A stretch of DNA of 34,751 nucleotides, taken from the IMG/VR virus record IMGVR_UViG_3300017987_000230, positions 1 to 34,751 of that record, one strand, 5' to 3'. Positions 1 to 34,751 of this stretch are shown here, piece after piece; the stretch's first letter is position 1, and each line of letters starts with the position of its first letter. The position numbers and the translations under genes were made by a program. Below the pieces are notes generated by a model. That model worked only from the letters and a program-made list of their open reading frames with translations. It did not search any database and had not been told where the DNA came from. The DNA comes from a virus.

Positions 1-11
1 GGTAAGAAAAC
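1..11. repeat. Left copy of 11-base terminal direct repeat (candidate cohesive end)
   Basis: The first 11 bases, GGTAAGAAAAC, are identical to the last 11 bases of the window. It is an A-rich word in an otherwise very GC-rich sequence. Joining the ends places it between AGCG (34737-34740) and CGCT (12-15), which are reverse complements. A symmetric cut AGCG^G on each strand would leave 11-nt 5' extensions, and filling these in gives exactly the two observed ends. An assembly overlap of a circular molecule is the alternative. Confidence 0.7.
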
Positions 12-36
12 CGCTTTGAAAGAGTCCGTTTGTTTT

Positions 37-50
37 GGGGAAATTTCCCC
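37..50. promoter_or_regulatory. Perfect 14-base palindrome near the left end
   Basis: GGGGAAATTTCCCC is a perfect palindrome 26 bases inside the left terminal repeat. Further hairpins follow at 117-130 (TCCGGC, two-base loop, GCCGGA) and 225-239 (GGCCGG, AAG loop, CCGGCC). No promoter with good -35 and -10 elements was found here. The position, between the end and the first packaging gene, fits a terminase recognition or packaging-control region, but this is inferred from position only. Confidence 0.4.
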
Positions 51-74
51 TTCCCCCTATCGAGGGTTTTCGAC

Positions 75-296
75 GTGAGGGTGTTTGTTTACTTCGACAA
101 GGTGCGCGGCGCTGAATCCGGCAAGCCGGACAGCTATCGAAAGTCGGTCGCGCTTGACGGCGGAGTCGGGCCGTCGCCCGGATGGGTCCGCGGGACGGCG
201 ACCGTTTTCCTCGATCGTGTCCGCGGCCGGAAGCCGGCCCGCGCCAGGGCCGAACGGATCATGTTCGAGATTCAGTGTATCGCGGGGGCCAGGTGA
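75..296 (+). CDS. Possible small ORF upstream of the HNH gene (doubtful)
   Basis: A reading frame open from an ATG at 30 ends at 294-296 in a GTGA overlap with the HNH gene. A GTG at 75 preceded by GAGGG is the better start and would give about 73 residues. The product is arginine- and glycine-rich with no recognisable domain, and the interval also contains palindromes typical of a cos-proximal region. The overlap is the only point in favour of a real gene. It is reported so that 1-292 is not left unexplained, but it may well be non-coding. Confidence 0.2.
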   Translation: MRVFVYFDKVRGAESGKPDSYRKSVALDGGVGPSPGWVRGTATVFLDRVRGRKPARARAERIMFEIQCIAGAR

Positions 297-661
297 CCAG
301 GCGCAAGGGGACCGGGGCCCGGCCGAAATGGGGGCCGTGCATTGTCTGCGGATCGTGGGTTGACGGGGACCCCGAACACCACGTCGTCAACCGCGGGATC
401 GGCGGCCGCCGGCGCAATCCTGGGCCGACCGTTCCGGCGCACGTCGGCTGTCACCGGCAGATACACGAGGACCCGGCACGAGCATACCGCGAGGGGTGGC
501 TCTATCGGGAGGGTTCGCCGGAAGGCCGCGCGTTACTTGGAGGGGCGACCAGGTCGGACCCCTGGGCGCTTCGATTGCTGTCTGCATACGTGAGGGGCGA
601 CCTTGAGCAAGTCGCAGAAATTCGGGGCCGGCAAGACGGCGACCGAGATTCGGATCGTTGA
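293..661 (+). CDS. HNH endonuclease-like packaging protein
   Basis: Predicted 122-residue HNH nuclease domain protein. A CxxC pair (CIVCG) is followed by an EHH histidine pair, a glycine/arginine/asparagine-rich turn and a terminal CHRQIH motif, the expected order for a zinc-stabilised HNH fold. Phage HNH proteins encoded beside cos and the terminase are known to work with terminase in cos cleavage and DNA packaging. Here the gene is the first convincing one after the left end, which matches that role. The start is a GTG at 293 in a GTGA overlap, chosen because the in-frame extension upstream is low-complexity. The last 59 bases overlap the next gene in another frame. A homing-type HNH nuclease is the alternative. 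Confidence 0.72.
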   Translation: MTRRKGTGARPKWGPCIVCGSWVDGDPEHHVVNRGIGGRRRNPGPTVPAHVGCHRQIHEDPARAYREGWLYREGSPEGRALLGGATRSDPWALRLLSAYVRGDLEQVAEIRGRQDGDRDSDR

Positions 662-1310
662 TCTCGATTCGATCGATCCGGCACCGTACAACCCGAGAGA
701 GATTTCGGCCGACGCACTCGACGGGCTCGGCGCGTCGATCGAGCGATTCGGATTCGTCGATTTCCTGGTCGTCAATAAGCGGACGAAACGCAAGGGGTGG
801 CCAGCCAAGTCACGACCGACAATCGTCGGCGGACACCAAAGGTGCGCGGCGCTTCTGGCCGCCGGCGCAGAGTCCGCGCCGGCCGTTATGGTGGACCTCG
901 AGGCGGCCGACGAAAAGGCACTCAATATCGAGTTGAACAATCCGGCAGTTGCCGGCGAATGGACCGCGGACCTGTTCGATCAAATCGACGAGCTCCGCGG
1001 CGAGCTCGGGAACGACGAGCTCGTCGAGCTCAAAATTCTACAACTCCGCGACGAGTTGACCGAGGAACCGCCGCCGGACAATGCGGGCGGCGGTCCATCG
1101 GTGACCAGGGTCGGCGACGCGTACCGGCTCGGGCCTCACGTTCTGATATGCGGTGATCCGGCAAAGACCGGCGTTCTCGATATGTTGTGCGACCTCGACC
1201 GCGATCCGCCGTTGACCGTCGTGGTCGCGACGGCAAAGAAAGCCGACGCCGTGGTCGCGACTTGGCAAGAACGGACCGGCCAGGTCGCAGAGCGGGCGGC
1301 GGACGCATGA
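603..1310 (+). CDS. ParB/Srx-like protein with vestigial DNA methyltransferase part
   Basis: 235 residues from a TTG start at 603, preceded by GAGGGG at 592-597. Residues about 15-130 form a ParB/sulfiredoxin-type domain with the IVGGHQR signature at 74-80 and a typical downstream NIELNN segment. Residues 174-185 (YRLGPHVLICGD) match the entry segment of the methylase half of phage ParB-methyltransferase fusions. Residues about 209-228 (ending VVATWQERTG) resemble the extreme C-terminus of such methylases. The catalytic core that should lie between them, including the DPPY-type motif and SAM-binding loop, is absent. This suggests an in-frame deletion leaving a DNA-binding or NTP-binding ParB module. 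The gene ends in an ATGA overlap with the small terminase. A role in packaging or DNA protection is inferred only. Confidence 0.75.
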   Translation: MSKSQKFGAGKTATEIRIVDLDSIDPAPYNPREISADALDGLGASIERFGFVDFLVVNKRTKRKGWPAKSRPTIVGGHQRCAALLAAGAESAPAVMVDLEAADEKALNIELNNPAVAGEWTADLFDQIDELRGELGNDELVELKILQLRDELTEEPPPDNAGGGPSVTRVGDAYRLGPHVLICGDPAKTGVLDMLCDLDRDPPLTVVVATAKKADAVVATWQERTGQVAERAADA

Positions 1311-1996
1311 CGAAAAAGAAGGCGGCCAAGCGAAAGACAAAAAAAAAGGCGTCTAAGCGCAAGGCGAAAAAGAAGGCGACGCCGCCAAATGGCAAGAACA
1401 ACGGATCGCCGAAATCGACTCCAGTCGAGCTCGCCCGCAAACGCCGGCACTTGGCGCTAATGAACAAGGTCGCCGGCGGAGTGACGTTGTCGCCCGTCGA
1501 AATGCGCGAGCTCGAAATCTATGAATCGGAACGGTTGCCGGACGGCGTCGTTCGAACACAAGCCGAACTTGCGCGCGAGCTCGGGATCACTACGCGCACA
1601 GTCAAGAATTGGGTTCGCGACGGCTGTCCGAAAACTGACGACGGCAATTTCAACGTCGAGGCGGTTCGCACTTGGCGGGACGATCGCGGCGACGATGATC
1701 TCGACGAGGAAGCGCGCGCGGCCGATGTGACCTGGAAGCGGCTTCGCGCCGCCCGCGCAAAACTGGAATATGACGAGGCCGCCGGCAAGCTCGTTCCGCG
1801 TGACGAGGTCGAGCGGTCACGCGTCGAGCGCGTCCTCGCCGTGAAAGAGCAACTTCTAGCGTTGCCGACTCGGATCGCGTCGCGACTTGCCGGCCTCGAT
1901 CCGCGACGCGTCGAGGTTGTCTTGACCGAGGAGCTCCGCCGCGTGATTGAAGAATTCGCGAGGGGATCGGTTGGCAATGAGGACGTCGAACCATGA
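1307..1996 (+). CDS. Terminase small subunit (Nu1-like)
   Basis: 229 residues. DNA-recognition subunit expected to bind near cos and recruit the large terminase. Residues 2-24 are almost entirely lysine, arginine and alanine, likely a nonspecific DNA-binding tail. A helix-turn-helix lies at about residues 84-106 (AELARELGITTRTVKNW), as in Nu1-type small terminases. The C-terminal half (about 140-225) is predicted alpha-helical and charged, suited to oligomerisation and contact with the large subunit. The ATG at 1307 is chosen over upstream in-frame ATGs because it forms an ATGA overlap with the preceding stop. The gene then overlaps the large terminase by ATGA at 1993. Confidence 0.8.
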   Translation: MTKKKAAKRKTKKKASKRKAKKKATPPNGKNNGSPKSTPVELARKRRHLALMNKVAGGVTLSPVEMRELEIYESERLPDGVVRTQAELARELGITTRTVKNWVRDGCPKTDDGNFNVEAVRTWRDDRGDDDLDEEARAADVTWKRLRAARAKLEYDEAAGKLVPRDEVERSRVERVLAVKEQLLALPTRIASRLAGLDPRRVEVVLTEELRRVIEEFARGSVGNEDVEP

Positions 1997-3885
1997 CCGA
2001 GGCGGCGAGCGTATGGACCGCGGCCGAGCGCAACGCCTGGGCGTTGCCGGCGCGCGCTACCGTGTCCGAATGGGCCGACGCGAATCGCGTTCTCGATCAA
2101 ATGACGAGCGCCGAGCCGGGGCAATGGTCAACGGATCGGACGCCGTATCTGCGCGAGATTATGGATTCGTTCAACGATCGTGGCGTCGAGGACATCGTGA
2201 TTATGAAGGCGACGCAAATCGGGGGCACGGAGGTCATTCTCAATTGTCTCGGGTACATGGTGGACCAGGACCCCGGGCCGGCCCTTGTCGTGTATCCGAC
2301 CGAGCCGCTCGCGCGCGGAGTATCCGAGGAACGGATCAAGCCAATGGTGCGGCGATCGCCGGCGTTGCGTCGTCACTTGACACCAAGGGCGGACGACTTC
2401 GCGGCGTTACGCTACCGATTCGATCGAATGGTCGTGTCGCTTGCGTGGGCCGGTTCGCCGGCGGCGGTCGCGTCGCGTCCGGTGCGAGTTGTGTTCCTCG
2501 ACGAAATCGACAAATATCCGAAGTTTGCCGGGCGCGAAGCGGACCCGATCAAACTCTCGATCGAACGAACAAAGACGTTTTACAATCGGAAACACGTCAA
2601 GCTATCAACGCCGACGACCAAAGAAGGGTACGTCTGGCGCGAGTATAAGGAATGTTGCGGGCTCCGATATTACGTGCCATGCCCGAAGTGTTCGCGCTAT
2701 CAGGCGTTGACGTTCGGCCGCGTGAAGTGGCCCGAGGACGAGCGCGATCCGAACGAGATCAAACGGCACGGGCTCGCCTGGTATGAGTGCGTGAAATGCT
2801 CGGCCAAGATCGAGGACGCGGATAAGCCCGAAATGTTGCGGCGCGGAGTGTGGGCGCCCGACGGCGCGTCCATCGATACGAAAGGCCGCATTCGATCGAA
2901 GGCCCATCGGCAGGACAAGGCCGAGAATCCGCGCCGCGGCTATTGGATCAATGCGATCTATTCGCCGTGGGTCACCTTCTCGATGGTGGCCGCGGAATTT
3001 CTGCGGTCGAAAGAACACCCAGAGTTGCTACAAAATTTCGTGAACTCGTGGCTCGCCGAGCCGTGGGAAGAAATCACCGAGGCGAAAGAGCCGGAGAAGT
3101 TGAAGGCACTAGCGACGACGACGCCGGCCGGCGTGGTGCCGAATGGCGCGCAACTCATAACGGCCGGAGTTGACGTCCAGAAAGACCATTTCTATTTATC
3201 GTTGCGGGCGTGGGGATTCCACGAAGAAAGTTGGCTTGTGCTGGCGATGCGCGTCGAGGAATGGTCCCAGGTGATCGACTACTGTTTCACGCGGGACTAT
3301 CCAAAAGAGTCCGGCGACGAGGCGCTCCCGGTTCGGCTGTCGTGTATCGATGCCGGCTACCGGACATCCGAAGTCTACGAAATCGCGCGGCGGTATCCCG
3401 ACGTTTGCCGGGCCGTGAAGGGACACGCGAATTTGCGCGGGCCTCAATTCCGCGTTTCGATGATCGATCGCAATCCATCCGACGGGCGGCCGATCCCCGG
3501 CGGCCTCAGACTATGGAACGTTGACGTTTCGTTTTTCAAAGACAAGATTGCGCGCCTCGTGGAAACAGAGCCAGGCGAGCCGGGCAATTGGCATTTACAC
3601 GAGGACCCGTCCGAGGAATATCTCCGGCAGTTTTGCGCCGAGAGAAAGGTAATCGATCGCAATCGAAAGACGGGGCAGGCCGTCGAAGAATGGCGACTCG
3701 TCGCCGCCGGCGCTCCGAACCATTATCTCGACTGTGAGGTGTACTCCGTGGCCGCGGCGACGATGCTCCAGGTTTCCGCACTCAAGAAAGCGGAAGGGCG
3801 CCGGATTCATCGGCCGGAGCCGCGGCGCAAGAAGGGGCGCTCGTGGCTCGGTAGCAACCGTGGGGGGTGGCTCCGTGGCGAGTGA
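1993..3885 (+). CDS. Terminase large subunit (lambda GpA family)
   Basis: 630-residue packaging ATPase and nuclease. Residues 72-80 (KATQIGGTE) are the variant Walker A loop of GpA-type terminases, and residues 166-172 (VVFLDEI) are Walker B with the catalytic glutamate. Two CxxC pairs at 230/233 and 266/269 look like a zinc-ribbon insert. The C-terminal nuclease shows acidic residues in the right contexts: D394 (AGVDVQ), D453 (CIDAGY) and D580 (HYLDCEV). Length is close to lambda GpA. GpA-family enzymes are often cos-cutting, which fits the terminal repeat and neighbouring HNH gene. Translation is coupled to the small subunit by an ATGA overlap. Confidence 0.95.
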   Translation: MTEAASVWTAAERNAWALPARATVSEWADANRVLDQMTSAEPGQWSTDRTPYLREIMDSFNDRGVEDIVIMKATQIGGTEVILNCLGYMVDQDPGPALVVYPTEPLARGVSEERIKPMVRRSPALRRHLTPRADDFAALRYRFDRMVVSLAWAGSPAAVASRPVRVVFLDEIDKYPKFAGREADPIKLSIERTKTFYNRKHVKLSTPTTKEGYVWREYKECCGLRYYVPCPKCSRYQALTFGRVKWPEDERDPNEIKRHGLAWYECVKCSAKIEDADKPEMLRRGVWAPDGASIDTKGRIRSKAHRQDKAENPRRGYWINAIYSPWVTFSMVAAEFLRSKEHPELLQNFVNSWLAEPWEEITEAKEPEKLKALATTTPAGVVPNGAQLITAGVDVQKDHFYLSLRAWGFHEESWLVLAMRVEEWSQVIDYCFTRDYPKESGDEALPVRLSCIDAGYRTSEVYEIARRYPDVCRAVKGHANLRGPQFRVSMIDRNPSDGRPIPGGLRLWNVDVSFFKDKIARLVETEPGEPGNWHLHEDPSEEYLRQFCAERKVIDRNRKTGQAVEEWRLVAAGAPNHYLDCEVYSVAAATMLQVSALKKAEGRRIHRPEPRRKKGRSWLGSNRGGWLRGE

Positions 3886-4159
3886 ATTCGTCGGTCGTCC
3901 TGGGCGCGGTTGGATCGGCAAGAAGCCCGGCCGCAAGGATCGGGAGCGCGCCGCGGCCGAGGCGAAGTCGGAAGCCAAGGCCGAGGCCGTGTTCTGGATT
4001 CCGATCCGGTGTTCCGACTGTCGGTCGCCGGACTACCAGACGTACAAGTCTGCGGCCCCTGTCCGCTATCATCGATGCCGGGAATGCGGCGCCAGGTTCA
4101 AGAGCATAGAAACGACCGCGGAATCGATCGTCGCTCGGGCCGCCAGGGGCCAAAAGTAG
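3875..4159 (+). CDS. Zinc-ribbon protein, Ogr/NrdR-like fold
   Basis: 94 residues. The N-terminus is basic and alanine-rich. The C-terminal half has two CxxC pairs (C46/C49 and C68/C71) in the arrangement of the zinc ribbons of NrdR and of Ogr/Delta phage activators, including the HRCRECGARF segment followed by an IET helix start. This fits a DNA-binding transcription factor for late genes, attractive because it lies directly upstream of the head-operon promoter region. The function is inferred. The GTG at 3875 follows a G-run ribosome-binding site and overlaps the end of the large terminase. A GTG at 3860 is an alternative start. Confidence 0.6.
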   Translation: MASEFVGRPGRGWIGKKPGRKDRERAAAEAKSEAKAEAVFWIPIRCSDCRSPDYQTYKSAAPVRYHRCRECGARFKSIETTAESIVARAARGQK

Positions 4160-4214
4160 GGCGATTCTGACATTTTCGGGCTTTGTTCGGGGCCAAAGTG
4201 ACGCGTCCCGAATT

Positions 4215-4253
4215 CCAAAGTTTGGTAATTATGACAATTTGTCGCTTTGACAA
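4215..4253. promoter_or_regulatory. Operator-like palindromes upstream of the head operon
   Basis: CCAAAGTTTGG (4215-4225) is a perfect 11-base palindrome. It is followed by three alternating half-sites: GACAA (4233-4237), TTGTC (4239-4243) and GACAA (4249-4253). The last half-site covers the -35 element of the promoter beginning at 4247. The segment is clearly AT-richer than the flanking genes, as expected for a control region. The regulator is unknown. The zinc-ribbon protein encoded immediately upstream is one candidate. Confidence 0.45.
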
Positions 4254-4275
4254 CCCGGCGCGCCGGCTGTACTCT
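4247..4275 (+). promoter_or_regulatory. Candidate sigma70-type promoter for the head operon
   Basis: A consensus -35 TTGACA (4247-4252) is separated by 17 bases from TACTCT (4270-4275), which matches three of six -10 positions. The spacer contains the perfect palindrome CCGGCGCGCCGG (4255-4266), suggesting operator control within the promoter. Transcription would begin just upstream of the gpW-like gene at 4298. This is the only good promoter match seen before the structural genes. Confidence 0.5.
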
Positions 4276-4297
4276 GCCCGAAACGCGAGGGGTGAGA

Positions 4298-4510
4298 ATG
4301 GCCGCAACGGCCCAGGAAATGCTAGACGCCGTGAACGATGCGATCAAAGCGCAACTCGACGGCGGGGTCGTCAAGAGCTATAGCGTCAATGGTCGCCAGT
4401 TGTCGAGGTATAGCCTTGACGAATTGGTGAGACTCAGAAACACGTTGAAGGCTGACGTTGCCGCGTCCGGAACTGGTCGCAACAAGGCGCGATTCGATAG
4501 CCCAACATGA
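4298..4510 (+). CDS. Head-tail connector, gpW-like
   Basis: 70 residues. The small size, the position directly before the portal and the layout (N-terminal helix, a short beta segment ending in NGRQLSRYS, then a helix LDELVRLRNTLKAD) match the gpW family, which plugs the portal and prepares heads for tail joining. The ATG at 4298 follows a strong GAGGGGTGAGA ribosome-binding site. An upstream in-frame ATG at 4247 lies inside the promoter and is rejected. The gene ends in an ATGA overlap with the portal gene. Confidence 0.7.
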   Translation: MAATAQEMLDAVNDAIKAQLDGGVVKSYSVNGRQLSRYSLDELVRLRNTLKADVAASGTGRNKARFDSPT

Positions 4511-6132
4511 ACGACCGGGAACGACGGGCCTATCTCGCGGCAATGCACAAGCCAACATTCGGCGGCCGATTCGGTCGCATGATCGACAACGCGCTCGGCG
4601 TCCTTGCGCCTCGGTTCGCATTGAAGCGCGAAGCGGCCAGGTATGCGAGGGATCAATTCCGGCAGTTGACCGCCGGCGCGTATCGCGGAGCGAACTCTAC
4701 TCGCCTCAAGAACGCATGGACGACGACGAGCGGATCGGCAGACCAGGACATTCTGCCGGACCTCGACACGCTCCGGGAACGCTCGCGAGAGTTGAATCGT
4801 GACGACGGGTTCGCGTGCGGGATCACCGAGTCGATCGTGACGAACGTCGTCGGCGACGGGATCAAACCTCAGAGCCGAGTTGATCCCGAGGCCGTAGGGC
4901 TCTCACAGTCTGCGGTCGATGAATTCCAGAAGCGGGCCGAGGACGCCTGGAACCGGTGGATCGAATTCGCCGACTTGACGGCCGCTCAGGATTTCTACCG
5001 GCTACAATCACTTGTGGAACGGAAGCGCCTCGAGGATGGCGACGTCCTGGCGATGCCGCTAATGGACGGCGTCCCGGGGAGTGACTTCTCGCTCGCAATC
5101 CAGATTATCGAAGCGGACCGACTGGCGACTCCGACCGGCAGGACCGGAAGCGTTCGCGGCGGTGTCGAGATAGACAGCATGGGTCGTCCGGTCAAATACT
5201 ATATTCGCAAGGCCCATCCGGGAAATACCACGATCGGCAACGGAACGGCCTCGCGGCAGTTTGCCGAGGTCGAGGCGTTCAACTCGCAAGGCCGGCGAAA
5301 CGTGTTTCACTTGTTCGACCGCGAGCGGCCCGAACAGAATCGCGGCGTTCCTCTGTTCTCGTCCGTCCTGTCGCTTTTTCACGATCTCTCGAACTACGTC
5401 GAAAGCGAGCTCGTGTCCGCGCGGGTAGGCGCGTGCTATTCGGCGTTTATCACCAAGAGCGATCCAGCCGCCGCTATGTCGGCCGCGGCGAGCGGCGCCG
5501 CCGAGTCGGACGGGAGCCGGCGCGAGGGGCTCGAACCAGGGTTGATCGAATATCTCGCGCCCGGCGAATCGGTGACGTTCGGCAACCCGACCAGGCCGGG
5601 CGCGACGTTTGACGCGTTCGTGATTCGCATTCTCCGCGCAATCGCCGCCGGCGTTGGTATCTCTTATGAGCTCGTCGCGCGCGACTATTCTAAGGTGAAC
5701 TTTTCGAGCGCCCGCGCCGCGATCCTTGAGGATCGCCGCGGGTTCCGGGTCCGCCAGGCGCGGCACGTCGCGCAATTCAGTCAACCGGTATGGGAAATGG
5801 TCCTTGAAGAAGCGTTCCTCCGGGGCGAGCTCGGGACCGTACCGTTCATGCAGAACAGAGACGCGTTCACGAATGCGGTTTGGAATCCGCCCGGTTGGCA
5901 ATGGGTCGATCCGTTGAAAGAGGTCCAGGCGGCAGAGAAGGCGCTCTCGTTGAACCTGACGACGCTCGCCGATGAGTTGTCCTCGCAAGGCAAAGATTAC
6001 GAGGAGGTTCTCCGCCAGGTCGCAAAGGAACGCGCGCTAATGAACGAACTCGGTATCAAACAAGCGCCCGCGTCGGCGCCGGCATTCGCACGGTCAACCC
6101 CGGCAAAGGACAATGGCGGGAGTCGGTTCTAA
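4507..6132 (+). CDS. Portal protein (lambda GpB family)
   Basis: 541 residues, close to the lambda portal length. It should form the dodecameric ring at one capsid vertex through which DNA is packaged and the head joined to the tail. The N-terminal region with GAYRGA and the later NRDDGFACGITESIVTNVVGDGI segment are characteristic of lambda-type portals, as are the central SYELVARDYSKVNFSSARAA and the downstream WNPPGWQWVDPLKE segments. It sits between the gpW-like protein and the head protease, as in lambda. The stop overlaps the next start as TAATG. Confidence 0.93.
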   Translation: MNDRERRAYLAAMHKPTFGGRFGRMIDNALGVLAPRFALKREAARYARDQFRQLTAGAYRGANSTRLKNAWTTTSGSADQDILPDLDTLRERSRELNRDDGFACGITESIVTNVVGDGIKPQSRVDPEAVGLSQSAVDEFQKRAEDAWNRWIEFADLTAAQDFYRLQSLVERKRLEDGDVLAMPLMDGVPGSDFSLAIQIIEADRLATPTGRTGSVRGGVEIDSMGRPVKYYIRKAHPGNTTIGNGTASRQFAEVEAFNSQGRRNVFHLFDRERPEQNRGVPLFSSVLSLFHDLSNYVESELVSARVGACYSAFITKSDPAAAMSAAASGAAESDGSRREGLEPGLIEYLAPGESVTFGNPTRPGATFDAFVIRILRAIAAGVGISYELVARDYSKVNFSSARAAILEDRRGFRVRQARHVAQFSQPVWEMVLEEAFLRGELGTVPFMQNRDAFTNAVWNPPGWQWVDPLKEVQAAEKALSLNLTTLADELSSQGKDYEEVLRQVAKERALMNELGIKQAPASAPAFARSTPAKDNGGSRF

Positions 6133-7736
6133 TGCCATATCCGAACGAACACGCGGCGCGCCTTACCGATCCGGACAAGTACGACGATTTTCGCCGTTCT
6201 GAAAACTGGTTCTATGAGGAAAGCGACGAGGACGCAGACGAGGGCGTCGACGTTATTTGGGGGATCATTGAGGACGACGATGGGGAGAGAACGTCAGAAA
6301 TGCAGGCGTTGCGATTTCGCGTCGAGTTTTTCCCCGATCCCGAGGACGCGAAAGATTGGCTCGCCGACCATCCTGAATTCGAAGTGATCTTGTTTGAGCC
6401 GGCTACCGGCGACGAGGACGAGGACGAGGACGATCACAACAACAACGAATCGCGGAGGGGCTCTCAAATGGTGAAGGCGAAAAAGGTTCCGCTCGCCGCC
6501 TGTCAATTCAAGGCGGAGGGTGCTGTCGCATTACTCGCGGCGGACGACAAGGGCAAGAAAAGCGCCAGGCGGTTTCGGATCGTCGGCCTTTCCGGAAAGC
6601 CGTTCGAGGCCGGCTGGTGGGGTCGTGTTGCGATCGATCTCGACGGCGCAGAATTCCGGCAGAGAATGCCGGCGCTTCGCCAACACGACCCGGCCGAGAT
6701 CGTGGGCTTTACCGATGAGGTAAAGGCAAACGGTCAAATGGTTTTCGAGGGACCGTTCTCCAGGCGCACCAAGGCGGCGCGCGAGGTTCTCGCGTTGGCT
6801 GACGAGGGGTTCCCCTGGCAAGGATCGGTCCGGGCCGAGCCGCTCGCGATCGTCGAGCTCGGCGAGGGTGTGTCCGAAAAGGTCAACGGCCAGGACGTCG
6901 AGGGGCCGGCCACCATTTTCAGGCGTTCTCGGATCACCGAGATTTCATTCGTTCCGCTCGGTGCGGATAGTGAAACGGAAGCCGCTTCGCTCGAAGCGGG
7001 CGGCGAGATTCTGGTCGAGGTTCTAGGGGGTAAGGAAATGAGCGAGGAACACAAGACAGCGGAAGGCGTCGAGGCGAGCGCCGACGACGACCAGGCCGCG
7101 GCCGAGGCCCAGGAGGGGGCCCAGGCGGTGACGGCCCAGGACGAGGCCGCGGACGCCGGCGAGGGCCAGGACGAGGCCCAGGGCGCCCAGGACGGCGCCG
7201 AGGGCGAGGGCGACGGGGAAGCCGGCGACGGCTCGGTCGAAGCCCAGGACGAGGCCCAGGGTGGCGAGAGCGCCGCCGAGGGCGAGGGCGACGGGGAAAC
7301 CGAGGACGAGGACGAAACCTCCGACGAGGGCGACCAGGACGGCGAGGGCGCCGGCGAGGGCGAGGCGGCCGAGGCCGCCGCGGCCGATCCGGTCAAGGCC
7401 GAGCGCGAACGCGCGGTTGCGATCGCGAGCATGGCGGCCGACTACGGCGTTCCCCACGAGGGCGCGAAATTGATCGCGGAAGGCGTCGAGCTCGCCGCGG
7501 TCGAGGGCAAGCTCCGCACGGAGAAGCTCTCCGCGCTCAAGGCCGCCGCGCCCGAATCGCCGGGCGTTGGCGATGGCGCCCAGGCGACCGAGGACGGCCC
7601 CGAGAAATGGGAAGCCGAATTCGCCGCGTCGAATGATCTCCAGTCGGAGTTTTCGTCGGCCTCGCAATATGTGGCGTTCATGGCCGCGGCCAAGGACGGC
7701 CGCGCGAACGTGGCGACGGGCAAGCGGGCTCAGTAG
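6132..7736 (+). CDS. Prohead protease with C-terminal scaffold region
   Basis: 534 residues. Residues about 115-290 form a prohead protease domain: candidate catalytic H185 (RQHDPAEIVG) and S232 (FPWQGSVRA), followed by the conserved TEISFVPLGAD strand. Residues 313-430 are a highly acidic, alanine/glutamate/glycine-rich segment of scaffold type, and 431-534 are predicted helical. Residues 1-112 are an extra acidic N-terminal domain of unknown role. Two internal in-frame ATGs have excellent ribosome-binding sites (6468 and 7038), implying shorter products with separate protease and scaffold roles. It lies between portal and capsid genes, as expected for head assembly. The exact peptidase family cannot be settled without a profile search. 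Confidence 0.82.
   Translation: MPYPNEHAARLTDPDKYDDFRRSENWFYEESDEDADEGVDVIWGIIEDDDGERTSEMQALRFRVEFFPDPEDAKDWLADHPEFEVILFEPATGDEDEDEDDHNNNESRRGSQMVKAKKVPLAACQFKAEGAVALLAADDKGKKSARRFRIVGLSGKPFEAGWWGRVAIDLDGAEFRQRMPALRQHDPAEIVGFTDEVKANGQMVFEGPFSRRTKAAREVLALADEGFPWQGSVRAEPLAIVELGEGVSEKVNGQDVEGPATIFRRSRITEISFVPLGADSETEAASLEAGGEILVEVLGGKEMSEEHKTAEGVEASADDDQAAAEAQEGAQAVTAQDEAADAGEGQDEAQGAQDGAEGEGDGEAGDGSVEAQDEAQGGESAAEGEGDGETEDEDETSDEGDQDGEGAGEGEAAEAAAADPVKAERERAVAIASMAADYGVPHEGAKLIAEGVELAAVEGKLRTEKLSALKAAAPESPGVGDGAQATEDGPEKWEAEFAASNDLQSEFSSASQYVAFMAAAKDGRANVATGKRAQ
6454..6470 (+). promoter_or_regulatory. Internal ribosome-binding site and ATG in the protease gene
   Basis: GGAGGGG (6454-6460) precedes an in-frame ATG at 6468 by seven bases. 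Initiation here would give the protease-plus-scaffold protein without the acidic 112-residue N-terminal extension. The upstream start at 6132 has only TAATG coupling and no strong ribosome-binding site. The 6468 start may therefore be the main one. Confidence 0.6.
7038..7736 (+). CDS. Nested scaffold protein (internal in-frame start)
   Basis: 232-residue product predicted from ATG 7038, in frame inside the protease gene (residue 303 of the long protein). It is preceded by AGGGGGTAAGGA (7025-7036), among the better ribosome-binding sequences in the window. The product starts just after the protease domain ends and comprises the acidic, low-complexity region plus the helical C-terminus. This matches the lambda arrangement, where Nu3 scaffold starts inside the C protease gene. 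It would form the internal core around which the capsid assembles and then be degraded. It is inferred from sequence layout, not homology. Confidence 0.6.
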   Translation: MSEEHKTAEGVEASADDDQAAAEAQEGAQAVTAQDEAADAGEGQDEAQGAQDGAEGEGDGEAGDGSVEAQDEAQGGESAAEGEGDGETEDEDETSDEGDQDGEGAGEGEAAEAAAADPVKAERERAVAIASMAADYGVPHEGAKLIAEGVELAAVEGKLRTEKLSALKAAAPESPGVGDGAQATEDGPEKWEAEFAASNDLQSEFSSASQYVAFMAAAKDGRANVATGKRAQ

Positions 7737-7742
7737 AGCGAC

Positions 7743-7763
7743 AAGGTTCAAGGTTCAAGTTTC
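7743..7763 (+). repeat. Three tandem heptamers between protease and cement genes
   Basis: AAGGTTC occurs twice in tandem followed by AAGTTTC. This short AT-richer element is the only notable feature in the 73-base gap before the cement gene. No hairpin or terminator is associated with it. Confidence 0.5.
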
Positions 7764-7809
7764 AGTTGGTACGGACGAACAACGCGCGCACGAAACGGAG
7801 GGTTGAAGA

Positions 7810-8244
7810 ATGACCACGCTCGCGCAAGACAAGGTTCGGAATTTCCGGTCGGATACGCCGGACGAGTTTTCGGAGATCGGCGTCGAGGCGTCGGAAATTG
7901 TGTACGAAGGTGCCGCCGTTGGCGACAACGCGTCGGGATACGCCCAGCCGCTTGAGGGCGGCGACGTGTTTCTCGGGTTCGCGTATCGCAAAGCGGACAA
8001 CTCGGCGGGTTCGGCCGGCGACGTCAACGTCAAGATCAGGAATCGCGGCGTTGTGCAGTTGGACGTGACCGGCGTGGCGGATACCGACGACGTCGGCGAA
8101 ACCGTGTACGCAACGGACGATGACACGTTCACGTTGACCGCCTCGGGCGGAACGGCGATCGGAAAGATTTTGCAGTATTTGGGCACGCCCGAAACGACGA
8201 CCTGTCTCGTCTACTTCGAGTCGGCGACCGTCCAAAGTCTGTAA
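7810..8244 (+). CDS. Capsid decoration (cement) protein
   Basis: 144 residues, beta-rich, located between the protease/scaffold and major capsid genes. The order VYEGAAVG, then PLEGGDVFLGFA, then VDDVGETVYATDD-like and SGGTAIGKI segments is characteristic of the DUF2190/capsid-cement family that trims and stabilises expanded heads. The start has the leader ACGGAGGGTTGAAGAATG, nearly identical to those of the capsid and tail tube genes, consistent with high-level production. The head position favours decoration over other trimeric beta-barrel roles. Confidence 0.7.
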   Translation: MTTLAQDKVRNFRSDTPDEFSEIGVEASEIVYEGAAVGDNASGYAQPLEGGDVFLGFAYRKADNSAGSAGDVNVKIRNRGVVQLDVTGVADTDDVGETVYATDDDTFTLTASGGTAIGKILQYLGTPETTTCLVYFESATVQSL

Positions 8245-8311
8245 GGTAGCCGCAACGACGGCAAGTTTTCGACGACCCACATTCCAGGAAACCAAAACGG
8301 AGGGTTAGAAC

Positions 8312-9307
8312 ATGGGTGCTCAGGGTCTCTCAAGCCGAGCGATCATCGGTGCTTTTTTCGATCGGCTGACGTCGATGGCGGCGCAATCGTGGATTCCGCT
8401 TGTCTCGATGCACTTCCTTTCGAACCAGATTTCGGAAGTCTACAAGTTTCTCGGCATGGCGCCGGCGGTCCGCCCCTGGGAAGGTCCGCGCATGACGAAA
8501 GGGCTCCGCGAGGATGGCGTGACCATCATCAACGAGTTGTACGAAACGTCGATCGAGGTCGATCCGCGCGAAGCCAGGCGCGACAAGAGCGGGCAAATCA
8601 TGGTACGCGTGAACGAGCTCGCGTCCCGGATGCTGACGCATTGGGGCAAGCTCCTGTCCGATCTCATCAACAACGGCGCCGCGGCAGTCGGATATGACGG
8701 TCAGTATTTCTTTGATACCGACCATGTGACCGATCTCTCGGGAACGCAAGACAACGACTTGTCGATCGACATTTCGGCGCTCCCGACTGCGGTCCACGGT
8801 TCGACGACCGCCCCGAGTCCCGAGGAATCGGCCGCCTGCATCTTTCAGGCGATCGCCGCGATCCTGGGATTCAAGGATGACCAGGGCGAGCCGATGAACG
8901 AGGACGCGGAATCGTTCCTTGTGATGACCGGCGCGAATCCGCAGTATCAGGCGGCGATTGAGGCTGTCTCCGCGGCGAATCTGTCCGGCGGCCGGACGAA
9001 CTCGCTCGCGGCGAACTTCAATGTCAGTGCCGTTATGAATGCGCGGATCACGGCGACTGAGGGGCTCTATGTGTTCCGCACGGACGGCGAGGTCAAGCCG
9101 TTCATTCGGCAGAGCGAGCGCCAGGACGGCACCGGTGGCGGCGAGATCGCCGCGGCAACCGATTCCACGAGCGACGTTCGCCTCGACGCGGTCGCGGAGG
9201 GGTCCGAAATGGAAGCGCGCGAAAACAAATGGTTGTTCGGCGCGTCGTCCGATCGGGCCGTCGGTTACGGTTACTGGCAACACGCGTGTCTGGTGACCAT
9301 GACGTAA
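8312..9307 (+). CDS. Major capsid protein (Mu gpT-like, HK97 fold)
   Basis: 331 residues. Matches the Mu-like major head subunit family: an N-terminal helical region ending with MAPAVRPWEG, the YDGQYFFDTDH segment near the middle, and the C-terminal signature LYVFRTDGEVKPFIRQ followed by the domain ending RAVGYGYWQHA. There is no large N-terminal delta domain, consistent with the separate nested scaffold. The leader GGAGGG with a seven-base spacer is shared with the cement and tail tube genes. A strong hairpin follows immediately. Confidence 0.92.
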   Translation: MGAQGLSSRAIIGAFFDRLTSMAAQSWIPLVSMHFLSNQISEVYKFLGMAPAVRPWEGPRMTKGLREDGVTIINELYETSIEVDPREARRDKSGQIMVRVNELASRMLTHWGKLLSDLINNGAAAVGYDGQYFFDTDHVTDLSGTQDNDLSIDISALPTAVHGSTTAPSPEESAACIFQAIAAILGFKDDQGEPMNEDAESFLVMTGANPQYQAAIEAVSAANLSGGRTNSLAANFNVSAVMNARITATEGLYVFRTDGEVKPFIRQSERQDGTGGGEIAAATDSTSDVRLDAVAEGSEMEARENKWLFGASSDRAVGYGYWQHACLVTMT

Positions 9308-9355
9308 ACCGGCCTTGGCCGGTATTCGCCCGCCCCGGGTTCGCCCGGGGCGGGC
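9308..9355 (+). terminator. Double hairpin after the capsid gene
   Basis: A first small hairpin (9308-9314 with 9317-9323) is followed by a perfect 12-base-pair stem (9328-9339 with 9344-9355) closed by a TTCG loop. There is no T run afterwards, so it may act as a transcript-stabilising 3' structure or a partial terminator between capsid and downstream low-abundance genes. It starts directly after the capsid stop codon. Confidence 0.65.
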
Positions 9356-9380
9356 ATTCTCCAGTAGAAAGGGGGGAGCT

Positions 9381-9644
9381 ATGAGCAAGGTGAAGTTGCA
9401 TTTCGTGGAGATCGACCCGAAAAAGGTTCGCTCTCCTGGCGAGCTCTTGGGCGTCGTCGATCTCGTCGGCGGGATCACGCCTCAACGGCTCGACAAGTGT
9501 TTGCAGAGGGGCCGCGTTATGATCGCCGCGGATGCGCCGGCAACGGCCGAGGTTTCCGAGGCCGGCCAGGACGCAGAGGGCGAGGACAAGCCCAAGGCCA
9601 AGAAGAAGGCGTCGCGCAAGAAGAAGGCGTCGTCGAAGAAGTAG
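9381..9644 (+). CDS. Small lysine-tailed protein, head region (unknown)
   Basis: 87 residues. An N-terminal globular part (about 1-52) includes a predicted helix around ITPQRLDKCLQRGRVMIA. It is followed by an acidic linker and a strongly basic tail made of KKKASRKKKASSKK. The basic tail could contact DNA or the acidic head interior. Position between capsid and head-completion genes suggests a head-completion or DNA-stabilising role, but no family is recognised. The start at 9381 follows AGGGGGGAGCT, a leader type reused at 12762 and 26080. Confidence 0.6.
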   Translation: MSKVKLHFVEIDPKKVRSPGELLGVVDLVGGITPQRLDKCLQRGRVMIAADAPATAEVSEAGQDAEGEDKPKAKKKASRKKKASSKK

Positions 9645-9656
9645 CGAGGGGAAGCC

Positions 9657-10007
9657 GTGACGTTCCGGTCGCAAATGGTCACCGACGCGAGCGTGTTCGT
9701 TAACTCGAACGAGTTTGCCGAACAGGTCGAATACGATCTCGACGGGGCCAAGGTCGGCACGGGCGATGTTTACGCCCTAGTCTTTCGGGAAGCGCAAGAC
9801 GCCGAACCAAGCGACCGGAACTTCACGTATCAGGACCGCGCGCGAATGGTCATCAAAAAGGCCGACTTGTCAAACCTGGCGAGCAAGCCAAAAGCCGAAT
9901 TCAAGTTTCCAGAGATCGAGGGCGGTTCCCCCTCGGTATGGTGGCGAGTGGTCGAGATCGAGAACAAGGACGACAACGCCCTTTGGTATTTGTGGGTTGC
10001 ACGATAA
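9657..10007 (+). CDS. Head-tail joining protein (gpFII-like)
   Basis: 116 residues from a GTG preceded by GAGGGG. The opening (FRSQMVTDASVFVNSNEFAEQVEYD) resembles small phage head-tail attachment proteins of the lambda FII type. The rest is beta-rich and ends in a WWRVVEIENKDDNALWYLWV strand pattern also typical of this group. It lies between capsid and tail genes, in the expected place. It overlaps the next gene as TAATG. Confidence 0.6.
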   Translation: MTFRSQMVTDASVFVNSNEFAEQVEYDLDGAKVGTGDVYALVFREAQDAEPSDRNFTYQDRARMVIKKADLSNLASKPKAEFKFPEIEGGSPSVWWRVVEIENKDDNALWYLWVAR

Positions 10008-10633
10008 TGGCGCTGTTTGCCGCGCGAGTTGAAATCCCGAGAACGCGCGAACTACTGCGCGCGATGCGCGTTGCGCCTGACGCCCTCGAACGACATCTTG
10101 CGGACGCGTTCGATCACGCCAAGCGAAAGTTTTTCTCGCAATGGTACAAGCGGACGCGCGTCGAGGCGACGCCGCGCGTCGGAATCATCAACAAGTTTTG
10201 GGGCCTCATCGATCGTCAGGCCGGCAATATCGACGCACTCGCCCTGCGAATGTTCACTTACTCCACCGTCGCCAAGGTCCACGAGACAGGCGGCACCATT
10301 CGCGCCCGCGGGCAGATGTTGCGAATTCCGATTAAAGGTTCGTCGGTGACGACGGCCAGAAAAGGACGACTCAAGAAAATGTTTCGCGGGCGGGACCTCC
10401 GCGACGATCCGCGATTCTTCACGGTGCCCGGAACCGATCTCATTTTCCGGCGGTTCGGCCGGGGCAAGCGCCCGCGTATCGAGCCGGTGTTTGCACTCAA
10501 GGCGCAAGTGAAGGTTCGGGCCCGGCTCGATTTCTTCCGGAACTGGAACTCGCTCGAATCCTGGCGCATTCGCCGGATGAATCTCGCCATTTCACGGGCG
10601 CTTTCTGACGTGGCGAAAACGAGGGCGGCATAA
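10007..10633 (+). CDS. Tail completion / minor tail protein Z-like
   Basis: 208 residues, basic. The central VHETGGTIRARGQMLRIPI segment is typical of tail-completion proteins related to lambda Z and HK97 gp10, which sit at the head-proximal end of the tail. The N-terminal helix (about 20-50) and arginine-rich C-terminus fit. The ATG at 10007 overlaps the previous stop (TAATG). A longer frame upstream is rejected because it overlaps the joining gene. Confidence 0.6.
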   Translation: MALFAARVEIPRTRELLRAMRVAPDALERHLADAFDHAKRKFFSQWYKRTRVEATPRVGIINKFWGLIDRQAGNIDALALRMFTYSTVAKVHETGGTIRARGQMLRIPIKGSSVTTARKGRLKKMFRGRDLRDDPRFFTVPGTDLIFRRFGRGKRPRIEPVFALKAQVKVRARLDFFRNWNSLESWRIRRMNLAISRALSDVAKTRAA

Positions 10634-11100
10634 TGGCGGACACGATTCGCGAACTCTGTCTTGCCGATTTGAAAACCGCGCTCGAAGCGATCGACGGCAC
10701 GGGCGACTATGTGAATTCGGTAGACTCGGTGCAACGGTGGGAGCAGGGCGGAAACGAATTCGCGCACGACTCGATTATCATCGTTGGCGGCGCGGATCAA
10801 TCCGAGGAATACGGACCCGACCCGTTGAAGTCGGTCACCATGAACGCCGAGGTCGATATCTGGATTCGCCACAACAAGACAGACTTTTTAGGTTCGACCG
10901 ACTCGCTTATTTCGTCGTGGATCGGCGACGCGGTCCGCGCGATCATGGACGATTACACGCGCGGCGGCAACGCACAACAGACCGATATCACCGGCGCGAT
11001 TCCGTTCGAGACTGTCCAGGGCGGAGATTTCGCCGGCGTAATGTTGCAGGTCGAGATCAAATATCGACATAACGTCAAGGACCCCACAAGCCAAGTATAA
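10633..11100 (+). CDS. Tail terminator protein (gpU-like)
   Basis: 155 residues. It begins with a helix (IRELCLADLKTALEAI), followed by alternating strands with SIIIVGGAD and EVDIWIRHNK, a second helix (SSWIGDAVRAIMDDY) and a final strand. This is the gpU/terminator layout that caps the tail tube. Its position directly before the tail tube gene supports this. TAATG overlap with the preceding gene indicates coupled translation. Confidence 0.6.
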   Translation: MADTIRELCLADLKTALEAIDGTGDYVNSVDSVQRWEQGGNEFAHDSIIIVGGADQSEEYGPDPLKSVTMNAEVDIWIRHNKTDFLGSTDSLISSWIGDAVRAIMDDYTRGGNAQQTDITGAIPFETVQGGDFAGVMLQVEIKYRHNVKDPTSQV

Positions 11101-11114
11101 CGGAGGGTTGAGGA

Positions 11115-12494
11115 ATGCTTACCAGGTTGCGCCAGGTTGCGGGGAAGGTGGAGAGCGTAGAGGGGACGGCCGTTTCACTCGCGGCGGCTGACGCCCGGAT
11201 TCTGCCTTGGGCCCCGAAAGCGAAAATCAATGTCGAGATGTTCAAGCGGGAGCCGGCCCGGCGGTCGCTCTCCAAGGTCGGACAGATTGCCGGCGTCAAG
11301 ACGTTTACCGACACGTTCGGTTTGACGATGCGGGGCGCCGATGGCGCGGCGACGGTCGCGCCGCAATGGTCGAAGTATCTCCGGGCGTCGGGCTTTGCCG
11401 AGCTCGAACTCGACTCGCTCGATCCGAGCACGATCACGAGCGGCCCGGTCGTTCATGGTGAAACATTGACGCAAGCGGTGAGCGGCGCAACTGGTCGGGC
11501 GATCATCGACACGGCTACCGGGGCCTCGGTTCTGTACTATATCGACCTCGATACCGGGACCTGGGACACGACGAACACCGTCACTGGCGGCACGTCCGGG
11601 GCGACGTTTACGCCGGCCACGATCAACGGACACGTCGGCACGGCGTGGGAGCCGTTCTCGCACGAACTGAGCGAGGTGTCGATCGGCTCGATCACGAACG
11701 GCCCGTTCGATGAGGGCGAGATTATCACCGGCGGGACGTCCGCCGCGAAAGGCGTCGTGTTCGAGAGTACGGCCGACGGGGCCTCGGTCCTGCGGTTCCG
11801 CCCGATTAGCGGAACGTTCGTCACGACGGAAACGATCACCGGGGAGGGTAGCTCCCCCGCCTCGACGACGTCCTCGTCTGGCGAGACACAATCCGAGGTC
11901 CCGTCACTTTCAATGGCGAACTATGAGGACGGCCGGCGGAAGGCCGGTCGCGGTTGCCGTGGAAAGGTCAAGCTCGGGATTAAGGTCGGCGAGCCGGTGA
12001 TGATGGAATTCGAATTCATGGGCGTTGAGGACGGCGTTTCCGACGTGGCCCTCTTGACCGGTGTCAATCACGAGGAGGACGTTCCGCCGATCGCGATCGA
12101 AGCCGACCTGTCTCTCGGCGGATATTCGATCGCCGCGACCGAGATCGGAATCGATCTCTCGAACACGCTCGCGCCGCGGCCCGATTTCAACTACGAAAAC
12201 GGCGCCAGGTCGGTTCGGATTTCCGAGCGCGACTGGACGGCGACGATCGATCCCGAGGCTGTTCGCATTGCGGCCAATGACAATTACGATCACTGGTACA
12301 ATAACACCTTGAAGGCGCTCGACGTCACGATCGGCTCGACCTCCGGAAACCAATTCCGGATTTACTCGAAGCGCCTCCAGTATACGGACATTGACGACGG
12401 GGATCGGGACGGGATCGCGACCGACCCCTCGACTTTCGATCTCGTTGGCGACGTGGACAACGGCGACAACGAAATTGTGATCTTGGCTCTCTAG
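11115..12494 (+). CDS. Major tail tube protein with inserted tandem repeat domain
   Basis: 459 residues, much longer than simple tube proteins. Residues about 1-106 and 263-459 form the tube domain. Between them lie two about 60-residue repeats: residues 107-165 and 193-250 align closely (ITSGP/ITNGP start, then GE.(L/I)T, GASVL, a GT(W/F) turn, and T(V/I)TG end). The insert is serine-, threonine- and glycine-rich and probably decorates the outside of the tail. The leader GGAGGG with a seven-base spacer matches those of the capsid and cement genes, consistent with an abundant virion protein. A terminator follows. Confidence 0.85.
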   Translation: MLTRLRQVAGKVESVEGTAVSLAAADARILPWAPKAKINVEMFKREPARRSLSKVGQIAGVKTFTDTFGLTMRGADGAATVAPQWSKYLRASGFAELELDSLDPSTITSGPVVHGETLTQAVSGATGRAIIDTATGASVLYYIDLDTGTWDTTNTVTGGTSGATFTPATINGHVGTAWEPFSHELSEVSIGSITNGPFDEGEIITGGTSAAKGVVFESTADGASVLRFRPISGTFVTTETITGEGSSPASTTSSSGETQSEVPSLSMANYEDGRRKAGRGCRGKVKLGIKVGEPVMMEFEFMGVEDGVSDVALLTGVNHEEDVPPIAIEADLSLGGYSIAATEIGIDLSNTLAPRPDFNYENGARSVRISERDWTATIDPEAVRIAANDNYDHWYNNTLKALDVTIGSTSGNQFRIYSKRLQYTDIDDGDRDGIATDPSTFDLVGDVDNGDNEIVILAL

Positions 12495-12505
12495 CGAGAG
12501 CCGCG

Positions 12506-12530
12506 GCCCGGCCTACTAGGGCCGGGCTTT
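12506..12530 (+). terminator. Terminator after the tail tube gene
   Basis: GCCCGGCC (12506-12513) pairs perfectly with GGCCGGGC (12520-12527) around a six-base loop, followed by only three T. The T run is short, so it is probably leaky, which would reduce transcription into the tail chaperone and tape measure genes. Confidence 0.65.
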
Positions 12531-12761
12531 GGGGGGTGAGTCGGACGGCCGGTCCGCCGTGTGCGGGCCGGCCGGGTCCGATCCAACAAGGGTCACCGGC
12601 AACCCCCGCCCGGGTCCGGGGCGCGCGTTGCGCCTCGGAGGGCCGCCGAGGATGCGCGAGAGCGCGTCGGCGGCCCGGGGGTGTTGTTCCCCGGCTCGGG
12701 AATGTCCGCGCGCACGGCGCGGGCCAGGGGCCCGCACCGGCCAGATTTGAAGGGGGGAGCT
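12531..12761 (+). other. Structured non-coding leader before the tail chaperone gene
   Basis: 231 bases without a supportable gene. A ten-base-pair stem GGGCCGCCGA/TCGGCGGCCC (12640-12649 with 12667-12676) encloses a small GCGC stem with a GAGA tetraloop. A second stem, CCGGGG/CCCCGG (12675-12680 with 12689-12694), shares two bases with the first, so the two compete. The segment ends with AGGGGGGAGCT before the ATG at 12762. It looks like a structured 5' untranslated region, but extreme GC content makes some pairing likely by chance. Confidence 0.45.
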
Positions 12762-13232
12762 ATGGTCAGGGCAAAATCAAGGCGAAAGCCGTTCGAGCTC
12801 GTTCTCGACGAGGACAAGAGCCGGCCCGAGGCGGAGCGCACAACGTTCCTTATCCGGCAGTATACGCCGCGGCAACTCGCCGAGGCGTCGGACCTTATGT
12901 TGTCGTTTGCGCCGATGCTCGAAATGCAGGAACAGGCGCCCGAGGGGATCGACGAGGAATCGCTTTCCCTTCACGTCGCGAAAGAGGCGGTAGACTCCGG
13001 GTTTACGATGGCGCAAATGGTCGATGAGGTGACGCGCGTTTTTCGCCTGGCCGTGTGCGGCTGGCGGAACTACAAGGACGACGACGACCAGGACATCGAA
13101 TATCGGACCGACGACGGCGGCCTAGTCGCCCAAGAGTTGATCGACGAGTTTTTCACACTCGACGAAATGGTCGAGATCGGCGTCGGGGGAACGCAGTTGA
13201 ACAAGGTCGGGGGCACCGACCGAAAAAAATAG
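12762..13232 (+). CDS. Tail assembly chaperone, gpG-like
   Basis: 156 residues. The N-terminus carries a basic strand-forming segment with PFELVLDED, followed by a long amphipathic helical region (about 35-95) and an acidic tail. It lies between the tail tube and tape measure genes, where siphophages place the chaperone pair that coats the tape measure. It ends with CGA AAA AAA TAG, where a -1 shift continues into the downstream frame. The start follows AGGGGGGAGCT. Homology is too weak to show by eye, but position plus frameshift make the assignment firm. Confidence 0.8.
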   Translation: MVRAKSRRKPFELVLDEDKSRPEAERTTFLIRQYTPRQLAEASDLMLSFAPMLEMQEQAPEGIDEESLSLHVAKEAVDSGFTMAQMVDEVTRVFRLAVCGWRNYKDDDDQDIEYRTDDGGLVAQELIDEFFTLDEMVEIGVGGTQLNKVGGTDRKK

Positions 13233-13269
13233 CGATATGCGCCGGCTACCTTACGGGGCAGTTGGCGCA
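13223..13269 (+). promoter_or_regulatory. Programmed -1 ribosomal frameshift site with stimulatory stem
   Basis: The heptamer A AAA AAA (13223-13229) is in the correct zero-frame register and is immediately followed by the TAG stop. After eight bases, TGCGCCGGCT (13238-13247) can pair with AGTTGGCGCA (13260-13269), ten pairs including two G-U, with a 12-base loop. Slippery site, spacer and stem have the classical arrangement for expressing a G-GT type fusion. Confidence 0.85.
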
Positions 13270-13609
13270 ACGGTGCGAGGCGTGTCAACGTGAACCAGGG
13301 CTCCGGAAAAAGTGGGGTTGCATTGAGGCGACGAAAGAACCGGTGTTCGTCCTGGAATGTTTCGAGTGCGCCAACGAGGGGTGCGACGAGTGCGGCGGCC
13401 GCGGTTGGATTCCATACCACGAATGTCCCGCACGGGAAATGGAAGGCATGGACGAGATCGCGATCGCATGGCGGCACTACAAGAACGGGTTTCTCCCTGA
13501 GTCCGGCGGCACAATGGATCAGCCGGCGAAGTTGCTCGAATCGGTGTTGTTGCTCGACCGTGAAGTCAGTCGCATAGAGGCGGAGCACGCGAGAAAGGCT
13601 AGTAGCTAA
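13229..13609 (+). CDS. Frameshifted T-like extension of the tail chaperone
   Basis: Read only after a -1 shift at 13223-13229, it adds about 126 residues to the 156-residue chaperone (about 282 in total). No good start codon or ribosome-binding site lies at its beginning, so it is not expected to be made alone. The extension is cysteine-rich, with CEAC, then C, CFEC, and CDECGGRGW resembling one CxxCxGxG unit of DnaJ, and ends in a helical segment. In lambda-like phages the T domain binds the tube protein and the shifted product is a minority. The extension ends in TAATG at the tape measure start. The zinc-type cysteines are unusual. Confidence 0.8.
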   Translation: MAICAGYLTGQLAQRCEACQREPGLRKKWGCIEATKEPVFVLECFECANEGCDECGGRGWIPYHECPAREMEGMDEIAIAWRHYKNGFLPESGGTMDQPAKLLESVLLLDREVSRIEAEHARKASS

Positions 13610-15711
13610 TGCCAGGAAAAACGCTCGATATCCGAGTCACCGTCCGGGACCTCGTGTCCGGCAACATGAAGCGAATCGGCGCGTCGATTCGGAACATGGC
13701 GTCGGGCGCGCGGAGCGCGATCGGCGGTCTTTCGAAAACGGTCTTTTCGCTCCGGGGCGCCCTGGCCGCGGCCGGTATCGGGCTCGCCGCAAAGAAAATT
13801 CTCGGCGCGGCCGACAACGTCGAAACCTGGCGAACGCAACTCCAGGCGTTGATCGGTGACCAGACAAAGGCGAACCAGACGCTTCAACGAATGCGCGACT
13901 TCGCGGCAGAGAGTCCGCTCGCTACGAAAGACGTGATCGACGCGTTCGTCAAGTTGCGCGCGGTCGGCATTCCGGCGGCCGAGGACGTGACGAAAAAGCT
14001 CGGCAACGTGGGCCTCGTGTTCAACAAGTCGGTTGACCAGGTCGCGAACGCGTTTGTTTCGCTCAACACTCGGACGCTCCGCGACTTCGGAATCGAGCTC
14101 AAACGCACCGGCAAGACCGCAAAGGTTATGTCGGGGGACGTCGAGGTTTCGGTCGGCAACACAACGGCGGAGATCAGAAAGGGCATTCTGGAAATCTTCG
14201 AGAAGCGATTTCCGAACGCTATCGAACTCGTGAAAAACGATTTCGGCACGAAGATGGCTGTAATGCAATCGGGCTTTTTCGAGTTGTTCGCCGACCTCGG
14301 GGAACGGATCATGCCGACGGTGAAAGCGATCATCGATGGCGTGGCCGATTTCGTCGGCAAGAACCGGAAGTTTCTTCTTGACCTGATTCAAGTAATCGCG
14401 CGCGACTTCGGGCTCGTCGGCGAAAACCTGGCGTTCACGTTCGAGGACGTATCCGACATTCTCAAAAACTTGACCGTTAAGTTTTTCAATGGGTTGAAGT
14501 CGATTCAAATCATGTGGAACGGGATCACGTTCCAGGTTCGCAAGGTGGCCGAACTCGTCCTCAAGGTGTGGGAGTTTCTCGTCGGCAAGGTGCAAGGCGC
14601 GATCAACAACAATCTCGAAACCTGGAAACAGATCAAAGTCGCCGTTGCGTCGTTGCTCGCGAAGTTGCTCCAGGGGCTTTCCGGAATCGCGTTCAAGTTT
14701 GACGAGGCGTTCTCGGACAAGCTACAGAACGCCGCGCGCGATATGCGGAAGATGGCCCGCGACATTGGCAACAACGAAGAAAAGACAAAGGATTGGACGA
14801 GCGCGATCGCAAAGACGCGCGAGGAGCTCCGCCGGGCGGCAAGCGAGGACCTCAACGACATTCGAAAGAAGTCGAGCGAGATCGCGTTCTCGTGGGAGGA
14901 TATGAAACGCAAGGTCCGCGGCGCGCTCTCAAAAGAGAATCTCACGGCCGGCCCCGAGGGTGAGCCGGCCGCGCCGCCGGCCGAGGGTGCGGTTCCGGAG
15001 GGCGTCGGCGTACCGCCTGAGATAAAGCCGCCCGAGGAATCGCCCGAGTTTCTCGAACGGAAAGCGATTCTCGAAAAGATCAAAGAGCTAAATATCGAAC
15101 ACTTGAACGAGAACAACCGACTCGTCGATCGCGCGCTCAAGTTGGAGGGGAAGCAGCGGGTTAATTTCTTAAACGCGATGGAAGCGTTCGAGCGCACGAA
15201 GCTACAGAGGCGGTTGACGATCGCGTCGAATTTCATTTCGGCCGGGCTTACCTTGGCCCAGGCCGGGGGCGCGAAGTCGGCGAAGCTGGCAAAGGCGCTC
15301 GCTTTGACGCAAGCGATCGTGTCGGGGATTCAGGCGGTACAAGGGACGATGAGTCAACCGCCGTATTGGCCGGCGAACGCCGGCCTCGTGGCGAGCGTGG
15401 CGGCGGTCCAGGCCGCGAACGTGGCCGCGATCGCGGCGACGACGTTCGGCGGCGGTGTCGGTGGCGGGGGCGGCGGCGGGTCGCTTCCGGCAACTGGCGG
15501 CGGGGCCGCGGGCGTGGCCGCGCCGGCCGCAACCGGGCCGGCGTTCGGTGGTGCGACTCCGGAGCCGCCCGAGCCGGGCGGTCGCGAGCGGACGATTCAG
15601 TTGATCGCCGAGGGGCAGAAGGGGCCGATTTTCTTCGAGAGTCCCGACGCTCTCGCGCAATGGTGGAACGACACATTCGAGAGAGCAAACGAGGCGGGGG
15701 TGTTGGGCTAA
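13609..15711 (+). CDS. Tape measure protein
   Basis: 700 residues. Starts with a strand-like segment typical of tape measure N-termini (TLDIRVTVRDLVSGNMKRIG), followed by a hydrophobic region (about 45-65) and long helical stretches with regular hydrophobic spacing to about residue 445. A proline/glutamate-rich linker, another helix and a Gly/Ala-rich C-terminus follow. Using the usual rule of about 1.5 angstrom per residue, the tail would be near 100 nm, which is an inference. It is located directly after the chaperone pair, and its stop overlaps the next start. Confidence 0.9.
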   Translation: MPGKTLDIRVTVRDLVSGNMKRIGASIRNMASGARSAIGGLSKTVFSLRGALAAAGIGLAAKKILGAADNVETWRTQLQALIGDQTKANQTLQRMRDFAAESPLATKDVIDAFVKLRAVGIPAAEDVTKKLGNVGLVFNKSVDQVANAFVSLNTRTLRDFGIELKRTGKTAKVMSGDVEVSVGNTTAEIRKGILEIFEKRFPNAIELVKNDFGTKMAVMQSGFFELFADLGERIMPTVKAIIDGVADFVGKNRKFLLDLIQVIARDFGLVGENLAFTFEDVSDILKNLTVKFFNGLKSIQIMWNGITFQVRKVAELVLKVWEFLVGKVQGAINNNLETWKQIKVAVASLLAKLLQGLSGIAFKFDEAFSDKLQNAARDMRKMARDIGNNEEKTKDWTSAIAKTREELRRAASEDLNDIRKKSSEIAFSWEDMKRKVRGALSKENLTAGPEGEPAAPPAEGAVPEGVGVPPEIKPPEESPEFLERKAILEKIKELNIEHLNENNRLVDRALKLEGKQRVNFLNAMEAFERTKLQRRLTIASNFISAGLTLAQAGGAKSAKLAKALALTQAIVSGIQAVQGTMSQPPYWPANAGLVASVAAVQAANVAAIAATTFGGGVGGGGGGGSLPATGGGAAGVAAPAATGPAFGGATPEPPEPGGRERTIQLIAEGQKGPIFFESPDALAQWWNDTFERANEAGVLG

Positions 15712-16583
15712 TGGGACGACCGTTGATCGGCTACGAAGATTTCTACCAGTTGGCGAACGTCGTCGTCACCGATCCCTCGGAGGAATCCGGGTTCCCGGCG
15801 ACGCGACTACGCGATCACAAGTCATATGATCTATGGAAACCGCTCGGAACCGATGGGCCGAAAACCCATTACTACACGGTGGACCTTGGCGACGGCACGG
15901 GCGGCACGCCAGGCCCGACCGGCGTCGATTACTTCGCGTGCATCAATCACACGCTCAAGAGCTCGAACGCGCAGTTTTTTATTGAGCTCTCTACCGACAA
16001 TTTCGCTTCGGTAGTGATAACGCTCGGGTTCGGGACGCCGACGTTTGATCGTTCGTTCTGTTTCAGCGTACAAGACGCGGCGTTGCCGGCCTGGCGCTAC
16101 TGGCGCGTCCGGATCGATAACCTCGACGCGACCGAATATGCGAACCTTGCGATCGGCGAAATCCGCGTCGGTCGCGGTGTCGTGCTGCCGGAGGGCGTCA
16201 ACTGGCGCGGGTTCGATCCGTGGAACTATCTGCCGCGTTCGCGTGAACACTTCTCCGCGGCGGGTGTTCCAATCCGAAGCGTGACCGAATCGATCGGACG
16301 CGATCAGCGGTGCCCGGTCCAGAACATTACGCGGGCGTTCCTTGAGGACAATACCGAAAACACGGGCTTTCGGTGGTGGCATGACAACGTAGCAACTAAA
16401 GGCGGGTTCTCGGTGTTCTCGTGGTTTCCAGAGCCGCTCGGCTGGACCTACAACACGGCGTTTAACTGTCTGTGGGGTTCGGTGAAGGGCGGCGACGTGG
16501 ACGTCAAGGCAAAGCGCCCGGACGCCCAGGGCGGATTGTGGGACCTCAATTTCACCGTGACGGGACGGGGTGAGTTGGAGTAA
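15711..16583 (+). CDS. Distal tail protein-like
   Basis: 290 residues, located between tape measure and tail hub. Residues about 20-160 look like a galactose-binding-type beta sandwich: the ARLRDHKSYDLWK-type opening, a DYFACINHT strand, and the AWRYWRVRIDN...IAIGEIRVG strand pair common in phage distal tail proteins. The C-terminal half ends with a beta-rich LWDLNFTVTGRGELE segment also common there. The role in baseplate assembly is inferred from position and fold cues. TAATG overlaps exist on both sides. Confidence 0.6.
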   Translation: MGRPLIGYEDFYQLANVVVTDPSEESGFPATRLRDHKSYDLWKPLGTDGPKTHYYTVDLGDGTGGTPGPTGVDYFACINHTLKSSNAQFFIELSTDNFASVVITLGFGTPTFDRSFCFSVQDAALPAWRYWRVRIDNLDATEYANLAIGEIRVGRGVVLPEGVNWRGFDPWNYLPRSREHFSAAGVPIRSVTESIGRDQRCPVQNITRAFLEDNTENTGFRWWHDNVATKGGFSVFSWFPEPLGWTYNTAFNCLWGSVKGGDVDVKAKRPDAQGGLWDLNFTVTGRGELE

Positions 16584-18799
16584 TGGCGCACGCCGACTAC
16601 ATAGCGGCCGCGAACGCTTCGAGTCAGTTGGTACTCGATTATATCGAGATCGATCTACCATACTCGGGCGGGACCGGGAGCCAGGGCAACACGTTTCGTA
16701 TTGGAACCGAACACTCGGTCCCGGTCGCGAAGCGCCTCGGCGTGAATATGTCTCCTTATCTCATTAGCGCCGGCGGCGGATCGACGACGCGGATCAAGCC
16801 CGGGTTGCAGACCGACCGCGCGTCGATCACGATCTCCGTAAAGGACGACGAGAATCCGGCCGACTTCGACGCGGCGGTCGTGGAGTTGACGTCGGGTTCG
16901 TCGTTCTGGCGACGCCTGTTCGTCGCATATCCAAATTGGCACCGATCGCCGGTGCGCGTCTATTCGTTTTTCGACACGGCGGACCTCGACGATTTGAGTA
17001 AGGCCGAGCTCATGTTCTCGGGCGTCCTCGAAGATTATCGGTTCAACGCGGACAAGACCGTGTCCCTCATCGTGCGCGACCCGCTCGAATTCAAGGACAT
17101 GAAGGTTCCGACGCCAATCTCGACCGATAACGATTTGAACGTCGCGATCACCACGACGACACAAACGACGGTTACGCCGGACGACGATTCGGAATTCGTG
17201 GACCCGCCGAACGACTGGCCGTCGGTGGATTTCCTTCCGCCGCTCGTCAAGATCGACAACGAATTGATCGCCTATTATGGCGTTAGCGCGGGCGCTCTCC
17301 AGGTGGCGCGCAATTACGCCTACTGGTCGTCAACGTTTGCTAATGCCGTTTGGTTCAAACAGGTAGGAGCGACCGTCTTCGACAATCAACGGCTCGGGCC
17401 TTACGGATGGGTTGACGCGGCGGAACTGACTTGCCCTCAAAACGGTTCGTGTTGGCAGGTATCCGCATTGGCGGCCACGAGCCAGAACGCGAACGCGTCG
17501 ATTTGGGTCCATGAACACCCCGACAATCCTGGCGCCGCGTTTAATCTTGTCATTTGGGATTCCGGAACGGTGACCGAGATCGCTTCAATTGCGATTACGG
17601 CAGCGCCCTATTGGGTGCGCTATGACGTGCCGAAAGCGTTTACCGGGGCGGCCGGCGGGAATGTGGCGTTCGGGGTCAACCGCCTCGTCGCACCGACGGC
17701 GAAAATCTATATCGCGGCCGGCCAAGTTGTGCCGGCACTCGCGAAAGAAAACTATGTCCCGACGCAAGCGACGCCCGGGGCCGCAATCGGTCGCGGCGCC
17801 TATGGAACGACCGCGGCAACGCATAGCGTCGGCGCCGACATTACAACTCAGATCGAATACCGAGAGCCGTTCACGACGGCAAACGGCCTGCATCCTATCT
17901 ACTGCAAGCGCGACCTCTGCAACCGATTGCAGATTCCGACGGCGCTCGTCGATGACGCGGCATGGGGCGTCGAGCTCTCTTTCTCGCAAGGCGACCGCGC
18001 AAGGCGAACACTCGCGGAGCCGCACGACGGGAAAAAGCTAGTCAAGGAATTGCGCGAACAATTCCTCGTCGATATCTGGGTCGGTCGCGATGGGCTCCTG
18101 AAATGTCGTTGGTCCTGGCGGACCAGGTTCGCGACCGAGTCGCTTCCGAAGCTGACGCACGCTCGCGACCTCATGGCGCCCCCGCTATCGAACAGCGGCA
18201 AGGAATCCCGGTTGACCGAAATCCCGATCTACTATGATTTCTCGGGCGACTCGGAAGGCCGAAGCGACGTCCCGGATCAATACGATACGTGGGTGATTTT
18301 TAGGAACAAAGACGCGGAAGGCCCGGACAACCGCTCCCGCAAGGTACAAGAGATTTACTCGCGTTGGATTTACCAAGGGGCCGAGGCGTCGTCATTGTGG
18401 GGGCGCATGAAACAGCGCCGCCTTGACGGGATGCGCCGGATCGAACGGCTACCGGTGACCTATACTCGCTTTGGTGACTTTGACGTCGGCGACGTGGTGC
18501 AACTCGATACGCCGTGGATCGTGCGCGATCTCTCGGGCGCGGCCGCAAACGACGATCTCACCGGCTGGCAAGTTGTCGCGATGAAATATCGCGGCCTGGC
18601 CGACGACTTCGAGGTGTCGCTTTTGGAACACGTCACGACTCGGCCGGCATTCTTCGCGCCGAACAACGACCTCGAAAGCCCGGCGAATCCGTTTCCGGAC
18701 TATGACAACGCGAGCGACGCCGAAAGGTTCTATGCGTTTTTCTGTACGAACTCGGGCACCGTGGGAACCGACCAGGACCCGCCATATCTTTTCCAGTAG
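16583..18799 (+). CDS. Tail hub / tip protein with inserted lectin-like module
   Basis: 738 residues. N- and C-terminal parts resemble phage tail-hub proteins: MFSGVLEDYRFNADKTVSLIVRDPLE near 145-170 and VDIWVGRDGLLKCRW near 490. A conserved segment that normally reads as one unit (L.V.RGAYGTTAATHS) is split. After LQVARN near residue 242 comes a module of about 155 residues, beginning FANAVWFKQVGATVFDNQ, that looks like a carbohydrate-binding (CBM4/9 or laminin-G type) domain, and the hub sequence resumes with GRGAYGTTAATHS near 400. The protein probably touches the host surface. The inserted module may bind a surface glycan. Confidence 0.75.
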   Translation: MAHADYIAAANASSQLVLDYIEIDLPYSGGTGSQGNTFRIGTEHSVPVAKRLGVNMSPYLISAGGGSTTRIKPGLQTDRASITISVKDDENPADFDAAVVELTSGSSFWRRLFVAYPNWHRSPVRVYSFFDTADLDDLSKAELMFSGVLEDYRFNADKTVSLIVRDPLEFKDMKVPTPISTDNDLNVAITTTTQTTVTPDDDSEFVDPPNDWPSVDFLPPLVKIDNELIAYYGVSAGALQVARNYAYWSSTFANAVWFKQVGATVFDNQRLGPYGWVDAAELTCPQNGSCWQVSALAATSQNANASIWVHEHPDNPGAAFNLVIWDSGTVTEIASIAITAAPYWVRYDVPKAFTGAAGGNVAFGVNRLVAPTAKIYIAAGQVVPALAKENYVPTQATPGAAIGRGAYGTTAATHSVGADITTQIEYREPFTTANGLHPIYCKRDLCNRLQIPTALVDDAAWGVELSFSQGDRARRTLAEPHDGKKLVKELREQFLVDIWVGRDGLLKCRWSWRTRFATESLPKLTHARDLMAPPLSNSGKESRLTEIPIYYDFSGDSEGRSDVPDQYDTWVIFRNKDAEGPDNRSRKVQEIYSRWIYQGAEASSLWGRMKQRRLDGMRRIERLPVTYTRFGDFDVGDVVQLDTPWIVRDLSGAAANDDLTGWQVVAMKYRGLADDFEVSLLEHVTTRPAFFAPNNDLESPANPFPDYDNASDAERFYAFFCTNSGTVGTDQDPPYLFQ

Positions 18800-18808
18800 G
18801 GGCAACCG

Positions 18809-19966
18809 ATGGCCGCACCAACCGACGCTTTTCAGATTATCACCGACGCCGAGATCGCCGCGGGGCAACCGATCACGACCGGATGGGCGAACAAGGTTCA
18901 AGAATCATTGAACAACGTCTATTCGCAACTCGTGGGCGAGCCGCTCGCGAGTCCGCCATATACGCCCGCCCAGGCGCACGACCACGACGGCGTAAATTCT
19001 AAGCTCCAGGTTTCGCCGGCAATCTATGGGTCGGGTGCCGATGGCGCGCTGTCTGTCCCGTCCGGAACGACGACGCTTCTCTCGAACCGAACCTATAGCT
19101 TCACGTCGATTTCGGTCGCGGCCGGAGCGATTCTTCGATTCGACAACGGGTTTTGCAAGGTCGGATGTACGGGCGACGCCGACATTTTCGGAACGCTCGA
19201 AGTCTACCACCAGGGAACGGGCGGCGTCGGCGCTGTTCCGGGACCTGGCGGCGCGGGGCTCCCCGGTGCGTTCTCGGTGTTTGGCCTGTCTGGTGGTGGC
19301 GCCGGCGGAACGAACGGCCTTCCGGTGACCGACACGTCGGGCGGCGGCGGTGGCGCTGGCGTTTGGGGTAACGGCGGGGCGAGTAGTGCCGAGGGGACGA
19401 GCGCGCCCGCGGCCGGCGGCGTGTCTCAATTCACGGTCGATACGTTGAACGCGGTCACGGTGTCGGCCGCCGAAATGTATCTCATGCAGTACATTTACAC
19501 GCTATGGCGCGCGGCCGGCGGCGGCGGCGGTACGGGCGCTGGCGGCGACACTCCGCGAAACGGGGGGTATGCCGGCGGGAATGGAATCATTGCGATCAAG
19601 GGCGATCTCGACGGCAACTCGACCGGCGTCGTCAAAGTTGACGGCGGCGGCGGCCAGGCCGGAACCGGTGGCGATGAATCCGGGGGCGGCGGCGGCGGCG
19701 CCGGCGGCCTTTGGGGTATCGTCGGTGGCGTCGTTGACAACATCAGTTGGACCGCGAACGGCGGTGCCGGCGCGACGGGCAATCCCGGGAACGCCGGGGG
19801 CGGCGGCGGCGGCGGCGGCGGCATTTCAAAGCTAATGTCTGGCGGCGCGCAAACTGGCGTGACCGTGGCCGCGAACGGCGGCGCGGGCGGCGGCGGCGGA
19901 ACGGCCGGCGGAGCCGGAAGCGCGACGGCGATCGCGTCCACAGAGCCAGAGCGGTTCTGGTACTAA
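18809..19966 (+). CDS. Glycine-rich tail adhesin / fiber
   Basis: 385 residues. The first 130 residues are a normal beta-rich attachment domain with an AHDHDGVNS segment (histidines 57 and 59) typical of fiber metal-binding sites. The rest is about 250 residues of glycine-rich sequence with many runs of four to nine glycines separated by short strands, ending in aromatic EPERFWY. Glycine-rich repeats of this kind form polyglycine-II sandwiches in receptor-binding adhesins. Position at the end of the tail module supports host recognition. The repetitive GGCGGC coding sequence is prone to expansion or recombination. Confidence 0.75.
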   Translation: MAAPTDAFQIITDAEIAAGQPITTGWANKVQESLNNVYSQLVGEPLASPPYTPAQAHDHDGVNSKLQVSPAIYGSGADGALSVPSGTTTLLSNRTYSFTSISVAAGAILRFDNGFCKVGCTGDADIFGTLEVYHQGTGGVGAVPGPGGAGLPGAFSVFGLSGGGAGGTNGLPVTDTSGGGGGAGVWGNGGASSAEGTSAPAAGGVSQFTVDTLNAVTVSAAEMYLMQYIYTLWRAAGGGGGTGAGGDTPRNGGYAGGNGIIAIKGDLDGNSTGVVKVDGGGGQAGTGGDESGGGGGGAGGLWGIVGGVVDNISWTANGGAGATGNPGNAGGGGGGGGGISKLMSGGAQTGVTVAANGGAGGGGGTAGGAGSATAIASTEPERFWY

Positions 19967-19979
19967 GAAAGGGGCAGAA

Positions 19980-20513
19980 ATGAGCATGACGTTTCCAGAG
20001 ATACCGGGGCCGGAACCAGAGCCGGAACCGACGCCAGGCCCGACGCCGGCCGCTCCCGCACACAAGCGGTTTGTGATCGTCAACGGGGATTATGACCAGG
20101 TCGAGCGAACGCAATATGACGTTTCGCAAGCGGCCGCGGCGACGGCGGCCGGGGTGCCCGAGGCCCAGGCCATCGAGAACGAGAGCATTCCGGAACATCG
20201 GCTCGCGGTCCGGAAGGTGAACGACGAGCCGGAACTCTACGAAGCGCCGGCGCCGACGCCACCGGCACCGTGGGAGATCGAGCCGCTCGCGTCGATCCTG
20301 GCCCGGCTCCAGTCGGGCGCGGCCACGACTCGCGAGGCCGTGTATTTCGGGGCGGAGCTCGGGCGCTATGCGGGCCGGGCGCCGATCTCGCTCGCGGAAA
20401 CGGACAGAGAGAAACGGCTCGCGGAGTTGCGGCCGAAAATCGCGGGAGGGACCGCGACACAAGCCGAGCGCGACGAGGCGCTCGCATTGTTGATCGGGCC
20501 GACGCCCGAATAG
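19980..20513 (+). CDS. Unknown protein after the adhesin (possible fiber accessory)
   Basis: 177 residues with a proline/glutamate-rich N-terminus (about 7-30), a small globular part with KRFVIVNGDYDQVERTQYD, a proline-rich linker and a C-terminal helical region. No family is recognised. Position directly after the adhesin would fit a fiber assembly or capping protein. The ATG follows GAAAGGGGCAGAA. Confidence 0.55.
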   Translation: MSMTFPEIPGPEPEPEPTPGPTPAAPAHKRFVIVNGDYDQVERTQYDVSQAAAATAAGVPEAQAIENESIPEHRLAVRKVNDEPELYEAPAPTPPAPWEIEPLASILARLQSGAATTREAVYFGAELGRYAGRAPISLAETDREKRLAELRPKIAGGTATQAERDEALALLIGPTPE

Positions 20514-20527
20514 AAAGGGGGGGGGCT

Positions 20528-20935
20528 ATGCGTTCGGTATGGTTCGTGTTGCTGGTGCTGGCGGTCGTGGTGGCCGGGGCCGGGTGTTTTCTCGACAAGA
20601 TTCCGGACGACGCATTGCCGGCGCCAGGCGAGCCGATCCCGGGACCTGGCGGCGCGGTTGCGACGGCCGTTCTCCCGCCCGCGGTTGTGGCCGCCTTGAC
20701 TGCGCTCGGTTGGGTATTGTCGGCGATCAAATCGCACCGGCGCAAGCGGACGGCCGAGGTCATTATCGAGGGAGTCGAAAAGGCGTTCGAGGCGGTCAAG
20801 TCTGGAGAGATCACCGACGACCAGATTCGTGCCGCGCTGAAATCGGTTGCCGTCGCTCGTGGCTTCTACAACGACATCGACAAACTCGTTCATGCGGTCC
20901 GCGCGCGACTGGAAAAGCGCAACGGTTCGGGGTAA
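20528..20935 (+). CDS. Membrane lipoprotein (possible lysis protein)
   Basis: 135 residues. A hydrophobic N-terminus (about 3-19) ends in AGAGC, a lipobox-like cysteine at position 20, followed by a proline/glycine linker and a second hydrophobic stretch (about 44-66), then a basic RRKR turn and a helical C-terminus. A holin-like or outer-membrane spanin-like role is possible because it follows the tail genes, but the second hydrophobic stretch is unusual for an outer spanin. The start at 20528 is preceded by a long G run and GCT, as in related leaders. Confidence 0.55.
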   Translation: MRSVWFVLLVLAVVVAGAGCFLDKIPDDALPAPGEPIPGPGGAVATAVLPPAVVAALTALGWVLSAIKSHRRKRTAEVIIEGVEKAFEAVKSGEITDDQIRAALKSVAVARGFYNDIDKLVHAVRARLEKRNGSG

Positions 20936-20945
20936 GGTATAAGGG

Positions 20946-21335
20946 ATGGATTGGCCGACGTCGGTCACCTTGACAACGCTCGCAAGTATAGCAACGGCGG
21001 CAATCTTGAAGATTCTCGACGCGTTCAAAGCAAGGCGAAAGGCGGCTGGCAACGGGTCCGGGGCCGGGGACTCGTCCTCGGCCTCGGGGTCCCATCCGGT
21101 AGTTGACGCGGACGTCGCCGACCTACGGACGCGTGTCGGGGTTTGCGAGGTCCGCCAGGAGAACACCGACGAGGCCGTTCGAAAGCTCGAACGCACGGTC
21201 GAGCGAGGGACCGAGGAAATCAAACGTCAGATTCGGCAGGTCGATCGGAGCCGTCAATCGGACGTCGAGCGATTCGAGGGCAAGATCGACCGCCTTTCCG
21301 ACCTGATTCAACGGCGCCATGATCCCGGCGACTGA
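20946..21335 (+). CDS. Single-span protein with coiled coil (spanin- or holin-like)
   Basis: 129 residues. An N-terminal hydrophobic helix (about 5-24) is followed by a basic turn (KARRKAA), a glycine/serine/aspartate linker and a long charged coiled coil (about 55-125). This anchor-plus-coiled-coil design is shared by inner-membrane spanins and some holin-associated proteins. With the lipoprotein gene just upstream it may form a two-component lysis pair. No endolysin is recognisable nearby. The stop overlaps the following gene by 17 bases. Confidence 0.55.
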   Translation: MDWPTSVTLTTLASIATAAILKILDAFKARRKAAGNGSGAGDSSSASGSHPVVDADVADLRTRVGVCEVRQENTDEAVRKLERTVERGTEEIKRQIRQVDRSRQSDVERFEGKIDRLSDLIQRRHDPGD

Positions 21336-21594
21336 CGGCCCGCCGGTTCGAATCTCGCGCGCCCAGGTCGTCCGACTCATTGCCATACAGAACGAGCGCG
21401 GGATCGCAGAGGCCGACCTCAAGGGGTATTTGTGGGCCCGCTACCGGATCGCGTCGCGGGCGCACATTCTGGCCGGCGACTATGACCGCGTCGTCGAGTG
21501 GCTCCAGGGGCGCCGGCGCTGGCCCGGGGCTCGCCTGGGGCGGCCGCCTCAGAGGCCCGAGAACGGCTCCGCGGATTCGGGGGCCCGAGAGTAG
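21319..21594 (+). CDS. Small conserved domain seen appended to phage recombination proteins
   Basis: 91 residues. Residues about 10-58 (ISRAQVVRLIAIQNERGIAEADLKGYLWARYRI-type) match the short helical domain often found at the C-terminus of phage single-strand annealing and related proteins, with an ISxAQxxRL opening, LKxYL core and YDRVVEWLQ end. Here it stands alone. The C-terminal 30 residues are low-complexity and partly encoded by the left copy of a 28-base direct repeat. The recombination role is inferred. Confidence 0.5.
   Translation: MIPATDGPPVRISRAQVVRLIAIQNERGIAEADLKGYLWARYRIASRAHILAGDYDRVVEWLQGRRRWPGARLGRPPQRPENGSADSGARE
21540..21567 (+). repeat. 28-base direct repeat, copy 1
   Basis: Perfect 28-base match to 21687-21714, 147 bases apart. 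The unit contains the palindrome GCCTCAGAGGC. Copy 1 lies in the 3' end of the small conserved-domain gene, copy 2 in the non-coding region. A shorter related word, GGGCCCGAGAG, occurs between them at about 21581. Position just before the early promoter makes a regulatory or replication role possible. Confidence 0.9.
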
Positions 21595-21822
21595 GGGGGC
21601 CGGCCGCGGCGGCCAGGGCGCCCCATCGACGGCCACCAGGTGGCGAAATACGGCGTTTCTGCGAGCGAATTGCCCGGGGCCACGATGCGGCCGCCTCAGA
21701 GGCCCGAGAACGGCCGATCGTTTTCGGGGTGTAAGGAGTCGCCGAGGGCCGAGTTGTGGTCCTGGCGCCACCTTGCCGGCTGTCTATTTTCCGGCTCGCC
21801 GATCCGCCCTGGAATTTTGGTG
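21595..21822 (+). other. Non-coding region between tail/lysis and early genes
   Basis: About 230 bases without a convincing gene. Open frames here have no ribosome-binding site, are low-complexity, and are partly created by the repeat. The segment holds the second copy of the 28-base repeat and, from 21785, an AT-richer stretch leading into the promoter at 21823. No terminator with a T run was found at its start. Confidence 0.5.
21687..21714 (+). repeat. 28-base direct repeat, copy 2
   Basis: Second perfect copy of the unit described at 21540-21567, located in the non-coding region about 110 bases upstream of the early promoter. Its central 11-base palindrome could be a protein-binding site. 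Confidence 0.9.
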
Positions 21823-21852
21823 TTGACCTCCCCCGGGGGCCGGCGCTAGACT
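21823..21852 (+). promoter_or_regulatory. Candidate early promoter with palindrome in spacer
   Basis: TTGACC (21823-21828), 18-base spacer, TAGACT (21847-21852). The spacer contains the perfect palindrome CCCCCGGGGG (21830-21839). It is the only good promoter match upstream of the early/replication genes and resembles the head-operon promoter in carrying a palindrome between -35 and -10. Confidence 0.5.
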
Positions 21853-21857
21853 GTCAA

Positions 21858-21978
21858 TGTGGGAACGGAACGTCACCAATCTATTTCACGACCCCCCCGG
21901 GCCCGGACTGGCGCTCGCCTTTGCGGCGCCCTCCGATCCGTTCCCACAAGACGGCGCCCGGTGGGGGTCCTTTTTTTT
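21858..21978 (+). promoter_or_regulatory. Attenuator-like structured leader
   Basis: TGTGGGAACGGA (21858-21869) pairs perfectly with TCCGTTCCCACA (21937-21948). The enclosed region holds a second hairpin (21910-21914 with 21926-21930, with inner CGC/GCG pairs). The right arm of the long helix can alternatively pair as TTCCCAC/GTGGGGG (21941-21947 with 21961-21967), directly before TCC and a run of eight T (21971-21978). The two states are mutually exclusive, as in attenuators and riboswitches. A second competing helix, GACCCCC/GGGGGTC, is 21890-21896 with 21963-21969. The ligand or trigger is unknown. Confidence 0.5.
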
Positions 21979-21990
21979 CTGGCGCGCCAG
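21979..21990. promoter_or_regulatory. 12-base palindrome CTGGCGCGCCAG
   Basis: A perfect palindrome directly after the T run. It shares the GGCGCGCC core with the palindrome CCGGCGCGCCGG inside the head-operon promoter (4255-4266). It may be a binding site for a common regulator. Confidence 0.4.
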
Positions 21991-22013
21991 GCGGCGCGGG
22001 AAAGGCGGGCAGT

Positions 22014-22355
22014 ATGGGCTTGAGGGAATGGCCGGAGTTTTATCCGGGCATGGCGATAGGGGAGGGCGACCAAACAAGCGCCGATGATTGGGCGCTCGTG
22101 TCGCGCGAGGAATACGAACGCGCTCGGTTGCTCGTGAACGCGGGGCCGTTTCACATTCGGGGCGCGACTAGTGAGGCCCCGATTTGCACGGTCGGAATGA
22201 TGCTGGCCGAAACTGGCGTTCAATGCGGACACTCAACACTTGCCGACGCCGAGGCCGCGGTCGAGAAAATTCGCCGGTCGGATCGGTGGGGCGAATATGA
22301 CGTCGAGATCGTCGCGGGTTCGTGCCCGGCGTCGATGCTCGGCGGGGGGAGTTGA
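22014..22355 (+). CDS. Unknown early protein
   Basis: 113 residues, first gene after the early promoter and leader. The C-terminal half (VGMMLAETGVQCGHSTLADAEAAVEKIRR) looks like a small alpha/beta domain. No family is recognised. The ATG at 22014 is preceded by AAAGGCGGGC, a modest ribosome-binding site. A longer upstream frame would run through the leader and is rejected. As the first early gene it could be a host-takeover factor, which is speculation. Confidence 0.6.
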   Translation: MGLREWPEFYPGMAIGEGDQTSADDWALVSREEYERARLLVNAGPFHIRGATSEAPICTVGMMLAETGVQCGHSTLADAEAAVEKIRRSDRWGEYDVEIVAGSCPASMLGGGS

Positions 22356-22357
22356 CA

Positions 22358-22822
22358 ATGCCGACGATCATTCTTGAACGGAGTCCGTTGTCCGATGCCG
22401 TGCGCGAGACAAAGAAGGGGCGGGTTTTCATCTATCCGAACGGCCACGTCGAGTTGCAGAAATACGGAACGCTCGGCTCGTCCGGAATGCACACTCGCCG
22501 AACCGTGTTCAAGCCGGGCGGGTGTCGTGTCGAAACTGAGGGCGCGTCCTACCGAATGGACGCGATCGAAACGACGTCGGAGCCGGGAAGGGGCACGAGG
22601 AAATACAAGGCGCATACGGAGCGGCTCCGGTTTGCAAATGGTGCGCTCGCGGATGCCGTATTGACGGCGCTTGACGAGCTCGCGACCGCCCGGCGCAAAT
22701 ACCGCGAGGCGATCGGGCTCGCCTTTCACGGCGGCCGCCCGATCACGGCGCCGAATGCGGTCGGGGTCGCGGATGAGGCGGGGTTCGGAATCGAGGTCGT
22801 CGAGGATACCGGCGACGAGTAA
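22358..22822 (+). CDS. Unknown early protein, beta-rich N-terminus
   Basis: 154 residues. The N-terminal half has alternating strands (GRVFIYPNGHVELQKYGTL, then TVFKPGGCRVETEGASY) and the C-terminal half a helix with LATARRKYREAIGLAF. The ATG follows GGGGGGAG and lies just behind the preceding stop. No function is recognised. It belongs to the early operon upstream of the replication genes. Confidence 0.65.
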   Translation: MPTIILERSPLSDAVRETKKGRVFIYPNGHVELQKYGTLGSSGMHTRRTVFKPGGCRVETEGASYRMDAIETTSEPGRGTRKYKAHTERLRFANGALADAVLTALDELATARRKYREAIGLAFHGGRPITAPNAVGVADEAGFGIEVVEDTGDE

Positions 22823-22833
22823 CGCAGGCCGGC

Positions 22834-22854
22834 GCCGGGCGCCCGCGGCCCGGC
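22834..22854 (+). other. GC hairpin upstream of the replication gene
   Basis: GCCGGG (22834-22839) pairs with CCCGGC (22849-22854). No T run follows. It may only stabilise or modulate the transcript in the 93-base gap before the replication gene. Confidence 0.3.
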
Positions 22855-22915
22855 GATAATGCGGCGGCCCCGGTCGGTAGCCCGGGGCGCTCGGAAATAT
22901 CGCGAGGGGTTCTCT

Positions 22916-23695
22916 ATGTGCGCGCCTTGGTTCCCGTTTTGGGTGAAAAAGTGGCTCGGGGACGTCAAGGTTTTGTCGATGAATTGGGGTGCAAAAGGAA
23001 TGCATTTGCATTTCATGTTGTGCGCCTGGCAAGAGGTCCCTCCGTGTTCGCTCCCGGATGACGATCGGTATCTCCGGGGCCTGGTCGGCAATCCCCGAAA
23101 CTGGCGAAAACTCAAGGAATCGATATTCTCCGCGTGGGAATTGCGTTCGGATGGGCGGTGGTATCAAAAGGCATTGCTCGAAGAATGGGAGAAGCTCTCG
23201 CGGAAATCTGAGGTCCGCAGAGCGGCCGCAAATGCGCGCTGGTCGCGTCGTGACGACAATGCAAATGCAGATGCAAACGGAGTGCAAGCGCCTTCTCTGT
23301 CTATGTCTATGTCTATGTCTGATATCTCCCCTTCCGGAGCCGCGCGCACGCGCGAGGAGCCGGCGCCCGAGGTCGTCCAGGAGATCGCCGAGGCGGCGTT
23401 TGACGTGATCGGGACGCTCGTTCCGGCGACCGCGAAAGAGTGGGCCAGGATGTTCCCGGTCGAATGGGTGCGCGAGGCGCTCCGGATCGCGGAGCAACGC
23501 GGCAAGCGGTCGGTGCAATACGTCCAGGCGATTCTTGGCCGGTGGTGTGCCCAGGGCGGCCCGGACGGGCGATCGCAATCGGCACCGGAACCGAAGCCGG
23601 GGCGGCCGAGCAAATACGGCGGGATCGGTCGCGAGGTCCGCCAGGACAACGACGACGACGACCAGGTCGGGGAGGGGGTGGCCGTTGGCGAGTAA
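22916..23695 (+). CDS. DUF1376-type replication initiator with DnaD-like C-terminus
   Basis: 259 residues. Residues about 5-115 match the N-terminal winged-helix-like DUF1376 domain of phage replication proteins: PFWVKKWLGDVKVLSMNWGAKGMHLHFMLCAW, LPDDD, and a GRWYQKALLEEW segment followed by a basic NARW stretch. A polar linker (about 125-160) contains an SMSMSM hexanucleotide repeat. The C-terminal part ending in YVQAILGRW resembles a DnaD/DnaB2 helix bundle that contacts the helicase loader. It lies just upstream of the DnaC-like gene, as in lambda O/P-type modules. The ATG at 22916 follows GAGGGG. Confidence 0.78.
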   Translation: MCAPWFPFWVKKWLGDVKVLSMNWGAKGMHLHFMLCAWQEVPPCSLPDDDRYLRGLVGNPRNWRKLKESIFSAWELRSDGRWYQKALLEEWEKLSRKSEVRRAAANARWSRRDDNANADANGVQAPSLSMSMSMSDISPSGAARTREEPAPEVVQEIAEAAFDVIGTLVPATAKEWARMFPVEWVREALRIAEQRGKRSVQYVQAILGRWCAQGGPDGRSQSAPEPKPGRPSKYGGIGREVRQDNDDDDQVGEGVAVGE

Positions 23696-24494
23696 GGTCC
23701 GCCGGGCGTGCCGGCGATGCGGAACAGAATTCGAGGTCGTGAAGGTCGGCGCGGAGCTCGCGACGATTTGCGGCGAATGCGTCGGGCAGACCGAAAACGA
23801 TGAGATCGAGCGGCGGGCAGAAGCGCGCCGGAAGTGGCTCGCCGCGCGCCTGGCGTTCATCGACGGCGGCGAATGGGACGACGTTCCGTTCTGGCGTGCG
23901 ATCAACTGTCCGCCGGTGTTTCACTTCGCGTCGCTCCGCGAGCTCGGACGAGACTTCGAACGCGAGGCCGCGAAGTGGTCGGCAGATGCGATGCGATCGA
24001 TCCTCACGATTTGGGGCGAACGTGGCGTCGGCAAAACTCGCGCCTTGTGGGCTATCGCGTACTACGAAACCAGGGAGCAAGCCAAGCGCGCGGCCAGGGC
24101 CGCGGCCGACGACATTCGGGGGCCGGCCGACGCGATCGATTGGGCTCGCGTTGCGCTCGGTGCGTTCCGGTTCGAGCGGATCACCGACCTCGTGATTTCG
24201 ATACAGGGCATGGTCGCGGACGGTATGTCGGCAGTCGAGAAGCGACTCCGCGAGCTCGCCGAGTTTCCTGGTGTCCTGTTGCTCGACGACTTGGGCGCGG
24301 AGAAAACGACGCCGTTCGTCGAACAATGTCTCTACTCGGTCATTTGCCGGCGCGAAGAATGGGTCCGGCGAACTGCGATCACGACGAACCTATCGCTTGA
24401 CCAGGTTGCGGAACAGTTGGGCGACCGGATCGCGTCGCGTATCTCGGGCCACGTGGTGAGATTTACGGGAAAGGATCGGAGGTTGGCGGAATGA
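23685..24494 (+). CDS. DnaC-like helicase loader ATPase
   Basis: 269 residues from a TTG at 23685 preceded by GGAGGGGG, overlapping the initiator stop by 11 bases. Residues 9-32 hold two CxxC pairs (9/12 and 29/32), an N-terminal zinc ribbon. The AAA+ core follows: Walker A GERGVGKT (111-118), Walker B VLLLDD (197-202), sensor 1 region ITTN (232-235) and an arginine-rich end (DRIASRISGHVVRF) with a likely arginine finger. The DnaC/IstB family loads replicative helicases. No phage helicase is present, so it probably delivers the host DnaB helicase. An IstB transposition role is unlikely without a transposase. Confidence 0.88.
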   Translation: MASKVRRACRRCGTEFEVVKVGAELATICGECVGQTENDEIERRAEARRKWLAARLAFIDGGEWDDVPFWRAINCPPVFHFASLRELGRDFEREAAKWSADAMRSILTIWGERGVGKTRALWAIAYYETREQAKRAARAAADDIRGPADAIDWARVALGAFRFERITDLVISIQGMVADGMSAVEKRLRELAEFPGVLLLDDLGAEKTTPFVEQCLYSVICRREEWVRRTAITTNLSLDQVAEQLGDRIASRISGHVVRFTGKDRRLAE

Positions 24495-24712
24495 GCAAGC
24501 CGGGCGAACTTCTCGCGTTGACGTTTCTAGTTGCGGGCCTCGGCCTCGGCTGGTATTGGTTTGTGCCGGTGGGATTGTTGGCCGTGGTGCATTTCGTGAA
24601 CGCGTGCGTCGCGGCCGCAGAACGCCGGCGCGTACTTCGGGGCTCTGTTCTCGACACCGAGGCACCGATCACCACGAGTACGCCGGCGCGGCGATTCAGG
24701 GAGCGCCCATAG
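24491..24712 (+). CDS. Small two-span membrane protein
   Basis: 73 residues. Two hydrophobic stretches (about 6-24 and 26-45, including ALTFLVAGLGLGWYWFV and VGLLAVVHFVNA) form a hairpin, followed by a basic C-terminal tail. The start overlaps the DnaC-like stop (ATGA). The topology fits small holins or membrane-modifying proteins. Its location far from the tail/lysis segment makes the role uncertain. Confidence 0.6.
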   Translation: MSKPGELLALTFLVAGLGLGWYWFVPVGLLAVVHFVNACVAAAERRRVLRGSVLDTEAPITTSTPARRFRERP

Positions 24713-24990
24713 TGCCGACAAACGAGTTGCATTTCTACGTTGCTCCATTCCCGGCCGGGTCCGCGTTGCGCGACTTGACGGTTACTCTCGATCACTTGAA
24801 CAAGGCCGCGGAACGGAAACTCTCGCCGCGAGCGGCCGACGCGATCGACGGCGCAACCGAGACAACCGCGGCCGCCATTGCCAGCGCGTCGAGTTGTATC
24901 GCAGAAATGGCCGAGCAACACCTTGCCGGATTGCTGTCGGGATCGAGCAAGCCGAACACGACCGGAAGCGGGAAGGCGGGTTCGAACTAA
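24712..24990 (+). CDS. Unknown small protein
   Basis: 92 residues from a GTG overlapping the previous stop. N-terminal segment LHFYVAPFPAGSALRDLTVTLDHLNK, then an alanine-rich helix and a serine/glycine/lysine tail. No family is recognised. TAATG overlap with the next gene supports real, coupled translation. Confidence 0.55.
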   Translation: MPTNELHFYVAPFPAGSALRDLTVTLDHLNKAAERKLSPRAADAIDGATETTAAAIASASSCIAEMAEQHLAGLLSGSSKPNTTGSGKAGSN

Positions 24991-25325
24991 TGACGCCGCG
25001 CGAGTACGTCGAAAAATACCGGCTCGACAAAACGATCCGGTTCAATCACGACGCATTCGTTGACGACCTGGCGATCGACTTCCGGAAGTTGGTCGAGACT
25101 CACAAGGCGGGCGGGTCCTGGGGGCCCGGGAAATTCCTGGTCGTCGTCAAGGACATTCGGCGGAAGTACGAAGCCGTATTCAACACGACGCGTTCACATT
25201 TTTCGGCGTCGATGATCGCGGGGTTGTGGTCCTACTTTTATGCCGTGGTCGTTTCCAAAGAACGACCGAACGAGGGGGGAAGGGGTGAAGGCAAGAGAAC
25301 GCGAACGCCTGGCCCGCGTAGTTGA
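24990..25325 (+). CDS. Unknown small alpha/beta protein
   Basis: 111 residues. Opening TPREYVEKYRLDKTIRFNHDAFVDDLAIDF, followed by KFLVVVKDIRRKYEAVF and an aromatic segment. The pattern is compact and globular. No family is recognised. TAATG start overlap. Confidence 0.6.
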   Translation: MTPREYVEKYRLDKTIRFNHDAFVDDLAIDFRKLVETHKAGGSWGPGKFLVVVKDIRRKYEAVFNTTRSHFSASMIAGLWSYFYAVVVSKERPNEGGRGEGKRTRTPGPRS

Positions 25326-25470
25326 CCAGGTGCGCGCGATCGCATTCGCGGAGCGCGACCGAGTCGTTCGGAACCGGGACCGTTTCGGCGAGAAAGAGCT
25401 CGACCGTCGGGCGCAACGCGTGGCGTTGCTCGGCGGCGCGGCGGATATGATCGCAAAGGCTATCGAGTAG
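25285..25470 (+). CDS. Small charged helical protein
   Basis: 61 residues from a GTG preceded by GAGGGGGGA. Almost entirely charged helix (KARERERLARVVDQVRAIAFAERDRV), ending in an alanine-rich helix. It overlaps the previous gene by 41 bases. Function unknown. Confidence 0.5.
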   Translation: MKARERERLARVVDQVRAIAFAERDRVVRNRDRFGEKELDRRAQRVALLGGAADMIAKAIE

Positions 25471-25480
25471 GGGGGAAGGC

Positions 25481-25729
25481 ATGGCGGACCTCGGGCAGTT
25501 TTCGGAGCTCGACGGGCGCACGGTTCGGGCCGTGTTCCCGGGCGGGTTTATGGTGGCGTTCACGGTATGCGCCGACGCGCTCCGGATGATCCGGGCGCTC
25601 GACGGCGTGTTCGTGTACGGCCGGGACGAGGGGAAAACGGTCCCGGTGACGTTGAAGATCGGGAATCGGACGGGCACGTGTACGGTCGATCCGGAGCCGG
25701 CGCCAGGGCCGGGCCCGGTGTCGCCGTGA
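25481..25729 (+). CDS. Unknown small beta-rich protein
   Basis: 82 residues. Strand-forming pattern (TVRAVFPGGFMVAFTV, then GVFVYGRDEGKTVPVTLKI) with a proline-rich end. No family is recognised. The ATG follows GGGGGGAAGGC. GTGA overlap with the next small gene. Confidence 0.6.
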   Translation: MADLGQFSELDGRTVRAVFPGGFMVAFTVCADALRMIRALDGVFVYGRDEGKTVPVTLKIGNRTGTCTVDPEPAPGPGPVSP

Positions 25730-25845
25730 TCGAGGTGGTTCTTTGGATCGCGTTCGTCGGGTTGGGGGTCTGGGTTGCATGGCCCAAGGCGGACGATTGG
25801 GCGGCATATCGCGACGATCTCCGGCGCCTGGGGCGGGGGGGGTAG
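25726..25845 (+). CDS. Tiny single-span membrane protein
   Basis: 39 residues from a GTG in a GTGA overlap. Residues about 2-18 (IEVVLWIAFVGLGVWVA) form one membrane helix, followed by a short charged helix. The small size makes it uncertain, but the overlap and the clear membrane segment argue that it is real. Confidence 0.45.
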   Translation: MIEVVLWIAFVGLGVWVAWPKADDWAAYRDDLRRLGRGG

Positions 25846-25846
25846 C

Positions 25847-26083
25847 GTGGTGACCTGGGCCGTCGTGGCGACCTCCGGAGCCGTGGTCCTGGCGGTGAGT
25901 CTATGGGCTCTCCGATTGTGGCGGCGGAGCCGACCCGGCGGCGACCTGGGGTTGATCGTGGACATCCGGAGGGCGGAGCGGGAGTTTCGCAAGGGGGCCC
26001 GGCGTGCGCGCAAGGAATGCGATCGGGCGGCCCGCGAGCTCGTCGATCGCGTGTTCGAGAGCGACGGCAAGGGGGAGCTATGA
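25847..26083 (+). CDS. Single-span protein with charged helix (spanin-like topology)
   Basis: 78 residues from a GTG. An N-terminal membrane helix (about 3-24) is followed by a long, strongly basic and acidic helix (about 40-75). The anchor-plus-charged-helix design resembles the protein at 20946. Following the tiny membrane protein, it adds to a cluster of membrane genes. The stop overlaps the next start (ATGA). Confidence 0.5.
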   Translation: MVTWAVVATSGAVVLAVSLWALRLWRRSRPGGDLGLIVDIRRAEREFRKGARRARKECDRAARELVDRVFESDGKGEL

Positions 26084-26433
26084 ACCGACCGGCCGAAATG
26101 CCGATGAGCGGCCCGGAATTCGAACGAGAGAAAGAGCGGACGCGGAAGGCGATCAGGGCAAGCGCCGCGGCACAAGGCATGGTCCCTGGCGAGACATTCG
26201 ACGAGCTCGTGACGCACTCCGCCGACTTGGTCAAAGACGCGGCGGGCGTGGCCGCCGAAATCCGCGCGTTGCGCGACCAGGTCGAACGGTTCCGCCGGAT
26301 TGTAGCGGCGGCGCATTGGGAGCGAGAAGCGGCGATGCAACGGGGCGACGTCGCGGGGCTTGAAATCGTGGGGCGTGTTCTGGCCGGGACCGACAAGGGG
26401 TTTCCCGGGGAAAGGGAGAGCGATGCCAAGTAA
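26080..26433 (+). CDS. Unknown helical protein upstream of the large coiled coil
   Basis: 117 residues with predicted helices (EFEREKERTRKAIRASAAAQG, then VAAEIRALRDQVERFRRIV). The heptad-like spacing suggests it could form a coiled coil with the large neighbour. The start follows AAGGGGGAGCT, the leader type also seen at 9381 and 12762. The last 11 bases overlap the next gene. Confidence 0.6.
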   Translation: MNRPAEMPMSGPEFEREKERTRKAIRASAAAQGMVPGETFDELVTHSADLVKDAAGVAAEIRALRDQVERFRRIVAAAHWEREAAMQRGDVAGLEIVGRVLAGTDKGFPGERESDAK

Positions 26434-28897
26434 AGACACGGACTTGGGCGACGCGAAGTTGTACGGGCACGAGGGCGCCCCGGAATGGGCAGAGGTTCAC
26501 AAGTGGCGCGACCGGGCGAACGCGGTAGCGGACGAACTCGACGAGGCGCGCGAATTGCTCGACAAATTGCGCGACGAGCGAGATCGCGAGCGCGTAGAAC
26601 GTGGCGAGCTCGATATCGCATATGGGAAGGCGCTCGCCGCCCGCGACGAGTATCGGTCAAGGTCGGAGATCGCCGAGGCGGAGCTCGGCCGGGTCCGCGA
26701 GGAACGCGACGACGCGATTCGCAACCGAGGATGGCAACCCGACCGGTCGATTCAGATTCGCCGCGAACGTGACCAAGCGAACGGGCGGGCGGATCGCCTC
26801 GCACTTGAATTGCGGGAAGCGACCGAGGGGCTAGAAAGCGCACAACATCGGGCAGACATGGCCGAAGTGGAGCTCTCGCGCGTTCGGTCAGAGTGTCACG
26901 CCCGGAACGAGCGCGGGCAACGCCTGGTTCTCGAAATGGAGCGCGAGCGCGACGAGGCATACAATCGCTTGCGCTCGGTCATGGATTTTCCGCCGGGAAC
27001 AATCGGCGGCGACCAGATAACGGCACTGTGCACGGCTCGCGACGAAGCCGAGCGCGCCCGCGACTTGGCCGTGAACGAGGTCGAGCAATTGAAACGTCAG
27101 AATCGCAACTGTCGAAACAGAATTGAGGATTTGCGCGGACAGAGAAATGGAGAGCGCGCAACCGTTAGGTGGTTGCGGGAAGAATGCGAAAGGCTACGCG
27201 GGGAAAAGGACAAGGCCGAGGCGATATCAGATTCCGCGTACCAGTCTGCAAGCGCACAAATCCGTAACGCGTCGGAGTGGTGCGACGAAGTCCGAACGGC
27301 AAACGCAGAGCGCGAAGCCGCTCTTGCATATGCCGAAAAAATGCGGGTAGAACGCGACGAAGCCCGGGCCGGAGCGCGGAAGTCGCTCGAATCCCTGGCG
27401 TTCGCCGGCGACCACGAGTTGCGAACCGCGTTGACGGGGGCCCGTGAGCGAGCCGACCGGTTGCACGAGGAACGCGACAACGCAAAAGAGGCGGCTCGGA
27501 TCAATGCTGAATGTCGGGATCGGCGGTCGCTTGAATTGAGGCAGGCCCGGGAGCGGATCGCGGAACTCAAAAAGCAACTGCGATCCTATGGCGTCAACTG
27601 GCCGGGCGAGCGTGACCAATACGAGGAACGGATCGGCGTGCAGGTCGGATTGATTGAGGACGCCAGGCGCGAGCGCGACGAGGCGCAAGCGAAAATCACG
27701 ACTGCGGAAATGGCGGCCGCGGCCGCGGAGGTCCGCGCCGAGCAAGCCGAGACTCGGGCGAACCAGGCGGAAACGACGGCGCGGTTCGCAATGGCGAGCA
27801 AGGACAAGGCCGCCAGGGAAGCCAAGCCCCGAGTATTGGCGATGCTCGACGAGGCGAGGGACAAGGCGGGGGCCGACCTTTTGTCGGAGCTCGACCAGGT
27901 CGTCAAGCGCGGCGATCGCCTGGCCGAGTTGATCTCGCGGCGGTTCCACGATCCCGAGGACACGGGCGGTCTTTGCGGCTCGTGCAATGGGCTTCTCGAC
28001 CACGGGCGCGACGCGATTTGTTGCGAGTGCGCCGACGAGCCGGAATTCGTCGATCGGAAGCTCGGCGAACGCGAGCTCCGCGAGGCCCGCGAGGAATGGG
28101 GCCGGCTGTCCGACGAGGTCGGCAAGCTGAAACAGGAGAACGCCGCGCTCCGCGATCGGGCAGACCAATCGGCCGAGAACGCCCGTCATTGGATCAAGCG
28201 CGTCCGCGAATTGGAGAATCAGCGCGACACGGCCGCACAATCCCAGGCGATCGCAGAACACGCGCTCGACCAGGTCGTCGGGCGTGACCAGGCCGACAAG
28301 TGTCGTGAGGCCGCGGCCGGAGATCGCCAGCCGGTTCGAGTCGAGGGGCAGTATCCGTGTCGTTGCGCTGACGGACACCCGGAGATCGGATATCGGGGCG
28401 AACTGGACGACTGTCCGGCGTGCGTGTTGTTGGCCGAATTGGTCGCGCGTGATCGGCGTCCAGTCGAACCGGAGAACGTCGAGACATACGAGCGGGACAT
28501 AACCGACGACGGCGAAAAATTGCTCGACGACGCCGGCGAGACGAAAGCGTCGGACACCATTCCGCCAGGTTGTGTCGTGGTTCCGTCGGCTCGACTGCAT
28601 ACGCTCGAACACGACCGCGAGGAATGGGCGAAGAAAGCCAAGGCGGCCGTGGCCAAGGCCGAGCTCGTGGACGAGGCCAGGCGCGAGGCGGAGCAAGCCG
28701 TCGAGGCCGGCGCCCGGGTGAAAGAGGTTCTCGACGCCGCGATCGAGTCTCACGAGAAATACCGCAAGGACACGAACGAGACTCATCGGTCGTTGTTGGA
28801 GCGCGCGACACGGGCCGAGCGCCGCCTGTCGGCGCACCATGACGATCTCGGCGACGGCCGGTGTTCGGCGTGCGCGCGTGTCGAGGGGGGCGAGTAG
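26423..28897 (+). CDS. Large coiled-coil protein with embedded cysteine pairs
   Basis: 824 residues, the largest gene in the window and outside the structural modules. Nearly the whole length is charged heptad-like helix with many ER, RD and EE segments and recurring RDEARRERDEA-type units, predicting a long coiled coil. Three cysteine clusters interrupt it: C518/C521 with C533/C536 (a zinc ribbon), C646/C648 with C664/C667, and a C-terminal pair C814/C817. No Walker motifs are seen, so it is not an SMC/Rad50 ATPase. It could be a filament, scaffold or host-protein trap. It overlaps the next gene by one base. The function is unknown. Confidence 0.8.
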   Translation: MPSKDTDLGDAKLYGHEGAPEWAEVHKWRDRANAVADELDEARELLDKLRDERDRERVERGELDIAYGKALAARDEYRSRSEIAEAELGRVREERDDAIRNRGWQPDRSIQIRRERDQANGRADRLALELREATEGLESAQHRADMAEVELSRVRSECHARNERGQRLVLEMERERDEAYNRLRSVMDFPPGTIGGDQITALCTARDEAERARDLAVNEVEQLKRQNRNCRNRIEDLRGQRNGERATVRWLREECERLRGEKDKAEAISDSAYQSASAQIRNASEWCDEVRTANAEREAALAYAEKMRVERDEARAGARKSLESLAFAGDHELRTALTGARERADRLHEERDNAKEAARINAECRDRRSLELRQARERIAELKKQLRSYGVNWPGERDQYEERIGVQVGLIEDARRERDEAQAKITTAEMAAAAAEVRAEQAETRANQAETTARFAMASKDKAAREAKPRVLAMLDEARDKAGADLLSELDQVVKRGDRLAELISRRFHDPEDTGGLCGSCNGLLDHGRDAICCECADEPEFVDRKLGERELREAREEWGRLSDEVGKLKQENAALRDRADQSAENARHWIKRVRELENQRDTAAQSQAIAEHALDQVVGRDQADKCREAAAGDRQPVRVEGQYPCRCADGHPEIGYRGELDDCPACVLLAELVARDRRPVEPENVETYERDITDDGEKLLDDAGETKASDTIPPGCVVVPSARLHTLEHDREEWAKKAKAAVAKAELVDEARREAEQAVEAGARVKEVLDAAIESHEKYRKDTNETHRSLLERATRAERRLSAHHDDLGDGRCSACARVEGGE

Positions 28898-29832
28898 TGG
28901 GCCGCCGCCGGCATTGCGGATGCGGGCTGAACGACTGCCCGGAGTGCGGGTCGGTTCTCCGGCAACGGGAACCGAGAGAGCGGCCGGACATACCGGGCCA
29001 GACAGGGCTTTTTAGTAGGTCTAGCGATAGTGACGAGAACGGGGACGCGGGCGGAGTCGATCCGACAAACGGAGCGAACCTCGAAGCGTGGACGTGCGCG
29101 AACTGTGGCGCACAGAATAGCCGGGAACCGGCTCCAGCATGGGCGACCTCGCCCGTCTGTCCCTCTTGTGACGCCCCCGAGGGCATGATCGCCGACCGAT
29201 TCGGCGGTGGGCGATGGATCAAGGCGCCGCCTGGGGGCCGTGAGGCGGCCGAGGCGGCCGGGCCGGAAGCGGCGACGCATGACAAGGGGGGCGCCGAGAT
29301 ATCGCCGCCTCGTCGATCCTCGGAGACCGATTTTCCGGGAAATGACGGAATTACTCGCTTACGGCCCCCGAGCGGCGATTTGCCCCCGATCGGGCCGTTG
29401 CCGGTTGCGGAACCTGGGGCCGGCCTTGAGATCACGGCGCCTCGGGAGCCGGAGTCGGCGCCAGGGTCCGGCCAGGGCGACGAGGACGACGACGGGGACC
29501 AGGGCGACGCCGGCCGGCGCGACAAGCCGGAGCCGATCGCGGATCGGTTCGTCGCGTTCCACCGGTTCAACCCGGAAGTGTATTGGAACCTGGTCGCCCT
29601 GGCCCTGGAGCTCAAAGAGTCCGGCTGGCAACGCGTGGGGGTCCGGATGTTGATCGAGCGGTTACGGTGGCTTCACGCTCAGAGGACCCGGGGCGATCGA
29701 TTCCAGGTCAACAACTCGTTCGGGCCGTACTATGCCCGGCTTATTATGGCGCACGAGCCGGCACTCGCGGGGTTCTTCGAAACTCGGGCTTTGGCGGTCG
29801 ATGAATTCGACCCGGGGAGTGTGTCGGTATGA
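28897..29832 (+). CDS. Zinc-finger protein with conserved phage C-terminal domain
   Basis: 311 residues from a GTG (TAGTG overlap) preceded by a G run. Two cysteine clusters near the N-terminus (CGCGLNDCPECG and CANCG...CPSCD) suggest zinc binding. After a long disordered, acidic and proline-rich middle (about 115-205) the C-terminal 90 residues (FVAFHRFNPEVYWNLVALALELKE-type, then NNSFGPYYARLIM and FFETR) match a helical domain of unknown function that recurs in unrelated phages. It may act together with the preceding coiled-coil protein. The function is unknown. Confidence 0.7.
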   Translation: MGRRRHCGCGLNDCPECGSVLRQREPRERPDIPGQTGLFSRSSDSDENGDAGGVDPTNGANLEAWTCANCGAQNSREPAPAWATSPVCPSCDAPEGMIADRFGGGRWIKAPPGGREAAEAAGPEAATHDKGGAEISPPRRSSETDFPGNDGITRLRPPSGDLPPIGPLPVAEPGAGLEITAPREPESAPGSGQGDEDDDGDQGDAGRRDKPEPIADRFVAFHRFNPEVYWNLVALALELKESGWQRVGVRMLIERLRWLHAQRTRGDRFQVNNSFGPYYARLIMAHEPALAGFFETRALAVDEFDPGSVSV

Positions 29833-30128
29833 GCGACGAGCGGCGTCAAATGTGGAAATTTCCTATCGGTTGCGGGCCGTGCGAAACGACAATCGAAATG
29901 CCGCGGTTCGCGTGCATCATGGCGGTTGATTCGCAACGGGATGTTGTGTGTCTATGGGCGGAAGTGAATCCCGACGAACCGTTGACCATCGAGCGGCGGT
30001 TCGCGATCCGGGCCACGGGGCAAGATTTCGACAAGGACCTCGGCGGCCAGTATCAGGGGACCTGTCAAGCGGCGGACGGGGCGTTAGTATGGCACGTGTT
30101 CGAAACCACGCATTGCGATCCGCTATGA
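29829..30128 (+). CDS. Small conserved phage protein (WKFPI...WHVFE type)
   Basis: 99 residues. The opening WKFPI, the EMPRFACIMAVDSQ core, a LWAEVNP segment and the ending LVWHVFE match a widespread small phage protein family of unknown function. The fold appears beta-rich. ATGA overlaps on both sides support coupled expression in the accessory operon. Confidence 0.65.
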   Translation: MSDERRQMWKFPIGCGPCETTIEMPRFACIMAVDSQRDVVCLWAEVNPDEPLTIERRFAIRATGQDFDKDLGGQYQGTCQAADGALVWHVFETTHCDPL

Positions 30129-30487
30129 GTCGCCAGGCGATCCGATGGGGGGCGCTTCTAGCCGCGGCCGGCCTGGGGCTTATGGTGATCGCGGCGTCGG
30201 GGTGCGCGCCGTCGTTCGCGGTCTATGAGGAACCGCCGGGGCTCCGGCCGGTGCATGAAATGGTAGCGATGGGCCAGGCGATACCGGCCGAGCGCCAGGC
30301 CGATGCCGACCGGTTCATCGAGACGGACGGGAATCCGGACTCGCTCGGTTGGGCCTGGTTCGCTTTCTCGCGGCCGACGATCGGCGTCAAGGCCCTGTAT
30401 CCGAGCGGTTGGCGGTTCATTCCATACGATCGGTGCAACGCGAGGCAGCGCGCGTTGTGCGACGCGTTCTTGAGGGGCGGCAAATGA
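30125..30487 (+). CDS. Lipoprotein
   Basis: 120 residues. Typical lipoprotein signal: a basic start (MSRQAIRWG), hydrophobic helix (about 9-25) and the lipobox A-S-G-C with cysteine near position 27. The mature part is globular, with paired cysteines near the C-terminus. Phage-encoded lipoproteins often act in superinfection exclusion or as outer spanins. In this early/accessory position a role in exclusion or in altering the envelope is plausible. ATGA overlap with the previous gene. Confidence 0.65.
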   Translation: MSRQAIRWGALLAAAGLGLMVIAASGCAPSFAVYEEPPGLRPVHEMVAMGQAIPAERQADADRFIETDGNPDSLGWAWFAFSRPTIGVKALYPSGWRFIPYDRCNARQRALCDAFLRGGK

Positions 30488-30768
30488 CTGTGGTCTCGTG
30501 GGAGCCCATGAACACGGCGCCGCGTGACGGGTCGGAAATCCTACTGTTTGTGAGGCGCCGCGCCGGGGCGCCTGGACGAATGCTCGTCGGCCACTATATG
30601 CCTGGGGGCCACTGTATCGAGGATCACCCGCCTATCGAAAGGGGCTGGTATTTCTGGAATGGAACGATGTTCGACCATGGGGCTGTTCCTCTTTGTTGGG
30701 CACCACTGCCGGCCGCGCCGGCGGAGCTATACTCGGAGCGTTTCTTGTCGATGAGGGGGAGCAAATGA
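30484..30768 (+). CDS. DUF551-like protein
   Basis: 94 residues. The opening WEPMNTAPRDGSEILLFV and the later CWAPLPAAP match the DUF551 pattern (W.P..TAP.DG..IL, ending W.PLP.PP). The family is common in phages and its role is unknown. ATGA overlap with the lipoprotein gene. Confidence 0.7.
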   Translation: MTVVSWEPMNTAPRDGSEILLFVRRRAGAPGRMLVGHYMPGGHCIEDHPPIERGWYFWNGTMFDHGAVPLCWAPLPAAPAELYSERFLSMRGSK

Positions 30769-31136
30769 CGATTTCCAGGATACACCCGGAGTCGGAGATC
30801 ACGCGCGATCCGATTTTTCTGTTTCAGGTGAAGCGGTATATCTACCACGGCGAGCCGGACGGTTACGAATGGGGCGGGGAGGATTGGTATCCCGAGGGCA
30901 ACCCCGAGGGAGCCCCGTTGTCGTCGTCGGACCTGGAATCGCTCGGGGCGGCGTCGAGCTATTGGGACGCCGAGCGAGTGTTTTTCACGCGTGAAGAGGG
31001 GGAGCAATACGGGCGCGACCGTCACTACAACTACCCGGACGGGTGGCGCGTCTACTGTGTATGCTCTGAGGGCGTTCTTGCCGAACTGCTAAAGTCGCGC
31101 ACGGTCCGCGAGCCGTATCAGGACAGGACGTCATGA
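30765..31136 (+). CDS. Unknown protein with aromatic/acidic central region
   Basis: 123 residues. Segments DPIFLFQVKRYIYHGEPDGYEWGGEDWYPEG and WRVYCVCSEGVLAELL suggest a compact alpha/beta fold. No family is recognised. The ATG follows GAGGGGGAGC and overlaps the DUF551-like stop. Confidence 0.6.
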   Translation: MTISRIHPESEITRDPIFLFQVKRYIYHGEPDGYEWGGEDWYPEGNPEGAPLSSSDLESLGAASSYWDAERVFFTREEGEQYGRDRHYNYPDGWRVYCVCSEGVLAELLKSRTVREPYQDRTS

Positions 31137-31369
31137 TCGGCGGCGGACAGTCGTTCGGGGTGGCCCGGGGTTCGGGTGGGAGCGACGAGCGGATCGTCGT
31201 CCCTCAGATCGAGGGTTGTTCCAGGTGCGGCGGCGACCATGAGGACGTGACGTTCGTCAAGCTGTCGAGCCCGATCGGCGATATGACGCACTGGACGACG
31301 TGCCCGAAAATCGGCGAGCCGATTCTACTCGCCGTGACGGGGCAAATCGAATTGAGGGGCGACGAGTGA
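31133..31369 (+). CDS. Small zinc-finger-like protein
   Basis: 78 residues. A CSRCGGDHEDVTF segment, then L.SPIGDMTHWTTCPKIGEPILL, gives a probable Cys3 or Cys-Cys-His-Cys metal site. The pattern occurs in small phage proteins that are usually uncharacterised. ATGA overlap with the previous gene and GTGA with the next. Confidence 0.6.
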   Translation: MIGGGQSFGVARGSGGSDERIVVPQIEGCSRCGGDHEDVTFVKLSSPIGDMTHWTTCPKIGEPILLAVTGQIELRGDE

Positions 31370-31545
31370 AGCGCCCACGATGGGAGTTGAAGCCGTACCG
31401 CGAGCGCATGGCGGAGCGCCGGCGCGATCGGCAAGAGCGCAGATTCTACGCCGCGTTGCGGGCGGTGGCGCAGGCGGGAGTTTCGATTGAGGAAATGGCC
31501 GCCGCATTCCGGCGCACCGACGCGACCATTCGAGGGGTTAGGTAG
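31366..31545 (+). CDS. Small helix-turn-helix protein
   Basis: 59 residues from a GTG. A basic N-terminus precedes RAVAQAGVSIEEMAAAFRRTDATIRGVR, a helix-turn-helix with the turn at GVS and recognition helix at TDATIRG. It is likely a DNA-binding regulator. GTGA and TAGTG overlaps link it to neighbours. Confidence 0.6.
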   Translation: MKRPRWELKPYRERMAERRRDRQERRFYAALRAVAQAGVSIEEMAAAFRRTDATIRGVR

Positions 31546-31772
31546 TGGACGAGTTGACGCGCCGCATATCGTATGATTTCGGCGGGGAGGTTGGTCGGGC
31601 GCAATTCGTGCCGCGTTGTCGGTGTGGGCGATTCGTCAAGCCGGACGCCGAGGGACGGCTCGCGGCCCGCCCAAGTCGCGCCGACGCGTTTCCAATAATC
31701 GAACCGGCGGAGCCGAACGCGACTTGCACGCGGTGCGGCCGTGTTGCGATGGCGTTCGAGGGGTTTTTCTAA
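31545..31772 (+). CDS. Small zinc-ribbon protein
   Basis: 75 residues. Two cysteine pairs (CRCGRF and CTRCGRVA) about 40 residues apart form a probable zinc ribbon. The gene ends at 31772, directly before the structured non-coding segment. The function is unknown. Confidence 0.55.
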   Translation: MDELTRRISYDFGGEVGRAQFVPRCRCGRFVKPDAEGRLAARPSRADAFPIIEPAEPNATCTRCGRVAMAFEGFF

Positions 31773-31781
31773 TGAGTTGTG

Positions 31782-31965
31782 CGCGCGGCGGCGTGGTGGG
31801 ACACGTTCGCGCCCCCGATCGTATGCCGGGGGGCGGGGCGCCGATCGTATGCGGCGTTGATCTGTTAAACGACCATCGAAACACCGGGTTAGTGGTCGGC
31901 CCCGTAGGCGGTGCGCCTCGGGGTGCGGAAACGGTGGCCGGTTCGAATCCGGCCCGCGCGCTTTT
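31782..31965 (+). ncRNA. Structured RNA segment with tRNA-like T arm
   Basis: GCCGG TTCGAAT CCGGC (31937-31953) is a perfect tRNA-type T arm with consensus loop. The next seven bases (CCGCGCG, 31954-31960) pair with CGCGCGG at 31782-31788, followed by TTTT at 31962-31965. Between them lie a near-perfect ten-pair hairpin (31900-31923), CACCG/CGGTG (31882-31886 with 31932-31936, directly next to the T arm), CGACCA/TGGTCG (31870-31875 with 31893-31898, competing), and CCGATCGTATGC twice with a 26-base period. The ends fit a tRNA, but length and the lack of a canonical anticodon arm do not. It may be a degenerate tRNA, a tRNA-like RNA or another non-coding RNA. Confidence 0.4.
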
Positions 31966-32159
31966 GAATTGGGCCCTCGGCCGCCTGGCCGGCTTGTTGT
32001 CGGTCGGGCCGGTGCCTTACCCGTTTGCCTACGTCTCGGCCGGGGGCCCTCTGTCGTTCGAGGCGGTCGCCACGGGGCGCGGGTCGCGATGATCGCGGTT
32101 CGCCTTCTCGCCGTGACGACCCGGGCAATGGCGGCCGCCTCGGCCTTTGAGGGGACAGC

Positions 32160-32501
32160 ATGGAAAGGGACGAGTTTCGCAACTTAGTTGGACAGCACAA
32201 GGTATTGCTTGCCATGTTTTCCAGGCGCGACCTTGAAAGAGAGCGGGACGAGATGGCGGAACTGGCAAAATATACCGAGGCAACTGGTTCCGTGGTGGCG
32301 AGAGAACAAGCAATCGCCGAATTGCTTGACGAGGCAGAATCTATGACGCCAGCCGGCCAGATACGCGAACAACTCGAAGCGGTCCGATCGACGGCGCGAA
32401 TCGAGGGATGGACCGAAGCCGCGGCGATCCGCGAGGGCGATCTATTGCGCGAGTTGGAGCAAGCAGAGAAAAGCGAATGCAAAATCGAATCCGGCGATTG
32501 A
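32160..32501 (+). CDS. Unknown acidic helical protein
   Basis: 113 residues, predicted helical throughout (LLAMFSRRDLERERDEMAELAKY, then AREQAIAELLDEAESM), probably a short coiled coil. The ATG follows GAGGGGACA. It is the first gene after the non-coding segment. No family is recognised. It overlaps the next gene by 25 bases. Confidence 0.6.
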   Translation: MERDEFRNLVGQHKVLLAMFSRRDLERERDEMAELAKYTEATGSVVAREQAIAELLDEAESMTPAGQIREQLEAVRSTARIEGWTEAAAIREGDLLRELEQAEKSECKIESGD

Positions 32502-32695
32502 TCGAACAGGCCCCGACCCCGAGCGACACGGCACAAGAGATACTCGGGAAGGCGGTCGAGTTGTACGTTGTGACGGGTGAGGCGCTCGCGGAAATCGCGA
32601 CGCGACTCGAAGCTGTCGAGGCCGAGCTCGGGATCAGGCCGCGCCGCTCGTTTTGGAATTGGCTCCGATCTTTTTTCAGGGGGGGTACGTCGTGA
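32477..32695 (+). CDS. Small helical protein with amphipathic aromatic C-terminus
   Basis: 72 residues. A central helix (AVELYVVTGEALAEIATRLEAVEAEL) is followed by a basic, tryptophan- and phenylalanine-rich end (RRSFWNWLRSFFRGG) that could lie on a membrane surface. No family is recognised. GTGA overlap with the next gene. Confidence 0.55.
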   Translation: MQNRIRRLIEQAPTPSDTAQEILGKAVELYVVTGEALAEIATRLEAVEAELGIRPRRSFWNWLRSFFRGGTS

Positions 32696-33588
32696 GTATG
32701 TGGTCAATCCTTTGTCCTGGGAAGTCGCTCGAACAGTTGCCGAGAAAAGAGACTCCCTGGCAAAACGCTATAGCGGTCAACACGGCGGCGCTTTACGCCC
32801 CCGTTCAATACTGGTGCTGTCTCGATATCGAGGCGTTCCGGGTGACGCTCGAAAACATGGACGATCGCGAGGCCGCGTATCTCGCGCGCATGGGTCAACG
32901 GCTCGTGTGCCCGCAACGATGGCGGGCGAACATTACTCGCCAGGCCCCCGACCACGTCGAACACTTCGACCGAATGTCGAAAGAGTATTTCGACCACGTC
33001 ACAAAACAGGGAATTGCGCGCAATCTCCCGGCCTGGGCCAAGGTTGGCGACTGGACGGGTTATACGATGTTTTGCGCAATGGCGTTCGCGATCCGGCACG
33101 GCGCGACGTGGATTCGCATTTTCGGCGCGGACCTCGGGGGGTCGGGCTACTTCCGACCTGGCGTCGAGAACGAAAAGACGCAACACCACGCGAAGCGATG
33201 GAGCCAAGAGCGAGAACGGTTCCAGGAGTTGATAACGCTCTGTGCGACGCATGGCGTGAAGGTGACGCGGGAGAATGTCGAGGACGAGCCACGAACGAAT
33301 ATGATCGATCGTGAGGACGTGCCTGGGATGGGCGGCGACGTTCTCGACGTTCGATCAGTTGACGTTGGCGACGACGAGACTCGACTCGTCGCGCGTGTCG
33401 ATGATGGCGAATCGTGTCGCGTCGTCGATGACGAGGAGCCGGCCGACGGCAAATACTATGCGGCGTGCGTCGATCCTGAGTGCGGCTGGCATGGGGTCCG
33501 GGACCTCGAACGCGAATGTCCGGAGTGCGGCGATCAACTGGAGCCGGACCAGGTCGAGCCGGCGGATTCTGACAATGGTTCGGACTGA
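32692..33588 (+). CDS. DUF115-like protein with C-terminal zinc ribbon
   Basis: 298 residues from a GTG (GTGA overlap). Residues about 1-195 resemble DUF115/MptE-like proteins common in phages and in bacterial glycan clusters: CPGKSL near the start, the DIEAF segment near 45-49, and the AMAFAIRHGATWIRIFGADLGGSG core (about 129-152). Related proteins are linked to surface-sugar or nucleotide-sugar transfer, so a role in modifying the host surface or phage products is possible. The C-terminus carries an added zinc ribbon (C259, C264, C276, C279). Family placement needs a profile search. Confidence 0.55.
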   Translation: MSMWSILCPGKSLEQLPRKETPWQNAIAVNTAALYAPVQYWCCLDIEAFRVTLENMDDREAAYLARMGQRLVCPQRWRANITRQAPDHVEHFDRMSKEYFDHVTKQGIARNLPAWAKVGDWTGYTMFCAMAFAIRHGATWIRIFGADLGGSGYFRPGVENEKTQHHAKRWSQERERFQELITLCATHGVKVTRENVEDEPRTNMIDREDVPGMGGDVLDVRSVDVGDDETRLVARVDDGESCRVVDDEEPADGKYYAACVDPECGWHGVRDLERECPECGDQLEPDQVEPADSDNGSD

Positions 33589-33793
33589 GCGCCCGACGCC
33601 GCGGCCGGGATGGGAGCGCATTGGTTCTGACGAGCCAACCCGACCACGGATGTATTTCCAGGACAACGAATCGTCATCGTTCCGTTGCGGCAAGTGTGCG
33701 GCCTGGAATTATCCCGGGGCGTCCTGGTGTATTCGTTGCGCGACCCCTGTTGAATACGGCAATGGTGCGCAGTATTCATATCGGGAAACGTGA
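33575..33793 (+). CDS. Small zinc-ribbon protein (RanBP2-like spacing)
   Basis: 72 residues. CGKCAAWNYPGASWCIRC has the CxxC...N...CxxC spacing of RanBP2-type zinc fingers or small ribbons. It overlaps both neighbours (ATGs at 33575 and 33790). The function is unknown. Confidence 0.6.
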   Translation: MVRTERPTPRPGWERIGSDEPTRPRMYFQDNESSSFRCGKCAAWNYPGASWCIRCATPVEYGNGAQYSYRET

Positions 33794-34377
33794 ACATGGC
33801 GACTCCTGTCAATGAACGAATGTCCGATCGCCAGGTCGCGCGAGTAGAAATCCAGATGTGGACGTTGCGGCAGTATGCCCGAGTGACGCAACGCTCGCCG
33901 CGGACGGCCGAGCCGATCGTGATTGATCTCGGCGTCGAAGCGGGACTCGGCGGTTGGGCTGTTCGCCAGGTGTTCAAGCGCGCGAAACTGTGGGGCGTTG
34001 ACTTGCACGTTCCAGAGGGATGGGCGCCAGCCGTCAACTATGATCGCATGATTTGCGGCGATGCGCTGGACGTGTTGCGCGCGGAATATGACCGAGCCGA
34101 CGTCATCATGGCCGCGGAACTCATAGAGCATTTTCCGCAGGCCAGAGGCCGGGAGCTCGCCCTCGAAATGGCGAGGCGGTCCGAACTCGCGATCTTGACG
34201 TCGCCGCTCGGGTTCATGCCGCAACGCGCGATTAGCGGCAATCCGTATCAGGTCCACGTTTCCGGCTGGCCGCCCGACGCAATCGAGGCGCTCGGCTATG
34301 ACGTGGTCGGGATCGTTCCTCAGTACGGAGTCGGAGTCTATGCGGCCGGGGCCTGGGGGGGATGGCCCGAGCGATGA
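33790..34377 (+). CDS. SAM-dependent methyltransferase (class I)
   Basis: 195 residues from a GTG overlapping the previous stop (an ATG at 33796 is possible). Residues 43-55 (IVIDLGVEAGLGG) are a deviating motif I, D71 may be the SAM-ribose acid, and AELIEHFPQARG (109-120) plus the strand LAILTSPLGFMPQ and NPYQVHVSGW match small phage methyltransferases of the Methyltransf_11 type. The substrate is unknown. No DPPY-type motif is seen, so DNA base methylation is unlikely. It is the last convincing gene before the right terminal region. Confidence 0.78.
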   Translation: MNMATPVNERMSDRQVARVEIQMWTLRQYARVTQRSPRTAEPIVIDLGVEAGLGGWAVRQVFKRAKLWGVDLHVPEGWAPAVNYDRMICGDALDVLRAEYDRADVIMAAELIEHFPQARGRELALEMARRSELAILTSPLGFMPQRAISGNPYQVHVSGWPPDAIEALGYDVVGIVPQYGVGVYAAGAWGGWPER

Positions 34378-34629
34378 TTCGACCGAGCGGCAGAGGGGGA
34401 GGGTTGGCGCTGTTGCCAGCCGTGCGTCGGCCGGTGCCGCCTGGGCCCGTAGGATGCCCGAGAGCGGCGCCAGGATATAGGGGTGCATTGGATCGGCGTT
34501 CGGGATGCGGCGTCGGTGGCGACGTGCTGGCGGCCGCGCTGGTGGCCCTGGGCGCCGCCCGGAGCTCGGCCCGCATTCGAGGGCGATCGTCGGGGGCGGC
34601 CCGCGTGGGGTCGTCCCGGTTCCCGGGAG

Positions 34630-34653
34630 GGGGGAGGGGGTATCCCCTCCCCC
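34630..34653 (+). terminator. Strong G/C hairpin near the right end
   Basis: Ten G/C-rich base pairs (including one A-T) close a GTAT loop. The 3' arm can alternatively pair further right as CCCCCTGG/CCAGGGGG (34649-34656 with 34662-34669), and another stem GGGGG/CCCCC follows (34668-34672 with 34676-34680). There is no T run, so this may be a structural signal rather than a terminator. It is located about 90 bases from the right end. Confidence 0.4.
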
Positions 34654-34740
34654 TGGGGGGACCAGGGGGGGGCTACCCCCTGCATTTGCATTCCATTTGC
34701 ACGCCGGCGCGGGTCCTTCCCAGGGGGGATTACAGTAGCG

Positions 34741-34751
34741 GGTAAGAAAAC
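34741..34751. repeat. Right copy of 11-base terminal direct repeat (candidate cohesive end)
   Basis: Identical to positions 1-11. It is preceded by AGCG (34737-34740), the reverse complement of the CGCT that follows the left copy (12-15). See the left copy for the cos interpretation. Confidence 0.7.

Follow-up and report, generated by a model that had tools for sequence, protein, structure and literature searches.

Terminal repeat and joined junction

The question raised by this locus is whether the two ends of a virus contig are the ends of the mature phage chromosome and, if so, how they are generated. The window, i.e., the whole stretch of DNA analysed here, is an entire virus record (34,751 bp), so that both window ends are contig ends. 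When they were compared, the longest exact terminal repeat was GGTAAGAAAAC (11 bp, at 1-11 and 34741-34751), and a search of both strands found no third copy in the window. Joining the ends gives the junction AGCG^GGTAAGAAAAC^CGCT, with AGCG at 34737-34740 and CGCT at 12-15 (in a longer view, ...GATTACAGTAGCG^GGTAAGAAAAC^CGCTTTGAAAG...), and this junction holds a 5-bp dyad, AGCGG-GTAAGAAAA-CCGCT, centred exactly on the 11-bp repeat. The repeat and its AGCG/CGCT borders, described in an earlier note on this DNA, are therefore exact. The two halves of the site read as follows:

34737..34751, + strand: right half of cosN, the AGCG flank followed by the 11-nt GGTAAGAAAAC (right-end copy, read as overhang fill-in); from the sequence, with a CG^ flank as in lambda ACG^GGGCGG
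1..15, + strand: left half of cosN, GGTAAGAAAAC (read as the left 5′ extension) followed by CGCT; from the sequence, with the nick followed immediately by GG, a feature shared with lambda, P2 and the marine relatives

Given the base composition of the window, the chance of an 11-bp terminal repeat is 5.5e-7 and that of the 5-bp dyad 1.3e-3 (empirical rate in the window, 1.9e-3 per position). Terminal repeats made by assemblers pile up at k-mer lengths, e.g., 55, 77 and 99 bp (PMC8116208), and therefore the 11-bp repeat is not a usual assembler overlap. Note that an exact search for GGTAAGAAAACCGCT returned 96 stretches, with a DNA relation to the window only in its own record; the junction string recurs unchanged in one contig (L078), which does not match the window at the DNA level, so that the identity was read as chance.

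A cosQ-like element at the spacing found in lambda

cosQ was first defined in lambda-like enteric phages, and published descriptions give it as a conserved 7-bp site, whose letters are not printed in the text. At its right end, the lambda record carries GGGTCCTTTCC, which we take to be cosQ, and the window carries a similar element at the same 30-nt spacing to the nick:

34711..34721, + strand: cosQ-like element GGGTCCTTCCC, its start lying exactly 30 nt ahead of the terminal repeat, and shared with lambda and relatives

Indeed, the lambda record reads GGGTCCTTTCCGGTGATCCGACAGGTTACG^GGGCGGCGACCT and the window reads GGGTCCTTCCCAGGGGGGATTACAGTAGCG^GGTAAGAAAAC, and in each of them exactly 30 nt separate the start of GGGTCCTT from the nick. 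By chance, GGGTCCTT would fall on this single position with a probability of 1.7e-5, and the pattern GGGTCCTTYCC has a single match in the window against 0.06 expected in shuffles. Among lambda-like phages, cosQ shows no apparent natural variation (PMC4669245). The window thus has the arrangement of a lambda-type cos, with a cosQ-like sequence upstream of the nick at the conserved spacing (GGGTCCTTCCC, 34711, 30 nt), and this element, which the earlier note had missed, is the strongest internal evidence on the nature of the ends.

These numbers bear directly on chance or assembly artefact, i.e., a contig that stopped at two copies of an 11-mer or an overlap created by the assembler. In a set of millions of contigs, chance alone should indeed produce a few end repeats of 11 bp, but the 5.5e-7 per record has to be multiplied by the further, independent ~1.7e-5 for GGGTCCTT at the exact lambda position, assembler repeats fall at k-mer lengths (PMC8116208), and the same anatomy is found in relatives (see below), which together leave this explanation hardly credible.

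Left-end genes and terminase

The genes next to the left end are as follows:

293..661, + strand: HNH-like protein (phrog_740 HNH endonuclease, E 3.7e-7), not needed to explain the ends
603..1310, + strand: ParB-N domain protein (Pfam ParB_N; phrog_498/620), with homologues upstream of terS in relatives
1307..1996, + strand: terminase small subunit, TerS (phrog_57 terminase small subunit, E 7e-25)
1993..3885, + strand: terminase large subunit, TerL, GpA type (PF05876, 1-247/247, E 3.8e-75; PF20454, 2-290/294, E 3.5e-65)
4507..6132, + strand: portal protein, lambda family (PF05136, E 3e-107)

From the left end, the gene order is HNH-like, ParB-N, terS, terL, head-tail adaptor, portal, head maturation protease and Mu gpT-like major head protein, and this packaging and head module resembles that of lambda, also in being read in the direction leading away from the left end. 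The domain coverage places TerL among GpA-type terminases, with complete ATPase and nuclease domains, which confirms the GpA-type terminase that the earlier note had placed near the left end. The ParB-N protein (235 aa) has as its best PHROG a 633-aa DNA methyltransferase family, matched over the first third only, and judging from this match the product of 603-1310 seems to correspond to the ParB portion, the methyltransferase being absent. Elsewhere in the window, an 845-aa ORF (26360-28897), rich in charged residues and with a coiled-coil look, had no PHROG match.

Nick flanks, symmetry and candidate cosB

The nick flanks CG^ and ^CG are highly conserved among lambda-like phages (PMC4669245), and the predicted window nicks are flanked accordingly (GCG^GGTAAGAAAAC^CGC), together with a partial two-fold symmetry of cosN. 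In lambda cosN, 10/16 bp are symmetric (PMC9026076); within the counted span we found six symmetric pairs in the window vs five in lambda, the latter reproducing the published 10/16. The rotational symmetry resembling lambda cosN, on which the earlier note had relied, is therefore real; however, it has no diagnostic value, because the stagger is retained in relatives whose nick region shows little symmetry (the GGTAATTGGACAG variant and the large phage G024, see below).

As for the region where TerS may bind, one feature was found near the left end:

37..50, no strand assigned: 14-bp perfect palindrome GGGGAAATTTCCCC, with four others of this kind in the window

From its position and symmetry, this palindrome is a candidate protein-binding site and possibly part of a cosB (TerS-binding) region. 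For orientation, R3 occupies bp 50-65 in lambda and 48-60 in N15, and N15 has a single R site and lacks an IHF site (PMC9026076). In the left 300 bp of the window, no clear direct repeats were found, and the 14-bp palindrome was the only candidate for a cosB. At the other end, ~360 bp without a credible gene (34378-34740), G-rich and with runs of G and C, precede the right end, and folding of this non-coding stretch (361 nt) revealed nothing unusual (z -1.1).

Relatives with ~50% identical TerL

In the nearest relatives, the cosQ pattern was the route to the site. Among 27 distinct relatives with ~50% identical TerL, 26 displayed GGGTCCTTY 102-181 bp upstream of parB (in the order parB-terS-terL), and in the remaining one (L098) the element lies further upstream of parB. 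The spacing from GGGTCCTTY to G^GGT was 28-30 nt in 25 of these relatives, while controls in the same relatives gave one match for the reversed pattern and none on the opposite strand. In addition, GGGTCCTTCCCAGGGGGG is common, letter for letter, to the window and several of these relatives. Nothing consistent was found in them for the dyad or the 11-mer, and none of their contigs ended at the cos-like sites, as the contigs cross the region.

Four contigs encoding a TerL ~50% identical to that of the window (L180, L181, L183 and L184) belong to Omnitrophota genomes, which, as a sequence-based clue, may give a hint of the kind of host. Searches for a relative closer than ~50% TerL identity, or for a junction-crossing (circular or prophage) form of the window phage, found none; megablast of window positions 1-20000 against named phages gave no match, and a short lambda-Nu1-like peptide, used as query for lambda-like records, added nothing.

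Contig ends in distant relatives

Ends of the same anatomy are observed repeatedly in more distant relatives. In marine GpA relatives (~33% TerL identity), the right end of 10 contigs falls precisely 13 nt after ...CGTG, and that of one further contig at 14 nt. GGT[TA]ATT marks the precise beginning of many left-end contigs (with 1-3 additional bases in a few cases), and contigs crossing the site hold a single copy of the 13-mer. One of these phages (G001, 32,983 bp) has the 13-mer at both ends, and the sequence variant GGTAATTGGACAG (L240/L245/L254-L256) also ends at 13 nt, with little symmetry at the nick. Throughout this marine group (L155-L177, L196-L256), AGGTTCTTCT stands upstream and TAGCGACAG downstream of the nick of the 13-nt fixed end. 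A SAR86 single-cell contig (L191) holds one marine-group copy, which suggests SAR86 as the host of that phage.

A search with GGGTCCTTCCNNGGGGG revealed at least five contigs whose end lies 39-43 nt from the start of this pattern (41 in the window), and one (L364) in which the distance is 29 nt. Among the contigs listed as stopping near the cosQ pattern, a GpA terminase was seen only in G024 (L369, L405; 76,583 bp); the others have their far end elsewhere and are fragments or unproven cases, with no GpA terminase in the part covered. The left end of G024 repeats its last 11 bases, GGTGTTTAGGT, and its GpA terminase starts at ~752. Its geometry is that of the window, with cosQ GGGTCCTTCC 30 nt upstream followed by the 11-nt repeat, and with little symmetry at the nick; G024 probably represents a large cos phage whose genome is complete in this record. 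No phage paper for GGGTCCTTCC was present among the literature matches listed.

Fixed ends with a short shared terminal sequence (up to ~20 nt) are thus found both in the window (11 bp) and in relatives (13 and 11 bp). This matters for headful (pac) packaging, in which the contig ends would be set elsewhere or by coverage: permuted ends would not coincide with a G^GGT at cosQ spacing and an 11-bp repeat, fixed ends are common to the relatives, and no point in support of this explanation was found, which makes it exceedingly improbable.

The marine relatives also bear on the HNH-like gene, which the earlier note had counted in favour of a cos mechanism and which is no evidence for the cut, because marine relatives with 13-nt ends start terS ~66 nt from the end, leaving no room for an HNH gene. 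The presence of this gene near the left end could instead recall an HNH-assisted 3′-overhang cos of the HK97 type. However, end repair removes 3′ overhangs, so that the ends would lack the overhang sequence and not share it (PMC5557969), and both window ends carry the 11-mer; moreover, the terminase is of GpA type, and in marine relatives with demonstrated ends, terS is too close to the end to leave space for an HNH gene. A 3′ cos therefore has almost nothing to recommend it.

Origin of the window ends

Altogether, the window ends are, with high confidence, the mature virion chromosome ends of a lambda-type cos phage, whose 11-nt extensions would be 5′ in polarity. The cos site with filled-in ends proposed in the earlier note is upheld by the cosQ-like element, the flanks, the GpA terminase and the contig ends of the relatives. 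Points that weigh against it are that contigs of the ~50% TerL relatives run through their sites, that searches gave neither a closer relative nor a junction-crossing form, that no cosB was recognised beyond the candidate palindrome, that terS is placed unlike that of lambda, and that one cosQ-pattern contig (L364) stops at 29 nt. Note that 3′ overhangs are cut back during library preparation and that a shared end sequence is what filled 5′ overhangs give (PMC5557969); therefore, the shared repeat fits an 11-nt 5′ extension. In the P2 record, too, the cos sequence (19 nt) is found at each end.

A genuine 11-bp double-stranded terminal duplication (a very short DTR), made by extension synthesis, would leave the same sequence as a filled 5′ overhang. 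However, the PhageTerm authors knew of no DTR shorter than 131 bp and of no cohesive end longer than 19 nt (PMC5557969), the 11-bp repeat is far below the ~130 bp or more of T7-type DTRs, and in lambda, with cosQ at the same spacing, the GpA terminase produces 5′ ends of 12 nt. We consider such a duplication very unlikely.

For the lambda-type cos, we infer the 5′ polarity, the actual nicking, the cosB region and the role of cosQ in this phage as follows. The GpA-type terminase would recognise cos on concatemers, aided by the cosQ-like GGGTCCTTCCC at 34711, while TerS presumably binds a putative cosB in the first ~300 bp near the left end. The top strand would be nicked before 34741/1 (AGCG^GG, before GGTAAG) and the bottom-strand nick would follow after 11 nt (C^CGCT), which would leave complementary 11-nt 5′ extensions. 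At infection, the ends would anneal and form a circular genome with one copy of the 11-mer, whereas end repair during sequencing would fill both extensions and place the 11-mer at both contig ends. It is thus very likely that the window record is a whole genome with true ends. The cos site itself is ordinary and well supported, and the phage has no close named relative.

Wider significance

The site is of a known kind (a lambda-type staggered cut), and its signal marks the ends of many related phages. As read from sequence comparison, a cosQ-like element with its spacing recurs in distant GpA phages, and contigs with the GGGTCCTTYC signature include ones assigned to Omnitrophota, Negativicutes and others. 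On a larger scale, GGGTCCTTYC, 28-30 nt and G^GGT might mark the ends of GpA-terminase phages in general, across bacterial phyla and beyond the lambda-like enteric group, so that nicks and stagger (11-13 nt) could be read from sequence and many unflagged records would be complete; on this broader proposal, we find the balance even. Our results provide evidence for a variable stagger (11, 12 and 13 nt) and emphasize that dyad symmetry can go while the stagger stays.

The closed-genome call of CheckV needs a terminal repeat of at least 20 bp, and terminal repeats of 11-13 bp fall below this limit (PMC8116208). The combination of cosQ, ~30 nt, G^GGT and an 11-13-bp repeat could therefore find complete genomes of uncultured cos phages, and the same signal could measure cohesive ends without culture. 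In the literature covered, with subscription journals mostly outside its scope, no statement was found of the recurrence of cosQ in distant GpA phages or of 11-13-bp repeats below the closure limit.

Comparison with known systems

A close parallel is lambda cos: there as in the window, GGGTCCTTYCC lies 30 nt before the top-strand nick, the nicks have CG^...^CG flanks, GG follows the nick, the two-fold symmetry is partial, the terminase is of GpA type and the portal belongs to the lambda family. In contrast to lambda, the window has a stagger of 11 nt (12 nt in lambda), lacks recognisable R sites, holds HNH and parB genes between cos and terS, and encodes a TerS that is a distant homologue, with terS 1.3 kb from the end (bp 191 in lambda). 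P2 cos resembles the window in having the overhang at both record ends and GG after the nick, and differs in its 19-nt stagger and in the lack of GGGTCCTT in the 21 nt read upstream of the P2 nick. The marine GpA phages (IMG/VR) differ from the window in their 13-nt stagger, a terS ~66 nt from the end and a TerL only ~33% identical, but share fixed ends beginning GGT, AGGTTCTTCT ~25 nt upstream and, in G001, a repeat (13 bp) at both ends. Finally, although G024 (L369) shows little nick symmetry, a TerL ~29% identical and a genome twice as long, it has, like the window, an 11-bp terminal repeat, cosQ GGGTCCTTCC 30 nt upstream and a GpA TerL near the left end.
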